Below are positions 1 through 64,000 of a DNA stretch of 64,000 nt, in pieces. Every line of letters begins with the position of its first letter. Positions within the stretch are counted from its first letter, which is position 1. A model generated the notes under the pieces. The model saw only the letters and a program-made list of their open reading frames with translations. It was not told the origin of the DNA and made no database searches. The translations under genes were made by a program, and so were the position numbers. The stretch comes from Moraxellaceae bacterium (lineage in GTDB: Bacteria; Pseudomonadota; Gammaproteobacteria; Pseudomonadales; Moraxellaceae): positions 1 to 64,000 of the forward strand of contig JAJFBF010000010.1 in assembly GCA_020697295.1 (NCBI GenBank), written 5' to 3'.

Positions 1-407
1 ACAATGAGCCGTGCTTTATCAAGATGGGTTCCCTAAATCACCGATCCATCGTTAGAAGGCCAAGTGTCTTGCTGCAACGAGTGACATCTAACGATCAGCC
101 TAGCCGGCTTGTGGCTGTGCATGTGCCGAAGAGGATATACGAAGCTTATGGTGGTTTCGTGGGAGAGAACCACGTCGTAATTCTGGAACAGCAGACCTCC
201 ACGCCTGAACTAAGCCCCAAGGAACTTGCAGAGCTCCTTAGAACGCCAACCGTAGACCGCTGCTTTCGCTGCATCTCTGGCGCCACTAATGTTTCGATAT
301 TTGAGCTTAATCAGCTGAATCTTCCGGAGCCGGGTCGTCTAAAGCGACACATTAAATTTGGGCGCGATATGGCGACGGCAGCCAGAATGGCAATCGAGGA
401 AATCTGA
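1..407 (+). CDS. DNA adenine-N6 methyltransferase, C-terminal fragment (cut by window start)
   Basis: The reading frame is open from base 3, so the gene begins upstream of the window; the ATG at 24 is internal. The visible 135 residues match the C-terminal end typical of Eco57I/type-I-like N6-adenine methylases: a VLLQRVTS segment, then a stretch ending GGFVGENHVVILEQ, then a helix-rich part with TVDRCFRCISGATNVS and a final LNLP. This end belongs to the target-recognition region; the catalytic NPPY motif would lie upstream. It sits 45 bp before the DrmE-like gene and is presumably the self-marking methylase of the DISARM cluster. An adenine methylase is the class 1 type (DrmMI); class 2 DISARM normally has a cytosine-5 methylase. 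A BREX-like PglX is a less likely alternative, because the genes that follow are DISARM. Confidence 0.75.
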   Translation, partial: NEPCFIKMGSLNHRSIVRRPSVLLQRVTSNDQPSRLVAVHVPKRIYEAYGGFVGENHVVILEQQTSTPELSPKELAELLRTPTVDRCFRCISGATNVSIFELNQLNLPEPGRLKRHIKFGRDMATAARMAIEEI

Positions 408-452
408 ATGCCCAGCTGAGCCAAGCCTAAAAGGATTTAGAGAAGAAGAAAA

Positions 453-3233
453 ATGACGCACAAGAGTCGGTTGAATCAGTTGCAGAGTGCTCTGCAAAAG
501 CGGCATGAAGCCCTGTCCAAGCTTATATCGCGAAAGCCAAGCCCTGCGACGGCCAAAGCTTCTAAACAGGAGCCGCCTGCGCTCCCCGAGACGGTGGCCG
601 AGAAAAGCGAGCCGGCTCCAGTTGTGCCTCGTGTCAAAGAGGCGATGATTCCGCTATATGCGGATGATGCCAAAACTCAGAGTGCTCCATCGGCAGCGCT
701 TCTTTCGTTGGCAGACCTGTATCTCCATGCGGCCCAACATCGGACGCGGCATATTGCTCTTCTATGGCCTGCATCACTACGATCGCTGACCCTAGTACAT
801 GCTCTGGCGACAACGACGCGCTGGAGGGAGGGCGATAAGCAGGGGATAAGAGGCCTGACCTATCCGGTTAAGTCAAACGTCTTTCATGGCCTCAACCATA
901 TCCAATTTGACCGTCAGTCAGTGCTCGCGATCGCAAGTGACCTGGTAGAGGTTGGCGAAAATGCGAAAGTGAAGCGTTCCTTTCCAGAAAAAGATCCATT
1001 CCTGTTTTCCCTGACTAATCAAAGTCTGCCGAATGATCCGAATGAGCCATTTAATCCAACAATTGGTGAGATCCTCCCGTGCTTCTTAGGGCAGCCTCAA
1101 TTTGAAGGATGGGAATCGTGCGAGTCTAGGTTGCTATCCTTGATTAGGGCGAAACTCTCCAGGCGTGCCCACGCAAAGGCGCTCCAAAGCAACTGTGCAA
1201 CGCTCGGCTGCCCAGACTCAGCGCCAGACGCCATTTTCGCGCTCGACGGTCGTATGTCAGAGGATGAGGTTAGGCAAGCGTGCAGAGCTCTGGCGAAGAG
1301 CAAGCCACCCGAAGCAATAATTCTCTTGGCAACGAGAGCGGTTCGAATGGAAGCCCCTGCCTGGAGAAAGAAGCTTGCACGCTTTGCTCTTATGCTCGAG
1401 GAAGTTTTCCGCGAAAACCCACCGGGCGTGCTCATCGTTACGGATGATCCTGTATCTGCATATAGGCTCAAGAATGAGCTATGGGAGCTGAATAATAAGA
1501 GAGATCAAGGGCAAAGATGGAATAAGCCATTTGAGTTTCGAATATCCGGCGTACCGAGCACAGTAGGTTCGAATGGTCTTTTGCCTCCAGGGACAAAGGA
1601 AAGTCTACATCCCGCGCCGCGGGAATTTGACGTGCATATAGTCGATTCTGATGCTGCAAAAGTATCTAACAAGCTATTAAAGATAGCGAATTGCCAGCCT
1701 GGCGGAAAAGATCACGCAAAGCCAATTGTTGAGGCGGCAACCTACATTTCGCGGTTGGCCGCCTTGCCATGTGGCGTAAGGCACATGTCGAACTATTTGG
1801 CGGGCCCGGATGTTTCCAATCAATCTCGAGCCAACTTTGACTGGCCAGGACATTATGGCGCTGTTCTCGAATTCGAGCGAACAATTGGCGTTGGAGAAAA
1901 TCGGCAGGCCCTACAAGATGCCATGAAGCGAGGCTCCGACTTATTTGGAAATTATCATGAGGCAACGCCGTTTGCCCACAAGCTTGCGTCAGTGGTAGCG
2001 AATGCTGCAGCAGGGAAAAGGAAAAATGTGGGCGTCATCTTTACCAGTGCCCTTTACCGACGGCTTGCGGAAAGATTTTTCGAGGAATACCGTGATTTTC
2101 CTAACGGGGTCAGCTATTCAGATATCCGAGAAAATGTATTCCTAATCCCAGCAAGTGCTCTCCTTGAGCATTTGGACGGATTGAATGGCTCAACTTTTGT
2201 ATTTGCTGGGTTAAATGATGAATGTCTTCGAATACTTCTTACAGACGACCGGATTCCAACGCATTCAGTCATATTGCTAACGCAAAAAGCCGGACAGTTC
2301 CTGAAGGCGACACTTAGGCCGTTAGTAGAGGACATGCAGGAGTTCAAGTCGTTCAAGCCACGAATGGAGTCGATTCTTAGAAATCTAAAGGATCTCCCTG
2401 ACGATGCCTCAGTGCTCACTGGGGGTGACTACGCACTCCCAGCATTCCGTGTCGAGCTTTCGTCTGATGCCGCCTCCTCTGATCATGAGGTTGATCCGGA
2501 AGCTTGGCAGATTAGATATGAAAGTGGCGCACTGCACTATCGCCGTGAAACATCTGACGCATATGTTTACGACCCTGCATCACATCATGCATCCGAGGCC
2601 GGATTTCGATCGGCTCAAGTTAAGTCGCTGGAGGTGGGAGACAAGGTCTTCGTCATGTCGGCCGAGCTTCGTGAAATGGTTGAGCAGGCGCTTCGGGAAG
2701 CAGGCATACCGATTCAATCAGATAAGACTTATGAGGCAGCGCTTAGAAGCTACCATGCTGAGGTGAAGGACCGCTTGGTTAGGAGGTTCCCCGATGGCTC
2801 AATCTCCGAAAGAGTAAGAAGCATTAGAGCCGAAATGCTCTCAATTAATCCAAAGCTGGAAAGGGAATTGCCAATTGAGCATTCCATGCGCCTCTGGATT
2901 GATCTGGAAAAGTCTCAGGAAACACCCTTTGAGGAACTTCGGCCTCAGGCCCCCCTGAAGGAGGCCGTCTTTAAGGCTTTCGCAATCGTTCTGGGATTTT
3001 CTTCATTAGAGGCAGCGTATCACTGGCAAAGAGTAATCATGGCAGTAAGAAACTCTCGTCGTCTCGATGGGCGCCATGTGTCAGACATCTATGAACATAT
3101 GCTGCTTCAGCCAGAAAGCGCTATGGCGAACTCAAATATTAGAAGAAGTACCCTGGGCTTACTATTCGAGAAGGCCCGTGAAAGCGTTGCCACGGTCGCG
3201 TATGTGGGGCCCCAAATGGAGGTGGGTAAGTGA
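453..3233 (+). CDS. DISARM-associated DrmE-like protein (926 aa)
   Basis: This is a large soluble protein with no signal peptide and no membrane segment. I see no Walker A motif, no helicase motifs and no methylase motif. The first ~85 residues are Lys/Pro/Ala-rich and probably disordered. The rest is mixed alpha/beta, with several hydrophobic beta-strand stretches that resemble a Rossmann or nuclease-like core (IILLATRAVRM near residue 290, VLIVTDDPVSA near 325, VILLTQKAGQF near 610). Size and position (between the methylase and drmA) fit DrmE, the class 2 DISARM protein of unknown function; it is clearly not DrmD, the SNF2 helicase of class 1. Its stop overlaps the drmA start (GTGA), so translation is probably coupled. 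The assignment rests on size and context, not on a recognised domain. Confidence 0.55.
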   Translation: MTHKSRLNQLQSALQKRHEALSKLISRKPSPATAKASKQEPPALPETVAEKSEPAPVVPRVKEAMIPLYADDAKTQSAPSAALLSLADLYLHAAQHRTRHIALLWPASLRSLTLVHALATTTRWREGDKQGIRGLTYPVKSNVFHGLNHIQFDRQSVLAIASDLVEVGENAKVKRSFPEKDPFLFSLTNQSLPNDPNEPFNPTIGEILPCFLGQPQFEGWESCESRLLSLIRAKLSRRAHAKALQSNCATLGCPDSAPDAIFALDGRMSEDEVRQACRALAKSKPPEAIILLATRAVRMEAPAWRKKLARFALMLEEVFRENPPGVLIVTDDPVSAYRLKNELWELNNKRDQGQRWNKPFEFRISGVPSTVGSNGLLPPGTKESLHPAPREFDVHIVDSDAAKVSNKLLKIANCQPGGKDHAKPIVEAATYISRLAALPCGVRHMSNYLAGPDVSNQSRANFDWPGHYGAVLEFERTIGVGENRQALQDAMKRGSDLFGNYHEATPFAHKLASVVANAAAGKRKNVGVIFTSALYRRLAERFFEEYRDFPNGVSYSDIRENVFLIPASALLEHLDGLNGSTFVFAGLNDECLRILLTDDRIPTHSVILLTQKAGQFLKATLRPLVEDMQEFKSFKPRMESILRNLKDLPDDASVLTGGDYALPAFRVELSSDAASSDHEVDPEAWQIRYESGALHYRRETSDAYVYDPASHHASEAGFRSAQVKSLEVGDKVFVMSAELREMVEQALREAGIPIQSDKTYEAALRSYHAEVKDRLVRRFPDGSISERVRSIRAEMLSINPKLERELPIEHSMRLWIDLEKSQETPFEELRPQAPLKEAVFKAFAIVLGFSSLEAAYHWQRVIMAVRNSRRLDGRHVSDIYEHMLLQPESAMANSNIRRSTLGLLFEKARESVATVAYVGPQMEVGK

Positions 3234-6200
3234 GGGATCAATTGCTTCGAGTAGATCCGGCTGCGTTGAATTCGACTCTGAAAGAAGCTGTTGTTGACGG
3301 CATTCTTAATCTGACATACGCGCAGCTTAGTGGCCAGGGAGTCACAGGACAGTACCTGCTTGGGGCTCGACCTCGTGCACTCTTGAATTCCGGCTTTCTC
3401 CTGCCACAGAAAAGCCTGTCAGGTGATGACGAAGTAACCTCGCCGATATGGATTTCTTCTCACGGTATGCAGATTCAGATCAGCTCTGCGAACGAAGCAG
3501 TAATTACCGTTCAGCCACGACTTTCTGTTTATGTGCGTGTCATCCCCCGTGAGGAGGATCTTAAGAGACCAAATTGCCGCCCAGTTTTCATGATGCGGCA
3601 AACAGTGGTAGACGAGATTAAGGCCGAAAGAAACCGTCGACTCGACGATGCATGGGAGCAGATAAAGGGCGAACATACATCTAGATGGAAGCATCCAGAG
3701 TGGGCTGCCGTATGTGCCAAGATTGTGGAGGATATCTATAGAGCAAAGGGCATTCCTCGCCATCTGCTTACTTCCAATATCCCTACTAATGATGCTGAGC
3801 TGGCCGAGGAGAGGTCAGATAGCGGCGAGCTTCCAGATGGAGAGTCGCCTCAGGCCGTGCCTCTAACCGCCAATGAGCCTCTTCCGATCAAGGACGAGCA
3901 TTTTGAGCCGCTGCGGGTTCCCCACAAGTGGATGCGGTTAGAGATCAAGGTTCCAGCGCTCCGGTTAGACCCCTCAAAGTCTGCGGGGGCTCTGCAGCTT
4001 GATTTAGAGGATCATGCGCGTCAGATGAACGAGGCCATTGCGCAAGGCCTCTCAGACTGGGTGCAGAGCGAGGATAAGGAGTGGGGAGGGAAAGCCTGGG
4101 GCTATCGTCATCAAATGGCGATTCCAGCAAGCCAGTATACAAAGTGGGATGACTTCCTCGAAAGGGTCAGAGCATCTCAGCTTCGCATAGTGACACCTCA
4201 GATTAAGTTGGGTTGGGAGCTAGAGCTTCAGGCTGACTGGATAGATGCCTCAAAGCGCAGTATGTTTATTGCGATAGAGAATCTGAGTGATATCCCCCGC
4301 CAGCACGTTGATGAGTCCGAAGAAGCGATTTTCCTTGTGTCTCTTGAGATGCACCTGCCAAGTGCGCTGCATCATCCACTAAAGCTTGAGCGTATAGATC
4401 CATCGTATAGATACAACAAGTATTTGTCCTATCCGGCGATGGGTCATAATTGCGGGGTTAAGCAAATATCCAGTAGTCCCGAGAGTCATACTCTTGAGAC
4501 AACTTGGACTCCTCGTTACGTGCAGCCACGTATTATTCCGACCAGCGCCAATGGCGTAGAACGCAAAGTCAGAGTACTCGCGCAGCCGGAAGGACTAGAG
4601 GCTCTGTCACCGCTTGTGCCTGCCATGAAAGCATGGTTAGAAGAATTACCTGGCCATGTGAATCCTGGTGAGGGTGTGGAGCCATCGGATGTCGATGCGA
4701 TCGAGAGAGAAGAACTGGCATTTCGTCTCGATCAAAGGAAATGGCGATCCGAGATGGAGGCCGTGGCTGAGGGGCTGAGGTGCTTGACGGAGTCGAAGGA
4801 CTCATGGCTTAAGCGGGGGCCGCAGTCTAATCCACGAGCTATGGTATTCGAAGCGTGGCTTGCAATGAATGAGGCTATGGCTGACTTCATGAAGGCCCGA
4901 TTCAAGCGAGACGACAACGAGTGGCGCCTCTTTCAGTTGGCTTTTGTGATTGCCAACATTCCTGCCTTGGCTTCCCGAATTCCAGAGTTCCAAGATTTCT
5001 ACGATGAGCGCAGAGACGACGCGGTAACACTTCTCTACTTTGCAACGGGCGGCGGTAAGTCAGAAGCATTCTTCGGCCTGCTTCTTTTCAATCTAATGCT
5101 AGATAGGCTCCGTGGGAAGCATAGGGGAGTTACCGCGCTAGTTCGGTATCCGCTGAGGCTATTGACCATTCAACAGGCGCAGCGATGCGCTAGGGTGCTC
5201 GCATTTGGCGAAAAGGTTCGCCGGAACCATGGCTATAGCGGGGACCCACTGTCTATTGGATTTTGGGTTGGTAGTGGGGGCTCGCCGAACCGCCATAGCT
5301 CCAAAGGGGTGAAAAGCATTCCCAACGTATCTGCTGTCTCACCTGAGCTTGGGCGCGAGATGTCGCTTCGTGAGAACGACACAAAGTATTCTGCAGCGAT
5401 GCGTGCGTGGCGAAAACTACCAAAATGCCCCTTCTGCGCAGGTGAGACGGCACTTCGCCTGTTTGATGACCGCGGTGATCAGATCCTCGGTCATGTTTGT
5501 ACGGAAAAGTCGTGTGACTCAAACGAGGGACAATGGAAGCCGCTCCCCTTTTACATAGTCGATGAGGACATATATGACCTCGCTCCTTCGGTACTGCTAG
5601 GAACCGTTGACAAGCTCGCATTAATTGGCCACTCGGGAAGAACCATCAGGCGCATCTTGGGCATGTTTGGAGGCGCACCTTGGGTTAGGGCTAACGGACG
5701 GCTTTACATTCCAGAGAACGGAAAGGAGATCGCCGCCGGACCAGCTGCCAAGGGAATGAGCGGCATCTTTCCAGCGTATAAGCCAGGCGCGAGTGTATTC
5801 CACGATCCATTCCCCAGCCTGATCATTCAGGACGAGGCGCACTTGCTGGACGAGTCGCTCGGAACATTTGCTGGTCTATTCGAGTCAACTCTGGATGCCA
5901 TATTTCACTACATGGCTCAGCCGCTAGCTGCGCTGGTCGCGGTAGATGGCAAAGGTCGCAGGCGTCGGCCGAAGGTCATTGCGGCGTCTGCAACTGTTTC
6001 GGAGCCCGAACGACAGCTAGAGCATCTGTATCAGAGGGCGATTCCAGCGACTCAATTTCCTGAGCCAGGCCCGTCTCTGTATGAATCGTTCTATGCAAAG
6101 CCTGCCGCAGCGGCAGAAGAGGAGCGGCGCACGCATCCGGATATTGAGGTGGCTAGCCAGCAGGCGCGCATTTACACCGCGTTCATGACTAACGGTAAGC

Positions 6201-7429
6201 CGCATACATCTACCAGCGTCGCAGTTCTATCGGGCTTTCACCTTGTGATTACGCGTCTCTTTGATGGCCTCCTAAGTGACTCTGAGCAAGAGGTGGCGGC
6301 GGCTAGGGAGATGCTAGTCGAGCATGTCTCTCAAGGCCCGCTGAGTGATCTGCATAGGGATACTCTGAGAGCAGCCAGTGCGTCCGATCTGGCAACGCTA
6401 ATTGACCTTCACCGTATCGCGCTGACCTACGTGACAAATAAGAAAGGTGGCGATCAGATCATGGCCGCGGAGGCAGAGGAAACGCGGAAGCGGCATCTCA
6501 ATGAAGGGATCCCACTAGATGGCTTGGATACTCGGTTGATAACCGGCTCAGTAGAACAGGGGGAAATCCAGGGCGTAGTTGATACTGCTCAGCGGCGCGT
6601 TGATCCCGGTAGAAAATTTCCGCCATTAAGAGAGCAGCTTCGGTCAGTGATTGCTACCTCTGCGATCTCGCATGGGGTGGATGTCGACGAGTTCAACTCC
6701 ATGTTTTTCGCTGGTATGCCCTCTGATATAGCTGAGTACATACAGGCATCATCTCGCGTGGGTCGGACGCATATTGGATTTGTTGTCTTGGTGCCTACGC
6801 CACAAAGGCGTCGAGATCGGCACATTGTCCATATATTCGATATTTTCCACCGCTTCCTGGAACGAATGGTTCAGCCAGCTGCAATTGATCGATGGGCAGA
6901 GCGAGCCGTGGAGCGAGTTTTTCCCAGCTTGTTCCAAGCATATCTCCTGGGAGTTGTCCCTACCTGCGAAGCCATTCGCCTAGACGAAGAAAGGAAGGGG
7001 GAAGTCCCGGACTTCAGTTTCATACCTAATGTCCGCAGGAAGCTCAATCAGCGTGGTGATGCATTCATTTCGGAAATTGACGAGTTTATTGAGCTCGCTG
7101 TTGGGCTTCGAGACTCCTTCTCACCAGAGGGAGAAGAGCACTATCGAGTTCGGATAGACCAAAATACTCGAAACCTTATTGTGGGCGCATGGAGCAGCCC
7201 AGTCTGGGGCAGTGGGACCATGGACGGCTATTTCAAAAGCATGACCGATCCGATGCTAAAACCCATGACATCTCTGCGTGACGTGGACCAAGCCGGAATA
7301 ATTCAAATGGCACCCAAGGATGCAAAGGGGCATAGACAGTCAGCGAATGAGACTTCGCTGGTCATGGATGTGTTACGCCATGGAGTTGCAAACAGCGAGG
7401 GCGCCGACAACGCCCAGCATGGAGAATGA
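3230..7429 (+). CDS. drmA: DISARM helicase DrmA
   Basis: A 1399-residue superfamily 2 helicase-like ATPase. Motif I is ATGGGKSEA (residues 605-613), the DEAH box is at 868-871, the SAT motif III is at 920-922, and motifs V/VI are ISHGVDVDEF and QASSRVGR (1172-1179). A zinc-binding CPFC...CTEKSC insertion lies between motifs I and II (near residues 730-765). The ~600-residue N-terminal part carries no domain I recognise. DrmA is the core of DISARM; with DrmB it is reported to bind and process incoming DNA. Translation starts at GTG 3230 after GGAGGTGGGTAA, overlapping the previous stop. Start, motifs and order (A-B-C) all agree. Confidence 0.9.
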   Translation: MRDQLLRVDPAALNSTLKEAVVDGILNLTYAQLSGQGVTGQYLLGARPRALLNSGFLLPQKSLSGDDEVTSPIWISSHGMQIQISSANEAVITVQPRLSVYVRVIPREEDLKRPNCRPVFMMRQTVVDEIKAERNRRLDDAWEQIKGEHTSRWKHPEWAAVCAKIVEDIYRAKGIPRHLLTSNIPTNDAELAEERSDSGELPDGESPQAVPLTANEPLPIKDEHFEPLRVPHKWMRLEIKVPALRLDPSKSAGALQLDLEDHARQMNEAIAQGLSDWVQSEDKEWGGKAWGYRHQMAIPASQYTKWDDFLERVRASQLRIVTPQIKLGWELELQADWIDASKRSMFIAIENLSDIPRQHVDESEEAIFLVSLEMHLPSALHHPLKLERIDPSYRYNKYLSYPAMGHNCGVKQISSSPESHTLETTWTPRYVQPRIIPTSANGVERKVRVLAQPEGLEALSPLVPAMKAWLEELPGHVNPGEGVEPSDVDAIEREELAFRLDQRKWRSEMEAVAEGLRCLTESKDSWLKRGPQSNPRAMVFEAWLAMNEAMADFMKARFKRDDNEWRLFQLAFVIANIPALASRIPEFQDFYDERRDDAVTLLYFATGGGKSEAFFGLLLFNLMLDRLRGKHRGVTALVRYPLRLLTIQQAQRCARVLAFGEKVRRNHGYSGDPLSIGFWVGSGGSPNRHSSKGVKSIPNVSAVSPELGREMSLRENDTKYSAAMRAWRKLPKCPFCAGETALRLFDDRGDQILGHVCTEKSCDSNEGQWKPLPFYIVDEDIYDLAPSVLLGTVDKLALIGHSGRTIRRILGMFGGAPWVRANGRLYIPENGKEIAAGPAAKGMSGIFPAYKPGASVFHDPFPSLIIQDEAHLLDESLGTFAGLFESTLDAIFHYMAQPLAALVAVDGKGRRRRPKVIAASATVSEPERQLEHLYQRAIPATQFPEPGPSLYESFYAKPAAAAEEERRTHPDIEVASQQARIYTAFMTNGKPHTSTSVAVLSGFHLVITRLFDGLLSDSEQEVAAAREMLVEHVSQGPLSDLHRDTLRAASASDLATLIDLHRIALTYVTNKKGGDQIMAAEAEETRKRHLNEGIPLDGLDTRLITGSVEQGEIQGVVDTAQRRVDPGRKFPPLREQLRSVIATSAISHGVDVDEFNSMFFAGMPSDIAEYIQASSRVGRTHIGFVVLVPTPQRRRDRHIVHIFDIFHRFLERMVQPAAIDRWAERAVERVFPSLFQAYLLGVVPTCEAIRLDEERKGEVPDFSFIPNVRRKLNQRGDAFISEIDEFIELAVGLRDSFSPEGEEHYRVRIDQNTRNLIVGAWSSPVWGSGTMDGYFKSMTDPMLKPMTSLRDVDQAGIIQMAPKDAKGHRQSANETSLVMDVLRHGVANSEGADNAQHGE

Positions 7430-7430
7430 A

Positions 7431-9653
7431 ATGCCCAGGAACAGTGACTTTCTCAAAAGTGAAGAGGATGAGAAGACCCTTAGCGCGCCAACAATGGCTC
7501 GCTCCAGGGGGCAGCTGGGGTCCGCCTATGCACCCGGTGCATTCTTCACCTTCGAAGGTGGACTTGGGGCATGCATATCAATCCCAGATCTTTCTGCAAC
7601 CGTCGACGATGCTCCCATACATTCTGGGACAAAGTCCCAGATCCTATTACGGCTACAAGAAATATGGCAAAGCTGGTTTGCAAGAGCGTCTTCAGCTGGG
7701 GGAGGTGACCGTGCCATTGATGCTCGCCAGTGCCTAGATGAGGCGCTGCTTCGAAATGATGCGCTCTTGCCCTTGGGGGCTGACCGCGTGGCCTTCCTGA
7801 ATCCGATCAGAATGGGCTACGCACCTGCACCCCTTAGCTTCGTGTGTAACAAGTGTCACCTCTTTCGGAGGTTCGACTCGGTACATGAAATGGCGACAGG
7901 GATTCATCACCTAAAGAAGTCAAAATGCAGTTCTGCGGATGCCAAGGGGCCATGCCAGTGGAGGCAGGTTGACGTCATATTTGTCCATTGGTCAGGCGAA
8001 TGGATGCCAGTTACGCCTGGTCGCTGGGAGTGGGATGACCGTAACAGTGCGCTCAGGCTTTTTGGGGAAGAGTGCAAGGTCTGCAGAGGTAAAGATTTCA
8101 GGCTGAACACGGACTCGCCACGAATCGGTCAATGGCATTTCTACTGTGCGAATAAGTCATGCGGGCATAAGGGCTCTAATGAGTGGAGGCAGAATGACCC
8201 ATTCACAACTGAGATTTTTAGAGACAGGTCCAGTGCGAGAGTAGGTGAGCGGCGAATGGAGCCTATCTCATACCGCGCGTCTTCCGCTTACTACTCTCAG
8301 GCCGAGCAGTTTGTCTTGTTCCCGGAGTCAGAACATCGGTTGCTAACTCTACTGGAGCCACAAAGACAGGTCGACCTATTGGCCTTCATAAGTAATAGGT
8401 TCCGACTTGGCGCGGCGGAGCTGTCTACGGAAGAAATGAAGTCGTCACTTTTAGCAAGCGGGAAAGCTGACGAGTGGGAAACTTATGAGAATTGGTCGAG
8501 AATGCGGGAACTCGCACTAAAGTCGGCGGACGAGGAGTTTATCGTGCGAGCCGAAACGGAGATAAAAAAGCTCATTTACAAATGGACGGCCGGTGATCCG
8601 CCGCTTGTGCCGCCTAGGATTGAGCTGCCAGCTGCGGTCACCGAGCAACTTCGGATACGGCCGGATTACACGAGTCGATTTGATCCGTTCGTTCTCGCGG
8701 TTGAGCATGAGGCGCTCAATCGAGGCAAGATCTCTGCACCATCGGATGGCAGAAGAGCCAAGTTTGTTCGATTCGACCATCTTGATAACGATCTGGCACC
8801 CAAGGAAAGGGATAGGAAGGAAGCACAGGAGCGCATTACAAGCACCCTAAAGGCTAAGCTCGGGATGGTTGATATCGGCCTAATCCGCGAATTTGATCTC
8901 TGTCGGTTCACGCATGGATATACGCGTGTTTCTGCAACTCCGACTCTGGAAAAGCGGAATCAACTTATGCCTGTTAGGCTAAAGCTTTTTGAGCCGCTGA
9001 GGAGTGGGAAGCGTCCGATATATGTAATGACTCAGGCAAATGAAGCGATTTACGTCAGACTTGACCCTGCTGCAGTCTACGCGTGGCTTAGGGAGGTGGG
9101 GGTTTTAGACCTCCCGTCATGGGATCCTGCCGGAACACCACGATTTGGTGGAAAGCTATTGGAAGTGGCTCAGCCTTTCGGTCGGTACTTCTCGCTTCTC
9201 AAGCCAGGAGATGCGTCAACTTACAGATATGTTTATACCCTTCTTCACACCTACGCACATGTGCTGATGAAGAATATTGCCGAGCTTTCAGGGTTGGATC
9301 TTGGCTCTCTTGGTGAATACATATTTCCTTTAGATCTGGCTTTTGTTGTTTACCGAAATGGCACAACAATGGATCTTGGAAATCTATCCTCGCTTTGGCG
9401 GAATGAGAACAACAAGTTTCTCTACAGGCTCCTTGAGCCCTCAACCCATAGATGCAATTCGGGAAATCTTTGCGATGCCTCTGGAGGCGCTTGTCCTGAT
9501 TGCATCATGATCCCAGAAACATCATGTTTGGCGCAGAACCAGCTACTTTCTAGGGCCGTTCTGAGAGGAGGCCCCGCCCCCAGGGAGGATGCTACACATC
9601 GGGGACATAGAATTCCTGGATTTCTGGAAGTTATAAATGGCGCTCATGAGTAG
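7431..9653 (+). CDS. drmB: DISARM protein DrmB (DUF1998)
   Basis: A 740-residue protein with the DUF1998 signature at its C-terminus: LLHTYAHVLMKNIAELSG, then NGTTMDLGNLSSLW, then a cysteine cluster CNSGNLCDASGGACPDC followed by CLAQNQLLSR. Two further zinc-ribbon-like regions occur in the N-terminal half (CNKC near residue 140; CKVC and CANKSCGHKG near 220-245). DrmB works with the DrmA helicase in DISARM. I chose ATG 7431 because GGAG lies 7 bases upstream and it starts 1 bp after the drmA stop; ATG 7419 in the same frame is an alternative. Its end overlaps the drmC start. Confidence 0.88.
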   Translation: MPRNSDFLKSEEDEKTLSAPTMARSRGQLGSAYAPGAFFTFEGGLGACISIPDLSATVDDAPIHSGTKSQILLRLQEIWQSWFARASSAGGGDRAIDARQCLDEALLRNDALLPLGADRVAFLNPIRMGYAPAPLSFVCNKCHLFRRFDSVHEMATGIHHLKKSKCSSADAKGPCQWRQVDVIFVHWSGEWMPVTPGRWEWDDRNSALRLFGEECKVCRGKDFRLNTDSPRIGQWHFYCANKSCGHKGSNEWRQNDPFTTEIFRDRSSARVGERRMEPISYRASSAYYSQAEQFVLFPESEHRLLTLLEPQRQVDLLAFISNRFRLGAAELSTEEMKSSLLASGKADEWETYENWSRMRELALKSADEEFIVRAETEIKKLIYKWTAGDPPLVPPRIELPAAVTEQLRIRPDYTSRFDPFVLAVEHEALNRGKISAPSDGRRAKFVRFDHLDNDLAPKERDRKEAQERITSTLKAKLGMVDIGLIREFDLCRFTHGYTRVSATPTLEKRNQLMPVRLKLFEPLRSGKRPIYVMTQANEAIYVRLDPAAVYAWLREVGVLDLPSWDPAGTPRFGGKLLEVAQPFGRYFSLLKPGDASTYRYVYTLLHTYAHVLMKNIAELSGLDLGSLGEYIFPLDLAFVVYRNGTTMDLGNLSSLWRNENNKFLYRLLEPSTHRCNSGNLCDASGGACPDCIMIPETSCLAQNQLLSRAVLRGGPAPREDATHRGHRIPGFLEVINGAHE

Positions 9654-10491
9654 CAACCTACTTGTCGCATTTGACGCGCTCGCACCAATGTGTGAAGTAT
9701 CTGCTCCGCTTTGTTTGGCGGCAAGGGAGGGACTGCTGGAGTCCTTTCAAGATTTGCATGCAATCTGCACGAGTATCGGCCTTCCCCAGGCGAGAGCAGG
9801 AGATGTTGAGCGTGCTTTGATGGCAGGTGAGGAGGCTGGCTTGTTTAGCAAGGCAACGCACATGCGATGGAGAGTGCTTGATCTTGAAAAAGTTAGCCAA
9901 ATTGCCCCTCTTCTTCAGGGAGCGCAGCTATATAAATTGCGAATTCACAGAGACATAGATGTGGTAGATGTTGTTTTAACAAAGCCGCCAGCCCCTAGTC
10001 AGGTTTCTCTCAAGTTGGAGGAGATGCTAATGAGCAGCCGCGGCTTCAAGGATACTAAGCAGCTTCTTCCAGCCATATCAGAAAAGGCTGAGAGGTCTTT
10101 CACCGTGATGACGCCCTATCTTGATAGTGTTGGCGCGTCAATCGTATTGAATCTGTTTGAACTTGCGCCCGCGCCGGATAAGTGCCTAGTCCTGCGCACT
10201 TTGAAAGACGGAGCAGAGCCGCCTGGTTTGTCAGGTATCAGTTCGCGCCTCTTAGAGCTCGGGGTTCGGGTGATGAACTTCAAGCTGGATCGTCCCAATG
10301 CGCCGGGTAATGAGACGTTTCATGCCAAGGTAGTTCTTGCAGATGCTGATGCAGCTTATGTGGGCTCGTCCAATATGAATCAGTGGTCTTTTGAATATTC
10401 CCTTGAGCTTGGTCTGTATGTAAGAGGCGGCGCTGCTGCGCGAATCGCGACCCTAATTGATGCGGTAAAGGCAGTGTCTAGCCCTATGTAG
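9637..10491 (+). CDS. drmC: DISARM phospholipase-D-like protein DrmC
   Basis: A 284-residue PLD-superfamily protein. The C-terminal HKD motif is complete: H229-A-K231, then D236, then GSSNMNQWS. I see only one clear HKD motif, so it may act as a dimer, like small PLD nucleases. DrmC is the third common DISARM gene; in published work it is the least essential for protection. ATG 9637 has GGAAG upstream and overlaps the end of drmB by 17 bp; a second ATG at 9646 is possible. The next gene converges from the other strand only 23 bp away, so this is the last gene of the DISARM transcript. Confidence 0.88.
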   Translation: MALMSSNLLVAFDALAPMCEVSAPLCLAAREGLLESFQDLHAICTSIGLPQARAGDVERALMAGEEAGLFSKATHMRWRVLDLEKVSQIAPLLQGAQLYKLRIHRDIDVVDVVLTKPPAPSQVSLKLEEMLMSSRGFKDTKQLLPAISEKAERSFTVMTPYLDSVGASIVLNLFELAPAPDKCLVLRTLKDGAEPPGLSGISSRLLELGVRVMNFKLDRPNAPGNETFHAKVVLADADAAYVGSSNMNQWSFEYSLELGLYVRGGAAARIATLIDAVKAVSSPM

Positions 10492-10514
10492 AGGCCGCAT
10501 CATCTCCTGCTGAC

Positions 10515-11780
10515 TCACGCTCCGTTTCGAAATCTGTTGGGAAGCAACTGAAGAGGAATCTCTCGTATCCATTTCCTTGAGGTGCGCAGTCCGCCCCCCA
10601 TCGAAGCAGCCACTTGGCTCATCCAGAGCTCTCGTTCCTCGGCGGATGCGCTACTGAGGAAGGCGAGTATTTTTGCGGAGGCGTCAGGGTCAGCTCTTGT
10701 CAGGGATGGCAGCCCAAGTCTTAGATAGAGATTGAACGTACTCGAACTCGCTGCTCCAATCAGATGTCTGGATTTTTCGTAGCTTCCCCCCGCGCGAATA
10801 TAGGCATCAAAGGCGCGATCCCTCAGTTCGATATCTTTCTGCTCCCGGACCCGTAGAGCGCGCTGCTTGCCATGGAGCATGCGTGACAACAGTCCCTTGT
10901 CCGTGAGCCCAAGAACCGATAGGGCAAGAATAATCGAGTACGGCGAGCACGAGGTTCCAAAGAGGGCCGCGTCGATGGCTGGGCAATAAATATAAGGTGC
11001 ACCGTCGGCAATCTTAGGAAAGTAGAGTTTCAGCCACGCACAAGGGGTCTTCTCTCGAGCCTGGTCGCTGATCCGGGAGCCCTTTCCCGGGATCCTTGAC
11101 CTCAGCTGATGGTTCTCCACCCCCTGCGTCAGCAGCGCGCCGACCCTCGCTTTGGTTGTACGCTTCCCGGTCGCCAGTATCCATAACGCTATGCTTGCGT
11201 AGGCACGAACGACAGGGTCCATGGAGTAGAGGGTTGGCGCCTGATCGAGGCAATCCGGTTGCCTCAACCAGTAGCCGGGGCATGCCGAATACGGCATGGC
11301 CTTCTTCACTCTGCGTATGGGCTGCTCATGCAGCGGGCACCAATGAAGTCCGCGGATTTGGTGGGTCCGGCGCCAATAAGAGAAGCCATAGGTGGCCGTA
11401 TCTTCTTCGACGCAGGCAGGACAGAGCCCGGCAGGCTGTTGCAGCCGCAGGAGTGCCGTCCGCTGCCGAAGGTGGCTTTCGTGCATATAGCTCTCGGCCC
11501 GCTCCGGGGTCGGCGCGCACAGATGCTCGATTGGACATAGCGTGTGGCGAGCGAGGTAGGTGTTTGCCTCCATTCCCGAAAGCAGGGCGGCTCTCTGGAA
11601 GATCTCGAGGGGCGAGAAGCTGATGGATTGTTCAGGGGAGCGAGCGGTCAAGCGCCTGATGAAGTGCTCAATTGAGCCTGAGGCGTTGAGGCAGGCCAGG
11701 CGCCCGACGTGTCCAGCAATGAACTCTTCTGGTAGGGGCGAAGCTGCCACTAGCTGCGCTGGTATGGGCGGCTGGTACAT
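10515..11780 (-). CDS. tniQ: TniQ-family transposon target-site protein
   Basis: This ~421-residue protein has the TniQ architecture: an N-terminal LPEEFIAGHVGRLA stretch, which is the usual 'E-S-...-R-L' opening, and then a zinc-finger module with CPACVEED and WCPLHEQPIRR (CxxC...CxxH) near residues 125-165. The C-terminal half is helical and includes an HTH-like segment (AGGSYEKSRHLIG). TniQ/TnsD proteins pick the target site and recruit TnsC. It lies 106 bp downstream of the larger TnsD-like gene on the same strand and divergent from tnsABC. ATG 11780 was taken; a GTG immediately before it (11783) is equally possible, and no strong ribosome site is visible. Confidence 0.82.
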   Translation of the reverse strand: MYQPPIPAQLVAASPLPEEFIAGHVGRLACLNASGSIEHFIRRLTARSPEQSISFSPLEIFQRAALLSGMEANTYLARHTLCPIEHLCAPTPERAESYMHESHLRQRTALLRLQQPAGLCPACVEEDTATYGFSYWRRTHQIRGLHWCPLHEQPIRRVKKAMPYSACPGYWLRQPDCLDQAPTLYSMDPVVRAYASIALWILATGKRTTKARVGALLTQGVENHQLRSRIPGKGSRISDQAREKTPCAWLKLYFPKIADGAPYIYCPAIDAALFGTSCSPYSIILALSVLGLTDKGLLSRMLHGKQRALRVREQKDIELRDRAFDAYIRAGGSYEKSRHLIGAASSSTFNLYLRLGLPSLTRADPDASAKILAFLSSASAEERELWMSQVAASMGGGLRTSRKWIREIPLQLLPNRFRNGA

Positions 11781-11886
11781 CACATTTGATGCAAGTGATT
11801 TCCATGCCCTGACTGTAGCGCCGACGATCCGCTGGGTTGGGGGAGATTCGTTGTGGCTCTGATGCCGTTGGAAACCGATCCTGACG

Positions 11887-13605
11887 TCAGTGGTGTTGTC
11901 GACGTCGCACGGGCGCCAATAGCGCGCTCGTCATCGGTAGGCGGTCCAGCTGTCCCAGCTTCGCCTTGAGTGCAGGGACCGCTTGATACACCCGTTGCAG
12001 TGTGGCGCGGGCACCCAGGTCCTCGATGGCCTGTGATACGAGCCGGGAGAGTTCTGCGTCCCGATGCCTCCAGTTCGTGCCGGCATGGTTGCCAGCGGGG
12101 ACTTTGGGGAGGGTGGCGATCTGCCCCTGCAGCCACGCCCGGTCGTTACGATAGAGCCAGGCGTACGCGGCAGGTGCGAGGGCCCTGATTGCCTTCGCAC
12201 CGAGCGTGGTCTTCCGCTTGGATGCCGAGGACCACGCGTGGCGAGCGTCAGCTTGTGCCCGGGCATGGCGGGCGGCATGCCAGGCCGTCTGTAGGCCCAC
12301 TTCAGTTCTCAGCAGCCGGGTTACCGTCTGAACCGATACTTGATGACGAGTTGCCGCCTCTGCCTTGTCTGTTCCTCTTCTCAATGCCTTTACGAGCGCA
12401 GCGCGTTTGGGTTTCGTCAGCTGCTTTGGGCGTCGCCCTACGGTGACGCCCGCCGCGGTTGCCCACGCCATCACGGTACCGGTATCCACACCGACAGAGA
12501 GGGCCACTGATCGGCATGAAGTTGCGCCATTCTTGAGCAGCGCGAGGGCGGCCGCTTTACGCGGATGGGAGCGAATGGTCTTGAGGCTGGCGGCTGGGCC
12601 TGTTGTACCTGGCGTCGCGGCCGAGCGACGATGGCTCTCAAACGACTTCCGGAAAGCCTGCCACCCGCCAAAGAGGAACTCGATTGCGGCGAGATGCCAG
12701 AGGGGGTGTGTGAGCATCCGATGGACGCTGACCAGCCGCGTCAGCATGGCGCTTGCTTGGGCTTCGGTGGCGGGCAGCGCTTGTAGCTCATCAAGATGAC
12801 GCAGCGGCCGATAGCTATCCACCAATGCTTGGGCAGCAAGAGCATGGTGGACGCGCCCCCCTTTCGCGAATCCCGCCTGCTCAAGCGCCTCAAGATAAGT
12901 CGCCCTCAATGCTGGCTGGTCGAGCAGGTAGCCCGGCGGCAGGCGATGTAGTGCCGTCGCCCCCTCGGCCAATTTCACTAATCGACCCGTTACCAGCGAC
13001 GACGGGCTCTGCAACGGCGACCGCCAAGTGGTCCCGCTTGGGAGCAGCCAGTGGAAGCGCCCAACGCCGTTACTCTTCAAGCGGCTTTCCTGCAGGGGCT
13101 CGCCATGATGTGGGCAGACCCAGGCCCCGGGCAGCTGGTGGGACACATGCCAGTAGGCCACTTGGTAGACATGACGATCCTCAGTCCGGCAAACCGGGCA
13201 ACTCTTGAGGGGATGATGGGCGCGAAAGCGCGACGTCAGCAGGCCGAGGCGATATTTCAGGGAACCGATGGCGTCGCCGGCCATGGCCGCCATCGCCACA
13301 TCCGCAAAGGCTGGCGGACGCAGCGGCAAGTAAAACCCGAGCAGGGTGTGGTCGCGGATGATGCTGGATGGAGAGCCGAGCCGGTCGGGGGCGATCTGGG
13401 AAAAGTGGCTCAGGCGGGCGGGAAGGTCGTGTTGGCTGCCCTGCCTGGGATGGCCGAATAGCGCCAGGCAGGTGCTGCGGTCTGCGGCGTGGCCTGCTAG
13501 TACATGAATACGTGAGCAAATGCTGAATACGGTTTCGTCTGGTAGCCAGTTTGGCACCACTTGTCGGGCGTCTGTAACACCTGTCTCGGGCCGCGGCTTG
13601 CGCAC
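11887..13605 (-). CDS. tnsD: TnsD-like TniQ-family target selector
   Basis: A ~572-residue member of the TniQ/TnsD family. The N-terminus has PNWLPDETVFSICSRIHVLAG, and the zinc module is CPVCRTEDRHVYQVAYWHVS followed by VCPHHGEP. The long C-terminal part contains two HTH-like repeats (CRSVALSVGVDTGTVMAWA and EAATRHQVSVQTVTRLLR), as expected for a protein that binds a specific attachment site. Having both a TnsD-like and a shorter TniQ protein suggests two targeting pathways, one for a fixed chromosomal site and one for other sites. GTG 13605 is preferred because AAGGGG lies 9 bases upstream; TTG 13614 is an alternative. The gene is divergent from the XRE gene at 13751. Confidence 0.83.
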   Translation of the reverse strand: MRKPRPETGVTDARQVVPNWLPDETVFSICSRIHVLAGHAADRSTCLALFGHPRQGSQHDLPARLSHFSQIAPDRLGSPSSIIRDHTLLGFYLPLRPPAFADVAMAAMAGDAIGSLKYRLGLLTSRFRAHHPLKSCPVCRTEDRHVYQVAYWHVSHQLPGAWVCPHHGEPLQESRLKSNGVGRFHWLLPSGTTWRSPLQSPSSLVTGRLVKLAEGATALHRLPPGYLLDQPALRATYLEALEQAGFAKGGRVHHALAAQALVDSYRPLRHLDELQALPATEAQASAMLTRLVSVHRMLTHPLWHLAAIEFLFGGWQAFRKSFESHRRSAATPGTTGPAASLKTIRSHPRKAAALALLKNGATSCRSVALSVGVDTGTVMAWATAAGVTVGRRPKQLTKPKRAALVKALRRGTDKAEAATRHQVSVQTVTRLLRTEVGLQTAWHAARHARAQADARHAWSSASKRKTTLGAKAIRALAPAAYAWLYRNDRAWLQGQIATLPKVPAGNHAGTNWRHRDAELSRLVSQAIEDLGARATLQRVYQAVPALKAKLGQLDRLPMTSALLAPVRRRQHH

Positions 13606-13750
13606 GGTTCCCAACCCCTTGAAAAGTTTAGCGAATACCGGCGGTATGGATTTAATTCTTCAAAAACAATGACATACGAATAAATATGGCATTGCGAGGG
13701 GCGCATTCCTAGCCCATAGTTTTTCCAATTCAGGAAATCCGACATCTGTC

Positions 13751-14152
13751 ATGAGCGAAAGTCTCGGTGACTACCTCAAGCGCTTACGAGTGTCGCGGCG
13801 GTTGAACCAACAGTCGTTGGCGATCCGACTTTGTATTGGCGCGCCCTACCTGAGCCGCCTTGAGCACGGAAAGAAGCTCTACCTCAATGACGTCCTTATG
13901 GCGCGCTTGGAAGAGGCTCTGAGCCTGTCACCGGAAGAGCGGCAGCGTCTCGGCAGTCTCCGGGACGCCGCCGTCGGTCGCATCCCGATCGCACCGGACA
14001 CCAGCTATGCCGCCGTGGACCTGATCAAGCTCATGGCTGACGCTGCGCCGAGTCTGAGTGAGGCTCAGTTGGGCACCATTCGGGAATCCGTACAGTGCAT
14101 GCTCAAGATGATCGCGCTTACGGAGGATAGAGAAATGACTGCGCAGAAATGA
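13751..14152 (+). CDS. XRE-family HTH regulator of the transposon core
   Basis: A 133-residue protein with an N-terminal lambda-repressor-like HTH (LGDYLKRLRVSRRLNQQSLA then IGAPYLSRLEHGKK, residues ~4-55) and a helical C-terminal part that may dimerise. It lies between the divergent tnsD and the tnsABC operon, with ~145 bp of A+T-rich sequence before it, an ideal place for a repressor acting on both directions. A perfect 12-bp stem-loop starts one base after its stop codon. Function as the transposition regulator is inferred from position only. Confidence 0.75.
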   Translation: MSESLGDYLKRLRVSRRLNQQSLAIRLCIGAPYLSRLEHGKKLYLNDVLMARLEEALSLSPEERQRLGSLRDAAVGRIPIAPDTSYAAVDLIKLMADAAPSLSEAQLGTIRESVQCMLKMIALTEDREMTAQK

Positions 14153-14180
14153 CAAGGGCCACTCCGTGGAGTGGCCCTTG
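14153..14180 (+). terminator. Perfect 12-bp stem-loop after the XRE gene
   Basis: CAAGGGCCACTC and GAGTGGCCCTTG flank a CGTG loop, starting right after the TGA of the regulator gene. No T-run follows, so it may stabilise or attenuate the transcript rather than terminate it fully; tnsA starts 165 bp further on. Confidence 0.45.
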
Positions 14181-14344
14181 GGAGCAGGCATCCTTCGATA
14201 CCCACACCTCGCACGTTCAGTATCGAAGTGCCTTCCTCCCCCGTCAATACCGGTGTCGCACGACTTTTGCGCGATCCAGGGCGCCGGCTTGCCTGCAGTG
14301 GGCAAGTGGCAAGGCTAGCCACGACTCTGTCGGGGAGCACAGCG

Positions 14345-15304
14345 ATGGGAAAACGTCTTACGGAAGCGCGGTTGCGCACAATCGTGGAGCGGCAGTGTCC
14401 GCCAAAATGGGGAGTGGCGTACGAGCCAGCGATACAGGTCTGCACCAGCGAGGCGCCGCCCATTAGCCGGCCCTCGGTACTGAATAGCCGGCGCCTGGGC
14501 CGGACGGTTCATGTGCTGTCACAGCCGGAGCGCCATGCCGCCTTGCTGGCTCTCTATCATCCAGGTCTGCGGGACCTGCATGAGCAGAGGATGCTGTCGC
14601 CGAGCCAGATCGAGCATCCCCTCACCACGTATCCTGGGTTGATGCAGGTTGGGCTGTCCTACTCTCGGGGAACGCGCGCAAGCGCGGAGGACCTCCGATG
14701 TCTCGGCCAGCATCCCTGGGTTTGGGCGGCGGACACGGGGGAGCGCATCGCGTTTCCCTACATTGGTGACTTTCTACTCTTCCTCGAAGACCGGGATGGG
14801 CTGTATTGCATCAACTGGACGGTCAAGAAATCAGCTGCCGGCTTCGATCGGAGCCCGATCGATATCCGCGCTGCCTTGATTGCGGAAGAGCGCGGTAGCC
14901 AAGCCGTCGCCAACCGGCATCGGATTGAAGAATGCTATTACCAGGAGTTCGGAATCCGGACGGAACGGGTGACCGGCGATGCAATTCCCCACAGCCTGGC
15001 GTGTACTCTGGATCAGCTCTTCACATGGGAGCGGCGTGATGACCATCTGACACCCTCGCAACGAGCCTGGCTTCTATCTGAAGCCAGGGTGCTGGTGGTC
15101 AGGGGAGAGGTCATCACTGCGCACATCCCCCGACTGCAGAGCGAGCTTGGTTGTGGTCCCTACGATGTCCTCTGCGCCATCTATCAGGGCATCTGGACGC
15201 GAGCCATCCGGGTAGACCTGTTCTCGTCGATCTGCATCGACGCGCCGTTGGAGCCAGAGCGGAACGATGTACTGCTCCACTATGCCCATTGGTTCCAACG
15301 CTAG
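14345..15304 (+). CDS. tnsA: TnsA-like transposon endonuclease
   Basis: This 319-residue protein resembles the TnsA endonuclease, which cuts the 5' ends of the element. The restriction-enzyme-like core shows YIGDFLLFLEDRDG followed by YCINWTVKKS, corresponding to the catalytic Asp and the beta-strand with the catalytic Lys; an upstream Glu occurs in the helix RDLHEQRML. The Gln usually found two residues before the Lys is not conserved (NWTVK). I chose ATG 14345 because GGGGAG lies 7 bases upstream; the frame is open further upstream, but that part has no ribosome site. It is 2 bp from tnsB. The size is slightly larger than Tn7 TnsA (273 aa). Confidence 0.78.
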   Translation: MGKRLTEARLRTIVERQCPPKWGVAYEPAIQVCTSEAPPISRPSVLNSRRLGRTVHVLSQPERHAALLALYHPGLRDLHEQRMLSPSQIEHPLTTYPGLMQVGLSYSRGTRASAEDLRCLGQHPWVWAADTGERIAFPYIGDFLLFLEDRDGLYCINWTVKKSAAGFDRSPIDIRAALIAEERGSQAVANRHRIEECYYQEFGIRTERVTGDAIPHSLACTLDQLFTWERRDDHLTPSQRAWLLSEARVLVVRGEVITAHIPRLQSELGCGPYDVLCAIYQGIWTRAIRVDLFSSICIDAPLEPERNDVLLHYAHWFQR

Positions 15305-15306
15305 TC

Positions 15307-17337
15307 ATGGCCATCGGGTCACAGCTCATCGCGAGGGAAGGCTTACTTGGCCTGGAAAAGGGCCTTGTGTACTACCTGCTGTCCAACTACGGCCGGGATC
15401 CAGTTACCAGAATGATCACCTTTCTGGGGCAGGGAGCTGCCGCCCGGGCGCACTTTGTTAGCATTCCGCGGCGTGCCTTTGAGGAAGCCCTGCAGCGCGG
15501 TGATATCGAGGGCGCGGCGGTTCAGCACCGCCTACCCCCTTGGCTGTGGGAAAGCGAAGATGCCATTTTGGGTAGCGACGTCGAAGCCATCGCGCCCTGG
15601 AACGAATTTCACCGGGAAACCATTGCCTACCGTCTCGAATCGATCAGAGGGCTGCTGGAGGCCGACCGTGACCTGCTGGGAGCCACGAATCCCATGGCAG
15701 CGATCTCCAGGTGCCTAAAAAAGCTGGACTCGAAGGGGAACGCCACGCGCATTGCCAAGTGGTATTTCGTCTTCATTCTGCATGGCAGAGATCCGAAGGC
15801 CTTGTTGCCTGAGACGTTTAGGTGCGGGCGCTGGCCTCGAACCAGGGGTCGCCACGCAGGACGAAAATTCGGTCGGCCCTCTTCCCGGCGCGGTCGCAAG
15901 CATGGATACGCTGTTACCGAAGACCTGGCCGGTGCCATCGTGGCGGCATTTCTAAGGCATGCGCGAGAGTGCAAGTCATGGACGCAGATCTATGTGAAAG
16001 CGATGGAGCGCGACTTTCGCTGCACGGTCGGGACAGATGTGGCGACAAAAAAGCTGGTCTTCATTCAGCCGGAGGGCCAGCCATTCCCGACGCTAGAACA
16101 GTTCAAGTACTGCGTACGGAAGCGATTCGACCAGGAGGCAATTGACCGGATCAAGTATGGGAGCCACTACGTACACAATCGACTCAAGGCTGATGAGGGA
16201 GCCTACGCCGAGGCGGTCGCCAACCTGATGGAGAGGGTCGAGTTTGACGGCTACTACGTGAAGGAGCTGCCGAGAAGCATTGACGGTGACGGCTCAATGC
16301 CGCCGCTTTGTGTCATTCGGGCCGTTTGCGTTAGAACCAAAGCGATTGTGGGCGTCGGGATTTCCTTCTGGAAAGAGCGAGAATCGGCGTACCGCGATTG
16401 CCTTTTCTCGATGGCGGTCAGCAAGAAGGAGTTCTGCGCTCTGTTTGGCCTTGAGATCGGCGAGTCTGAATGGCCCTGCATCGGGCTGCCGGGCATGCTG
16501 ATTATTGACCGGGGACCAGGGATGGCTCTCCTTAAGGACATTCAGAAACTTGAGCTTTCGGTGATCAACGTCACGCCAACGGGTAAGGGGCAGGCAAAGG
16601 CTTCGGTTGAAACCCATCACCCCAAAAGGCTCCGGAAGATGGAGGGCCATGAATTCATCCAGAGTGATCTCAATTACTTCCAGCTCGTCAAGCAGGAGTT
16701 GAATCGCGCGCTGATCGATAACCACACGGCGAATGTCCGCCATCTCTTTACGTTCGAGATGATCTCTAAGGTGTCTGGCTTTTCCCCGATGGATTTGTGG
16801 AATTACCTGGAGAAGAACTACCGGAATGACGCTGAGCAGATTTCATTTGAAACGGCCGTCAGGCGGTTGCTCAAGCCTAAGACGGTGATGATCAAGCAGG
16901 ACGGAATCCATCATCATAAGCTGAAATACACGTCCACTGTGCTGAAGCAGGCTGGGTTCTTCGACACCATCGCACGCGGCGCACCTGCTGAGACCACAGC
17001 ATATGTGCTGGAAGCATGCCTGCGCAGGATATGGGTGGATGTCAATGGGCGGCTGCATGCCGTTGATGTGGTGCCGCCGACGCGCGACGCCACGAGTCTT
17101 CTCCGTATGTCTCATCCGGATGCCGAAAGATTCAATGAGTTAGCTTCAGAAATCAGCCCTGACTCCGAGGAGCATAAACTGGCCTATCGCTTGATGCGCG
17201 CAAAGAGCTTTCGGGAGGACACGGGAAAGGAGTACGACAATAGCCAGATCAGGAAGGGGCGAGCAAAGCCCGCGAAAAGCGCCAGGGACGAACTGAGGGA
17301 GATCGGGAAATACTCCGGGCGCGGGGTCGAGAAATGA
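15307..17337 (+). CDS. tnsB: TnsB-like DDE transposase
   Basis: A 676-residue transposase of the Mu/TnsB family, which binds the element ends and joins the 3' ends to target DNA. The catalytic triad is visible: D314 (VEFDGYY), D401 (MLIIDRGPGM) and E435 (GQAKASVETHHPK), with 33 residues between the second Asp and the Glu. N-terminal helical DNA-binding domains fill residues 1-290, and a Mu-C-like beta-barrel plus a basic tail (RKGRAKPAKSARDEL) ends the protein. It starts 2 bp after tnsA and overlaps tnsC by ATGA. Confidence 0.9.
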   Translation: MAIGSQLIAREGLLGLEKGLVYYLLSNYGRDPVTRMITFLGQGAAARAHFVSIPRRAFEEALQRGDIEGAAVQHRLPPWLWESEDAILGSDVEAIAPWNEFHRETIAYRLESIRGLLEADRDLLGATNPMAAISRCLKKLDSKGNATRIAKWYFVFILHGRDPKALLPETFRCGRWPRTRGRHAGRKFGRPSSRRGRKHGYAVTEDLAGAIVAAFLRHARECKSWTQIYVKAMERDFRCTVGTDVATKKLVFIQPEGQPFPTLEQFKYCVRKRFDQEAIDRIKYGSHYVHNRLKADEGAYAEAVANLMERVEFDGYYVKELPRSIDGDGSMPPLCVIRAVCVRTKAIVGVGISFWKERESAYRDCLFSMAVSKKEFCALFGLEIGESEWPCIGLPGMLIIDRGPGMALLKDIQKLELSVINVTPTGKGQAKASVETHHPKRLRKMEGHEFIQSDLNYFQLVKQELNRALIDNHTANVRHLFTFEMISKVSGFSPMDLWNYLEKNYRNDAEQISFETAVRRLLKPKTVMIKQDGIHHHKLKYTSTVLKQAGFFDTIARGAPAETTAYVLEACLRRIWVDVNGRLHAVDVVPPTRDATSLLRMSHPDAERFNELASEISPDSEEHKLAYRLMRAKSFREDTGKEYDNSQIRKGRAKPAKSARDELREIGKYSGRGVEK

Positions 17338-18695
17338 CCAAGTCGCCGTGGGTCGAGCGGTTTGCAGGGCTCGACTGCCGTGAGGCCCTACGTCGCAAGG
17401 TCGCCAGGCGTCCGGAGGTCTTCATTGCTGACCGCAAGTTATCTGAAGATGAGATTGCGACTGGCATGAAAGATGCTTTGATGCAGATCTACCTGCCCAG
17501 TGAGCAGGCGCTGACCACCATGCAGCGGTTCATCCGCAGTGCCCGGCATTACTGCCGGCAGCAGTTTTCCGGAACGAAGGCGTTTCTCGAAAAGGTCTAC
17601 GAAACTCCGCCGCCCGCCGACGACACCTTTCCAACCTGTGTAACAGGACCGGCGGGGGTGGGTAAGAGTGCCTTTCTGCGGGCGCTGATGACGGCCATGC
17701 CTTCTCCTCAGGATATTGAGGTGGGGTCGGGTCATGGTTCATTCTTTACCCAGGCGGCTTGGGGGGTTCACGTTCGTCCCCAACAGCAATCTTTGGATCT
17801 CCTTCGCCAGCTATTACGGTCGCCGGGCGAGGCCGACACCAAGCCTTCTCATGAGGTGGCAAAAAAACTGGTGCTGAAGAAGGCGATTCGGCAGGGCATA
17901 GCGCTCATCATCGTTGATGAGCTTCAGTTCATGGCCAAAGGAGATAATGCGACCTCAAGAATATCGACGACCATTCAGGACTTCGCCTCGATAAATCCGC
18001 CGATGATTTATGCGGCCAACTTCAGCATGGTGCACAAGCTGCTCCGGCAAGCGCCGCAATTTACCCAGAGGTTCCTTTCCAATCCTGTAGTCATCGAGGC
18101 CGACGAACCATGCAGCGAGGATTGGATCCTGTACCTCGAGGAGTGTCGACGTGTAGCCGGAGGGTGCCTGGAGATCGACCCGGACCGCGATGCATGGGAG
18201 ATATTCAACTATACCGCTGGCCTGAAGCGGCTCGTTATCGATCTCTTTCACCTTGCCTACTTGAGCGCGCGACAGTCGGGGCGGCAGTCGGTCCGGTTGC
18301 CTGACCTGGATGCAGCGTATAGGTCGAGGAGTTATGCAGCCTATCGGCGGACGGTGGAAATCACGCGCCGGCAGGAAATTGAAGGGCGTTGCCTGGATGA
18401 AGACTACTGGTGTCCCTTTGAGGGGGCTGACAGGAAGGGGTCGCGCGCCGTCCAGTGGCGGAGATGGGAGGAAGAGCGCTTTGCGCAAAAGTTGATTGAT
18501 GCGCAAAGTACTCTCCATGAGTTGAAGGAACGGGGTGCGGACAAGAAGCAACAAGCCAAGTCAGGGACGGAGCCCGTTCCAGCGCGTGCAGAGGCGTCGC
18601 CGCCTCCCGCTCGGAAGGAAAAGGGGCAAGAGGTCTTCGACGACTTCAAGCGGCGGAATAGCTATGCCTCGAGGTCAAAGAAAAAGAGTAATTGA
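17334..18695 (+). CDS. tnsC: TnsC-like AAA+ ATPase, transposition regulator
   Basis: A 453-residue AAA+ ATPase. Walker A is TGPAGVGKSAF (around residues 103-113) and Walker B is LIIVDELQFM (around 190-199), followed by a sensor-like region with TQRFLSNPVVIEAD. TnsC links the TniQ/TnsD target complex to the TnsAB transposase. The last ~80 residues are charged and low in complexity and probably disordered; they may hold the TnsA/B interaction tail. It overlaps tnsB by 4 bp (ATGA). The next gene starts 64 bp downstream with its own ribosome site. Confidence 0.88.
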   Translation: MTKSPWVERFAGLDCREALRRKVARRPEVFIADRKLSEDEIATGMKDALMQIYLPSEQALTTMQRFIRSARHYCRQQFSGTKAFLEKVYETPPPADDTFPTCVTGPAGVGKSAFLRALMTAMPSPQDIEVGSGHGSFFTQAAWGVHVRPQQQSLDLLRQLLRSPGEADTKPSHEVAKKLVLKKAIRQGIALIIVDELQFMAKGDNATSRISTTIQDFASINPPMIYAANFSMVHKLLRQAPQFTQRFLSNPVVIEADEPCSEDWILYLEECRRVAGGCLEIDPDRDAWEIFNYTAGLKRLVIDLFHLAYLSARQSGRQSVRLPDLDAAYRSRSYAAYRRTVEITRRQEIEGRCLDEDYWCPFEGADRKGSRAVQWRRWEEERFAQKLIDAQSTLHELKERGADKKQQAKSGTEPVPARAEASPPPARKEKGQEVFDDFKRRNSYASRSKKKSN

Positions 18696-18759
18696 GGGGC
18701 GTGCTTGGGCGGGGTCGTCGCCACTTGGCCGCTAAAGCCTATGAGGGTGGGAGGGGAAG

Positions 18760-19602
18760 ATGCCAGAGTCATCGACGCTGTTGGAGCTGATTGAGGCGGG
18801 AGAGCTGGGGCAGGGGCAGCAGCTTTCCTGCTCCCTGCCGGGGGTTGCGGCAGAAGTCTGCCCGGAGGGCCTGAACGTAAACGGGCAGGTCTTTGCCGAC
18901 CCCACTGATGCCGCCTCTTATGTGCTGGGGCGTGAGGTGCCGGATGGGGCCGGCTGGTCCTTCTGGAAGGTAGAGGACACAAGGCGGGGCTTTGTCGCGC
19001 CCCTGGAACATGTCCGGGTCGCCTGGGCATCGCGCCACGATACGGCTCAGCAGAAGACCAGCCTGACCCACCCCTTAAGGGTGGATGCGCTGAGCGTGCC
19101 GGGCGTGCCCGGACGACTGGGACTGACCTTCTGTCCTGGAAAGACGGGGCCAGCTCTCTATGGCGGTGCCTGGAATCGGGATTTGCGCACCGACCTTGGT
19201 GCAATACGGGAGTGGGGCGCAGGGGCGGTACTTACACTGATGGAGCCACATGAGTTCGGGTTGCTTGGTGTGGCGGACCTCCCTCAAGAAATGAGACGAC
19301 AGCCGTTTGCCTGGCACTGGCTGGAGATCCGGGATTCGGATGTTCCGGATGAGCGATTTGAGCGCGGCTGGCCGGCGATCCGTAACTCAATCCATGAGGT
19401 GCTGAAATCGGGTGCGGGGGTTGTCATTCATTGCCGAGGGGGCTTGGGAAGGACGGGAATGATTGCGGCGCTGCTGTTGGTGGAGGCAGGGGTGCCTGCC
19501 GACCAGGCGATTGCGGCTGTGCGGCAGGCACGAAAGGGGGCAATTGAGACATGGGAGCAGGAAGAGTATATCCGTCAACATTTTATGCAACGCCCAGTCT
19601 AA
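18760..19602 (+). CDS. RAMA-like domain fused to dual-specificity protein phosphatase
   Basis: A 280-residue protein with two parts. Residues ~5-90 look like a RAMA/DUF4357 module: LLELIEAGELGQGQQL, then LNVNGQVFADPTDAASYVLG and GWSFWKV. Residues ~120-275 are a cysteine-dependent phosphatase of the dual-specificity type, with the P-loop HCRGGLGRTG (catalytic C225, R231) and a preceding acid loop IRDSDVPD. RAMA domains are usually attached to DNA methylases or nucleases, so the fusion to a phosphatase is odd. The ribosome site GGAGGGGAAG is directly upstream. It lies behind tnsC but has its own start; possibly a cargo gene. The substrate is unknown. Confidence 0.72.
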   Translation: MPESSTLLELIEAGELGQGQQLSCSLPGVAAEVCPEGLNVNGQVFADPTDAASYVLGREVPDGAGWSFWKVEDTRRGFVAPLEHVRVAWASRHDTAQQKTSLTHPLRVDALSVPGVPGRLGLTFCPGKTGPALYGGAWNRDLRTDLGAIREWGAGAVLTLMEPHEFGLLGVADLPQEMRRQPFAWHWLEIRDSDVPDERFERGWPAIRNSIHEVLKSGAGVVIHCRGGLGRTGMIAALLLVEAGVPADQAIAAVRQARKGAIETWEQEEYIRQHFMQRPV

Positions 19603-19823
19603 GGCTGAAAGGAACGTAGCCGGGCAGGCTTCACTTACGGGCGCTAGCGCCTAAATCCGATCGCCAAGTATGGATCGGCGCCAGCAATATTCGGCCCAGA
19701 CGTCCCCCACGTTTGAGGATCGCTGGAATTTTGAGTGCCGTGCCTTGCGGGAAGACGCCTGTGGTGCAGGATGAGTTCTACCTGCGCGTGTGAGAGAAGC
19801 GGGACGTCCTTGTCCCGCGTGAT

Positions 19824-20048
19824 TCAGCCCTTACTCTTGCGGGGGTCATCCTTGCGGGGATAGGTACGCTCCTCCTGGAACTGGCCGTTCTCCTTGTGGA
19901 TGCGGAGCGAGCCTGTCTTTTCGCCCACATAGCCCGTGCTGAAAGTCACCCCTTCCTGCTTGGTGTCGAAGGTCTTCGTGGCCCGCGTCGCGCCTTCGCG
20001 CGTCAGCTTCCACTTGCCGTCGTCGTGCGTCAGATCGTATTTATCCAT
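19824..20048 (-). CDS. DUF2188 small protein
   Basis: A 74-residue protein with the DUF2188 pattern: a short beta-strand with DGKWKLTREGATRATKTFDT, then a segment SLRIHKENGQFQEERTY and a charged Lys/Asp-rich tail. The family is widespread in mobile elements and has no settled function. It lies 14 bp downstream of the LRAT-like gene on the same strand and is probably its operon partner. Confidence 0.78.
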   Translation of the reverse strand: MDKYDLTHDDGKWKLTREGATRATKTFDTKQEGVTFSTGYVGEKTGSLRIHKENGQFQEERTYPRKDDPRKSKG

Positions 20049-20062
20049 CCTTCACCTCTTCA

Positions 20063-20557
20063 TTATAGAGCCAAGGAAAAAACACTGCCGATGACTGCGC
20101 CCCAGAAGGTGCTGACTACCGGGTTACCGTCTTTTGGGGTGAGCAGACTCGCGATAGCCGCTGACGCAGCTGCCAGCTGCAGGCGCGGATTGCTTGAGGC
20201 TAGCGCGAGCGCAAAGCCCGTAGTCGCCAGCACGGCCCTCTGAACCTGTGGGCTCTCGGGTACTAGCCCGTGAACAACACGAACGAAGTGTTCGCAGTTT
20301 CGAGTGAAAAGTGAGTACGCGACGCCTAGAAGCTGGCGAGCGCGCAGGCATGCCAACAGCAAGTTACGGCTGGAGATTTCGCCATAGTGCTCAATCGGCT
20401 TGCCTTCAGCGAAGAGATGGATGGGCTCCTCGACAACACGGCCGTGTTGCTTGGAGTTGTGGATGACACGACCCTCGTGGACGAGGATCCCGTAGTGCCA
20501 GTACCCGCCGAGCCAAACTCGGAGCGTGGCGCCTGGCGGAGTGTGAACAATGTTCAT
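20063..20557 (-). CDS. LRAT/NC-domain thiol hydrolase-like membrane protein
   Basis: A 164-residue protein with the LRAT (NlpC/P60 circular-permutant) fold signature: WLGGYWHYGILVHEGRVIH with H21, and FTRNCEHFVRV with catalytic C88 and H90. A C-terminal region of ~60 residues holds one or two hydrophobic segments (ATTGFALALASS and TFWGAVIGSVFSLAL), so it is probably membrane-attached. LRAT-like proteins act as acyltransferases or phospholipases on lipids; this activity is inferred. It is followed by the DUF2188 gene at 14 bp and preceded by a 36-residue ORF. Confidence 0.72.
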   Translation of the reverse strand: MNIVHTPPGATLRVWLGGYWHYGILVHEGRVIHNSKQHGRVVEEPIHLFAEGKPIEHYGEISSRNLLLACLRARQLLGVAYSLFTRNCEHFVRVVHGLVPESPQVQRAVLATTGFALALASSNPRLQLAAASAAIASLLTPKDGNPVVSTFWGAVIGSVFSLAL

Positions 20558-20621
20558 GCGACTCTACCTTTACAGATCGAAGTGAAGGCCACGGGCGGCA
20601 AAGCCGCCGGTGGCCCGGAGT

Positions 20622-20732
20622 TCAGCGCTTGGGCTGGTGCCGACAGTGCGCCCGCACATGTTCGAACTGGCCTCGCCGGCGTCGAACATAGGCGGTCACG
20701 CTGACCGGCATATCGATGGGACAGATATGCAT
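20622..20732 (-). CDS. Arg-rich 36-residue microprotein
   Basis: A short ORF with a near-perfect ribosome site AGGAGG nine bases before its ATG. The product begins MHICPIDMPVSVTAYV and continues with a basic segment RRRRGQFEHVRAHCRHQ. The pattern 'V-x-AY-x-R...-G-x-F/W-E-H-V-R-A-H' recalls small uncharacterised proteins found on plasmids and islands, but I cannot name the family. It lies 64 bp upstream of the LRAT-like gene on the same strand, so it may be the first gene of that transcript. Confidence 0.5.
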   Translation of the reverse strand: MHICPIDMPVSVTAYVRRRRGQFEHVRAHCRHQPKR

Positions 20733-20867
20733 GGCTGCATTCCTCCTGCTGGTTGGCGGAGTGATAGTGGAAATGCCATGCAGACCTTGGTAGAGTCGCT
20801 CTGCTCAAGTAACTCTCGGCTGCATGGTGGGCAGAGGACACTCCAACCACCTTGCCCGGGGCATAAG

Positions 20868-20906
20868 GGGGCAATCGCGTCGCAACCGTGATTGCCCCTT
20901 TTTTTT
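20868..20906 (+). terminator. Strong intrinsic terminator reading on the plus strand
   Basis: Arms GGGGCAATCGCG and CGTGATTGCCCC (12 pairs, one G-T) with a 7-base loop, followed by eight T on the plus strand. Minus-strand genes lie on both sides, so the T-run points the wrong way for the operon that ends 15 bases away (20921). It may block antisense transcription or end an unannotated plus-strand RNA. Confidence 0.75.
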
Positions 20907-20920
20907 GCCCAGTACTTTAT

Positions 20921-21250
20921 TTAGTAATCTCTGTGAATTCTCCCGCAGTGAAGGCATTTCGACTGCGTCAGTCCCACTTCCAACATTCCCTGACAGTGCC
21001 GACACCACGGCCCTTCACCGCTCTGCCATTTCCAGTGCAGATAGGACTTATAAAGGAACAGGGCTCCGGCGATCATTAAGAGCGCTGGCGTAGCATAGCC
21101 TCCAGTCTTGCCCATCAAGTGGAGAACGCTTCCCAGTACAGGGAGAGTCGCTGTCTGGCTGGCCTCCGCTATTACGTGGGTCAGGAAGCCCACCATTAAG
21201 GCAAGGACAGCTGTAGAAGCGGGCTGCAAGTAGAGTCGGAAAGTTTGCAT
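20921..21250 (-). CDS. Two-helix membrane protein with C-terminal zinc ribbon (ubiquitin-like operon)
   Basis: About 109 residues. Two hydrophobic segments (STAVLALMVGFLTHVIAEA near residues 11-30 and ATPALLMIAGALFLYKSYL near 51-70) are followed by a cytoplasmic zinc ribbon WCRHCQGML...SKCLHCGRIH. It lies 29 bp downstream of the DUF6527 gene and is the last gene of the ubiquitin-like operon. ATG 21250 was chosen; GTG 21256 in the same frame is better placed behind GAGGAG and may be the true start. I do not recognise the family. It could be a membrane effector or anchor for the conjugation system. Confidence 0.65.
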   Translation of the reverse strand: MQTFRLYLQPASTAVLALMVGFLTHVIAEASQTATLPVLGSVLHLMGKTGGYATPALLMIAGALFLYKSYLHWKWQSGEGPWCRHCQGMLEVGLTQSKCLHCGRIHRDY

Positions 21251-21279
21251 TCGCACTATGAAGATCTCCTCGTCGATGA

Positions 21280-21705
21280 TTAGTCGCGGCACCACTGCAC
21301 TTTTCCATCTCGCAGGAAGAAGTGGCTGCGGCAGCCCACCTTTCTCCATACCGACGGCGATAGTGTTACAGCGCCGTTGCGATTGATCTGCCAGTACCAG
21401 CAGGGGGACTCATCGCGTAGCATGTTGAGAGAGAGTCGAGCACCACATCTGCAAGGGCAGCCCATAACTGCCAGCCATTCGTTGCCCTCAATGCCCACGA
21501 TGTAGAGGGTAAGCTCATCCAGGAGCTTCGGCAGGTCTGCATCATCCTCAAGGAAGACGGTCTTATAGATAGGGGTCGCGACGCTGGAAGGTGCGGAGTC
21601 TGCTTCCCTGGTTTCGCTATTTATCGGCTGGTGTTCTTTTCCAAAAAGCCAACCCCAGAAGCGTGTCGCGAGATGGCTGAGGCTGTTCCAAGCATCTTTG
21701 ATCAA
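21280..21705 (-). CDS. DUF6527 family protein, Cys-rich partner of ubiquitin-like system
   Basis: A 141-residue protein. The C-terminal 70 residues carry the DUF6527 signature: CPCRCGARLSLNML, then PCWYWQINRNGAVTLSPSVW and GCRSHFFLRDGKVQWC, a likely zinc-binding fold. The first 50 residues are variable. DUF6527 genes often sit beside bacterial multi-ubiquitin/E2/E1 genes; their task is not settled, and a zinc-dependent adaptor or E3-like role is speculation. Translation appears to start at TTG 21705, overlapping the upstream stop as TTGA; no in-frame ATG lies near, so coupling to the upstream gene is likely. Confidence 0.78.
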   Translation of the reverse strand: MIKDAWNSLSHLATRFWGWLFGKEHQPINSETREADSAPSSVATPIYKTVFLEDDADLPKLLDELTLYIVGIEGNEWLAVMGCPCRCGARLSLNMLRDESPCWYWQINRNGAVTLSPSVWRKVGCRSHFFLRDGKVQWCRD

Positions 21706-23096
21706 GGCTGTAGCTCCGGGGCAGGGTCATCCAGGAAGAGGCGTGCATCGCCCCTGCCTGCATAGTGAGCAAGCAGGGAGCAGGGCTCGCCATCTGGCTG
21801 GCAAAGGTGGTCATTTTCCCGGAGATCAAAGGTGCGAATGGCGCATTCCGAGCTGTCGACGCGACGGTACGGGTGTAGCCGGGCGATAAACTCGTTGGCC
21901 GCCATGGCAGCGATCAGCATATTGATGGTGATGACGGCTGGTCGCTCGACATGGACGTTGCGGATATAGCCTTCTTTGAGTTGTCGTGCGTACTCGGCTG
22001 GATTCCGACGTGCCAGCCCTTCCGCTTGGACACTGTCGAGGGAGATCATGCCTCGGCCGATTAGGCTTGAGCCGTCGGGCTGCAGGTAGTGCACGCTCCC
22101 ACATGCGTATGAAACGCCGCCAGTGCCATCCGCATCGAGACGGACGCCAAGATCGAAGTAAGGAAGGCAATAGAAAACGGCGAGACGGTTCAGGTAATAC
22201 CGTCCCTCAGCACTATCCATGCAGCCGAAGAGAACATCGCACTCTGCTAGCTGACGCAGGACTTGACCGTCTATAAGGTTCACTGGCAAAGCTTGGACCG
22301 AAGTCCCCAAGTCCATATGGGCAATTGCATCGGCAATGACGTTAACCTTGAAACGCTCCTCAATGGCGTCCAGACGAGAGGTGTTCAGAATCCGATTCAG
22401 GTTCTTCTCTTTGACTACATCTGGATCAACGAGCGTGAGTCTGCCGACGCCGAGGCGTGCAAGCTGCTCAACGAGTGGGCTCCCTGTTCCAGAGCAGCCG
22501 GCGACTACGGCCGACAGACCCCGCATACGCCTGTAGGTTTCTTCACCAAAAAACTGGCGGCTTTTCAGCTCAAGTGGGTCTGATTCCGCCGCGTCAGTGG
22601 GTGAGGGACGCCAGAACTGAAGATCGTCACCAACCACAGACACCATGTCCACGTCTTGGAATTCGCCTTGGCGCGAAACTACCCGGGCAAGAACACGTCC
22701 GCCCGGGAGCATTATTGCGCTCATATGCGGAAGTTCGTCGTCAATCCAGCTGTAGATTGAGGAGAAGAGCTCGCGATCAGCGATATCATCCGTCTCACTA
22801 AACTTCGGAAATCCACCCGGATGACTGTGAATCTTAAGGATGGCCATTCCCTTTTTGCTGGCTTCAGCTAAAAGCGGCTCAATGAGGTCCGTCTTCCAAG
22901 TGACCCGTACAGGAGTACGCACCAGACACTCCATGTAGGGGATCGGGACGATTTGATGAACCATGAGGATGTGAGACTCCCGACCTTGGAGGCGGCCACA
23001 CAGCGCAAGTGCGACGGCCTCCTTGCCGTCGCCAGGATAGAGGTGAGCTGACAGAGCGGCATGTTGCCGCCCCGTCATGCGCAGTTTGACGGCCAT
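21702..23096 (-). CDS. JAMM deubiquitinase-E1 ubiquitin-activating fusion protein
   Basis: A 464-residue two-domain protein. Residues ~1-150 form a JAB/JAMM metalloprotease with the full zinc set: E26 and H90-x-H92-x7-S100-x2-D103. Residues ~175-420 form a ThiF/E1-like adenylation domain: AGCSGTGSPLVEQLARLG (G200-G205) followed by LVDPDVVKEKNLNR and FGCMDSAEGRYYLNR. The predicted jobs are to trim or remove the ubiquitin-like protein and to activate it with ATP. An unambiguous E1 catalytic cysteine is hard to point out. This fusion is known from bacterial ubiquitin-like operons described by comparative genomics. It is 11 bp after the Ubl-E2 gene and overlaps the DUF6527 start. Confidence 0.88.
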   Translation of the reverse strand: MAVKLRMTGRQHAALSAHLYPGDGKEAVALALCGRLQGRESHILMVHQIVPIPYMECLVRTPVRVTWKTDLIEPLLAEASKKGMAILKIHSHPGGFPKFSETDDIADRELFSSIYSWIDDELPHMSAIMLPGGRVLARVVSRQGEFQDVDMVSVVGDDLQFWRPSPTDAAESDPLELKSRQFFGEETYRRMRGLSAVVAGCSGTGSPLVEQLARLGVGRLTLVDPDVVKEKNLNRILNTSRLDAIEERFKVNVIADAIAHMDLGTSVQALPVNLIDGQVLRQLAECDVLFGCMDSAEGRYYLNRLAVFYCLPYFDLGVRLDADGTGGVSYACGSVHYLQPDGSSLIGRGMISLDSVQAEGLARRNPAEYARQLKEGYIRNVHVERPAVITINMLIAAMAANEFIARLHPYRRVDSSECAIRTFDLRENDHLCQPDGEPCSLLAHYAGRGDARLFLDDPAPELQP

Positions 23097-23107
23097 GACT
23101 GGCGCTC

Positions 23108-24259
23108 CTACCGGCTCAGCTCGGCTTCAAGCCAAGCCTTAATCCGTTCGATGTGCGTGGCCAAGCCATCAACCCCTTCTCGCCAGTGGTAATGGCGAGA
23201 CCATCCTTGCCAGGAGTTGCCCTCAATCGAGCAATCATGGGTAGCATGTATCGTGCGTCCATTTGTCCGTCCAAGGCGCGGCATGAAGTTCATCATGTCG
23301 AGCTTGGCAAGCGGATAGCCAGAGCTGATAGCAATTGCCATGTCGGAGTGCGAGTTGGTGTAACCAGGCGGCAGAGGAAAGCTTCGGAGGATCACGTAGG
23401 GCTGATTACCCTCGCGAATCGCTTCCCAGCCAGGGAAATTGGCGTCGAGATACTCGGTGTCAGCCTCAGGGAGCGCGAAGTCGCGGCGCGGAGAGGGCAC
23501 AGAGCCCTCTCCGTCCGTGTTTTCCTTCGGAATGGTGGAAAACCGCTCTATGCCCGGCTTGCGCAAGTCAACAACGTCGTCCGCCGCAATGCTTTCCACC
23601 TTTCCGCCGCGGAGGCGTTGGCGCAAGGCGAATTGCTCAGGGGTCTTGCTGGCGAGTTCCAGGATTTCACGTCCGGTGAGATGATCCTTACTGACGGTAA
23701 AGTGGTCATCATCGACCCGGATGCGGTAGTGATGTGCACGCGGTGGCTCTTTGCCACCCTTGCCGCATTCTTCAACGTCAACGCACTGTGCAGAGCCCGT
23801 AAAGAACCGGTCTTGAGGCTGCAGAATGAGCCGGAGGTCGTCTGCTATCGGCTCATCTGCCAGGCCGGAGAGGTCGGCATAGAGGGCATCCTCAGAACGG
23901 AGATTGGGATCAAGTTGCTTGAGCTCCTTCCCGGTGGCCTTCACCTTGAGGGTATGCGGCTCAGGGAGCTGCATGGGATGTTTGTTGAGATGAAACCGAA
24001 CTCCCTCGCGAAGGGAGGGGTTGTCACAGAGTGCCGGGCTTCCATCTCCGATGGAGAAGGTCTCTCCACCACGGATCAGGATTCCATCCTTCGCAGCCAC
24101 AGGGACATCGAAGTCATCGGCTACCTCCAGAAACAGCTGCTCCGGGGGCTTTACCCCGGCCAGGTCCAAGAGGGTCTGGCCCATGACGAGGCCAGGAGTT
24201 ACGGATTTTTGGGCACGATCGATCGTGACCGAGACGGGCGTAATTGCCATTTCCAGCAC
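23108..24259 (-). CDS. Triple ubiquitin-like domain fused to E2-like domain
   Basis: A 383-residue protein. Three successive beta-grasp (multiubiquitin-type) units are visible at about residues 7-75, 85-155 and 175-245, each with an opening strand and a LLDLAG/ALYADLSG/ILELAS-type helix. The C-terminal ~125 residues resemble the prokaryotic E2 family E: GYTNSHSDMAIAISSGYPL, then C343 in HDCSIEGNSWQGWSRH, and a closing WREGVDGLATHIERIKAWL. C343 is the only cysteine in that domain and therefore the candidate thioester residue. None of the Ubl units ends at a free GlyGly, so either processing occurs or the Ubls act in cis. First gene of the operon. Confidence 0.83.
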   Translation of the reverse strand: MLEMAITPVSVTIDRAQKSVTPGLVMGQTLLDLAGVKPPEQLFLEVADDFDVPVAAKDGILIRGGETFSIGDGSPALCDNPSLREGVRFHLNKHPMQLPEPHTLKVKATGKELKQLDPNLRSEDALYADLSGLADEPIADDLRLILQPQDRFFTGSAQCVDVEECGKGGKEPPRAHHYRIRVDDDHFTVSKDHLTGREILELASKTPEQFALRQRLRGGKVESIAADDVVDLRKPGIERFSTIPKENTDGEGSVPSPRRDFALPEADTEYLDANFPGWEAIREGNQPYVILRSFPLPPGYTNSHSDMAIAISSGYPLAKLDMMNFMPRLGRTNGRTIHATHDCSIEGNSWQGWSRHYHWREGVDGLATHIERIKAWLEAELSR

Positions 24260-24404
24260 CTAAAAGTCAAAACCTATGAGAGACAGCTCGCGTGCGAGCC
24301 GCCGTTACAAAGCGGATGCCATGAGGTCTTGACTTGGGACGGGGTGCTGTAGGAGCCTATTCTTCCCCCGAAGAGCAGGGTTCCTAGCGACCTTGTGATT
24401 CACC

Positions 24405-24432
24405 AAGGCAAGCCTCTCGGCTTGCCTTTTTT
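24405..24432 (+). terminator. Intrinsic terminator upstream of the XRE promoter region
   Basis: Arms AAGGCAAGCC and GGCTTGCCTT around a TCTC loop, followed by further T residues on the plus strand. No plus-strand gene lies immediately upstream. Confidence 0.75.
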
Positions 24433-24504
24433 ATTTCTGCCTTCGCTTTTCCATTGCTCCTCCTATCTTCTTGCTTCTTGGCTGGCCCAGGGGGAATCCC
24501 TGAG

Positions 24505-24525
24505 CTTTTGGTACGGTACCAAAAG
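24505..24525. promoter_or_regulatory. Palindromic operator candidate
   Basis: Arms CTTTTGGTAC and GTACCAAAAG around one central G form a perfect 10-bp inverted repeat. It lies 164 bp before the XRE gene and 246 bp before the start of the ubiquitin-like operon, so the XRE protein could bind it and control both. Confidence 0.6.
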
Positions 24526-24624
24526 TTAAACTGATACACAACCACATCAGCAGTGACCGACCAGTTTCCATGTTGCCGCTTAGTAACAAGATGTGAATAT
24601 GGCTGACATAAAATGGGGTCAAAA

Positions 24625-24656
24625 TTGCTGACATCCGCAGTGAATGCTGGTAAAAT
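24625..24656 (+). promoter_or_regulatory. Likely promoter of the XRE-ImmA operon
   Basis: An extended -10 element TGGTAAAAT (24648-24656) is preceded by TTGCTG (24625-24630). The spacing of 20 bases is long, so the -35 match may be weak; the extended TG could compensate. The XRE start codon follows 33 bp later. Confidence 0.4.
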
Positions 24657-24688
24657 GAAGACGTTCGGTGACTCAGGGTTTCATCGCT

Positions 24689-25033
24689 ATGATTTCTGAA
24701 GAAAGGCTCTACAGCTTTTTGGGAGGTCGGCTGCGTGAATTGAGGGAGGGAGCTGGGGGCAGAAGAAAGCTCACGCAAGCGGAGCTTGCTCAGCTGGTGG
24801 GTCTCGAAAGAACCTCAATCACCAACATAGAGAAAGGGGCTCAAAAGGTTCCTCTGCATATTCTTTATCGACTCTGTGGCGCCCTTCAGGTGGACATATC
24901 GCAGATTCTTCCTCCCGTCTCCATCGTTCAAGGTGAAGCATGGGATCTTCCTTCGATTAGTAATCTCGGTGAGGTGCCTCTGCCCCCCCAAGCAGCAGAG
25001 GCCCTCAGTCGCATACTCAATAAGAATAAATAA
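24689..25033 (+). CDS. XRE-family transcriptional regulator paired with ImmA
   Basis: A 114-residue protein with a clear lambda-repressor HTH (LRELREGAGGRRKLTQAELA then VGLERTSITNIEKGAQKV, residues ~12-62) and a short C-terminal tail. It is followed by an ImmA/IrrE metallopeptidase gene 25 bp downstream. In such pairs the peptidase cleaves the repressor on a stress signal; this is known for ImmA-ImmR of ICEBs1 and for DdrO-IrrE. ATG 24689 was chosen; GTG 24668 in frame is an alternative. The likely targets are its own promoter and neighbouring island genes. Confidence 0.8.
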   Translation: MISEERLYSFLGGRLRELREGAGGRRKLTQAELAQLVGLERTSITNIEKGAQKVPLHILYRLCGALQVDISQILPPVSIVQGEAWDLPSISNLGEVPLPPQAAEALSRILNKNK

Positions 25034-25058
25034 TTTATAGTCCCTCTCGAGGCTGAAA

Positions 25059-25655
25059 ATGAACGTATCTAAGCGGTCTAGCTCTACGCGCGACCAAGGG
25101 AGCCGAGGAATTCAGGCTATCCAGGTTAGAGCTGAGCAACTCTTGGTTGAGTCTGACGCTTTAAGCATCCCCGTGGACGTTGAGAAAGTTGCTCAGTATC
25201 TTGGGGCAAAAACACACTTCGAGCCCCTTGAGAATGAGATTTCGGGGATGCTGGTTATAGAAGATGATGTTCCACACATCATGGTAAATGCCTCGCACCA
25301 CAGTAATCGGCAGCGGTTTACTGTGGCGCATGAAGTAGGGCACCTGGTCCTGCACAAGGATCAAGGTACTCTCTTTGTAGACACCAAGTACCGAGTGTAC
25401 AAGCGTGCTGGCGCCGCAAGTGCGGCGATTTATGCTTCTCCTGACTCAACAACTAGCTATGAACATGAGGTTGAGGCCAACAAGTTTGCTGAGTCTCTGT
25501 TGATGCCAAAATCCCTAGTGCTGAACTATATCGCCTCAAAGAAAGTAGATATTAGTGACGAGTTTGACATTGCTCTTTTAGCTTTGGCCTTTGGTGTGAG
25601 TGATCAAGCAATGTCGATTCGTGTTGGCAATCTCAAGTTGTGCGAGGTTGCGTGA
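25059..25655 (+). CDS. ImmA/IrrE-family metallopeptidase
   Basis: A 198-residue protein with the DUF955 zinc-peptidase signature: QRFTVAHEVGHLVLHKD (H91, E92, H95) and the third-ligand region EHEVEANKFAESLLMP. The middle helix VDVEKVAQYLGAKTHFEPLE and GMLVIEDD are also typical of the family. It is predicted to cleave the XRE repressor encoded just before it and so switch on island genes. A terminator (25726-25754) follows, so the two genes form a closed operon. Confidence 0.87.
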   Translation: MNVSKRSSSTRDQGSRGIQAIQVRAEQLLVESDALSIPVDVEKVAQYLGAKTHFEPLENEISGMLVIEDDVPHIMVNASHHSNRQRFTVAHEVGHLVLHKDQGTLFVDTKYRVYKRAGAASAAIYASPDSTTSYEHEVEANKFAESLLMPKSLVLNYIASKKVDISDEFDIALLALAFGVSDQAMSIRVGNLKLCEVA

Positions 25656-25725
25656 GCTTACGGATCGTCGCATGGGTTTAGCGATAATCTGAATGCCCCT
25701 ATCTTGAGAGCCATACACTTATGAC

Positions 25726-25754
25726 GAGGCGCCTTCGGGCGCCTCTCTTTTTTT
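25726..25754 (+). terminator. Intrinsic terminator of the XRE-ImmA operon
   Basis: Arms GAGGCGCC and GGCGCCTC around a TTCG tetraloop, followed by a CTTTTTTT run. Confidence 0.88.
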
Positions 25755-25889
25755 GGGATGCAAGGGAGTGTCTCGAAGGTGAACAATTAACCGATCTGCC
25801 AATCGTTGACGCAGCTCGACTTATTCGACGGCGTGCCAGCACGCAGTGCTATGAGAGGAGTTCCAAGCGTCTGAAGCTGAACGTAGGCA

Positions 25890-25900
25890 GACAGACTTTC
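25890..25900 (+). repeat. TnsB-site-like repeat, inner copy
   Basis: GACAGACTTTC, identical to the copy at 26579-26589 and sharing ten bases with 26648-26657. It lies inside the element near the right end, where TnsB binding sites are expected. It is farther from the end than usual, so its role is uncertain. Confidence 0.4.
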
Positions 25901-25958
25901 ATCACTCTCCACAGAGGGTCGGCTTCCCCTCGACAGACCTAATCCATGAAGTCAGGGG

Positions 25959-26345
25959 CTATATCCCGATCGTCGCCCGAATTTCGATCTGTGACGCTGC
26001 CGCCTGTACGTGCAGTTGAACACGTCCTCTTGCAGTGGTGTCCGGCACCTCCACCAGCAAACCCGCGGCGGCCAGCGCGGCAATGTCCTCCCGCAGGGCC
26101 TTTCGGCCCCGGCGCAGTTCAACCTGAAGTTCCGGAACCGTCTTCGGTTTGGTCAATACCGCAGCGAGCAGTCGACAGCGCGGCGGCGAGAGTGTCATCA
26201 GTAGATCTTCAAGCTGATGGAACGTTAGGGTATGCGCGGTGGGAAAAGCATCTCCGGCGTCTGCCCTGCGTGCGGCTTCGCGTGTCCTGTGGACAAAAGC
26301 CTCGTAGGGTTCAGTCAGGATGATGATGCGATTCTTGGTGTCCAT
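25959..26345 (-). CDS. Winged-helix regulator, TumA/HVO_A0114-like
   Basis: A 128-residue protein. The C-terminal two-thirds form a winged helix: LSPPRCRLLAAVLTKPKTVP, then ELRRGRKALREDIAALAAAG and LLVEVPDTTARGRVQLHV. This pattern is that of the HVO_A0114 family, which includes the TumA antitoxin of TumE-TumA pairs. The toxin gene would normally lie directly upstream (on this strand, just beyond 26345), but that sequence has no TumE-like reading frame, so the gene appears to be an orphan next to the element's end. It may regulate its own promoter only. Confidence 0.65.
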   Translation of the reverse strand: MDTKNRIIILTEPYEAFVHRTREAARRADAGDAFPTAHTLTFHQLEDLLMTLSPPRCRLLAAVLTKPKTVPELQVELRRGRKALREDIAALAAAGLLVEVPDTTARGRVQLHVQAAASQIEIRATIGI

Positions 26346-26578
26346 CCCAGCGAGTTCCTTGGGTTGAGGGAGTCTTGGTGAGCCGGGTTGCCATCAGTCC
26401 GCTTCCCCTCTCCATCAACTGCTCGGTTCGAGCAGCGTTTGAGATTTATCACCAGATTGGCTGGTCTGGCAAACCGGCTCATCGAGCGACTTAGGGGGGG
26501 GGCATCCGCCTCGCAGTTTACGCCAACGTGGCGTCATGGTTGACCGCGAGATCAGGAAGTCTGCATCATCAATTCAAA

Positions 26579-26589
26579 GACAGACTTTC
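26579..26589 (+). repeat. TnsB-site-like repeat, middle copy
   Basis: GACAGACTTTC, 69 bp from the outermost copy at 26648 and in the same orientation. Spaced same-orientation sites are the layout of TnsB-binding sites in Tn7 ends. Confidence 0.55.
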
Positions 26590-26647
26590 GGAATTTTGCA
26601 CGACTAGTCTGGCCCTAGCGAAATCAGTGAGTTACAGGATGTCTTGT

Positions 26648-26657
26648 GACAGACTTT
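26648..26657 (+). repeat. TnsB-site-like repeat, outermost copy at probable right end
   Basis: GACAGACTTT directly follows CTTGT. Read outward the terminal trinucleotide could be the ACA at 26649-26651 (TGT on the other strand), which is the rule for Tn7-like ends; the GACTT after it would then be the 5-bp target duplication. This needs the left end for proof. Confidence 0.5.
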
Positions 26658-26697
26658 ATTCCACGGAGTCAGAAGCAACTCACCCTTTGAAAGTCAG

Positions 26698-26731
26698 AAA
26701 AAGGCTCCGGGAGAAATCCCGGGGCCTTTTT
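26698..26731 (+). terminator. Orphan intrinsic terminator beside the transposon end
   Basis: Arms GGCTCCGGGA and TCCCGGGGCC around GAAA, extended by five A and five T. No plus-strand chromosomal gene precedes it inside the window. It probably belonged to the gene now on the far side of the element, as expected when a Tn7-like element inserts just behind a conserved gene. Confidence 0.8.
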
Positions 26732-26846
26732 ACTTTTCCGGGCCAAGCCATCTTCCTCGGAGGAGGTATGTCCCTGCTGTTGAGGCAATCTACACTGGCG
26801 GAAAGCGAACCGGGGCATACCGCGACGCGCACGCCAGGAAGGTTTG

Positions 26847-27797
26847 ATGGGCAGTTTTCTCCCGCATGATTTCGAGGGCGCCGGCCAGGCCGTGCTTGCC
26901 TTCCTGCATCGCCGTCTTGGCATGGGCTTGTGGATGATCACCCGTACCCAAGACAACGACTGGATCGTGCTGCAGACGGAAGACCATGGCTACGGCGTCA
27001 AGCCGGGAGCCGTCTTTCCCTGGGCCGACTCCTTCTGCTCCGCCATGGTCCGCGGCGAAGGCCCGCGCATCGCGCCGGACTCGCGTCTGGTGCCGGCCTA
27101 CGCGGCGGCGCCGATCGGGCGCGCCATTCCCATCCAGTCTTATGTGGGAGCGCCGCTGAAGCGGGCCGACGGCTCCCTGTTCGGAACCTTGTGCGCCGTG
27201 GATCCGCAGGTGCAGCCTGACTCCCTGCACGACGCCGGCGAGTTGGTGGACCTGATGGCGGGGCTGCTCAGCCTTATCCTCAGCACCGAATTGCGTGCCG
27301 CCGATGCGGCGCGACAGGCCGACCGGTTGGCACAGGAAGCACAGACTGATGAGCTGACCGGCCTGCCCAACCGTCGCGCCTGGAACGCCTTCCTGATGCG
27401 CGAGGAGGAGCGCTGCCGGCGCTACGGTGATCCTGCCGCGCTGTTGGCGATTGACCTTAATGAGCTCAAGCGAACCAATGACTCCGAAGGCCATGCCGCG
27501 GGCGACGTCTTGATTGTGCGGGCGGCGGAAGCGTTGCGCGAGGTTGTCCGTGAGCCGGACCTGGCAGCCCGCCTAGGCGGCGATGAGTTCGGCATTGTCG
27601 CGGTGAACTGCAATCTTGCCGGCGCCGAGGCGCTGTGCGCTCGCCTGCGTCAGGCCTTTGCGGACCGCGGCGTCAAGGCATCCATTGGGCTTGCGGCACG
27701 GGATGCGGCGCTGGGCATGGAGGCTTCCTGGCAAGTGGCGGACGCGCGCATGTACGAAGAGAAGCGCGCTCGCGTGGATATCACATCGAAACCTTGA
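26847..27797 (+). CDS. GAF-GGDEF diguanylate cyclase
   Basis: A 316-residue cytosolic c-di-GMP synthase. A GAF domain fills residues ~10-150 (PWADSFCSAMVRGEGPRIAP, GAPLKRADGSLFGTLCAVDP). The GGDEF domain follows a short coiled coil (DELTGLPNRRAWN); the active site is intact (LGGDEF, residues 244-248), and the inhibitory RxxD site sits five residues before it (REPD). ATG 26847 has AGGAAGG upstream. It is followed 17 bp later by a receiver-GAF protein, so the two probably share a signal pathway. Confidence 0.88.
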   Translation: MGSFLPHDFEGAGQAVLAFLHRRLGMGLWMITRTQDNDWIVLQTEDHGYGVKPGAVFPWADSFCSAMVRGEGPRIAPDSRLVPAYAAAPIGRAIPIQSYVGAPLKRADGSLFGTLCAVDPQVQPDSLHDAGELVDLMAGLLSLILSTELRAADAARQADRLAQEAQTDELTGLPNRRAWNAFLMREEERCRRYGDPAALLAIDLNELKRTNDSEGHAAGDVLIVRAAEALREVVREPDLAARLGGDEFGIVAVNCNLAGAEALCARLRQAFADRGVKASIGLAARDAALGMEASWQVADARMYEEKRARVDITSKP

Positions 27798-27814
27798 ATA
27801 TAGAGAACGCAACC

Positions 27815-28900
27815 ATGGCTGACAGTCTGAAGATCCTGATTGTGGAGCATGAGCCTGCGGCGGCCAGTGCAATTGCCGCCGCCTGCGCCGGGCGGGGATG
27901 GGTATCAGCCCTCGCCACTGATGTGGTCGCGGCCATCGTGGCGGCGCGCAAGTCACCTCCCGATGCAGTGGTCATTGATGCCGGCCTGCCCGCGGGGGGC
28001 GCGATGATCACACTGAAGCGCCTGCGCGCGACTGTGGACACAGCGGTGACCCCCATCGTGCTGGTGGGTCGCGAAGGACCGGTCGAGGCCTTGCTGGCGG
28101 CGGGTGCCCAGGCCCATGTGGCCGATCCCTCCGATGCGGCTGCCCTGCAAGCGGCACTGGGCAGGCCTGAAGAGGCGGTGCCGGTTCCCGTGGAGGCGCC
28201 TGCCGAGATCGTGCGCAATCCCATGCGCATGGCGGCACTGAAGGCCTCGGGCCTGCTCGACACTGCGCCGGAGGACAGCTTTGATCGGCTCACGCTGCTG
28301 GTGAGCCGGCTGCTGGGGACGCCGACTGCGCTGCTGAGCCTGCTCGATCGCGACCGGCAGTTCTTCAAGAGCGCAGTGGGCCTGCCCGAGCCCTGGGCCT
28401 CGGCCCGGCAAACGCCACTGTCGCATTCCTTCTGCCAGTGGGTGGTCAGCGGCCGTGATCCGGTGCGGGTGACCGATGCCCGTGAACACAAGGTGCTGCG
28501 CCACAATGAGGCCCTGCGCGATCTCGGCGTGGTGGCCTATGCCGGCGTACCGGTGATTTCCATGCAGGGCGAGGCGCTGGGCTCCCTTTGCGCCATTGAT
28601 GGCCAGCCGCGAACCTGGACGCAGGACGACGAGGCGACGCTGAACGACCTTGCCCGGCTGGCGGAGGCCTACATTGCCCACGCCACACTGGTGCGACAGC
28701 CACCGCAGGCGACCGAGGAACTCGACCACTATGTCGAGGCTTGCGGCAGTGCGATTACCGGCGCTGTCGACATCCTGCGCCGGCATGGCGGCAAGCTGGG
28801 CGGTGACGAGCGGGAGGTGTTGCATGGCCTGATCGAGGAGCACGCGGGGCACCTGGTGCAATTGAATCGCCTGATCCAGGTGAGCAAGGCCATCGGCTGA
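27815..28900 (+). CDS. Receiver-like domain plus GAF domain sensor protein
   Basis: A 361-residue protein. Residues ~5-120 resemble a response-regulator receiver: LKILIVEHEP, VVIDAGLPAGG with the phosphoacceptor-position Asp, then PIVLVGREGP. However, the N-terminal acidic pair is EH rather than DD, and the conserved Lys is missing (HVADPSDAA), so phosphorylation is doubtful. Residues ~145-310 form a GAF domain close in sequence to that of the preceding diguanylate cyclase (SHSFCQWVVSGRDP, GVPVISMQGEALGSLCAID). The last 50 residues are helical. There is no output domain, so it is probably an accessory or decoy subunit for the upstream cyclase. Start ATG 27815. Confidence 0.75.
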   Translation: MADSLKILIVEHEPAAASAIAAACAGRGWVSALATDVVAAIVAARKSPPDAVVIDAGLPAGGAMITLKRLRATVDTAVTPIVLVGREGPVEALLAAGAQAHVADPSDAAALQAALGRPEEAVPVPVEAPAEIVRNPMRMAALKASGLLDTAPEDSFDRLTLLVSRLLGTPTALLSLLDRDRQFFKSAVGLPEPWASARQTPLSHSFCQWVVSGRDPVRVTDAREHKVLRHNEALRDLGVVAYAGVPVISMQGEALGSLCAIDGQPRTWTQDDEATLNDLARLAEAYIAHATLVRQPPQATEELDHYVEACGSAITGAVDILRRHGGKLGGDEREVLHGLIEEHAGHLVQLNRLIQVSKAIG

Positions 28901-29079
28901 CGCGGCGGTGATGGAAGGCATTGCCGCTTATTCAGGTGTCGGCGTGCTGGCGAGTACATCGGCTGTACCTTTTTGGCAAGCGCGCGGGCCAAGGACCTTC
29001 TGCCTGCAAGTGCCTGACTGCAAGGTGAATGAATAAGGCAGCCGAAGGCCTGTCAGCTTGCATCGCCCGGGTCGCGGAC

Positions 29080-29106
29080 AAAAAAAGGCCCCGCATCCGC
29101 GGGGCC
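29080..29106 (-). terminator. Terminator of azoR
   Basis: GGCCCCGC and GCGGGGCC around ATCC, followed on the minus strand by seven T. It lies 80 bp behind the azoreductase stop codon. Confidence 0.85.
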
Positions 29107-29186
29107 AAGGGACATGCGATCAGTGCAACGCGCCTGCCACCGGAGGAGGAGGCTGTGGCTGGCGCGGGTCTCGGAACCGCGGCCGC

Positions 29187-29792
29187 TCAGGCGGCAGCCG
29201 CTACCTGCAGGCGGGCGACCGCCGCCAGCGCCTGCTCGATGCCGGCCTTGCGGGCTTCGTCGCCCATGGCCGAGCCCTCGGAGCGGACCACGGCGATGTC
29301 GGTAAGACCGATGAAGCCGAGCAGGGCCTTGAGGTAGGGCTCCTGGAAGTCCATCGGCGAGTTGTCGCCGTACTGGCCGCCACGCGAGGAAGCGATGATG
29401 ACGCGGCGGCCGCCGGCCAGGCCTACCGGGCCGGTCTCGGTGTACTTGAAGGTCGTGCCGGCCTTCAGCACGCGGTCGAACCAGGCCTTGAGCTGGGTCG
29501 GAATGGAAAAGTTGTACATGGGCGCGCCGATGACGATGGTGTCGGCGGCGAAGAGCTCGGCGATCAGCGCGTCGGTCAGTTCCTGTTCGGCCTTGGTGGC
29601 GCCTTCGGCCTGGTCGACCGGGGTGGTCAACAGGGCGCCGGTCAGGTGCGCCGGGGCGGCGATGGCGAGGTCGCGATGGATCACGCGGGCGCCGGGGTGG
29701 GCCGCCAGCAACTGCTCGACCACGGCCTTGCCGACGATGCGGGAGACGGAGTGGTCGCCGAAAAGGCCGGCGTCGAGATGCAGGATGTTCAT
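29187..29792 (-). CDS. azoR: FMN-dependent NADH-azoreductase
   Basis: A 201-residue flavodoxin-like enzyme of the AzoR family, of typical length (~200). Visible signatures are MNILHLDAG with the Ser-rich phosphate loop (GDHSVSRIVG), the flavin-binding IGAPMYNFSIPTQLKAWFDR and RRVIIASSRGGQYG. AzoR reduces quinones and azo dyes with NADH; its physiological role is protection from quinone or thiol stress. The ribosome site GAGGAAAC precedes ATG. It is a single gene with its own terminator, on the opposite strand from its neighbours. Confidence 0.92.
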   Translation of the reverse strand: MNILHLDAGLFGDHSVSRIVGKAVVEQLLAAHPGARVIHRDLAIAAPAHLTGALLTTPVDQAEGATKAEQELTDALIAELFAADTIVIGAPMYNFSIPTQLKAWFDRVLKAGTTFKYTETGPVGLAGGRRVIIASSRGGQYGDNSPMDFQEPYLKALLGFIGLTDIAVVRSEGSAMGDEARKAGIEQALAAVARLQVAAAA

Positions 29793-30121
29793 GGCGTTTC
29801 CTCTGCTCAGTCAGGGGGAGATGCGATGAACACAGGCTAGGATTGTTCGTCGTCCGGCACTAGATGCCCTTTTGGCAAATGATTGTCCTCTCCGGGGAAC
29901 GATAAAGCCTGCCGCACCCCCTCTCCTGCGCTGCCCATTTTTTGTCCGCTTCAGGGTTGCCCGCCCCTGCGATCGCGTGGCTGAGGGCCCGTCGCGCCTG
30001 CGACCTTGCCGGAAAACCGCTCGTCCGGCAGGGCAGTCAATCAAGAAAATCAAGGGTTTACCTTTGCGGCTACTACCGGTAAACATGGTCGGCCCTCCCT
30101 CGGTATGCGGAGAGCACTGTC
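29793..30121. other. Divergent intergenic region between azoR and the DapB-like gene
   Basis: 329 bp with no credible gene. It must hold the promoters of both divergent genes. The end near 30090-30121 supplies the ribosome site (GGAGAG) of the DapB-like gene. I see no clear operator. Confidence 0.45.
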
Positions 30122-30940
30122 ATGCAACTACAAGAAAATACGGGCCACACCTCTCTGGCCCAAGGCCAGGGCCCGATCCGGGTCGGCCTGGTGGGCTTTG
30201 GCAAGGCCGGCCAGGCCGTCTGCATGGAGCTCCTGAAGGCCCCCGACATCGACCTGCGCTGGGTACTGCGCCGGCAGTCCCAAGGACCCGATACGGCTGA
30301 GTCCGTGGTCGGCAATTGTGCCGATGGCACCTGTACCCCGTTGCTCGGCCTCGACACCCTCATGCTGCCCCGGCTCCTGGAGGAGCAGCCGGTCGATTTC
30401 ATCGTGGACTTCTCCGGCGTCGGCAGCTGCCGGCGGTATGCCGGGCCTGCCGCGGAGGCCGGGGTCGGAATCATCTCGGCCATTTCCAACTATGGCGACG
30501 AGGAGGCCTCGCTGCTGCGTGAGCTGGGCGCGCGCATCCCCGTGCTGCACTCCCCCAACATCACGGTGGGCATCAACTTCGTGCTGCTGGCCGCCAAGAT
30601 GCTGCAGCGTCTGGCGCCCCATGCCGACATCGAGATCGTGGAGGAGCACTTTCGCGCCAAGGGCGAGATTTCCGGCACCGCGCGCCGGATTGCCCAGGAA
30701 CTGGGCCTGGACGAGGCGCTGCACCTCAACTCGATCCGTGTCGGTGGCATCGTCGGCCGGCACGAGGTGATCTTCGGCTTCCCCTACCAGACCGTGCGCC
30801 TGGCGCACGACTCGATCAGCCGCCATGCCTTTGGCCAGGGCGCGCTGTTTGCGCTGCGTGCCCTGCGCGGGCGGGACCCGGGCTTCTACACCATGCAGCA
30901 GTTGGTGGCCGAGAAGTTCGCCGAGGCCGCCGGGGACTGA
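30122..30940 (+). CDS. DapB-like NAD(P)-dependent reductase of unknown substrate
   Basis: A 272-residue protein with the dihydrodipicolinate reductase layout: an N-terminal Rossmann fold (IRVGLVGFGKAGQAV) and a C-terminal substrate-binding domain. At the place of the DapB active-site motif E-HHxxKxDxPSGTA it reads EEHFRAKGEISGTARR: the second His and the Asp are gone, though K and SGTA remain. DapB itself is therefore unlikely; a paralog acting on another imine or keto acid fits better. Two cysteines lie close together (VGNCADGTC). It is followed 175 bp later by a monooxygenase gene on the same strand; a link is not proven. Confidence 0.65.
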   Translation: MQLQENTGHTSLAQGQGPIRVGLVGFGKAGQAVCMELLKAPDIDLRWVLRRQSQGPDTAESVVGNCADGTCTPLLGLDTLMLPRLLEEQPVDFIVDFSGVGSCRRYAGPAAEAGVGIISAISNYGDEEASLLRELGARIPVLHSPNITVGINFVLLAAKMLQRLAPHADIEIVEEHFRAKGEISGTARRIAQELGLDEALHLNSIRVGGIVGRHEVIFGFPYQTVRLAHDSISRHAFGQGALFALRALRGRDPGFYTMQQLVAEKFAEAAGD

Positions 30941-31115
30941 GCGGCGGCGGGTCTGTCGGGGCCCCGGGGGTCATTTCCGGCCGGTGCGGCGTGGCCGTCC
31001 CTGACAAGTGATTGTCCCGTACTGACGTGCCGTGGAGGGGGGGCGCATGCCATCATCGGGACGGATTGCAGACCCCCTGCCGGGTCTGCCGCACCATCCT
31101 GCACGAGGAAGTTCC

Positions 31116-32603
31116 ATGCCTGCTGAACACGTAGACGTACTCATCATCGGCGCCGGGCTCTCCGGCATTGGCGCCGGCTGCCACCTCAAGCGCGAATGCC
31201 CCAACAAGTCGTTTGCCATCCTCGAGGGACGCAGCGCCAGCGGCGGCACCTGGGACCTCTTCCGTTATCCGGGCATCCGCTCCGACTCCGACATGTTCAC
31301 CCTGGGCTACAGCTTCAAGCCCTGGACCAACAACAAGTCGATTGCCGACGGTCCCGATATCCGCAGCTATATCCGCGAAGCGGCGGCAGAGCATGGCGTC
31401 GACAAGAAGATCCGCTACGGCATCAAGGTGAAGCGCGCGTCCTGGAGCAGCACGACTTCGTCGTGGACGGTCGAGGCCGAGAAAACGGACACGGGCGAGT
31501 TGGTGACCTATAGCGCCGGCTTCATCATGTCCTGCACCGGTTACTACAACTACGAAAAGGGCTACGAGCCCGAGTTCGCCGGGCGCGACAGTTTCAAGGG
31601 CCAGGTCATCCATCCGCAGAAGTGGCCGGAGGACCTGGACTATTCGGGCAAGAAGGTCGTGGTGATCGGCTCCGGCGCCACCGCCGTGACGCTGGTGCCG
31701 GCGATGACGGACAAGGCCGCGCTGGTGACCATGCTGCAGCGCTCGCCCACCTATGTGCTCTCGGTGCCGCTGATTGATCCCATGGTGCAAAGCATGCGCA
31801 AGTTCCTGCCGGAGAAGGCGGTGTACCGCCTGACGCGCGCGCGCAACGTGGGCATCACGCTCGGCCTTTACAAGTTCAGCCGCGCCAAGCCGCAGGCCAT
31901 GCGCCGCTTCGTGCTCTCGCAGATCAAGCGCAAGCTCGGTCCCGACTATGACATGAAGCACTTCACGCCGAGCTACAACCCCTGGGACGAGCGCCTGTGC
32001 GCGGTGCCCAACGGCGACATGTTCAAGGCCATCCGCAAGGGCAAGGCGGCGGTGGTGACCGACCACATCGAGCGCTTCGACGAAACCGGCATCCTGCTGA
32101 AGTCGGGCCAGCACCTGGAGGCCGACATCATCATCACGGCCACCGGCCTCGATCTGCAGATGATGGGAGGCATGCAGGTGAGCGTGGACGGCAAGCCCTA
32201 CAACACCGCCGACAAGATGTACTACAAGGGCATCATGTTCGAGGACCTGCCGAACTTCGGCATGACCTTCGGTTACACCAATGCCTCGTGGACGCTGAAG
32301 GCCGACCTCACCAGCGAATACGTCTGCCGCCTGCTCAAGCTGATGGACAAGAAGGGTGTGCGCCAGGTGACGCCGCGCAACCACGATGTCGCGGTGCATC
32401 AGGAGGACATGATCAGCCTGGCCTCGGGCTACATCCAGCGCGCCGCCGGAAAGCTTCCCAAGCAGGGCAACAAGGCGCCCTGGAAGCTCAACCAGAATTA
32501 CACGCTGGACCTGATGGCGCTGCGCTTCGGCAAGATGGAGGACGGCGTCCTCGAATTCGCCAGTCCGGTCCGCGGCAAGGCCGCCCAGCTGGCTCGCGCC
32601 TGA
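31116..32603 (+). CDS. Flavin monooxygenase, Baeyer-Villiger type
   Basis: A 495-residue FAD/NADPH enzyme. The N-terminal FAD site is DVLIIGAGLSGIGAGCHLK. The Baeyer-Villiger fingerprint FxGxxxHxxxWP is present as FKGQVIHPQKWP (around residue 165), followed by the NADPH-binding VVVIGSGATAV. The length suits the group that oxidises ketones or acts as a cyclohexanone/phenylacetone-type monooxygenase; the substrate is not readable from sequence. ATG 31116 with GAGGAAG six bases before is preferred to the earlier ATG. A weak stem-loop (32632-32650) follows. Confidence 0.87.
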   Translation: MPAEHVDVLIIGAGLSGIGAGCHLKRECPNKSFAILEGRSASGGTWDLFRYPGIRSDSDMFTLGYSFKPWTNNKSIADGPDIRSYIREAAAEHGVDKKIRYGIKVKRASWSSTTSSWTVEAEKTDTGELVTYSAGFIMSCTGYYNYEKGYEPEFAGRDSFKGQVIHPQKWPEDLDYSGKKVVVIGSGATAVTLVPAMTDKAALVTMLQRSPTYVLSVPLIDPMVQSMRKFLPEKAVYRLTRARNVGITLGLYKFSRAKPQAMRRFVLSQIKRKLGPDYDMKHFTPSYNPWDERLCAVPNGDMFKAIRKGKAAVVTDHIERFDETGILLKSGQHLEADIIITATGLDLQMMGGMQVSVDGKPYNTADKMYYKGIMFEDLPNFGMTFGYTNASWTLKADLTSEYVCRLLKLMDKKGVRQVTPRNHDVAVHQEDMISLASGYIQRAAGKLPKQGNKAPWKLNQNYTLDLMALRFGKMEDGVLEFASPVRGKAAQLARA

Positions 32604-32631
32604 TACCGCCTGTCACTTTTCCACCGCAAAA

Positions 32632-32650
32632 GGGGGCTTTTACAGCCCCC
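32632..32650 (+). terminator. Possible terminator after the monooxygenase gene
   Basis: GGGGGCT and AGCCCCC around TTTAC form a 7-bp stem without a trailing T-run, 28 bp after the stop codon. Confidence 0.4.
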
Positions 32651-32832
32651 CACCATCGGGTTACCTCTTTAGTGTAAATACCGCTGTCCCTTCTCGGTTG
32701 CATAATGACACTGGGACGCATTCGCATCCCAGCTTTCCCCTGATTACGCGCTCCGGCGCGGCACCGTACGACCGTGATCCCGATGGGCTTACGCTCAGCG
32801 GGAGCCTCAGGCGCCGGAATTCGAGAATCGAC

Positions 32833-34614
32833 ATGCTGCTGCGGCAACTGCGGACCTCCCTGCTCGCCCAGGCAACCCTGGTCATCGGGGTTCTGCTCAT
32901 CATCGCCCTCTTGCGCGCCATCTTTGCGCTGGGGCTGAACTGGATGGGCCAGCACGACGACGCCGCCATAGAAAATATCCATGCCCTGCATTCCTCGGCA
33001 TACCAGCTGACGCTGCACGCCGCTCGCAGCGAGACCGGCCTGCAGCCGGGTGATGAAACGGCCCGGCTTCAGCAGCAACTGCAAAACGAACACTTGCGTC
33101 AGGCGCTGCACCGGCCAGGACGGGAGGACCTGCTGGCGACGTGGGAGCGCGTCAACCGGATCGGGACGCTCGAGCTGCTGCCTGCGATAGAGCAGGGGGA
33201 CAAGGCGCGCTTCCTGCGTCATGCCGGCGCCTTCGGGCACGAAATCGACCAGCTCGCCGCGGGCCTGCAGGAAGCCCGCGTGCGCTTGCAGAGGCTGGAT
33301 CTCCAGCAGGTGGTGGTCATCATGTTGCTGGTGATCAGCCTTCAACTGCTGGCCATTTATATCCTGCGCGTGAGGGTGGCCCGGCCACTGGACCGCCTGC
33401 TCGATGCCACCGAAAAGCTCCGGGCCGGCAATCTTGATGTGCGCGTGGAGTATCAGGCGACCGACGAGATCGGCCGCCTGTCCACGAGTTTCAACATGAT
33501 GGCGGAGGCGTTGGCGGATTCTCATCGCGGGCTCGAGGAGCGAGTGCAGAAAAAGCTGCACAAGCTGGCCCAGGCCAATGCCGCGCTCGAGCTACTGTTC
33601 CGCAGCAGCCACAGTCTTGCGCACAGCCTGCACAGTGCTGAAGCGTTGCAGGAGCTGATGCAGCGCTTTCAGGCACTGTTGCCGGGCTTGAAACTGCAAC
33701 TAAGCCTGGAGCCGGAGGCGAGGGCGGCGGTTACCGATGGCGTGTCGCCGGGCGCGGCGCTGGCGGCCGGGGAAGCCGGGGAGGCAGGCAGGGCGGGAAC
33801 GGTTTGCCGTTACCCGATACGCAGCCAGGGCTTCGTGATGGGGGAGATCCGCGCCCACTGCGACGTCGCGCCCACGCCGGCCGGGTGGGAGGATGATCTC
33901 ATCCGGGCGCTCGCCGACCTTATCGGCAGCGCACTGGTGCTGCGGCGACAGCGCGAGCAGGACAACCAGCTCCTGCTGTTCAATGAGCGCAACACCATTG
34001 CGCGTGAGCTGCATGATTCGCTCGCGCAGTCGCTATCCTTCATGAAGCTGCAGATCTCGCGGCTGCAGGCGCTGATCCTGCAAGGCAAGGACTGTCATGC
34101 CGTGGAGGCGGTGGCTGAAGAATTGCGCACGGGGATCAATGACGCCTATGCGCAATTGCGGGAACTGCTCACGACTTTCCGGCTGGACATTGGCGCCGGG
34201 GGGCTCAGTGCCGCGTTGCAGGCCGCCGTGCAGGAATTTTCGCGGCTCAGCAATCTCGACATCCGTCTGCGGGCCGATGCACTGGCGACACCGCTGTCGG
34301 ACCAGGAAAAGGTGCATATGGTGCAAATCATGCGCGAGGCGCTGGCCAACTGCGTGCGTCACGCCGAGGCTATCCGTGTCGAGGTGGTCATGCGCCAGGC
34401 CGGCGATGAGGTCGAACTCATTGTCGAGGATGACGGATGCGGCCTGTGTGGTCCTGCGCCAGGCCTTCCCCAGCACGGCATTGCCATCATGCAGGAGCGC
34501 GCACGCAGCATCGGCGGCACGTTGCTGCTGGAACCGCGCCAGCCTCGCGGAACCCGGGTGCACCTGCGCTTCCGGCCGCGGCTGCTGGCCCAACCTTCGA
34601 AGGAATCAAGCTGA
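32833..34614 (+). CDS. NarX-type sensor histidine kinase
   Basis: A 593-residue membrane kinase. Helix one lies at residues ~10-33, followed by a ~125-residue periplasmic sensor part, helix two at ~157-180, HAMP (~181-235), a coiled coil, a GAF-like middle region, and a HisKA_3 domain with H394 in TIARELHDSLAQSLS. The ATPase N-box is REALANCVRH and the G-box is VEDDGCGL. This layout matches NarX/NarQ-type sensors, but the ligand is not identifiable. ATG 32833 was chosen as the first Met before the membrane helix; the frame stays open to TTG 32698, so the true start is uncertain. It overlaps the regulator gene by one base. Confidence 0.83.
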   Translation: MLLRQLRTSLLAQATLVIGVLLIIALLRAIFALGLNWMGQHDDAAIENIHALHSSAYQLTLHAARSETGLQPGDETARLQQQLQNEHLRQALHRPGREDLLATWERVNRIGTLELLPAIEQGDKARFLRHAGAFGHEIDQLAAGLQEARVRLQRLDLQQVVVIMLLVISLQLLAIYILRVRVARPLDRLLDATEKLRAGNLDVRVEYQATDEIGRLSTSFNMMAEALADSHRGLEERVQKKLHKLAQANAALELLFRSSHSLAHSLHSAEALQELMQRFQALLPGLKLQLSLEPEARAAVTDGVSPGAALAAGEAGEAGRAGTVCRYPIRSQGFVMGEIRAHCDVAPTPAGWEDDLIRALADLIGSALVLRRQREQDNQLLLFNERNTIARELHDSLAQSLSFMKLQISRLQALILQGKDCHAVEAVAEELRTGINDAYAQLRELLTTFRLDIGAGGLSAALQAAVQEFSRLSNLDIRLRADALATPLSDQEKVHMVQIMREALANCVRHAEAIRVEVVMRQAGDEVELIVEDDGCGLCGPAPGLPQHGIAIMQERARSIGGTLLLEPRQPRGTRVHLRFRPRLLAQPSKESS

Positions 34615-35255
34615 TGACCGAGCAACTCCGTCCGACGATCCTGCTCGTCGATGACCACCCCCTGATGCGCCGTGGCCTGCGCCAGCTCATCGAGACCGGG
34701 GATGAACTCGATGTGGTGGGCGAGGCGGCAAGCGGGGAGCAGGCCCTGGCGCTGCAGCAGGAGTTGCAGCCCGACCTCATCCTGCTGGACCAGCAGATGC
34801 CGGGACTCAGCGGCATAGAAACCCTGCTGCGCCTGCGGCGGGCCGGCTATGCCGGCAAGGTGCTGCTCTATACCGTCTCGGATGACAGCGAGGATGTCCG
34901 TGCCGCCATGCGCCACGGGGCCGATGGCTATCTGCTCAAGGACATGGAGCCGGAAGACCTGCTGCGCCAGCTCCGCGCCGCCCTGGCCGGCGCGGTGGTG
35001 GTCAGTGAGCGCCTGGCGCGCCAGCTCGACGACTCGTTGCAGGTCGACCCCCTGCGGGCCGTGGGGGAGCTGACCACGCGCGAGGCCGAGGTGCTGCGCA
35101 TGCTGGTCGCCGGCAACAGCAACAAGATGATCGGCGTCCACCTCGGCATCACCGAGGGCACGGTCAAGGTGCATGTGAAGAACCTGTTCCAGAAGCTGGG
35201 CCTGCGCTCGCGCGTGGAGGCGGTGGTCTGGGCGATGGAGCGGTTGCGCAACTAG
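34614..35255 (+). CDS. NarL/LuxR-type response regulator
   Basis: A 213-residue regulator. The receiver shows the acidic pair D13-D14, the phosphoacceptor D59 (ILLDQQMPG) and a conserved Lys in GYLLKDM. The C-terminal LuxR-type HTH contains LTTREAEVLRMLVAGNSNKM and GTVKVHVKNLFQKLGLRSR. It is translationally coupled to the kinase gene (TGATG overlap) and closes with a strong terminator 30 bp downstream. Because the next gene is cstA, control of peptide or pyruvate uptake is possible but unproven. Confidence 0.9.
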   Translation: MTEQLRPTILLVDDHPLMRRGLRQLIETGDELDVVGEAASGEQALALQQELQPDLILLDQQMPGLSGIETLLRLRRAGYAGKVLLYTVSDDSEDVRAAMRHGADGYLLKDMEPEDLLRQLRAALAGAVVVSERLARQLDDSLQVDPLRAVGELTTREAEVLRMLVAGNSNKMIGVHLGITEGTVKVHVKNLFQKLGLRSRVEAVVWAMERLRN

Positions 35256-35284
35256 GGGCGGCCGGTCGCAAGCGCACTGCCAGA

Positions 35285-35307
35285 GCCGCACCCGGGTGCG
35301 GCTTTTT
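35285..35307 (+). terminator. Terminator of the two-component operon
   Basis: A perfect inverted repeat GCCGCACCCGGGTGCGGC followed by five T. Confidence 0.85.
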
Positions 35308-35310
35308 ACT

Positions 35311-35363
35311 GCCTGTTTCAGCAGCGCAGCCTGCCGCTTGTGAGTCGGGATGAATCCCGACCT
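35311..35363. repeat. REP-like module, copy 1 (before cstA)
   Basis: GCCTGTTTCAGCAG (35311-35324) and a palindrome GTCGGGATGAATCCCGAC (within 35343-35363) separated by 18 bases. The same two pieces occur after the cstA/ybdD pair at 37994-38026: the 14-mer as its reverse complement and the palindrome unchanged. Confidence 0.65.
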
Positions 35364-35484
35364 ATCGGGCTTTTTGCTGGCCGGGGCGCGGGAAAGGTTG
35401 CCGCCGGCGCGGCCAGCGGGGAATATCAGCGGGCGGCGGCTGCCGCCCGCGGTACTGACCGGACAACAACAAGACGACCCTCTC

Positions 35485-37566
35485 ATGACTTCACTCAAGC
35501 AGATACTCATCTGGACGCTGGTGGCGCTCACCGGCGCCTTCGCGCTCGGCGTACTGGCCCTGAATCGGGGGGAGACCATCAATGCCGTGTGGCTGGTGGT
35601 GGCGTCGGTCTGCGTCTATCTCATCGCCTACCGCTTCTACAGCCGCTTTGTCGCGGACCGGGTGCTGCGGCTCGACGACCGTCGCTTGACGCCCGCGGTG
35701 CGCCGCAACGACGGCATGGACTTCGTGCCCACCGACCGCTATGTGCTTTTCGGCCATCATTTTGCCGCCATTGCCGGCGCCGGCCCGCTGATCGGCCCGG
35801 TGCTCGCGGCGCAGATGGGCTATCTGCCGGGCACGCTCTGGCTGCTGGCCGGCGTCGTCTTTGCCGGGGCCGTGCAGGACTTTGTCATCCTCTTTGCGTC
35901 CACCCGCCGCGACGGGCGCTCGCTGGGCGACATGATCAAGGCCGAGATGGGCACGCTGCCGGGCATCGTCGCCAGCTTCGGCATCCTCGCCATCATGATC
36001 ATCCTGCTGGCCGTGCTGGCGCTGGTGGTGGTAAAGGCGCTGGCGCATTCGCCCTGGGGCATGTTCACCATCGCCGCCACCATGCCGATCGCGTTGTTCA
36101 TGGGCCTGTACATGCGCTATCTGCGCCCGGGGCGCATCGGCGAGATTTCCGTGATCGGCTTTGTATTGCTGCTGCTGTCGATCTGGGGCGGCGGCCATGT
36201 GGCCGCGGATCCGTTCTGGGGCGCCTTCTTTACGCTCAAGGGCGAGACCATCGCGCTGTGGCTGATAGGCTACGGCTTTGTCGCCTCGGTGCTGCCGGTG
36301 TGGCTGTTGCTGGCGCCGCGCGATTATCTCTCGACCTTCCTCAAGATCGGCACCATCGTGGGCCTGCTGCTCGGCATCGTGATCGTACAGCCGCAAATGC
36401 AGATGCCGGCGGTGACGCAATTCATCGATGGCAGCGGCCCGGTGTTCGCCGGCGCGCTCTTTCCTTTCCTGTTCATCACCATCGCCTGTGGCGCCATCAG
36501 CGGCTTTCATGCGCTGGTGTCCTCGGGGACCACGCCCAAGATGCTGGAGACCGAGTCGCATGCGCGCTTTATCGGCTACGGCGCCATGCTCATGGAATCC
36601 CTGGTGGCGGTGAGCGCGATGATTGCCGCCTGCGTGCTCGATCCGGGCATCTACTTTGCGCTCAACTCGCCGGCCGCCCTGATCGGCACCACGGTGGAAT
36701 CGGCTTCGCAGGTGATTTCCTCCTGGGGCTTCGTGGTGACGCCGGAGATGCTGTCGCAAACAGCTACCGACATTGGCGAGGGCAGCATCCTGTCGCGAGC
36801 CGGCGGCGCGCCCACGCTCGCCATCGGCATGGCCCACATTCTTTCCGGCCTGATAGGGGGCCAGGCCATGATGGCCTTCTGGTATCACTTCGCGATCCTG
36901 TTCGAAGCCCTGTTCATCCTCACCACCATCGATGCCGGCACGCGCGTGGGCCGCTTCATGATCCAGGACCTGATGGGCATGGCGCACAAGCCGCTGGCCC
37001 ATACCGGCTCGCTCGCGGCCAACCTCGTGGCTACGGCATTGTGCGTGGGCGGCTGGGGCTGGTTCCTCTACCAGGGCGTGGTGGATCCATTGGGCGGCAT
37101 CAATTCCCTGTGGCCGCTGTTCGGTATCGCCAACCAGATGCTGGCGGGGATCGCGCTGCTGCTGGCGTCCACCATCCTCATCAAGATGAAGCGCGAGCAG
37201 TATGCCTGGGTGACGCTGGTGCCGGCCTGTGTCGTGCTGGTGATCACGCTCACGGCCAGCTGGCAGAAGCTTTTCCATGACAACCCGAAGATCGGCTTCC
37301 TGGCGCATGCGGACAAGTTCAGCGTCGCCCATGCCGCCGGCGAGGTGCTGGCGCCGGCGAAGAGCCTGGCGCAGATGCAGCAGATCATCATCAACGATTA
37401 TACCAACGCCACGCTGTGCATGATCTTCATGGGCGTGCTACTGGCCATGCTGGGCTTCTCTGCCCGCGCCATGTGGCAGGCCTGGCGCAACCCGAGGGTG
37501 ACGACGCAGGAAGTCGGCCCCGATTACCACGGGCCCGCGCCCGAGGCCCCGGAGGGCGTGGCATGA
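35485..37566 (+). CDS. cstA: Carbon starvation protein CstA (peptide/pyruvate transporter)
   Basis: A 693-residue inner-membrane transporter with about 16-18 hydrophobic segments. The family signatures are YRFYSRFVADRVL, the DGMDFVPTDRYVLFGHHFAAIAGAGPLIGP block, and later ISGFHALVSSGTTPKML. CstA and its homolog BtsT/YjiY import peptides or pyruvate under starvation. ATG 35485 is the usual start. The C-terminal ~170 residues carry a typical tail ending in charged residues. The stop overlaps the DUF466 gene, which forms the usual pair with cstA. Confidence 0.93.
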   Translation: MTSLKQILIWTLVALTGAFALGVLALNRGETINAVWLVVASVCVYLIAYRFYSRFVADRVLRLDDRRLTPAVRRNDGMDFVPTDRYVLFGHHFAAIAGAGPLIGPVLAAQMGYLPGTLWLLAGVVFAGAVQDFVILFASTRRDGRSLGDMIKAEMGTLPGIVASFGILAIMIILLAVLALVVVKALAHSPWGMFTIAATMPIALFMGLYMRYLRPGRIGEISVIGFVLLLLSIWGGGHVAADPFWGAFFTLKGETIALWLIGYGFVASVLPVWLLLAPRDYLSTFLKIGTIVGLLLGIVIVQPQMQMPAVTQFIDGSGPVFAGALFPFLFITIACGAISGFHALVSSGTTPKMLETESHARFIGYGAMLMESLVAVSAMIAACVLDPGIYFALNSPAALIGTTVESASQVISSWGFVVTPEMLSQTATDIGEGSILSRAGGAPTLAIGMAHILSGLIGGQAMMAFWYHFAILFEALFILTTIDAGTRVGRFMIQDLMGMAHKPLAHTGSLAANLVATALCVGGWGWFLYQGVVDPLGGINSLWPLFGIANQMLAGIALLLASTILIKMKREQYAWVTLVPACVVLVITLTASWQKLFHDNPKIGFLAHADKFSVAHAAGEVLAPAKSLAQMQQIIINDYTNATLCMIFMGVLLAMLGFSARAMWQAWRNPRVTTQEVGPDYHGPAPEAPEGVA

Positions 37567-37793
37567 GCGAGGCCATGGCGGCTCCGGCGGAGCGTGAGAC
37601 AGGATTGCGGCACTTCTGGCAACGTCTGCGGGAAGGCGGCGCACTGATGGTCGGGGTGCCGGACTACGATCGCTACCTTGCGCATATGCAGGCGCAGCAT
37701 CCGGACTTGGTGCCGCTGACGCGCGAGGCTTTCGTACGTGGCCGCATGGAGGCGCGCTACGGGGGCAGCGGCACGGGAAAGTGCCCGTGCTGA
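37563..37793 (+). CDS. YbdD/YjiX-family (DUF466) small protein, CstA partner
   Basis: A 76-residue protein with the DUF466 pattern: LMVGVPDYDRYLAHMQAQHP, then REAFVRGRMEARYG and a Cys-containing end GKCPC. It overlaps the cstA stop codon by 4 bp, as in many Proteobacteria where the partner is needed for transport. The first ~15 residues are extra relative to the short E. coli protein. Confidence 0.9.
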   Translation: MSEAMAAPAERETGLRHFWQRLREGGALMVGVPDYDRYLAHMQAQHPDLVPLTREAFVRGRMEARYGGSGTGKCPC

Positions 37794-37993
37794 AGGGTGG
37801 AGGTGCTGAGGCCGTGAGGTCAGGCTAGTGGCCGGCCGCGAAGGGCGGGCTGCTGTTGTAGCGGCGGAGGTGGCTGTTTCTCCGGCGCGCGCCGGGGGTA
37901 CTGGCGGTCAAGGCCGGGCCAGCCATAAACAAGTATACGGAAGCGTGAAGTGCCACCAAGAACTTATCCAGGCAGGCCGCCCGGCATGTCGTC

Positions 37994-38026
37994 AGTCGGG
38001 ATGAATCCCGACCTGCTGAAACAGGC
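37994..38026. repeat. REP-like module, copy 2 (after ybdD)
   Basis: Contains GTCGGGATGAATCCCGAC and CTGCTGAAACAGGC (38013-38026), the reverse complement of the 14-mer in copy 1. The two modules bracket cstA and its partner. The second joins directly to the bidirectional terminator at 38026. Confidence 0.65.
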
Positions 38027-38059
38027 ATGAAAAAGCCCGCGCAAGCGGGCTTTTTCATG
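38026..38059. terminator. Bidirectional terminator between convergent genes
   Basis: A perfect 15-bp stem with CATGAAAAAGCCCGC and its complement around a GCAA loop, T-rich on both strands. It serves the cstA-DUF466 operon from the left and the PAS-GGDEF-EAL gene from the right. Confidence 0.9.
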
Positions 38060-38069
38060 GGGGCGGGAA

Positions 38070-40970
38070 TCAACCCTGGCGGCGCAGCAGTTGCGAAATC
38101 TCGCCCTCGGGAATCGGCCGGCTCAGCAGGTAGCCCTGAATATAGTCGCAGCCTTCCTTGCGCAGGAAGTCGAGGTGCGTCTCGGTCTCCACGCCTTCGG
38201 CCACGACCAGCATGTTCATGCTGTGCGCCATGGCGATGATGGCGCGGGTGATGGCCTCGTCGTCCGGGCTGTTGCCGATGTCGCGGATGAAGGCCTGGTC
38301 GATCTTGAGCACGTCGATGGGGAAGCGCTTGAGGTAAGAAAGCGAGGAATAGCCGGTGCCGAAGTCATCGAGGGAAATGATGATGCCGTGGCTGCGGATT
38401 TCCTGGAGCTGGGTGAGCACGTTCTCGCTGTCATCCATCAGCGAGGTCTCGGTCAGTTCCAGCTCGAGCAGCGTGGGGTCGAGGCCGCTGTTGTCCAGCA
38501 CGCGCTTGATCACCTGCATCAGGTTGCCCTTGCGCACCTGGTGCGCGGGGATGTTGACCGAGGTGCGAATGTCGCCGAGGCCCATTTCCTTCCACTGCTG
38601 CGCCTGGCGGCAAGCCTTGTCCATCACCAGCTCGCCAATGGCGGAGACGAGGCCGGTTTCCTCGGCCAGGGGAATGAAGTCGCCCGGGTAGAGCAGGCCC
38701 AGGGACGGATGCGACCAGCGCACCAGCGCCTCTACGCCCACGATACGGTTGGTGCGCAGGTCCATCTTGGGCTGGTAGTGCACCACGAACTCGTCACGGA
38801 AGATGGCCTTGCGCAGGCTGGTCTCGAGATTGAGCTGCTCGATGGAGGCGACGCGCAGGTCGGTCGTGTAGAACTTGGTGGTGTTGCCGCCGAGGCGCTT
38901 GGCCTGGTGCATGGCGATGTCGGCGTGGTTGAGCAGGATCTGCAGTTCGCGCCCGTTTTCCGGAAAGATCGAGATGCCGATGGAGGCGCCAAGCAGCAGC
39001 TCGTGCTCGCCGATGCGGAAGGGCCGGCGCAGTTCCGCGATGATGCGGTCGCAAAGATGCTCGAGCGCGGCGCGGTCTTCGTACTGGTCGACGATGAGCG
39101 TGAACTCGTCGCCGCCGATGCGGGAAATGGTGTCAACCGTGCCGTCCACCGAGCTGATGCGCTTGGCCGCCTTCTTGAGGAGCTCGTCGCCAACCTCGTG
39201 GCCCAGGGTGTCGTTGATCTGGCGAAAGCGGTCAAGGTCGATGTAGAGCAGCGCCACCTGATGGTTGTTGTCGCGGGCCCGGCTGATGGCGGCGTGCAGG
39301 CGGTCGCGGAACAGGTTGCGGTTGGCGAAGCCGGTCAGCTTGTCGTAGTTCGAGAGGTAGCGCAGGCGCTCTTCAGCTTCACGACGCGACGTCATGTCAT
39401 TGAACAGGCCGATGTAATGGGTCACGTCGCCATGCTCGTCACGAACCGCGGTCAGGTGCAGCCACTGCGGGTAGGCTTCGCCGTTCTTGCGGTAGTCCGT
39501 GAACTCTCCCTGCCACTCGTCCCGCTCCTGCATGTGCTGCGCCACGGCCAGGTAGTTGCCATGGACCTCGGGGCTGGCGGGGCGGGGGTCGGTAATGCGC
39601 GTGCCCACCGTATCCGCCTCGGTGTAGCCGGTAATCTGGGTGAAGCCGGGATTGATGGACACGAAGCGCAGGTCGCGATCGAGGATGAAGATGGCTTCGG
39701 CGGCATGGTGAAACACCGAGGCCGAAAGGCGCAGGCGCTGTTCCAGCTCGCGCTCCTTGGTGATGTCGCGGCGGGTCCCGATCATGCGGATGCCGCGACC
39801 TTCTTCATTCCAGGCCACGACGCGGCCGTTGTCCTCGACCCAGATCCAGTGCCCGCGGCAATGCCGCATGCGGTACTGCACATGGTAGATGGGCGTGCGC
39901 TTGCGCAGGTGCAGGACGATGGCCTTCTTTACCAGCGGGTAGTCATCCGGGTGCACCAGGGGCTTGAGGTGACCCATGAAGCCAGTGAGCTCCTTGCTGG
40001 AATAGCCAAGCAATTGCTCGAAGTTGGAGTGGTAGATCTCGTCGGAGGGCAGGTGCCAGTCCCAGAGCCCGATGCCGGAGGCGTCAATGGCCAGCGACAG
40101 GCGCTCCTGGCTCTGGCGCAGGGCGTCATTGAGCGTCGACAGGGCCTGTGTACGTTCGGACACCTTGCGCTCGAGGTTGTCGTTCATCTCTTGCAGGCGC
40201 ACTTCGGCGTTCTTGCGGTCGTAGATCTCCAGCGCCAGCTTCTGGTTGATGGCCTCCATCTCGCGCTTGGAGCCTTCGAGGAAGCTGATCAGGTCTTCGT
40301 TGCGCAGGCGCAGGCGCAGCGAGGAGAGCGTGGTGCTGTTGATGCTGCGGCCGGTGGCCAGCAGGAAGATCACGAGCAGGCCGCCGATGCCGGCGACCAG
40401 CTGCGCCAGCGGGGAAGGCTGCACCAGCAGGTAGAACATGGCCGGGGCCAGGCTGGTGGCCACGAAGGCCAGGAAGGAGCGGAAAGAGGCCGAGTAGCAG
40501 GCAAGGGCGGCGATGCCCTGGCTGCCGAGCAGGGCGCCGAAGAGGGCCTGCTGGAAGAAGGTGGCGCTGTTTTCGGCCCCCACCGGGAACGGGACCGGGT
40601 TGAACAGGACGCAAGCCACCCCCCAGAACAGGCCGGTGATGCCCGCGGAAAGGGTGACCAGGGCGTGGGCGCGGCCGGCGTCCTCGAGCATGCGCCGGCG
40701 CACGCGCCACACTACGGCGGTGCGAACCAGCATGAAGGCGAGAAAAAGGCCGAGCCAGACCTGCAACTGCAGCAGGTGGACCTGGGGATCGTTCCAGTAG
40801 AGGGCGACGGTCGCCAGGGCAGACAGGGTGGTGACAATGATGAATGCCGGCAATTGATCGTAGATCTGCCGGTTCTGCATGATATCCAAGGCAGGGCCGG
40901 CCAGGCCGGCGGGCGGCAGCGTGCTTCCCGGGCGGGCAGCCAGGCTTTCGCTATCCTGATTCACGGACAT
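38070..40970 (-). CDS. Membrane PAS-GGDEF-EAL c-di-GMP protein
   Basis: A 966-residue protein. The N-terminal ~190 residues hold five or six hydrophobic helices, then a coiled coil (~200-270), two PAS domains (~275-405 and ~410-535; typical PAC motif VGTRITDPRP and HYIGLFNDMTSRREA), GGDEF (~540-705) and EAL (~710-960). The GGDEF motif is intact (RIGGDEF), but the RxxD inhibitory site is absent. The EAL domain has EALVRW, ELTE, DDFGTGYSSL, KID, EGVET and QGYLLSRP, so it should be an active phosphodiesterase. ATG 40970 follows AGGGGAACG. A bidirectional terminator separates it from cstA-DUF466. Confidence 0.9.
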   Translation of the reverse strand: MSVNQDSESLAARPGSTLPPAGLAGPALDIMQNRQIYDQLPAFIIVTTLSALATVALYWNDPQVHLLQLQVWLGLFLAFMLVRTAVVWRVRRRMLEDAGRAHALVTLSAGITGLFWGVACVLFNPVPFPVGAENSATFFQQALFGALLGSQGIAALACYSASFRSFLAFVATSLAPAMFYLLVQPSPLAQLVAGIGGLLVIFLLATGRSINSTTLSSLRLRLRNEDLISFLEGSKREMEAINQKLALEIYDRKNAEVRLQEMNDNLERKVSERTQALSTLNDALRQSQERLSLAIDASGIGLWDWHLPSDEIYHSNFEQLLGYSSKELTGFMGHLKPLVHPDDYPLVKKAIVLHLRKRTPIYHVQYRMRHCRGHWIWVEDNGRVVAWNEEGRGIRMIGTRRDITKERELEQRLRLSASVFHHAAEAIFILDRDLRFVSINPGFTQITGYTEADTVGTRITDPRPASPEVHGNYLAVAQHMQERDEWQGEFTDYRKNGEAYPQWLHLTAVRDEHGDVTHYIGLFNDMTSRREAEERLRYLSNYDKLTGFANRNLFRDRLHAAISRARDNNHQVALLYIDLDRFRQINDTLGHEVGDELLKKAAKRISSVDGTVDTISRIGGDEFTLIVDQYEDRAALEHLCDRIIAELRRPFRIGEHELLLGASIGISIFPENGRELQILLNHADIAMHQAKRLGGNTTKFYTTDLRVASIEQLNLETSLRKAIFRDEFVVHYQPKMDLRTNRIVGVEALVRWSHPSLGLLYPGDFIPLAEETGLVSAIGELVMDKACRQAQQWKEMGLGDIRTSVNIPAHQVRKGNLMQVIKRVLDNSGLDPTLLELELTETSLMDDSENVLTQLQEIRSHGIIISLDDFGTGYSSLSYLKRFPIDVLKIDQAFIRDIGNSPDDEAITRAIIAMAHSMNMLVVAEGVETETHLDFLRKEGCDYIQGYLLSRPIPEGEISQLLRRQG

Positions 40971-41239
40971 ACGACATCGTTCCCCTGTGTACTTCTTATT
41001 ATTGAGGGCGTCCGTGTCCAATCCCGGTTAGGTCCCGGGCGACTAATTCCGCATTTCAAGGGAAGATAGCACCGAGTTAAAGAAATTGTTAACACAAGCC
41101 CGACAAACCGGCTGTTTTGTGACGGGATGACGCCCTATCTTGTGACCCCCGCGGTGCTTTCCTGCCGCCGTGCGCCATGCTCCTCCTTTGTTCAGGGGTA
41201 GCGCAAGCTTATCCCTCGCTGCCTTGCGGAATCCGAGCC

Positions 41240-43417
41240 ATGCAGAACCCCGACCTGACCGCCCGCCTCAATCCGGCCCAACTGGCGGCGGTGACCTCCG
41301 ATGCCCAGCACCTGCTGGTGCTGGCCGGCGCCGGCTCCGGCAAGACCCGCGTGCTCACCACCCGCATCGCCTGGTTCTGCCAGGAGCACGGCCTCTCGCC
41401 CTGGAGCGTGCTGGCGGTGACCTTCACCAACAAGGCGGCGGCGGAAATGCGCGCCCGCCTCGAGGCCCTGCTCGGCATCCCCACCCAAGCCCTGTGGATC
41501 GGCACCTTCCACGGCCTCGCCCACCGCTTCCTGCGCACGCACTGGGCCGATGCCGGCCTGCCCCAGAACTTCCAGATCCTGGACGCCGACGACCAGGTCC
41601 GCCTGCTCAAGCGGGTGATCCGCGAGCTCAACCTCGACGAGGAGAAGTGGCCGGCGCGGCAGGCCGCCTGGTTTATCAACGGCCAGAAGGACGAGGCCCT
41701 GCGGCCCGCCCAGATCGCCCATGGCGGCGACCTCTTCCTGGCGACCATGGCGAAGATCTACCAGGCCTATGAGGAAGCCTGCGCCCGCGGCGGCACCCTC
41801 GATTTTGCCGAGCTCCTGTTAAGGAGCCATGAACTCTTCCTCAAGCGTCCCGATATCCTGGCCCATTACCGTGGCCGCTTCCGCCAGGTGCTGGTGGACG
41901 AGTTCCAGGACACCAACACGGTGCAGTACGCCTGGCTGCGCCTGCTGCTGGGCGAGGAGGGCATGCTCACGGTGGTGGGCGACGACGACCAGTCCATCTA
42001 TGGCTGGCGCGGCGCCAAGATCGAGAACATCCGCGAGTTCCAGCGCGACTTTCCCGACGCCGACATCATCCGCCTTGAGCAGAACTACCGTTCCACCGGC
42101 ACTATCCTGGCCGCCGCCAACGCCATCATCGCCAACAATGCCGAGCGCCTGGGCAAGGAGCTCTGGACCGAGGGCACGGAAGGCACGCCCATCCGCCTCT
42201 ATACCGGCTTCAACGACCTGGACGAGGCCTCGTACGTGGTGCGCGAGATCGAGCAGGCGGTGAACCGCGGCAGCCTGCGCCGCGAGATCGCCATCCTCTA
42301 CCGCTCCAATGCCCAGTCGCGCGTGCTGGAAGAGGCCCTGATCCGCGTCCGCATGCCCTACCGCATCCATGGCGGCCTGCGCTTCTTCGAGCGCGCCGAG
42401 ATCCGCAACGCCATGGCCTACCTGCGCCTGCTCGGCAATCCGCACGACGACACCGCCTTCGAGCGCGTGGTCAACCTGCCGGTGCGCGGCATCGGCGACA
42501 AGAGCCTGGAGGCCCTGCGCGCGCTGGCGCGAGAACTCAACGTGTCGCTCTGGTCCACGGTGCAGCAGGCCGTCGCCGGGCGCCTGCTGCCCTCGGCCTC
42601 GCTGAGCAAGCTGTGCGTGTTCACCGACCTCATCAGTGAGCTGGAGCGGACCACCGCCGAGGTGCCACTGCATGAGCGCGTGGAGGCGGTGATCCAGGCC
42701 TCCGGCCTGCGCGCCCATCATGAAAAGGAAAAAGGCGAGAAGGGCCAGGCCCGGATCGAGAACCTGATGGAACTCGTGGCCGCCGCGCGCGAGTTCGAAT
42801 GGGACGAGGCGGAGGCGCCGACGGCGCTGGCTGCCTTCCTTGATCATGCCGCGCTGGAGGCTGGCGAGGCCCAGGCCTCCGAGTTCGAGGACGCGGTGCA
42901 GCTAATGACGCTGCATTCGGCCAAGGGCCTGGAGTTCCCGCTGGTGTTCCTGGTGGGCATGGAGGAAGGCTTGTTTCCGCACGAGATGGCGCTCAACGAG
43001 GGCAATCTCGAGGAGGAGCGCCGGCTGTGCTACGTGGGGATCACCCGCGCCATGCGTGAGCTGGTGATTACGTATGCGGAGATTCGCCGGCTCTATGGCG
43101 ATGAGAAGCACAACGCGCCGTCGCGCTTTATCCGGGAGATTCCCGCGCACCTGCTGCAGCCGGTGCGCGCGGGCATTCAGCATTCCGGTTTCAGCTTTCC
43201 GTCCGCCGGCATCAGCACGGCGCCCAAGCGCCTGGGCGGCAACGAAGAGGGCGATGGCAGCTTCCGCCTGGGCCAGGCGGTGCGCCATCCGCGCTTTGGC
43301 GACGGCGTCATCCTCAAGTTCGAAGGCAACGGCCCCAATGCCCGCATCCAGGTGAACTTCAAGGACGTGGGCAGCAAGTGGCTGGTGGCGCAGTACGCGC
43401 GCCTGGAGGCGGTGTAG
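41240..43417 (+). CDS. uvrD: DNA helicase II UvrD
   Basis: A 725-residue superfamily 1 helicase, length as usual for UvrD (E. coli 720). Walker A is GAGSGKTRV (residues 30-38), motif II is VDEFQDTNTVQYAW, motif III is VVGDDDQSIYGWRGA, motif IV is LEQNYRST, and motif VI is YVGITRAMREL. The C-terminus ends with the UvrD-type RHPRFGDGVILKFEGNG tail, which binds RNA polymerase or UvrB partners. It acts in nucleotide-excision and mismatch repair. ATG 41240 was chosen (M-Q-N-P-D-L). It ends 10 bp before a convergent pilin gene. Confidence 0.93.
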   Translation: MQNPDLTARLNPAQLAAVTSDAQHLLVLAGAGSGKTRVLTTRIAWFCQEHGLSPWSVLAVTFTNKAAAEMRARLEALLGIPTQALWIGTFHGLAHRFLRTHWADAGLPQNFQILDADDQVRLLKRVIRELNLDEEKWPARQAAWFINGQKDEALRPAQIAHGGDLFLATMAKIYQAYEEACARGGTLDFAELLLRSHELFLKRPDILAHYRGRFRQVLVDEFQDTNTVQYAWLRLLLGEEGMLTVVGDDDQSIYGWRGAKIENIREFQRDFPDADIIRLEQNYRSTGTILAAANAIIANNAERLGKELWTEGTEGTPIRLYTGFNDLDEASYVVREIEQAVNRGSLRREIAILYRSNAQSRVLEEALIRVRMPYRIHGGLRFFERAEIRNAMAYLRLLGNPHDDTAFERVVNLPVRGIGDKSLEALRALARELNVSLWSTVQQAVAGRLLPSASLSKLCVFTDLISELERTTAEVPLHERVEAVIQASGLRAHHEKEKGEKGQARIENLMELVAAAREFEWDEAEAPTALAAFLDHAALEAGEAQASEFEDAVQLMTLHSAKGLEFPLVFLVGMEEGLFPHEMALNEGNLEEERRLCYVGITRAMRELVITYAEIRRLYGDEKHNAPSRFIREIPAHLLQPVRAGIQHSGFSFPSAGISTAPKRLGGNEEGDGSFRLGQAVRHPRFGDGVILKFEGNGPNARIQVNFKDVGSKWLVAQYARLEAV

Positions 43418-43427
43418 GGGCGGGGGC

Positions 43428-43862
43428 CTAGCGACGACAGTTCGCCGGCTTGTATTTCTCGTCGATGATGCTGCCGCCCTGCCGTGTGCAGCTCCACTTG
43501 ATGCCACCCGCGGTCACGAGCGGCAACAGGTGCAGCGTACGGTTCTGGATGGCCGCATCGCCCTCGTACTCGATGACGATGGCGCTGGCGTCGAGCGAGA
43601 TGCCTCGGACGTTGTTGCCATTGATGCTGTTGGCGTCCGGGAGGCCATAGGAGGCATTGTCCCAAGCCAGGAAGCGGCCCATTGAAAGACGGGTTTCCGC
43701 GAGGGTGGCCTTGACGCCGCTGGCAAGCGTGAGCCCCTCGGCCACCTTGGCGCGGATGGTGTAATCCTGGTAGGCCGGAATGGCCACGGCAGCCAGGATG
43801 CCGATGATGGCGACGACGATCATGAGTTCGATCAGGGTAAAGCCACGGTTATTGTGGGGCAT
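43428..43862 (-). CDS. pilA: Type IV pilin, second copy
   Basis: A 144-residue major-type pilin. The short leader MPHNNRG is cleaved before F at the prepilin site [19 protein letters not shown], then the hydrophobic helix. A C-terminal pair of Cys (WSCTRQGG and PANCRR) forms the usual D-region disulfide loop. It is a paralog of the pilin at 44034-44483; the first ~55 residues are almost the same, and the variable region differs. A ~170-bp spacer separates them, and similar sequence precedes each, so both gene and promoter were duplicated. Confidence 0.9.
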
Positions 43863-44033
43863 GGAGGCCTCGGGTTGGTTCCTTCCGGGAATGGGGCGGT
43901 GCTGCTGCGGCGCTTGATGTACAACGCGACTAGACGTCTTCGGAAGAAGTAGTGGTCAGGGGAGAGAGGGTCTGCAATGGAGCGCATGACGGCGAGTCTT
44001 GGACAGTGCCCCCTCCGGGCTTCAGGGCAGTGA

Positions 44034-44483
44034 TCAGAGCGGTGTGGCCGGATTGTCCCGGCAATTGACCGGCACGTACTTGTCCGGGAGGTCCGGTGAA
44101 CCGCAGCCCCAGGGGATGGAGCCGCCGTCTTCTTCGACCGGGATCAGGTACAGGCGCTTGCCTTCGATGGCGCTGTCATTGCGGTAGGTGATGCCGATAT
44201 AGCCACCCGGCGTCACCGCCACACTGAGCACATTGTTGCCCTGGATGCTCCAGGGCTGGGCGAGGCCGTAGGAGGCGTTGTTGCCAGACAGCCAATTCCC
44301 AACCGACATACGTACCTCCGTGACGCTGGTCTTGGCGCCGGCGGCAAGCGTCAGTCCCTCCGCCACCTTGGCGCGCACGGTGTAGTCCTGGTAGGCGGGA
44401 ATGGCCACCGAGGCCAGGATGCCGATGATGGCGACGACGATCATGAGCTCGATCAGGGTAAAGCCACGGTCACTGTGGGGCAT
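44034..44483 (-). CDS. pilA: Type IV pilin, first copy
   Basis: A 149-residue pilin with leader MPHSDRG and the cleavage motif [19 protein letters not shown], followed by the hydrophobic helix and a C-terminal Cys pair (GCGSPDLPD and PVNCRD). ATG 44483 was chosen, since the upstream 42 codons do not fit a pilin leader. It precedes its paralog on the same strand. Two pilins could build a mixed fibre or serve as major and minor subunits. Confidence 0.9.
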
Positions 44484-44791
44484 GGGAGCCTCGGGTTCCT
44501 TCCGGGAGGGCGCCGGCGCGATGCTGCGGCGGCGTTCGAGGCCTAACGCTACTAAATGCCTCGGCAAGTAGTAGTCGCCAGAAGATGGATGGTGATTCCC
44601 GGCGTGCAAGTGGAGCGCGTAATGACGGGCGGCAAGCGACGCTACCTCCTTTCAGGTAACCCCTTGCGGGTGGCGGACGGATTCCCACAGGTCGGGCTTC
44701 AATCCGACAGCGGCCATTATTATCGGGCCAGGCGCTCCCGGCCGATGGCCGACCTGCAAGCGATGCATCGCCGCCGGCGACGAGCGAAGGC
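44484..44791. other. Intergenic region upstream of the pilin pair
   Basis: 308 bp containing the pilin promoter and a REP-like sequence (44690-44710: GTCGGGCTTCAATCCGAC). A segment around GACTACTACTT also occurs upstream of the second pilin as GACCACTACTT, so the promoter area was copied with the gene. I did not find a sigma-54 site with correct spacing. Confidence 0.5.
44690..44710. repeat. REP-like palindrome, divergent copy
   Basis: GTCGGGCTTCAATCCGAC shares GTCGGG and TCCGAC arms with the copies near 35343, 37994 and 58405. Short hairpins of this type are scattered between genes of this chromosome. Confidence 0.5.
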
Positions 44792-45841
44792 TCAGGAGAG
44801 GGGCGGGCGTTGCCGGAACTCTCCCGGCGTGGCGCCCGCCAGCGGCCGGAACCAGCGGATGAAGGACTGGCTTTCCTGGAAGCCGAGGCGTTGCGCCACG
44901 GCCTCCACGGTCAGCGTCGAATCGCGCAGGTAGTCCCTGGCGAGTTGCAGGCGGATGTCGTCGAGGATCTCGCGGAAGCTGCTGCCCTCATCCTGCAACC
45001 GGCGATGCAGGGTGCGAGCGCTGAGGCCCAGCTCTTCGGCGATTTCCTCGCGGGTGGGCGCCCGCCCCTGGGCGAGCTGGCCACGCACGGCGCCGCGCAC
45101 CTGGTCGATCAGCGCCACGCTGCCCACGCGCTTGTTGAGCAGCAGGCTGGCGTGTTCCTCCAGGCGGCTGTGCAGTTCGGGATCGGCCAGGGCAAGTGTT
45201 TGCTCCAGGGCATCGGGCGCGAGCAGCAGCGCCGCCTCGGCCTGGTTGAACTGGACCGGACAGCCGAAGAAAGCCTCGTACTCGCGCAGGTGTTCGGGGT
45301 TCCGGGGTGACGGGTGCGGCAGGCGCACGCCCAGCACAGGCGAGGTGGCGCGCCGCCGCAGCAGGTTCACGATCATCACGGCCCGGCAGCCGGTCACGCA
45401 GTCGATGGCATGCCGGCGCACGAGGTCGTCCTCGATAAAGCAGTCCCAGCCCCAGACGGCGGTATTGCCCTCCCGGCGCTCCCAGGTATGCCCCACGTTA
45501 CTGAGCAGCTTGTCGAAGCGAATGATGGTAGCAATCAGGTCCTGCAGCGTGCTGCTGGTCTGCGCCACATAGCCCAGCACCCCCAGAGTGGCGAGGTTCA
45601 CCAGCGCTGAAATGCGCAGGCCGGCGATGGGGTCCTGCATCTCCTCCAGTACCCGTTTCAGTTGCTGCTCCACGGGGGAGAAGGGCAGTTGCAGGTGCGA
45701 CAGGGCGAGCTGGTCGCGGCTGATGCCGGCGCCATTGAGGAAGCTCTCCGTGGCCATGCCGCGTGACTTGGCCAGGCGGATGAGTTGCTGCACCACGAGG
45801 GCGGAAATGACTTGCTGGCCAGGAGGAACGGGAGCGGTCAT
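44792..45841 (-). CDS. AraC/OruR-type transcriptional regulator
   Basis: A 349-residue regulator. The N-terminal ~220 residues match the arabinose-binding-like domain of the OruR/ArgR group (LSHLQLPFSPVEQQLKRVLE, GLRISALVNLATLGVLGYV). The C-terminal double HTH reads ELGLSARTLHRRLQDEGSSF and VEAVAQRLGFQESQSFIRWF. It lies 277 bp from the divergent lipase gene, so it probably controls the lipase/hydrolase block. The same domain type recurs in the regulator at 56530. Confidence 0.88.
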   Translation of the reverse strand: MTAPVPPGQQVISALVVQQLIRLAKSRGMATESFLNGAGISRDQLALSHLQLPFSPVEQQLKRVLEEMQDPIAGLRISALVNLATLGVLGYVAQTSSTLQDLIATIIRFDKLLSNVGHTWERREGNTAVWGWDCFIEDDLVRRHAIDCVTGCRAVMIVNLLRRRATSPVLGVRLPHPSPRNPEHLREYEAFFGCPVQFNQAEAALLLAPDALEQTLALADPELHSRLEEHASLLLNKRVGSVALIDQVRGAVRGQLAQGRAPTREEIAEELGLSARTLHRRLQDEGSSFREILDDIRLQLARDYLRDSTLTVEAVAQRLGFQESQSFIRWFRPLAGATPGEFRQRPPLS

Positions 45842-46118
45842 GAGGGCAGCCAGGGCGGACTCAGAGAAGCCGGAGAGACCCTGAAGCTATTACAGGCAGG
45901 GCCTGCGGTCAGCATTTGCCGTTTGTCGGCGGATGGGTGGTTGGCCGGTCCGGTTAACCCGATGTCCTTTTTGACCCTTAGTCCTGTCCGCGCAGCTGCC
46001 TATTCTCTGCTCACACCACGAGGCGTCCGAAGGCGCCCGGCCCAGAACCAGAAATCGTCCCGCGCCAGAGGCTCACCGCACCGGCACCGGGAACAGAACA
46101 ACAAAAGAGGATGTTCCC

Positions 46119-47123
46119 ATGAAGCGTCAACTCGTTGCCGGCCTGCTGGCCTCCGCTGCCCTTGTCGCCAGTGCCGCCGCCCAGGCCGCCAGCTACAAGA
46201 TCTGCAATACCACCAGTTGTGCATCCGAATCGGTTTTCGCCTGGCCTTGGGAAGTCAGCACCTACTCCAAGACCAAGTTCCCCATCGTCCTGGCCCATGG
46301 CATGGCCGGCTTCTCCAAGATCGGCCCCCTGGACTACTGGTACGGCATTCCCCAGGAGCTGGCGAAGAACGGCGCCAGCGTCTATGTGACCCAGGTCGCT
46401 TCGTTCCATTCCTCCGAAGCCCGCGGCGAGCAGCTGCTCTCACAGGTGAAGATGATCCTGGCCATTACCGGCGCCCCCAAGGTCAACCTGATCGGGCATA
46501 GCCATGGCAGCCACTCCATCCGCTATGTGGCGGGCGTGCTGCCCACCCGTATTGCCTCCGCCACGGCCGTGGGCGGCCCCAACGGCGGCTCGCCGGTGGC
46601 CGATGTGATCCAGGGCGCCACCTCGATCCCGGGCATCGGCCCCATCGCTGAGCCGATTCTGGCCGGCGTGGTGAACGGCTTCTTCAGCCTGGTCGACATC
46701 CTCTCTGGCCAGGAGTTCCGCCAGGACGCGCTGGCCGGCCTGGCCTCGCTGAGCACCAGCGGCTCCGCCGCTTTCACCCAGCGCTTCCCGGCCGGCATGC
46801 CCGCCGCCAGCAACCGCTGCGCGGAAGGCGCCTACTCGGTCAACGGCGTGCGCTACTTCTCCTGGAGCGGCACGGGCCACCTGACCAATGTCCTCGACCC
46901 GGTCGACCTGCCCCTGGGCGCCCTCGGCCTGGTCTTTCCGGAAGCCAATGATGGTCTGGTTGGCCGCTGCTCCAGCCACCTTGGCAAGGTCATCCGCGAC
47001 AACTACTTCATGAACCACCTGGATGAAGTGAACCAGATCATGGGCCTGACCAGCATCTTCGAGACTGACCCCAAGAGTGTGTTCCGCGCCCAGGCCAATC
47101 GCTTGAAGAACCTTGGTTTGTAA
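46119..47123 (+). CDS. Secreted triacylglycerol lipase (family I)
   Basis: A 334-residue true lipase. A Sec signal (MKRQLVAGLLASAALVASAAAQA, about 23 residues) precedes the mature enzyme. The serine motif is GHSHGS with S128; the oxyanion region is VLAHGMAGF; the other triad residues are D278 (ANDGL) and H300 (NHLDEV). Two Cys (234, 284) may form the disulfide seen in Pseudomonas/Burkholderia lipases. Those lipases need a foldase (Lif), usually encoded next door; none is present here. RBS AGAGG precedes ATG 46119, and a terminator follows. Confidence 0.9.
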   Translation: MKRQLVAGLLASAALVASAAAQAASYKICNTTSCASESVFAWPWEVSTYSKTKFPIVLAHGMAGFSKIGPLDYWYGIPQELAKNGASVYVTQVASFHSSEARGEQLLSQVKMILAITGAPKVNLIGHSHGSHSIRYVAGVLPTRIASATAVGGPNGGSPVADVIQGATSIPGIGPIAEPILAGVVNGFFSLVDILSGQEFRQDALAGLASLSTSGSAAFTQRFPAGMPAASNRCAEGAYSVNGVRYFSWSGTGHLTNVLDPVDLPLGALGLVFPEANDGLVGRCSSHLGKVIRDNYFMNHLDEVNQIMGLTSIFETDPKSVFRAQANRLKNLGL

Positions 47124-47492
47124 GGACTCGCAGACTGCAAAAGCCCCGCAACTTGCGGGGCTTTTTTATTGCAGGGCACGCGCACGCCGGTCCGGCCCTG
47201 CTCGCGGCACCAGGCGGGAGTCTGGACCGGGGAACGCAATTGTGGCCCGCCGCACAGGCATGCCTGTCTTGTCGCCCGCCGCATGGCCGCGGGTGTCACC
47301 ACCAGCGCCTGGCGTCGCCAAATACCACCTGATGCCGCGAATCGACACTGCAGGGCTGCCAGCTCGACGATACTTTAGATAGGCCCATTTTTAATGAGGG
47401 CTGGCATTTCCGGGTGCAATGCCGGATTGCAAAGACAAGAGCTGCGGCTGTCTGCCTCAGCCCTCCAATAATGAAAAAAGGTCTTCCCCACC
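47124..47492. other. Intergenic region between lipase and hydrolase lipoprotein
   Basis: 369 bp with the lipase terminator (47139-47167) and the promoter of the next gene; no coding sequence recognised. A purine-rich GAAAAAAGG motif 21 bases before ATG 47493 is the nearest ribosome-site candidate. Confidence 0.45.
47139..47167 (+). terminator. Terminator of the lipase gene
   Basis: AAAAGCCCCGCA and TGCGGGGCTTTT around ACT, followed by more T. Confidence 0.9.
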
Positions 47493-48719
47493 ATGAACTC
47501 CCTTGCCCGCGCGCTGCTGGCGCGCTGTCTTCGCCTGCTCGTCATCTGCTCCCTGCTGGGCCTGGCGGCCTGCACGGCGATTCCACCGGCCAGCCCTTTG
47601 CCAACGCAGTACACCGTGTATCCCGGTGCAGAACCCGGCCTGCTGAAAACCGCGGACGGGCTGACGCTGTTCAGCCAGTGGTGGACGCCAAAGGCGGAGG
47701 AGCCCCGTGCCGTCGTCCTCCTGCTGCACGGCACGGCCGCCCACTCGGGTGTCTATGCGCCCTGGGCCGAGTACCTGACCACCCAGGGCTACGCCATGTT
47801 CGCCTTCGACCTGCGCGGCTGGGGCCAGTCGCAGGGTTTCGGGCGCCGGGCCTTCGTGCGCAGTCATGAGGATTATGTGGACGACCTCGCGCCGGCCTTT
47901 GCCGAAGTGCAGCGCCGTTATCCGGGCAAGCCGGTTTTCCTGCAGGGTGAATCGCTGGGCGCCGCGGTCGCCTTGCTGGCCAGCATCCGCGGCGGATTTC
48001 CCTCGCAGGGCCTGATCCTCAACGCGCCACCGGTATACGTGAACTTCAAGATCGGGCCGGGACGCATGCCGAACTGGCTGGCTACGCCGTCGCTCTGGAT
48101 GGCGGGCCGCGTCGGCTGGATGGCGCCGAATGCGCCGATTTATCCCATGCAGTCCGAGTGGGCGCTGTCGTGGATCTGGAACAAGGCCATCTTCGACGAC
48201 TTCAGTCGCCAGATGCTCAAGCAGGAGCCGTACGTAACGCGCAGCTCCGTCGCGGCAGTTTACGTCACCGCCCTGGGTCAGGGCGCGGCCCGGATCCGCG
48301 ACAACCTTGCTGCCGTAAGGGAGCCCTTCATTGTGTTGCAGGGCGACAAGGATTACCTGGTATCCACGCCGGGTTCCGGTACTGCACTGATGGAAAACGC
48401 CGGCAGCACGGATAAAACGCGCAAGGTCTATCCCGGCATGTCGCATTGCACCCTGCATGACACCAACCGGGGCGCAGTCTGGGCGGACATCGTTGCCTGG
48501 CTGGATGCGCGTGTGCCAGAGCAGCCGCTCTCGGAGGCAGCGTTGCAGTTGCGCGCGCAGGGGCAGGCTCTGACGAGGGAAAGTCCGGAGGAGGCCTTTT
48601 ACCGGCTGCAGCGTAGCCACGGCCTGATCATCTGGCAGCCTGGCGTTCCGCTGGCAGCACCAGCAGCACCGGCTGCCCTCGGCATGGAGGGCACGCTCGA
48701 GGCTGCCGAGGCGTTATGA
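47493..48719 (+). CDS. Alpha/beta-hydrolase lipoprotein, monoacylglycerol-lipase-like
   Basis: A 408-residue protein with a lipoprotein signal (LLGLAAC, lipid at C27). The mature part is an alpha/beta hydrolase of the monoacylglycerol-lipase type: oxyanion loop LLLHGTAAHSGVY, nucleophile GESLG, and a His in GMSHCTLHD near the end. It should hydrolyse esters at the envelope surface. Same strand as the lipase and 369 bp after it, but with a terminator between, so a separate transcript. It converges with the minus-strand hydrolase operon. Confidence 0.82.
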   Translation: MNSLARALLARCLRLLVICSLLGLAACTAIPPASPLPTQYTVYPGAEPGLLKTADGLTLFSQWWTPKAEEPRAVVLLLHGTAAHSGVYAPWAEYLTTQGYAMFAFDLRGWGQSQGFGRRAFVRSHEDYVDDLAPAFAEVQRRYPGKPVFLQGESLGAAVALLASIRGGFPSQGLILNAPPVYVNFKIGPGRMPNWLATPSLWMAGRVGWMAPNAPIYPMQSEWALSWIWNKAIFDDFSRQMLKQEPYVTRSSVAAVYVTALGQGAARIRDNLAAVREPFIVLQGDKDYLVSTPGSGTALMENAGSTDKTRKVYPGMSHCTLHDTNRGAVWADIVAWLDARVPEQPLSEAALQLRAQGQALTRESPEEAFYRLQRSHGLIIWQPGVPLAAPAAPAALGMEGTLEAAEAL

Positions 48720-48895
48720 AGGAATGCCGTCGGTGCGAGTAAAAGTGACAGGCAGCGCGCCCGGCAAGATGCCGGGCCGCTCTACAGACGGCCGAGCGGA
48801 GAGTGTGCCGTCGGCGACGAGACGTCCCGGTCCATTAAGGCCGCAAGCATGAGCCCTCTCCGCAGGCTGCGCGCCCTGCACTTGTCCGGCAGGGC

Positions 48896-50584
48896 TCAGC
48901 CCCCCGGGCTGATGGCCGCCTCCTGCTGTGCCAGGTTGCCCGCCTCGGGTGCCAGCAGAGGCAGGCCGATGCGGCCTGCAATGCTGGCGTCGACGCCCAG
49001 TCCGGAGCCGGAGAGGCGGAACTGGTTGCTGTAGCCCTCGACCAGCAGGCCCAGCACCTCGCCGGGTTCGAGCCGGGCGCGTACGGCGGCAAGCTCCACC
49101 ATGACCTGTGCTTCCGCGTTGCAGCGTACCGGTGTGACCTGATCGTTCAGCACGCGGTAGCTGCCGGCGCCGGGGCGCCAGACCGCCATGCGCAGAAAGA
49201 CCACGGCATCCTCGCGGTCGGTGTCGCTGCACGTGAGCTCGATGCGCGGTGGGCCGGCGATCCAGGTGGGTTGCGAGGGCGTGAGGAGGGGGACACGCGC
49301 GGGGCGCAACCAGCCGTTGCCGGATTGCTGCCAGTTTCCGGGCAGGCGCGAGGGAACGAAGAGGTTGCCGAGACGGTCGAGGGGTTGCATGACGTACTCC
49401 ATGCGCCCGGACAAGCCACTGCCCACATGTACTTCAGGTATCGGCTCCCATCGCAGGTTGACCTCGCCGCGGGCCATCAAGGTGTCGACAGCGGCATCGC
49501 CGGTAACACAAAACTCCGGCACGCGTGCGAGCGCCGCCGGGTCATTGCGCAGCTTTCCATCCAGCCAGTCCCGGATGAGGGTGGCGGTCTTCAGGGTCTT
49601 GCCGCCGCAGGTGACTTCGCTTTGGGCATTCCAGACCGGGAACCCCCAATACCACTGCGAGCCCGGCATCATGTGGCCATGTTCAATCGCCACCAGGCGC
49701 ACGTCGCGACCGGCGCTCTTGAAGCACTGACGCGCATCCAGCGCCTGGTTGAAAGGGAAGAGCACATCACGGATGCCCTGGATGAGCAGGGCATCGGCCT
49801 GCGGACCGTTGCCGCCTCCGCAATTCTCGGCAAGGCTGTTGCTGCGGAGCAGATTGCGCAACCAGGGGTCGCCCTTGCCGAATATTTCACTCAAGGTGCC
49901 GGTGGCTACGTTGCTGTCCATGCTGAGCGGGCTGACGGCATAGCCGGCGACTCCCAGCAGCGTCAGCCACTCGGACTTGGGCACGTTGTTGGGGTAGAGC
50001 GCCTTGTCGAGATTGGACCAGGTGGTGAGCGGGACCAATGCATCGATGCGCTTGTCCACCAGGGTGGCGGCCATCTGCACGCCGCCGCCGTAGCTTTCGC
50101 CGATCATGCCCACCACGGGATCATTGCCGCGGTAGCTCAGGGGCAGATAGCGCACCGCCCAGTCGATGATGCGCGAGACATCCTTGCCCTCTTTTTCCGG
50201 ACGGATCAGGCCAACGTCGCCTTCGCTGTTGCCAAAGCCGCGCTGGTCGAAGCTGATCACCCAGTAGCCGTCCTTCCAGGCCTCCTTCGCCACCTTGCCG
50301 GCGATCAGGATCTGTCCGTACAGCGAAAGAGGGCGCTTCATGCGGTGCAGTGCGAAGCCGTGCGCATGAATCAACAGCGGCGCCGTCTGCCCGGGCCGCA
50401 GCTTTGGCTGGTAGACGGTCATGCGGATTCGGGTTCCGTCTTCCGCTTCGACTTCGGCCTGATAGTACTTGGGCCAGGCTGCGCGTTGTGCATCGTATGT
50501 CCGCGGCGGTTGGGTGTGGTAGGCGCAGCCCGAGAGCAATGCGCCGAGCAAAGCCGCGGCAAGGCGCCAGGGGGTGGGGGACAT
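48896..50584 (-). CDS. CocE/S15-like alpha/beta-hydrolase lipoprotein
   Basis: A 562-residue lipoprotein: signal with LLSGC (lipid at C20), then an alpha/beta-hydrolase core with the nucleophile elbow GESYGGG, an acidic residue region RDVLFPFNQALDARQ and a His in EHGHMMPG. A C-terminal beta-rich domain of ~180 residues (from MEYVMQPLDRLGN) resembles the X-Pro/CocE C-terminal jelly roll. The substrate could be an ester or peptide. It is the last gene of a minus-strand operon that starts at 56364, 82 bp after the preceding gene. Confidence 0.78.
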   Translation of the reverse strand: MSPTPWRLAAALLGALLSGCAYHTQPPRTYDAQRAAWPKYYQAEVEAEDGTRIRMTVYQPKLRPGQTAPLLIHAHGFALHRMKRPLSLYGQILIAGKVAKEAWKDGYWVISFDQRGFGNSEGDVGLIRPEKEGKDVSRIIDWAVRYLPLSYRGNDPVVGMIGESYGGGVQMAATLVDKRIDALVPLTTWSNLDKALYPNNVPKSEWLTLLGVAGYAVSPLSMDSNVATGTLSEIFGKGDPWLRNLLRSNSLAENCGGGNGPQADALLIQGIRDVLFPFNQALDARQCFKSAGRDVRLVAIEHGHMMPGSQWYWGFPVWNAQSEVTCGGKTLKTATLIRDWLDGKLRNDPAALARVPEFCVTGDAAVDTLMARGEVNLRWEPIPEVHVGSGLSGRMEYVMQPLDRLGNLFVPSRLPGNWQQSGNGWLRPARVPLLTPSQPTWIAGPPRIELTCSDTDREDAVVFLRMAVWRPGAGSYRVLNDQVTPVRCNAEAQVMVELAAVRARLEPGEVLGLLVEGYSNQFRLSGSGLGVDASIAGRIGLPLLAPEAGNLAQQEAAISPGG

Positions 50585-50666
50585 AGGGCAGTTCTCCGCT
50601 TCTTCTATTTCAGGCGTCCGCGTGGGGTGCGGTTCTTATTCATCGCCCCTGCGGGCGACGACGGAA

Positions 50667-52877
50667 TCAGGTGCCGGGAATCTTCAGGCTGACGTCGCTG
50701 TGCCAGTTTCCGGCCGGCAACACGAAGCGCCCGAAGTTCTCGCTGCCAAAGCCGACCTTGCCCAGCACGGCCGCGCCGCCTCCCTGGGGGGTGGCCGCGC
50801 CGGGATCCAGGAAATTGGCGGAGGCGCCGAACTTCAGGTCGTTGCTGATGGCGAGCTGCGGCAGGCCATCAGGGCTGTTCTGGCCGGAGACGAGATTGAC
50901 GGTGCCATTGGCCCAGCCAATGCGCCCCGACAGATCGTAGAGCCGGAAGGTGCTGGAGGGACTCGACACTTCCCCGAGCGAGAGATATGCGCTGCCGTCC
51001 AGGTCGAGCAGGCCGGCAAAGCCGATGGGGGCATCGCCGGCGATGGGGGCCATCGGACTCAGCGCAAAAATAAATCGGTTCGTAGAAAGACGCAGGTCGA
51101 GCAGGGCGACGCTGGTGGGTGCGGACAGGTCCTGCAGGTTGCCGCCGCCCAGCAGTCCACGGAACTGGTAGACAGCGCTGGTGTCAGTCTGCAGCCACAG
51201 GCCGCCGGGCAGCAGCGGATAGCCGCTGTCGCTGTTGACCAGGCGGAAGTAGAGATCGCGGGTCGACCAGAGCAGGTCCGCGTTGACGAGGCCGACGCCG
51301 TATTGCTGGCCGACGACGCCGTCCACCTTGGTGTTGGCCACCATGAAATGCGTATTGGTCGCCCAACCGGCACCAGCGGTGGCGCGGACAGCTGCACTGG
51401 CACTGTTGGCCTTGGCCCAGTAGCCCGGTGATTGCGCGGTCAGGGTAATGTCGGCCTTGATGCCGGTAGTGTTGGTGCTTAGGGTCACGCCCTGATTGCG
51501 ACCCTCCGGATACAGCAGGATGTCGGCGTCGAGCTTGCCGAAGGTGTAGAGCAGGCTCCAGTCATAAACCGAGGCGGGAGTGCCGCTGGTGGGGTCGCGC
51601 ACTTCGGTCTGTTGACTGTAGGCATGCAGGTGGCCGTCGCGGATCAGCGTGGCAAAGGCCGCCTTTCCCGTCGGGACGCCACCGGCGATCCAGCTGCCTC
51701 CGGCCGCCGTGCAGGTGGCAGCCACCGGACTGCCGCTGGTGAAACCACCCCCAAAGCAGAGGCCGGCGGGACCGGTGCCGTTCTGCAGCACATCGAGCGT
51801 GAGGGGCATGCTGAGCATGGGCGTGGACGAAGGCACGGTGGCCATGCGCCGCCAGTTTGTCAGCCGTGCCGAAGTGCCGTTGCCGCCGGCCTGGCCGATG
51901 ATCCAGGCGAAGTCGCTGTCGAAGTCCCAACTGGCCAGCACGTTGAGGCCTTCCGAGCGCGCGCCGCCGCCATTGCCGCCGTCGATGTCGTAGAAGGTCT
52001 GGGCGCCGGACGTGTAGGTGCCATAGCCGATGCCGCCGGGCGAGACCCGCATGAGCGGATTGATGAGGCCACCGGTCCAGCCCAGCCGGATCATGGGTGA
52101 ACGGCCGCTGGTATCGAAGTTGCCGGGCGCGCCCTTGAACATCAGATCGAACGTCAGGTCGGTGCGGCTGTAGGGAGCGGCGAGCAGCAGTCCCTGGGCA
52201 TCAAAGCCCACTCGCCCCGGAGCGGCGACGTGGCCACCGCCGGCGCCATTGCTGAAGAAGTTGCTGAACTGCAGGTTGCCCAGGCTGAGCTCGGGCTGTC
52301 CGGCGGCGCCCTGCCGGTAGACCAGGTTGCCGTCCATGCTGAAGTCCAGCATGGCGAAATTGCCGCCGTTGTTGAAAAGCCCGCCCTGGTTGGACAGGGT
52401 GAGATGTCCTTGCGAGTACAGGCCGAACTGCCCCAGCGAGTGCGTGCTGTAGTCGACGGTTGGCGTCATCGGCGTGAGGCGCGATACGGTCAGGAGCTGC
52501 GGCTGCCAGTCGAGGGTCGTGCGCATGTAGGCCACGCCGGAGCTGGACTCGGCGCCGGCATCCAGCGCAAGTGTGGCGCGCAGCGGCGCGCCGGCGATGC
52601 CGGCGACACTGGGCGCCAGCCGGGTGCAGGCCTGCCGGTTGGCGATGCCGCCGGTGCAGTTGGCGGCAAAGGAGCCGTTGCTGTCCGTGAACCAGGTGAG
52701 GCTGCTGGTCGTGATCGGGGAGTTGTTGCGGATTTCCACGGTGATGCCGTCCCGTGCCTGCACCGCCGAAAGGGCCTCGTCGTCGAGCGCCTCCAGGGCA
52801 GCAGTCGGCAGCGCTGGCACCAGAGCCAGGAGGGTGAGAAGGCGCCTGAGGCGCTCAGCAGAAAATGCCGCTGCCAT
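50667..52877 (-). CDS. Large secreted protein, fourth gene of the exported-protein operon
   Basis: A 736-residue secreted protein with a Sec signal (LLTLLALVPALPTAA) directly followed by ALDDEALSAVQARDGITVEI. The rest is beta-strand-rich, with many Gly/Asn/Ser repeats and no membrane helices, like an outer-surface or secreted beta-solenoid-type protein. I do not recognise a named domain. The ALDDEALS motif is shared by the other three proteins of the operon. ATG 52877 overlaps the previous gene by 23 bp. It is the longest of the four. Confidence 0.7.
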   Translation of the reverse strand: MAAAFSAERLRRLLTLLALVPALPTAALEALDDEALSAVQARDGITVEIRNNSPITTSSLTWFTDSNGSFAANCTGGIANRQACTRLAPSVAGIAGAPLRATLALDAGAESSSGVAYMRTTLDWQPQLLTVSRLTPMTPTVDYSTHSLGQFGLYSQGHLTLSNQGGLFNNGGNFAMLDFSMDGNLVYRQGAAGQPELSLGNLQFSNFFSNGAGGGHVAAPGRVGFDAQGLLLAAPYSRTDLTFDLMFKGAPGNFDTSGRSPMIRLGWTGGLINPLMRVSPGGIGYGTYTSGAQTFYDIDGGNGGGARSEGLNVLASWDFDSDFAWIIGQAGGNGTSARLTNWRRMATVPSSTPMLSMPLTLDVLQNGTGPAGLCFGGGFTSGSPVAATCTAAGGSWIAGGVPTGKAAFATLIRDGHLHAYSQQTEVRDPTSGTPASVYDWSLLYTFGKLDADILLYPEGRNQGVTLSTNTTGIKADITLTAQSPGYWAKANSASAAVRATAGAGWATNTHFMVANTKVDGVVGQQYGVGLVNADLLWSTRDLYFRLVNSDSGYPLLPGGLWLQTDTSAVYQFRGLLGGGNLQDLSAPTSVALLDLRLSTNRFIFALSPMAPIAGDAPIGFAGLLDLDGSAYLSLGEVSSPSSTFRLYDLSGRIGWANGTVNLVSGQNSPDGLPQLAISNDLKFGASANFLDPGAATPQGGGAAVLGKVGFGSENFGRFVLPAGNWHSDVSLKIPGT

Positions 52878-54216
52878 GGCAATTATCCGCCGCAACAAGG
52901 CCCAGCTTCGGGTTGTCGATGAAAATCGGGCTGTTGTTAGGCCCGAGAGCGGCAAGCAGGCTGAGCGGTCCGTAGTGAGTGCCGGGAGTATTGACGGTGA
53001 TGACGTCGGGAGGCGTCAGGTTGAGTACCTTGGTATTCGCGGCCGACAGCCACCAGCCCGTGTTGGCGGCCGGCAGGTAAGCGCTGCTACAACGACTGGC
53101 GACCTGGTTGTAGGCCGGATTGCAACTGTCGTAGGCAATGTTGGAGGGCGGCGGCGTCTTGCTGTAGCGCGGCCAGGAAACCGGCTCACGCTGGAAGGAC
53201 AGGAAGAAGTCGGGGCTGTCCGGCGCCAGCAGGTAGTGGACCTGGCGCAGGTTCAGCGCAAGGCGACCGTAACCTGTAAGGGCGAGGCCCAGTGTAAAGG
53301 GCGACCTGATCTTCAGGTTGGCGGCCGCCACGTCGAGGGTCTGGATGCGGGTGCCGCCGGCATCGACAAAGAAGGGCCGGTCGGAATCTGTGCACGGGCC
53401 GTAGTTAATGCGGCCGAGGCAGGCATCCAGAGGTGCGGCGAAAACGCCGATGTTAAAAAGGCAGACAGTAAGGCAGACGTAGGCACGCGCATCGATGCCC
53501 GCAGAGAGTTCTATGCCTGAAAGATAGCCCGAAAGCGAATTGATGCCCGAATGGCAGTTGACCACACCGGCGCCGGTGGTAGCCGACGGATTACAGGTAC
53601 CGCCGTTCTCCAGGTTGGTCAGGCTGGGCTCAACGCCAGGCCCGCCGAAGCCGGTGTAGTCACGGCCCATACGCAGCGCGCCATTGATGCTTTGCGCACC
53701 GACGCGGAGGCCAACAAATTCGCGCGTCGCGGGATTGTTCTCATTCTTGAAGGCCATTTCGAAGAAAGGGCGGGTCATCTCGAACGCCGAACCGGCTGCG
53801 CCAGGGCGGTCCTTGGCGGCATTGAGACCCATGAAGCCGAGATAGTCGATGTCGAGGTCGCAGCCAGGACCGGCGAGGAGATTGTTGACGCCCCCGCAAC
53901 CGAGCTGGAGCTTCGAGATATTGGCGTTGAAGTCGAGCTTTCCGTCCAGGCCCATGCGCTGAAAGGTGAAGTTTGCGTAGGTGCCGGCGGTCGCGGCGCC
54001 CGTGAGTTCATTGGGGCCGATGCGATCCAGCAGGATGAGGCTGCCCGCCTGCGCGACCTCTTCCCGCAACGCCGTATCGCTCATTTCCTGCAGCTCGCCG
54101 CCCGGGGTCGCGAAGGCGGCCGGCTTGGCATGGGGAACGGCGGCCGCCTGCGCGTCCAGGCCCGTCAGGATCAGCAGCATGGCGGCGGCCAGCCGAAAAT
54201 CAGAAACCGTAGACAT
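52855..54216 (-). CDS. Secreted protein, third gene of the exported-protein operon
   Basis: A 453-residue exported protein. The signal ends LLILTGLDAQAAAV; then comes a motif MSDTALREEVAQAGSLILLD near residue 45, similar to the shared post-signal motif of its neighbours but with an insertion before it. Several Cys pairs (LGCGGVNNLLAGPGC, YVCLTVCLF) suggest disulfides, as in an oxidising periplasm or outside the cell. ATG 54216 has GGAAAAG upstream. It overlaps its neighbours by 17 and 23 bp. I do not recognise the family. Confidence 0.7.
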   Translation of the reverse strand: MSTVSDFRLAAAMLLILTGLDAQAAAVPHAKPAAFATPGGELQEMSDTALREEVAQAGSLILLDRIGPNELTGAATAGTYANFTFQRMGLDGKLDFNANISKLQLGCGGVNNLLAGPGCDLDIDYLGFMGLNAAKDRPGAAGSAFEMTRPFFEMAFKNENNPATREFVGLRVGAQSINGALRMGRDYTGFGGPGVEPSLTNLENGGTCNPSATTGAGVVNCHSGINSLSGYLSGIELSAGIDARAYVCLTVCLFNIGVFAAPLDACLGRINYGPCTDSDRPFFVDAGGTRIQTLDVAAANLKIRSPFTLGLALTGYGRLALNLRQVHYLLAPDSPDFFLSFQREPVSWPRYSKTPPPSNIAYDSCNPAYNQVASRCSSAYLPAANTGWWLSAANTKVLNLTPPDVITVNTPGTHYGPLSLLAALGPNNSPIFIDNPKLGLVAADNCHGSGIFC

Positions 54217-54850
54217 AGGCTTTTCCGAGAAAACGAATGTGCGCGGGCTCGTTGAGTGCGCGGGAATCACTCATGCGGACCCCAAAGGCGCTGTTGAGAC
54301 TGGTATCGCGGGCATAGCCCGGCGTCCCCCCGGCGTCGAATTCCAGCCACACGCGGCCGATGTTGAGAAGGCTGAGCATGTCGTCGTAGGTGCCGGCACT
54401 GTCGGCGCCTGGATAGGTGAGCGTCAGTGCCGCTCGACCCGCCGGCGAACACGAGGGCAGCAGTGGATTGGTGCAGGCGGCGTTGCCGTTTGCATCGAAG
54501 CGCGCCGGGTTTGCGTAGGCGGTGGCGGTTGCCGGCATGAAGCCGATGTCGATGCGAAGATCCTTGATCTGCAGCGTGCCGTAGAACTCCTTCAACATGA
54601 GCCAGGTACCGGTGCGGGCCGCAAACTCGAGGCCCATGCGGCAGGGGTTGGGCGTGCCCACGACCGCGCTGCAACCCATCGGGGTCAGGCTGGCGTCGAC
54701 GTTGTTGCGCAGGTCCAGGTTAAGCAACACGCCCTGTTGCCCGGCCACGGCCGCCAGATCCGCCTCGGAGAGGCTGGACATTTCCGCGCGCGCCGGCAGG
54801 TTCATGCCGGCCAGCATCAGCAGCGCGAGGGCAGGAATCGTCGCGCGCAT
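54200..54850 (-). CDS. Secreted protein, second gene of the exported-protein operon
   Basis: A 216-residue exported protein with signal ALALLMLAGMNLPARA and then SLSEADLAAVAGQQGVLLNLD, the clearest form of the shared post-signal motif (L-S-x-A-D-L-x-x-V-x-G-Q-x-G). The mature part is beta-rich with Cys in SAVVGTPNPCRMG and NAACTNPLLPSCSP. It overlaps the stop of the first gene by one base (ATG 54850) and the start of the third by 17 bp, so translation is coupled. Confidence 0.75.
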   Translation of the reverse strand: MRATIPALALLMLAGMNLPARAEMSSLSEADLAAVAGQQGVLLNLDLRNNVDASLTPMGCSAVVGTPNPCRMGLEFAARTGTWLMLKEFYGTLQIKDLRIDIGFMPATATAYANPARFDANGNAACTNPLLPSCSPAGRAALTLTYPGADSAGTYDDMLSLLNIGRVWLEFDAGGTPGYARDTSLNSAFGVRMSDSRALNEPAHIRFLGKAYVYGF

Positions 54851-56364
54851 CAGCAACTTCCCGCCGCACAGCTCTGGAAGCGCATGCTGTTGAACATCAG
54901 GCCTTCGATGCGGCTGTCACCGAGATTGACTGCCGCCGTGGGATAGCTGCGGGTGATGGGAGCGGGGCTGCCGTTGAAACGGGCCTGTGTCGTGCTGGTT
55001 CCCGTAAAGGTGGGGCCGGGCGGTGTGGCGGTGGTGCAGCCGCCGGTGTTGCCCGCGTTGCATTCGTAGGTGCGGATGACTTCCTCTGAGTACGAGCGGC
55101 CTACATCGTGGCCGGCCGAATGGTTGGAGCGCTTGTCGATGCGGACGGGGCTGTCGGCATAGGCAAAGAAGTTGCCGCAAGTACTACAGGCGCGGAAATA
55201 GATGCCATCATCAGTCGCATTGATGGCATTGGGGGTGTAGGTGCCGGTGGCGCTCCAGCCGCCCCAGCGGGAGAAGCCGTGGGTCAGGTCGTAATCGGCA
55301 GTGTTGAGGCCGCCGGTGTTGTTGGCGCGTGCGGTTTCATAACCGCGGGTGTCGCCGGCATTGAGGGCGTAGTGCTTGTTGTACACGAGCGGAGTGTCGG
55401 GAATGGGCGTCAGGGCTATCTCGAAGTTGCCGGAGGAGCCGACGGCGCTCACGGTCAGGGCCTGATAATAAAGTTGGCCCAGCGGGAGGAAGGCGTCCAC
55501 ATTGCGAAAGTACATGCCTTCGATCGCGGAGAAATAGGTGGGCAAGCCAATGGCGTCGGTAGTCACGATGGGGCCGGCGCCGTCCGGATCGACCTGGTTG
55601 ACGCTGAAGCGGTAATCACCGCGCAGGCGGCTGTGATAGAGCATGCCGAAGGTCTGGTTGCCGGCCTGGGTGAACTGGTAAAGGCGGAAGACGGAGCCGG
55701 CCGCATTGCCGCGGATGATGTTCTGGCTCTTGAGCACTGTGCCGGCACCAGTGGCCAGTGTTTGCGTGGCGGAGTTGCGGGTACTGCCCGACTCCATCTC
55801 GCCCCACCAGGAGAACGTGTAGTTGGGCTGTGCCGTCGGCGCCAGGAATTCGTAGATGGCCTTGTTGATCGGCGTGGCGGGAGTGGTGCAACCGACCGAG
55901 GCGCCGTTCACGCAGTCCCCGTTGTAGGCCATACCGGCTGGCGAGTTGGCCCGTATCTGATAGGGATTGTCGAAGGGCGAGAATAATGCGATGGCGCCAC
56001 CGCGAGGACAGTCCAGCGAGCTCGAGCTGCAGGCCGTGGCGTCGTTCCAGTGATAGCCGTCGCCAGTGCCGGCGGCGGCGGAGATATTGATGCCATACCA
56101 GCGCAGGTCGCCTCGGCGCCAGCAATTGGTGTTGCCGGCCACCGAGCCCGTGCCGACGCAGCCGCCGCCCGCAGGCGCCGAGCCGACTTGCTCGAAATAG
56201 CTGGTCGGCGCCATGGCGAACTGGAAGTCATGCAGGGCAATCGCGACGCCGGCGCCGGTCTCGGCGGACAGGGCGCCGTCGTCCAATGCCTCAAGCGCAG
56301 CGACGACCGGGGCGGCCGGCAGCAGCGAAAGGACAAACAGCAGGGTGACGATGCGACTGCGCAT
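54850..56364 (-). CDS. Secreted protein, first gene of the exported-protein operon
   Basis: A 504-residue exported protein: signal (VTLLFVLSLLPAAPVVA) followed by ALEALDDGALSAETGAGVAI. Many Cys pairs (NTNCWRRGD, ACSSSSLDCPRG, CSTCGNF) and a beta-rich composition suggest a secreted or surface protein with disulfides. I do not recognise a domain. It heads a four-gene operon with overlapping starts; the next AraC regulator lies 166 bp upstream on the same strand. Confidence 0.73.
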   Translation of the reverse strand: MRSRIVTLLFVLSLLPAAPVVAALEALDDGALSAETGAGVAIALHDFQFAMAPTSYFEQVGSAPAGGGCVGTGSVAGNTNCWRRGDLRWYGINISAAAGTGDGYHWNDATACSSSSLDCPRGGAIALFSPFDNPYQIRANSPAGMAYNGDCVNGASVGCTTPATPINKAIYEFLAPTAQPNYTFSWWGEMESGSTRNSATQTLATGAGTVLKSQNIIRGNAAGSVFRLYQFTQAGNQTFGMLYHSRLRGDYRFSVNQVDPDGAGPIVTTDAIGLPTYFSAIEGMYFRNVDAFLPLGQLYYQALTVSAVGSSGNFEIALTPIPDTPLVYNKHYALNAGDTRGYETARANNTGGLNTADYDLTHGFSRWGGWSATGTYTPNAINATDDGIYFRACSTCGNFFAYADSPVRIDKRSNHSAGHDVGRSYSEEVIRTYECNAGNTGGCTTATPPGPTFTGTSTTQARFNGSPAPITRSYPTAAVNLGDSRIEGLMFNSMRFQSCAAGSC

Positions 56365-56529
56365 GGGTCAGGTTTTTTTGTTTTTAAAGTCGTCGCAGTC
56401 TAGGAACGGCAGCGCGGCGCGGCAGTTGCAAGAAGCGACGCCGGATGGCATCCGGCGACAGCGGCGACCCCGACCTGACGAGCGGTGAGGCTGCGGGAGA
56501 TGAGAAGGAAAGGCTATTGCGAGGCAGGC

Positions 56530-57456
56530 TTACCGGCGGTGATGTCGGCGGAACTCGTTGGGGGACAGGCCGGTCCAGGCCTTGAAGGCGCGATAGAAGT
56601 TGGCGGGCTCGGAGTAGCCGAGCGTGGCGGCAATGGTTTCGATGTCCGTGTCCAGGCGCAGCATGTCCTGGGCGAGCTGCTGCCGGCGGTTGTCATGAAT
56701 GAACTGGAAGGTCGTGTTTTCGTCCTTGAGACGACGCTGCAGTGTTCGCGGGGTCATCCCCATCATGATCGCGATGGTCGACAGGTCCAGCAGCCGCGTG
56801 CCCATGTGCTCGTCGATCAGGCGCAGGACGCTGGCCCGGGTCGTTTCAGGCGCCGGCAGGGCGGCCAGGCGCCGCGCCGCCTGTTCGAGCAGCGTCTGGT
56901 ACACCACTTCTTCCCCCAGTACACGCGCATATTCCTCATGCCAGGACGGCCGTGGCGCGCTAATCGTCAGGCGGCGCAGGCGAAGTTCACCTTTTACCAG
57001 TCGCCGTCCGATATGCCAGACAGCGGCGGCCACCATTTCCACGCAGAAATCCGTGATGGGTACTATCTCGTCCAGCAGGCGCAGGACAATCGTCGCGCTG
57101 TCGCCGTCCTCGATCAGTTCGGACTGGCCCATGGTGGTCAGCAGCGGGGAGTAGCGTTGCAGCACGCGGAAGGCGTCGCGCAGGGTGGGGGCGGTCGACA
57201 GGGCCATGCCGACCACATCCAGCATCTCTACGCCCATTTCCTCGCCCAGGTGCAGGCCGAGCGCGGGGTCGCCGGTCAGCTCCCGGCTGCTCGCGGTCAG
57301 CGCCAGGATGTCACGGGGGGACAGGGCGCCATCGGGTGCGAGCAAGATTTGCTCCGACACGCCGGCGTGGTCAAGCAGGTCGTCAATGTCCAGGTCGTCC
57401 ATCAGCATCTGCAGGGTGAGCAGGACCAGGCTGGCGGGAGTGAGGACATCGCTCAT
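56530..57456 (-). CDS. AraC/OruR-type transcriptional regulator, second copy
   Basis: A 308-residue paralog of the regulator at 44792. The N-terminal half is the arabinose-binding-like domain (LMDDLDIDDLLDHAGVSEQI, DPALGLHLGEEMGVEMLD); the C-terminal HTH pair reads MIMGMTPRTLQRRLKDENTT and ETIAATLGYSEPANFYRAFK. ATG 57456 was chosen; the preceding 71 open codons are basic and unlikely. It ends 165 bp before the exported-protein operon on the same strand and so probably controls it. Confidence 0.86.
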   Translation of the reverse strand: MSDVLTPASLVLLTLQMLMDDLDIDDLLDHAGVSEQILLAPDGALSPRDILALTASSRELTGDPALGLHLGEEMGVEMLDVVGMALSTAPTLRDAFRVLQRYSPLLTTMGQSELIEDGDSATIVLRLLDEIVPITDFCVEMVAAAVWHIGRRLVKGELRLRRLTISAPRPSWHEEYARVLGEEVVYQTLLEQAARRLAALPAPETTRASVLRLIDEHMGTRLLDLSTIAIMMGMTPRTLQRRLKDENTTFQFIHDNRRQQLAQDMLRLDTDIETIAATLGYSEPANFYRAFKAWTGLSPNEFRRHHRR

Positions 57457-57938
57457 GGTCGGAACCGGCAGTTCGGGCAAGGTGAGGCGCGGACTGCTGG
57501 CGTCGCTCCGGCACGGCCCAAGGCCGGCGTCAGCGGTCGCAATGCAGCGACGGTGGAGCCGCGTGATTTTTTTCGAACGGCCTCGCCGCTTGTAGTGGCG
57601 GTGATTCTGGCGGCGCGACGGGAGGCTGCCGCCCTGCCACTGCGGTCGCCGCCGCCGGATTGCAGGCAACAGGGAAGGACATGCATAGGCGTGTTCTTGT
57701 TGTCAGCGATAGGTTTGCACAGGCAAGTATAGGTCGCATCGGCCCTTTCTGCCGGAGCAGTGTCGCGACATGCCGCTCATTGTCGCCAAATGACAGTGGG
57801 GCCCACGGCGCCACGGACGACACCCTCATCCCTGCCGGGTCCGGTTCCTGGCCAATGTGCAGGCCGAACGCCGGGCCTCCTGACAGGACGATCGTACTTT
57901 GGCGGATCCGGGCTGTTTCTCCGGCCCCTGCAGTGGCC
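57457..57938. other. Intergenic region upstream of the second AraC regulator
   Basis: 482 bp between the regulator start and the downstream end of the thioesterase gene. It must contain the regulator promoter. No coding ORF, RNA gene or terminator of clear quality was found. Confidence 0.45.
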
Positions 57939-58349
57939 TCAGGCCGGGCAGGCCTCGGGCGGCACCGGGCGCGGCTTGCCCTGCTCGTCGATGGCGACAT
58001 AGGTGAACTGTCCTTCCGTCACCTTGCGCGGCGGCTGGCAAAGGTCGGTGGTTTCCCAGACTTCGATATGGATGCGCAGGGAGGTGTTGCCGACTCTCAG
58101 GATCGTGGCGTAGCAGGACAACACGTCGCCGATGTGCACCGGTTGGTGAAAGACCATGCCGTCGATGGCGATGGTGGTGATGCGGCCATGGGCGCGGCGG
58201 CGTGCGGCGACGGCGCCGGCGAGGTCCATCTGGGAGACGAGCCAGCCCCCGAAGATGTCACCGTTCCAGTTGGTGTCGGCGGGCATGGCGATGGTCTGCA
58301 GGGCGATCTCGCCGCGGGGGCGGGTGGTGTCGGCGGGGGCGTTGCTCAT
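57939..58349 (-). CDS. Acyl-CoA thioesterase (YciA-type), copy 1
   Basis: A 136-residue hotdog-fold thioesterase. The signature is LQTIAMPADTNWNGDIFGGW and LVSQMDLAGAVAA (catalytic Asp in MDLAG), and the end has a FTYVAIDE strand. YciA-type enzymes hydrolyse short to medium acyl-CoA and help hold the CoA pool. Ribosome site AGGAGTGCCCC lies just before ATG 58349. A paralog lies upstream on the same strand with 191 bp between them. Confidence 0.88.
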   Translation of the reverse strand: MSNAPADTTRPRGEIALQTIAMPADTNWNGDIFGGWLVSQMDLAGAVAARRRAHGRITTIAIDGMVFHQPVHIGDVLSCYATILRVGNTSLRIHIEVWETTDLCQPPRKVTEGQFTYVAIDEQGKPRPVPPEACPA

Positions 58350-58404
58350 GGGGCACTCCTGGGTCGGTAGTGTCCGGGTTATAGCAGAGCTTCACGGGGG
58401 ATGT

Positions 58405-58461
58405 AGGTCGGGGCGCCGAGCCCGACGTACACGGCCTCTGCCGGGCTCGGCGCCCTGACCT
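58405..58461. repeat. Large hairpin between the two thioesterase genes (REP-like)
   Basis: Two 22-base arms that differ at two positions (first arm opens AGGTCGGGGCGCC, second closes GGCGCCCTGACCT) around a 13-base loop. The arm itself contains the GTCGGG...CCCGAC palindrome seen elsewhere in the window, so this looks like two REP-like units in inverted orientation. Confidence 0.65.
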
Positions 58462-58540
58462 GCAGGGCTTGGGCGCGCGGAGCGTTGGGGTGTGTCGCAG
58501 GGAAGGGGGCGGTGCCGGGGGAAGCGGGGCGCGGAGCGGA

Positions 58541-58942
58541 TCAGTCGCGCGGCACGGGGCGGGTGCGGCCCTCGTCGTCGATGGCGACGAAGGTGAAGAT
58601 GCCTTCGGTCAGCTTGGACTGGTGGCCGTCGAGGTCGTTGGTCTCCCAGACCTCGACCAGGATGCGCATGGAGGAGCGCCCGATGGAGTGGATCTCGGTA
58701 TAGCAGCCGATGATGTCGCCGATCTTCACCGGCTGCAGGAAGACCATGGCGTCGATGGCCACGGTGGCGACGCGGCCCCGGGCCTGCTTGCGGGCCGAGA
58801 CGCCGGCCGCGAGATCCATCTGCGAGACCAGCCAGCCGCCGAAGATGTCGCCGTTGGCATTGGCGTCCTTGGGCATGGCGATGGTCTGCAGGCTCAGGGT
58901 GCCGCGCGGGGAGGGGGCGTTATCGGTGGGCTTGTGGCTCAT
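58541..58942 (-). CDS. Acyl-CoA thioesterase (YciA-type), copy 2
   Basis: A 133-residue hotdog-fold thioesterase, paralog of the preceding entry: LQTIAMPKDANANGDIFGGW and VSQMDLAAGVSAR, ending with FTFVAIDDEGR. ATG 58942 follows GAGGTCCCC. The copies diverge in the middle part, so they may have different acyl-chain preferences. It is upstream of the other gene in the direction of transcription; a large hairpin separates them. Confidence 0.88.
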   Translation of the reverse strand: MSHKPTDNAPSPRGTLSLQTIAMPKDANANGDIFGGWLVSQMDLAAGVSARKQARGRVATVAIDAMVFLQPVKIGDIIGCYTEIHSIGRSSMRILVEVWETNDLDGHQSKLTEGIFTFVAIDDEGRTRPVPRD

Positions 58943-59034
58943 GGGGACCTCGGAATGATGCCCGCAGTATGCCGCCAGCTCAGCCAAAAGTCAGTCGGCG
59001 CAAGCGCCCGGACTGCCGCGGAACTGCCACCGGA

Positions 59035-59063
59035 GCGTCACAAAACCGTCAATTTGGCTGACT
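59035..59063 (+). promoter_or_regulatory. Pho-box-like repeats before the 88-residue exported protein
   Basis: Three 7-base units with 4-base spacers, 11-bp period: GCGTCAC, CCGTCAA, GCTGACT. Compared with the PhoB heptamer CTGTCAT, the GTCA core is kept in the first two. It ends 34 bp before the start codon. This links the small exported gene to phosphate starvation. Confidence 0.55.
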
Positions 59064-59097
59064 ACAGTGGCGGCATCCCGAAGAAGGAGGAATCCCC

Positions 59098-59364
59098 ATG
59101 CTGAAGCACATCATTGCGGCCGCGCTGGCCATCACCCTGTCCGGCCTTGCCCTGGCCGACAGCCCCCATGACAAGCCTGGTTTCTTTACCAAGATCCAGG
59201 ACGAGCGCCTCTGGGTCTTCGCGGAGGGCTCCAAGGAGCTGGCCGAGTTCCAGAAGAACGGTGAGCCGGCCGTCCATGTCTCCAAGATCGGGGAGGGTCC
59301 GGAGGGCATGACCCTGAAAGGCCCGAGCTACGAGGTTCTGGACGCCTGGCTGGCTAAAAAATGA
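59098..59364 (+). CDS. 88-residue exported protein of unknown function, Pho-box controlled
   Basis: An 88-residue protein with a signal peptide (MLKHIIAAALAITLSGLALA) leaving a mature part of ~68 residues that begins DSPHDKPGFFT. The mature part is acidic and basic in alternation with GPSYEVLDAWLAKK at the end; no cysteines, no known domain. RBS AAGGAGG is strong. It lies 87 bp before pstS on the same strand and has its own Pho-box-like repeats. A phosphate-related periplasmic role is inferred. Confidence 0.7.
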   Translation: MLKHIIAAALAITLSGLALADSPHDKPGFFTKIQDERLWVFAEGSKELAEFQKNGEPAVHVSKIGEGPEGMTLKGPSYEVLDAWLAKK

Positions 59365-59377
59365 CCGTCGGCGGGCG

Positions 59378-59406
59378 TTGCCATATTTCTGCAACATTTC
59401 TGAAAT
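59378..59406 (+). promoter_or_regulatory. Pho box before pstS
   Basis: TTGCCAT-ATTT-CTGCAAC-ATTT-CTGAAAT: three heptamers with two identical ATTT spacers, 11-bp period, close to the PhoB site CTGTCAT-N4. It ends 45 bp before the pstS start codon. Confidence 0.8.
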
Positions 59407-59451
59407 AGGCTGTGCCCATCGGTGAACCCCCTTACCCAAGTGGAGTGAACA

Positions 59452-60414
59452 ATGAAGATCAAAGGCATTATCGCCGCCCTGGGCCTGACCCTCGGCCTCA
59501 CGGGCGCTGCCCAGGCCACGGTTGACCCCAAGCTGCCGGACTACAGCAAGGCTTCCGGCATCTCCGGCAGCATCTCGAGCATTGGCTCGGATACGCTCAA
59601 CAACCTGATGACGCTGTGGGCCGAGACGTTCAAGAAGCAGTACCCCAACGTCAACATCCAGATCCAGGGCGCCGGCTCCTCGACCGCTCCCCCCGCACTG
59701 GAGCAGGGCACGGCCAACTTCGGCCCGATGTCCCGCACCATGAAGGAAAACGAGATCCAGGCCTTCGAGAAGAAGCATGGCTACAAGCCGACCGCGGTGC
59801 CGGTGGCCGTGGATGCCCTGGCCATCTTTGTGCACAAGGACAACCCCATCAAGGGCCTGTCCATGCCGGTGCTGGATGCGATCTTCTCCTCGACCCGCAA
59901 GTGCGGCTTCGAGAAGACGGTGAGCAAGTGGGGCGATGCCGGTCTCTCGGGCGCCTGGACCAAGCGCGACCTGCAGATCTACGGCCGCAACTCGGTGTCC
60001 GGCACCTACGGCTATTTCAAGGAGCATGCCCTCTGCAAGGGTGACTTCAAGACCGGCGTGAACGAGCAGCCGGGCTCGGCTTCGGTGGTACAGTCGGTGG
60101 GGACCTCTATCAACGGTATCGGCTACTCCGGCATCGGCTACAAGACCTCCGGCGTGCGCACCGTGCCGCTGAAGGGCTCTGATGGCGAGTTCTATGATGC
60201 CAACGAGAAGAATGCGCTGTCCGGCAAGTACCCGCTGGCCCGCTTCCTCTATGTGTACGTGAACAAGGCCCCCAACAAGCCGCTGGCGCCGCTGGAAGCC
60301 GAGTTCCTGAGGCTGGTGCTTTCCAAGCAGGGCCAGCAGGTGGTGGAGAAGGATGGCTACATCCCGCTGCCCGCCTCCGAAGCGAAGAAGATCCGTACCA
60401 AGCTGGGCCTGTAA
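59452..60414 (+). CDS. pstS: Phosphate-binding protein PstS
   Basis: A 320-residue periplasmic binding protein: signal [22 protein letters not shown], then [20 protein letters not shown] and [20 protein letters not shown], and PhoB-family phosphate-site stretches ([12 protein letters not shown]). Of the type with one Cys pair (CGFEK and HALCKGD). It delivers phosphate to the PstCA permease. RBS AAGTGGAG is upstream. The hairpin at 60427 lies between it and pstC, so pstS mRNA may exceed that of pstC. Confidence 0.93.
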
Positions 60415-60426
60415 GCGCCAGTACTG

Positions 60427-60453
60427 CCAAAAGGGGCCTAGTGCCCCTTTTGG
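60427..60453 (+). terminator. Hairpin between pstS and pstC
   Basis: CCAAAAGGGGC and GCCCCTTTTGG around CTAGT, no trailing T-run beyond the stem. It may partly stop transcription or protect pstS mRNA, favouring more binding protein than permease. Confidence 0.6.
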
Positions 60454-60549
60454 TTCGTCCAGACCCTGACGGGTTTTTCAGGGGCGCCCTCTCGCGGCTT
60501 GAGCGGGCGGCCCTGCAGGACTCCCGGACCTATTGCCACTGAGCCTTAC

Positions 60550-62865
60550 ATGCAGACGAACCCGATCACCCCTGTTGCCAAGGACACGCTGGCCCGTCGC
60601 GCCCGCGTACGCCGGATCAAGGACAAGCTGGCCAATCTCGTCATCGGACTGGGTGGCGTGTTTGTCATTGGCGCCATCGCCCTCATCTTTTTCTACCTGC
60701 TGTATGAAGTGAAGCCGCTGTTCGACGAGGCCGAGTTCGAGCAGGCGCACACCTATCAGGCAGAGGCGCCGGCCACCTGGGCCGACATGGACGAGTACAA
60801 CACCACCGGCATGCGCCTGACAGCGGACGGCGAAATGCGCTTTTTCCGCATCGCCGATGGCGGCCTGATCGGCAGCCAGCGCCTGCCGCTACCCGATGGC
60901 GTGCGCGTTGTCAGCGTACAGCGCGGCGCCATCACCAGCGGCCTTGTCGGCCTGGGCCTGTCCAATGGCCAGATGATCGTGTTCAGCCCGAACTATGCGG
61001 TGGGCTATGGCCCTGCCAATGAGCGCCAGATCACGCCAGAGCTGCGCTTTCCCTACGGCGAGGCACCGCTGGCGCTCGATGACAGCGGCCAGCCGGCGCT
61101 GCATTTCGCACTGCGCGGCAGTGATGACAGCCTGAAGGTGCTTGGCCTCAACAGCGGGCGCCTGGTGTGGGCGGAATACACCGAGAAAAAGGCAGAGGGC
61201 GCGGCCGAGGACGGCGACTCGGGGCTGGGCCTCAGCAGCGCCATGGACGAGGCCGAGGGTCCGACGCTGTTCGCGCGCAGCGCCGAAACCGCCATCGAGT
61301 ATCCGGCCAAGCCCGTGCACGGCATGGTCATCGGGCAGGATGCGCGCTGGGGCTATGTGCTCTCCGGTGCCGGTGACCTGGCGGTGATCAACCTCAAGGG
61401 CGAAAACGGCCCGGCCATCTACCAGCAGCTCTCGCTGGTGCCGGGCGGCACCGAGGTCACGACCTTGACGGCGCTGCAGGGCAATATCTCGCTGCTGGTG
61501 GGCGACAGCCGTGGCCGTATCAGCCAGTGGTTCCTGGTGCGCGATGCGCACTCCGAGGTCGACAAGTTCAGCCTGCAGAAAATCCGCAGCTTCGAGCTGG
61601 GCGATGCGCCGGTCACCGCGATTACCCCGGAAGCGAAGCGCAAGGGCTTTGTCGCCGGCGATGCCAAGGGCCGCCTCGGCTATTTCTTCACGACCTCCGA
61701 GCGCACCATCGGCATTCACCAGGCCAGCGACGCGCCGATCCGCGCCCTGGCGGTCTCCAGTCGCTCCGAAGGCGTGCTCGTGCAGAGCGACAAGGGCGCC
61801 AGCTTCTGGAGCCTGCATATCGAACATCCGGATATTTCCGTGAAATCGATGTGGGGGAAGGTCTGGTACGAGTCCTATCCGGCGCCGGAATACACCTGGC
61901 AGTCGACGTCGGGTGACAACACCTTCGAGGGCAAGCTCTCGCTGATGCCGCTCACCTTCGGCACGCTCAAGGCGGCCTTTTATGCCATGTTGCTGGCGGC
62001 GCCGCTGGCGATCTGCGGCGCCATGTACACGGCCGTGTTCATGGCGCCGCGCCTGCGCCGCAAGGTGAAGCCGGCGATCGAGCTGATGCAGGCGCTGCCG
62101 ACGGTGATCCTGGGCTTCCTGGCCGGTCTCTGGCTGGCGCCCACCATCGAGACCAACCTGCCCGGCATCTTCAGCCTGCTCATCGTCACGCCCATCGTGA
62201 TCCTGCTCGTGGGCTTTGCCTGGTCGCAGCTCTCGCGCGAGAAGCGTTCGATCGTTCCGGACGGCTGGGCGCCGGTGCTGCTGATCCTGCCCATCCTGGC
62301 CACCGGCTGGCTCTCATTCGAGATGTCGAAGCCGATCGAGAATGCGTTCTTTGCCGGCGACGTGCGCCACTGGCTGGAGCATTCCACCGGCCTCAGCTTT
62401 GACCAGCGCAATGCGCTGATCGTCGGCCTCACCATGGGCTTTGCCGTGATCGCGCCGATTTTCTCGATTGCCGAGGACGCGCTCTTCGCCGTGCCGCGCC
62501 ACCTCACCAACGGCTCGCTGGCGCTGGGCGCGACGCAATGGCAGACGCTGATGCGCGTGGTGCTGCCGACCGCATCGCCGGGCATTTTCTCAGCGCTCAT
62601 GATCGGCTTTGGTCGGGCGGTGGGCGAGACCATGATCGTGCTGATGGCCACCGGCAACACGGCGGTGATGGACTGGAATATCTTCGAGGGCATGCGCACG
62701 CTCTCCGCCAACGTGGCGGTGGAGATGGGCGAGGCCGAGGTGGGCGCGACGCATTTCCGCGTGCTCTTCCTGTCCGCGCTGGTGCTGTTCGTGCTGACCT
62801 TCGTGCTCAACACGGTGGCGGAAATCGTTCGCACGCGCCTGCGCAAGAAATACGGCTCGCTGTAA
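60550..62865 (+). CDS. pstC: Phosphate ABC transporter permease PstC, large form
   Basis: A 771-residue PstC, more than double the E. coli length. One N-terminal helix (LVIGLGGVFVIGAIALIFFYLLY), then a periplasmic insertion of ~400 residues, and then the usual permease part from LTFGTLKAAFYAMLLAAPLA with the EAA-type loop LALGATQWQTLMRVVLP and VGETMIVLMATGNT. Large PstC forms are known in Pseudomonas-type bacteria; the insertion looks like a beta-propeller or other beta-sheet domain. ATG 60550 chosen. pstA follows 91 bp downstream. Confidence 0.9.
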   Translation: MQTNPITPVAKDTLARRARVRRIKDKLANLVIGLGGVFVIGAIALIFFYLLYEVKPLFDEAEFEQAHTYQAEAPATWADMDEYNTTGMRLTADGEMRFFRIADGGLIGSQRLPLPDGVRVVSVQRGAITSGLVGLGLSNGQMIVFSPNYAVGYGPANERQITPELRFPYGEAPLALDDSGQPALHFALRGSDDSLKVLGLNSGRLVWAEYTEKKAEGAAEDGDSGLGLSSAMDEAEGPTLFARSAETAIEYPAKPVHGMVIGQDARWGYVLSGAGDLAVINLKGENGPAIYQQLSLVPGGTEVTTLTALQGNISLLVGDSRGRISQWFLVRDAHSEVDKFSLQKIRSFELGDAPVTAITPEAKRKGFVAGDAKGRLGYFFTTSERTIGIHQASDAPIRALAVSSRSEGVLVQSDKGASFWSLHIEHPDISVKSMWGKVWYESYPAPEYTWQSTSGDNTFEGKLSLMPLTFGTLKAAFYAMLLAAPLAICGAMYTAVFMAPRLRRKVKPAIELMQALPTVILGFLAGLWLAPTIETNLPGIFSLLIVTPIVILLVGFAWSQLSREKRSIVPDGWAPVLLILPILATGWLSFEMSKPIENAFFAGDVRHWLEHSTGLSFDQRNALIVGLTMGFAVIAPIFSIAEDALFAVPRHLTNGSLALGATQWQTLMRVVLPTASPGIFSALMIGFGRAVGETMIVLMATGNTAVMDWNIFEGMRTLSANVAVEMGEAEVGATHFRVLFLSALVLFVLTFVLNTVAEIVRTRLRKKYGSL

Positions 62866-62956
62866 AACGGCCGGGTTTCGCAAGGCGCAGGCCTTGCGCC
62901 GCCGGAGAACCGGTTGCCTGCAGGCGACCGGCTGGAAATGAGGATCGGGTAAAAAC

Positions 62957-64000
62957 ATGAAACTGCGCGAATATTTCAAGAGTGGCGACGCCTGGGTCTG
63001 GCTCAACGCCGGCACAGTGGCCATTAGCCTCATCATGGTCGTCGGCATCCTCGGCCTGATCGCCGTGCGCGGCCTCAGCCACTTCTGGCCGGCCGACGTG
63101 ATGCAGGCCACTTACACAGATTTTGACGGCAGCAAGACGGTGGTGGTGGGCGAGATCTACGACGAGAAGATCGATACCGCGCAGCGCCTGCGCGAAGCCG
63201 GCGTGGAAATACCCCAGGGCGTCGAGACGGTCACGCGCTACTCCATCAAGGTGGGCAACCGCGACATCGGCGGCGCTGACTTCAAGTGGGTATTTGCCGA
63301 CCGCCTCTCCGGCGTGGACTATCCGGAAGACATCGTGGCGCTGGAGCGCTACGAGTGGGGCTCGTTCTACGGCCGCCTCAAGGAAGTAAAGGAAGAGGGC
63401 CGTGTGGTGGCCGGCACCGACAAGGCCTGGGACGCCCTTAACGCGCGCATCGAGCGCAGTAACGACTTGCTGGCGGAAATCGGCGGTATTGAAAAAGGCG
63501 ACGTGGGTCGCATCAACTACGCCCTTGAGGACTTGCGCCTGGAGCAGCGCCGGCTCGAGATCGCAAAGCAGCTGACGGACGCCGAGCGTGCCCGCATTGG
63601 CGCTGCCCGTACGGCGCTGGAGCAGGAATATGAAGTGCTGCGGCAGCGCCTCGAGAAACTGGCCGCCGACACCGGCCGCGACAGCGCCGTATTCGTGCTG
63701 GCCGACGGCAGCGAAAAGGAAATCGCGGTCAACAAGATGGTGCACGCCACCCGCCCCAACGAAATGGGCGTGATCGGCAAGCTCGGCACCTACTTCTACA
63801 ATCTCTGGCACTTCCTGTCCGGCGACCCACGCGAGGCCAATACCGAGGGCGGCGTGTTCCCGGCGATCTTCGGCACCGTGCTCATGGTGCTGATGATGAC
63901 GGTGCTGGTGACGCCCTTGGGCGTGATCGCCGCCATCTACCTGCGCGAGTACGCCAGCCAGGGCTTTATCACCCAGGTGGTGCGCATTGCCGTGAACAAC
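62957..64000 (+). CDS. pstA: Phosphate ABC transporter permease PstA, large form (cut by window end)
   Basis: The frame is open from ATG 62957 (KLREYFKSGDAWVWLNAG) to the last base, 348 codons. An N-terminal helix (GTVAISLIMVVGILGLIAV), a ~250-residue periplasmic insertion with a coiled-coil-like part (LEDLRLEQRRLEIAKQL), and then the permease part GVFPAIFGTVLMVLMMTVLV and LREYASQGFITQVVRI. It pairs with PstC. The rest of the operon (pstB, phoU) should be outside the window. Confidence 0.92.
   Translation, partial: MKLREYFKSGDAWVWLNAGTVAISLIMVVGILGLIAVRGLSHFWPADVMQATYTDFDGSKTVVVGEIYDEKIDTAQRLREAGVEIPQGVETVTRYSIKVGNRDIGGADFKWVFADRLSGVDYPEDIVALERYEWGSFYGRLKEVKEEGRVVAGTDKAWDALNARIERSNDLLAEIGGIEKGDVGRINYALEDLRLEQRRLEIAKQLTDAERARIGAARTALEQEYEVLRQRLEKLAADTGRDSAVFVLADGSEKEIAVNKMVHATRPNEMGVIGKLGTYFYNLWHFLSGDPREANTEGGVFPAIFGTVLMVLMMTVLVTPLGVIAAIYLREYASQGFITQVVRIAVNN

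What the first reader, a model, noticed from the sequence alone, without database searches (positions are those of the whole stretch)
1..10491. DISARM cluster of mixed class: adenine methylase with a DrmE-like protein
The published classes pair DrmD (SNF2 helicase) with the adenine methylase DrmMI (class 1), and DrmE with the cytosine methylase DrmMII (class 2). Here the upstream methylase fragment has an adenine-N6 C-terminus, while the next gene is a DrmE-sized protein without helicase motifs. A mixture of the two classes, or a new subclass, would be new.
Basis: partly seen in the sequence, partly recalled or inferred. Interest (0 to 1): 0.7.

Follow-up and report, generated by a model that had tools for sequence, protein, structure and literature searches.

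The report
DrmE-type DISARM with adenine methylase
This is a bacterial anti-phage gene cluster of the DISARM kind in which a distant DrmE relative sits beside an adenine-type DNA methylase instead of the usual cytosine one; the same gene set recurs in scattered alpha- and betaproteobacteria and looks like an unnamed third flavour of a known defence system.

Summary
The cluster is real: C-terminal fragment of an N6-type DNA methylase (3-407, cut by the contig end), a 926-aa protein (453-3233), DrmA, DrmB and a PLD nuclease of DrmC type. In 18 of 18 genome loci found with the 926-aa family, methylase, 926-aa family, DrmA and DrmB stand in this order (DrmC in 12). Relatives' methylases carry NPPY (22 of 23) or NPPF (1). 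One DrmD and one C5-methylase query found nothing in 25 related loci. The 926-aa protein fails every DrmE profile HMM, but profile-profile comparison links it to DrmE (97%, E 4e-11; mismatched controls at most 0.8%). Its DrmA groups with DrmE-bearing systems, apart from class 1. The methylase is a short TaqI/Eco57I-type enzyme, not DrmMI. So not a class 1 x class 2 chimera, but a DrmE-lineage DISARM with an adenine methylase in the C5 slot: a conserved subclass for which I found no name. Predicted structure suggests that the DrmE-like protein is an SF2-helicase fold without the ATP-binding motif I, with an intein-like (Hint) barrel near its C-terminus. New variant of a known kind. Function is inferred only.

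The parts
3..407 (+). C-terminal 134 aa of an N6-type DNA methyltransferase (TaqI/Eco57I-like); N-terminal part lost at the contig end
   Evidence: PADLOC PDLC03338 E 5.5e-37; 44% identical to residues 446-572 of the 584-aa Polaromonas N-6 DNA methylase; 57-58% identical to loci L058 and L060
453..3233 (+). 926-aa DrmE-like protein: predicted SF2-helicase fold without motif I, plus a C-terminal Hint-like barrel with helical insert
   Evidence: No HMM family; hhalign to DrmE family Prob 97.2, E 3.8e-11; AlphaFold2 and fold searches; motif counts
3230..7429 (+). DrmA-like YprA-family SF2 helicase, 1399 aa, motif I ATGGGKS and motif II QDEAH present
   Evidence: PADLOC DrmA E 6.9e-87; NCBIfam DrmAS 350 bits, below the cut-off of 950; PDB 7s9v_A DrmA E 1.9e-46; motifs
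7419..9653 (+). DrmB-like protein; frame open from 7320, start probably 7419 or 7431
   Evidence: PADLOC DrmB E 2.3e-17; NCBIfam DrmB_fam E 8.5e-14, below cut-off; PDB 7s9v_B DrmB E 0.023; no Pfam family
9637..10491 (+). DrmC-like phospholipase-D-family nuclease with an HxK(x4)D motif read in the sequence
   Evidence: PADLOC DrmC E 7.4e-10; Pfam PLDc_2 E 1.2e-8

Best explanation
A DISARM operon, cut by the contig end, of a conserved subclass without a name that I could find: N6-adenine methylase (M), DrmE-like protein (E), DrmA, DrmB, DrmC. Most likely mechanism: M marks host DNA by adenine-N6 methylation at its sites (inferred from the NPPY motif of relatives). DrmA and DrmB form the ATP-driven translocase that loads on unmarked or single-stranded foreign DNA (inferred from homology to DrmAB of PDB 7s9v). 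E, a helicase-like protein without motif I and so probably without ATPase activity, docks on DrmAB and/or DNA as a sensing or loading subunit in place of the SNF2 helicase DrmD of class 1 (inferred). DrmC cuts or assists (inferred; reported as non-essential in studied DISARM). Shown here: gene content, conservation, remote homology of E to DrmE, lack of motif I in E, DrmA phylogeny. Not shown: defence activity, methylation, any complex.
For: 18 of 18 genome loci found with the E family carry M, E, A and B in this order, and C in 12 of 18; plasmid loci L006, L007, L008 and L029 and genome locus L068 also carry M-E-A-B. A DrmD query gives no hit in 25 such loci, while it finds itself in L036 and DrmD in the three other class 1 loci L037-L039. 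E vs DrmE: Prob 97.2, E 3.8e-11, 528 collinear columns; a strict four-member DrmE profile gives 89.7 and 93.4, leave-one-out 71.4-95.5; mismatched control profiles of E or DrmE at most 0.8; 20 of 20 column-shuffled profiles at most 0.1. DrmA: N6-E group 14 of 14 rows, support 100/100, on the same side as all 9 DrmE-bearing rows of that tree and apart from its 4 class 1 rows across a 100/100 branch. The solved DrmA is matched strongly and DrmB weakly.
Against: No family HMM calls the 926-aa protein DrmE (relatives L030 and L031), so homology rests on profile-profile comparison with few sequences; single DrmE sequences are not enough. The window's own methylase lacks its catalytic part. The methylase slot is not fixed: Afipia L030 has an NPPY enzyme not detectably related, Rhizobium L031 has it downstream, L032 has none on the operon strand. 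DrmC was not found in 6 of 18 genome loci, one of them cut by its contig end. Locus L071 (C5 methylase, DrmE over NCBI's cut-off) has a DrmA nearer to class 1 DrmA, and L053 (C5 methylase) lies on the class 1 side of the tree, so DrmE or class 2 content and DrmA lineage do not always agree. The experimentally studied Bacillus DrmE was not in my reference set.
Confidence: 0.74

Rival explanations
1. The 926-aa family is not DrmE but an unrelated protein that has taken the same gene position; the system is then a new DISARM-like class with its own accessory subunit.
For: No HMMER hit to PADLOC or NCBIfam DrmE models; NCBI's DrmE model finds 2 of 398 Pseudomonadota genomes and not the window's own; identity in the alignment only 14%.
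Against: Collinear profile match at 97% with mismatched controls at most 0.8% and column-shuffled controls at most 0.1%; both families independently show weak matches to inteins at roughly the same place.
Confidence: 0.13
2. Decayed remnant: the operon is broken at the methylase (for example by an insertion) and no longer functions.
For: The contig ends inside the methylase and the rest was not found in an assembly rated 99.17% complete (5.02% contamination); some related loci are visibly broken (IS66 within DrmB of L029, frame breaks in L014 and L025).
Against: The methylase frame is open and aligns to relatives from its first codons; the other four frames are open with overlapping or nearly touching ends; DrmA motifs I and II are present.
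Confidence: 0.09
3. Class 1 DISARM in which DrmD was lost or replaced, i.e. a true class 1 x class 2 hybrid.
For: Both have an adenine-type methylase ahead of DrmA; the genome has a DrmD-like SNF2 gene elsewhere.
Against: The methylase is not DrmMI; DrmA is not in the class 1 group; the DrmD-like gene on contigs C6/C37 sits with a ~1700-aa methylase and a one-piece YprA-type helicase, an ARMADA-like set of its own.
Confidence: 0.03

Closest known systems
DISARM class 2 (DrmMII C5 methylase, DrmE, DrmA, DrmB, DrmC), e.g. Halobacterium L062, Halorhabdus L064
   Same: DrmE homologue next to split DrmA/DrmB and a PLD nuclease; DrmA of the haloarchaeal systems is on the same side of the tree
   Different: N6-type methylase instead of C5; E at about 14% identity and below all HMM thresholds; the loci found here are all from Pseudomonadota
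DISARM class 1 (DrmD, DrmMI, DrmA, DrmB, DrmC), e.g. L036-L039
   Same: Adenine-type methylase, DrmA, DrmB, often DrmC
   Different: No DrmD found in relatives; methylase less than half as long and of another family; distinct DrmA group
DISARM-like classes left uncharacterised in the YprA tree of Bell et al. 2025 (PMC12458937)
   Same: Their Figure 1 legend mentions many uncharacterised DISARM-like classes; this clade may be among them
   Different: The main text does not mention DrmE; its supplementary tables were not looked at
ARMADA
   Same: YprA-family helicase and N6 methylase
   Different: ARMADA, per PMC12458937, has a BrxHII/RapA-like helicase and a one-piece YprA helicase; here the helicase is split into DrmA and DrmB and E stands in front of it
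XPF and Hef helicase domains
   Same: Predicted fold of residues about 63-630 (Z 11.4 Hef, 10.4 XPF); XPF is, from general knowledge, a helicase-inactive relative
   Different: About 12% identity; low Foldseek TM-scores (0.12-0.25 of the query's list); domain placement differs (rmsd 7-9 A)

Membership tests
DISARM (general) | DrmA helicase | tested here: met
   PADLOC E 6.9e-87; 7s9v_A E 1.9e-46; below NCBIfam DrmAS cut-off, 350 of 950 bits
DISARM (general) | Separate DrmB | tested here: met
   PADLOC E 2.3e-17; NCBIfam DrmB_fam E 8.5e-14, below its cut-off; Pfam reports no family for it
DISARM (general) | PLD nuclease DrmC | tested here: met
   PADLOC E 7.4e-10, Pfam PLDc_2 over cut-off; below NCBIfam DrmC cut-off
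DISARM (general) | Phage or plasmid restriction by the cluster | not testable with these tools
   Needs cloning and challenge
DISARM class 1 | DrmD SNF2 helicase in the operon | tested here: inconclusive
   Window's upstream is off the contig; 0 of 25 related loci and not L068 show a hit to one DrmD query
DISARM class 1 | DrmMI methylase | tested here: not met
   Fragment and relatives have best model PDLC03338 MTase_II; no DrmMI among the best 25 families shown for three relatives, while L036 DrmMI hits PDLC02643 at 1103 bits
DISARM class 1 | No DrmE (PADLOC type I prohibits drmE, passage) | tested here: inconclusive
   E not called by DrmE HMMs but homologous by hhalign
DISARM class 2 | DrmMII C5 methylase | tested here: not met
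   Methylase is N6 type; no hit to the L035 C5 query in the 25 related loci; window's own upstream not readable
DISARM class 2 | DrmE by profile HMM | tested here: not met
   No PADLOC or NCBIfam DrmE hit
DrmE superfamily | Homology over most of the length | tested here: met
   hhalign Prob 97.2, E 3.8e-11, 528 columns; strict profile 89.7 and 93.4, over 170 and 333 columns
SF2 helicase (active) | Motif I (Walker A) in E | tested here: not met
   0 of 21 sequences; same pattern finds 26 of 26 DrmA
SF2 helicase (active) | Motif II (DExH/D) in E | tested here: inconclusive
   Strict pattern 0 of 21; DEPH at one aligned place in 3 of 21, DDP in the window and most others
SF2 helicase fold (E) | Two RecA-like domains | tested here: met
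   Foldseek, 28 PDB matches at E<=0.001, SF2-type helicases and remodellers, TM-scores low; Hef Z 11.4, rmsd 8.8, 373 aligned; model pLDDT 71, pTM 0.59, so moderate
Hint/intein fold (E C-terminus) | Hint beta-barrel | tested here: inconclusive
   Top 15 VIA rows are inteins or Hedgehog, best Z 7.5, rmsd 2.2 over 66; Foldseek none at E<=0.001; PDB profile hit 2lcj E 0.005; DrmE profile has 4 inteins among 10 weak hits, E 0.055-1.0, behind two non-inteins
ARMADA | BrxHII-like helicase plus one-piece YprA helicase | tested here: not met
   DrmA and DrmB are separate genes; E lacks motif I and has no SNF2 match

The most novel reading that the evidence does not exclude
A third DISARM class defined by a short N6-adenine methylase plus a highly diverged DrmE, and a first structural reading of DrmE: a helicase-dead SF2 scaffold that ends in an intein-like (Hint) barrel carrying a helical insert, acting as the DNA- or DrmAB-docking counterpart of the SNF2 helicase DrmD of class 1.
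Probability: 0.5. Interest if true: 0.62.

Novelty: new variant of a known kind. Interest (0 to 1): 0.48.

Why it matters
DISARM typing by PADLOC, as described in its 2022 paper, ties DrmE to a C5 methylase and prohibits it in type I, so this subclass fits neither type as written, and its E protein is invisible to the DrmE models tried here. If DrmE is a dead SF2 helicase with a Hint-like barrel, its unknown role becomes testable: does it dock on DrmAB or on DNA, and does it do DrmD's job without ATP? It also suggests that the methylated base is exchangeable within DISARM while the E-A-B core is kept.

Tried and rejected
Upstream flank: the PADLOC methylase family and the full Polaromonas methylase were searched in the own genome; only the window fragment and weak hits on C9 and C37 came up. 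The catalytic motif of this copy cannot be read.

DrmE by HMMER: PADLOC, NCBIfam and Pfam give nothing for the window protein, and the PADLOC DrmE model PDLC02636 matched 0 of 398 Pseudomonadota genomes. hhalign of the E family against single DrmE candidates was not significant (best E 0.024, Prob 2.0). Profile against profile worked. L053 (Lactiplantibacillus, C5 methylase) has an E-position protein with no significant match to DrmE models or to the E family; it was left out of the DrmE profiles. L072 (NCBI DrmE model on part of a 1798-aa frame) was left out too.

DrmD hits in the own genome (C37 and C6) looked at first like a refutation; they belong to a separate ARMADA-like set.

My first Walker A pattern also missed motif I of DrmA, so it was no test; one search repeats it with a pattern that finds 26 of 26 DrmA. 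The looser motif II pattern there showed DEPH in 3 of 21 E proteins, against a flat 'no helicase motifs'. One of ten DrmE-position proteins (L065) has a GGGKT stretch at about residue 549.

Viral contigs: no relative of E found. The window's Tn7-like genes have no tblastn match at E 1e-3 in the loci searched, so no mobile-element link to the subclass is claimed. A test holding DrmE and N6-E rows together as one clade did not finish.

Novelty searches in the held library. No paper naming this combination was seen in the listings; most subscription papers are not held, including Ofir et al. 2018, whose class definitions I recall only. Papers: PMC12458937 - abstract, introduction, parts 1 and 2 of 3 of the results, figure legends and passages; PMC9142583 - abstract, introduction and passages; PMC9252829 and PMC12904381 - passages; all other listed papers - search listing only.
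Full report
What is there. The window begins at base 1 of contig C75 of a 145-contig assembly. On the plus strand lie a 134-codon open fragment (3-407), a 926-aa frame (453-3233), a 1399-aa frame (3230-7429), a frame open from 7320 to 9653 and a 284-aa frame (9637-10491). PADLOC models call them, in order, type II methylase family PDLC03338 (E 5.5e-37, only positions 464-577 of 604), nothing, DrmA (6.9e-87), DrmB (2.3e-17) and DrmC (7.4e-10). The chains of the solved DrmAB complex are matched by DrmA (7s9v_A, E 1.9e-46) and weakly by DrmB (7s9v_B, E 0.023). NCBIfam's DrmA, DrmB and DrmC models are matched too, but all below their curated cut-offs.

Which methylase. The window holds only the C-terminal end of the enzyme, and the rest was not found in the assembly. 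Relatives were read instead. In the Polaromonas plasmid operon it is a 584-aa N-6 DNA methylase; Pfam calls it Eco57I and N6_Mtase. Of 23 relatives' methylases, 22 carry NPPY and one NPPF; two of the 23 are frame-broken (L014, L025). L068 has NPPY too. It is not DrmMI: the class 1 control L036 DrmMI is 1308 aa and hits a PADLOC DrmMI model with 1103 bits, while DrmMI is not among the 25 best families shown for the three relatives tested.

How conserved is the set. A scan of one genome per species with an alignment of four E proteins returned 18 loci. tblastn on these shows methylase, E, DrmA and DrmB in that order in 18 of 18, and DrmC in 12 of 18; one of the six without DrmC (L022) is cut by its contig end. 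L014 and L025 show frame breaks, L019 a stop in E. The hosts include Rhizobiaceae, Phyllobacteriaceae, Nitrobacteraceae, Paracoccaceae, Roseobacteraceae, Sphingomonadaceae, Caulobacteraceae, Comamonadaceae and Oxalobacteraceae. Plasmid loci L006, L007, L008 and L029 repeat it, and so does genome locus L068. Exceptions: L030 has a methylase with SNPPY that tblastn does not connect at E 1e-4, L031 has it downstream, L032 has none on the operon strand. One DrmD query (from L036) gave no hit at E 1e-4 in the 25 loci L006-L026 and L029-L032, but found itself in L036 and DrmD in L037, L038 and L039; one C5 query gave no hit in the 25. Upstream reach differs; in L017 it is only about 1.6 kb. The family is rare: the E profile finds 3 of 398 Pseudomonadota genomes, the window's own included, and the window protein alone finds 1 of 194 relatives, again its own genome.

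Is the 926-aa protein DrmE. By HMM, no: PADLOC, NCBIfam and Pfam are silent, and NCBI's DrmE model finds 2 of 398 genomes and not this one. By profile-profile comparison, yes at a distance. The 21-row E alignment (A2) against nine DrmE-position proteins (A4), three of them named DrmE by NCBI, gives Prob 97.2, E 3.8e-11 over 528 collinear columns. E and DrmE profiles against DrmA, DrmB, DrmC, DrmD, DrmMI and methylase profiles give at most 0.8; the positive controls DrmA-DrmA and DrmB-DrmB give 100. The one mismatched pair above 1 was DrmA against DrmD, 12.6, two SF2 helicases. A strict profile of four DrmE (three NCBI-named, one over NCBI's cut-off) gives 89.7 and 93.4 in the two directions (170 and 333 columns), 71.4-95.5 with one left out, and 20 of 20 column-shuffled A4 profiles give at most 0.1. 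A single DrmE sequence alone is not enough.

What E looks like. AlphaFold2 on 16 permitted rows gave pLDDT 71 and pTM 0.59. Foldseek's best PDB matches are SF2 helicases: LGP2, Hef, RIG-I, E about 1e-5, with low TM-scores. VIA gives Hef Z 11.4 and XPF Z 10.4 over about 370 residues at rmsd 7-9 A. The best viral models are mostly SF2 and SNF2 helicases too. Motif I is absent in 21 of 21, while the same pattern finds it in 26 of 26 DrmA (my earlier pattern was no test because it missed DrmA's). At the place where the P-loop would be, after the first strand of the helicase-like part, stands an invariant Trp-Pro. Motif II is not clean: three betaproteobacterial relatives have DEPH at one place where the window has DDPV. 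So 'dead helicase' rests on motif I. The last 278 residues, folded alone (pLDDT 75.6, pTM 0.52), match inteins and Hedgehog Hint domains in the 15 best VIA rows (best Z 7.5, rmsd 2.2 over 66 residues), below the tool's Z 8 caution line; Foldseek had no match at E<=0.001. By sequence, the E profile hits an intein in the PDB (2lcj E 0.005; two more at 0.20 and 0.24 and a DNA ligase at 0.24), the C-terminal profile alone hits the same one at E 0.18, and the DrmE profile has four inteins among its ten weak hits (E 0.055 to 1.0, columns 587-664), behind two unrelated chains (E 0.0085 and 0.03). None is decisive alone; their agreement in place is the argument. No His-Asn-nucleophile end is present in the last 60 residues of 21 of 21, so protein splicing is unlikely.

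Where its DrmA belongs. In a 33-row tree the N6-E rows form one group (14 of 14, 100/100). They share a side with all 9 DrmE-bearing rows and are cut off from 4 class 1 rows by a 100/100 branch. An earlier 37-row tree gives the same group (24 of 24, SH-aLRT 100). The order of branches inside the DrmE side is not settled, and long branches are many. L071, a C5-DrmE system, has DrmA nearer to class 1 (tblastn), and L053 (C5) lies on the class 1 side, so lineages have been reshuffled. Other loci on the DrmE side also carry amino-methylases: L063 has both a C5 and a TaqI-like NPPY enzyme, L034 (no E listed) likewise, L040 and L065 have DPPY proteins.

Mechanism. Known DISARM: DrmAB is autoinhibited, is activated by DNA with a 5' overhang, and DrmC appears non-essential (PMC9142583, abstract, introduction and passages). 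By homology the present system should mark self with 6mA and use DrmAB on unmarked or single-stranded invading DNA. E, lacking motif I, is best read as a docking or sensing subunit where class 1 has DrmD. This last step is inference.

Known or new. PADLOC's type I requires DrmD and DrmMI and prohibits DrmE; type II requires DrmE and DrmMII (passage). This set fits neither as written. Bell et al. 2025 mention many uncharacterised DISARM-like classes in a figure legend and do not mention DrmE in the main text. No paper naming the combination appeared in the listings. I file it as a new variant of a known kind.

Noticed in passing
10515-18695: Tn7-like genes directly downstream: TniQ (-), TnsD-type TniQ (-, Pfam TnsD E 3.2e-45), then on + frames in TnsA and TnsB position (no Pfam hit at 0.01; assigned by position and look only) and an AAA ATPase. 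The DISARM operon may be cargo, but no ends were mapped.
   Followed up: partly
Own genome contigs C6 (3' end, L052) and C37 (5' end, L051): An ARMADA-like set apparently split over two contigs: SNF2 helicase (283 + 799 aa), ~1700-aa Eco57I-type methylase, ~2000-aa helicase with MZB domain whose C-terminus matches Peptidase_S24 (E 3.3e-6, over cut-off), with no Vsr nuclease match in Pfam at 0.001, then a DnaJ protein.
   Followed up: partly
20066-23096 (-): JAB plus ThiF fusion (464 aa), DUF6527 protein and an LRAT-type protein: may be a ubiquitin-like conjugation or deconjugation cassette.
   Followed up: no
18760-19602 (+): Dual-specificity-phosphatase-like protein with an N-terminal RAMA match below its cut-off, next to the AAA gene.
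   Followed up: no
L006, L009, L010 E proteins, residues 335-351: DEPH at the end of a strand, aligned with DDPV in the window and DDPW in most alphaproteobacterial relatives: possibly a worn motif II.
   Followed up: partly
L040 (Streptomyces cellulosae plasmid): A DrmE-DrmA-DrmB-PLD set lies beside a TnsA-like and transposase gene pair; the window's transposition proteins find no match there.
   Followed up: partly
L057 (Rhizobium rhizogenes plasmid): DISARM-like DrmA/DrmB with UvrD helicase, NERD protein and C5 methylase, near Mu-type transposase and TniB genes.
   Followed up: no
L041 (G006, same genus): DrmD-like gene with a C5-methylase-like gene close upstream and the start of a DrmMI-like gene downstream (tblastn).
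   Followed up: no
L068 (G530): Methylase C-terminus 57% identical to the window's but E only 25% and DrmA 43%: the methylase end evolves more slowly than E.
   Followed up: no
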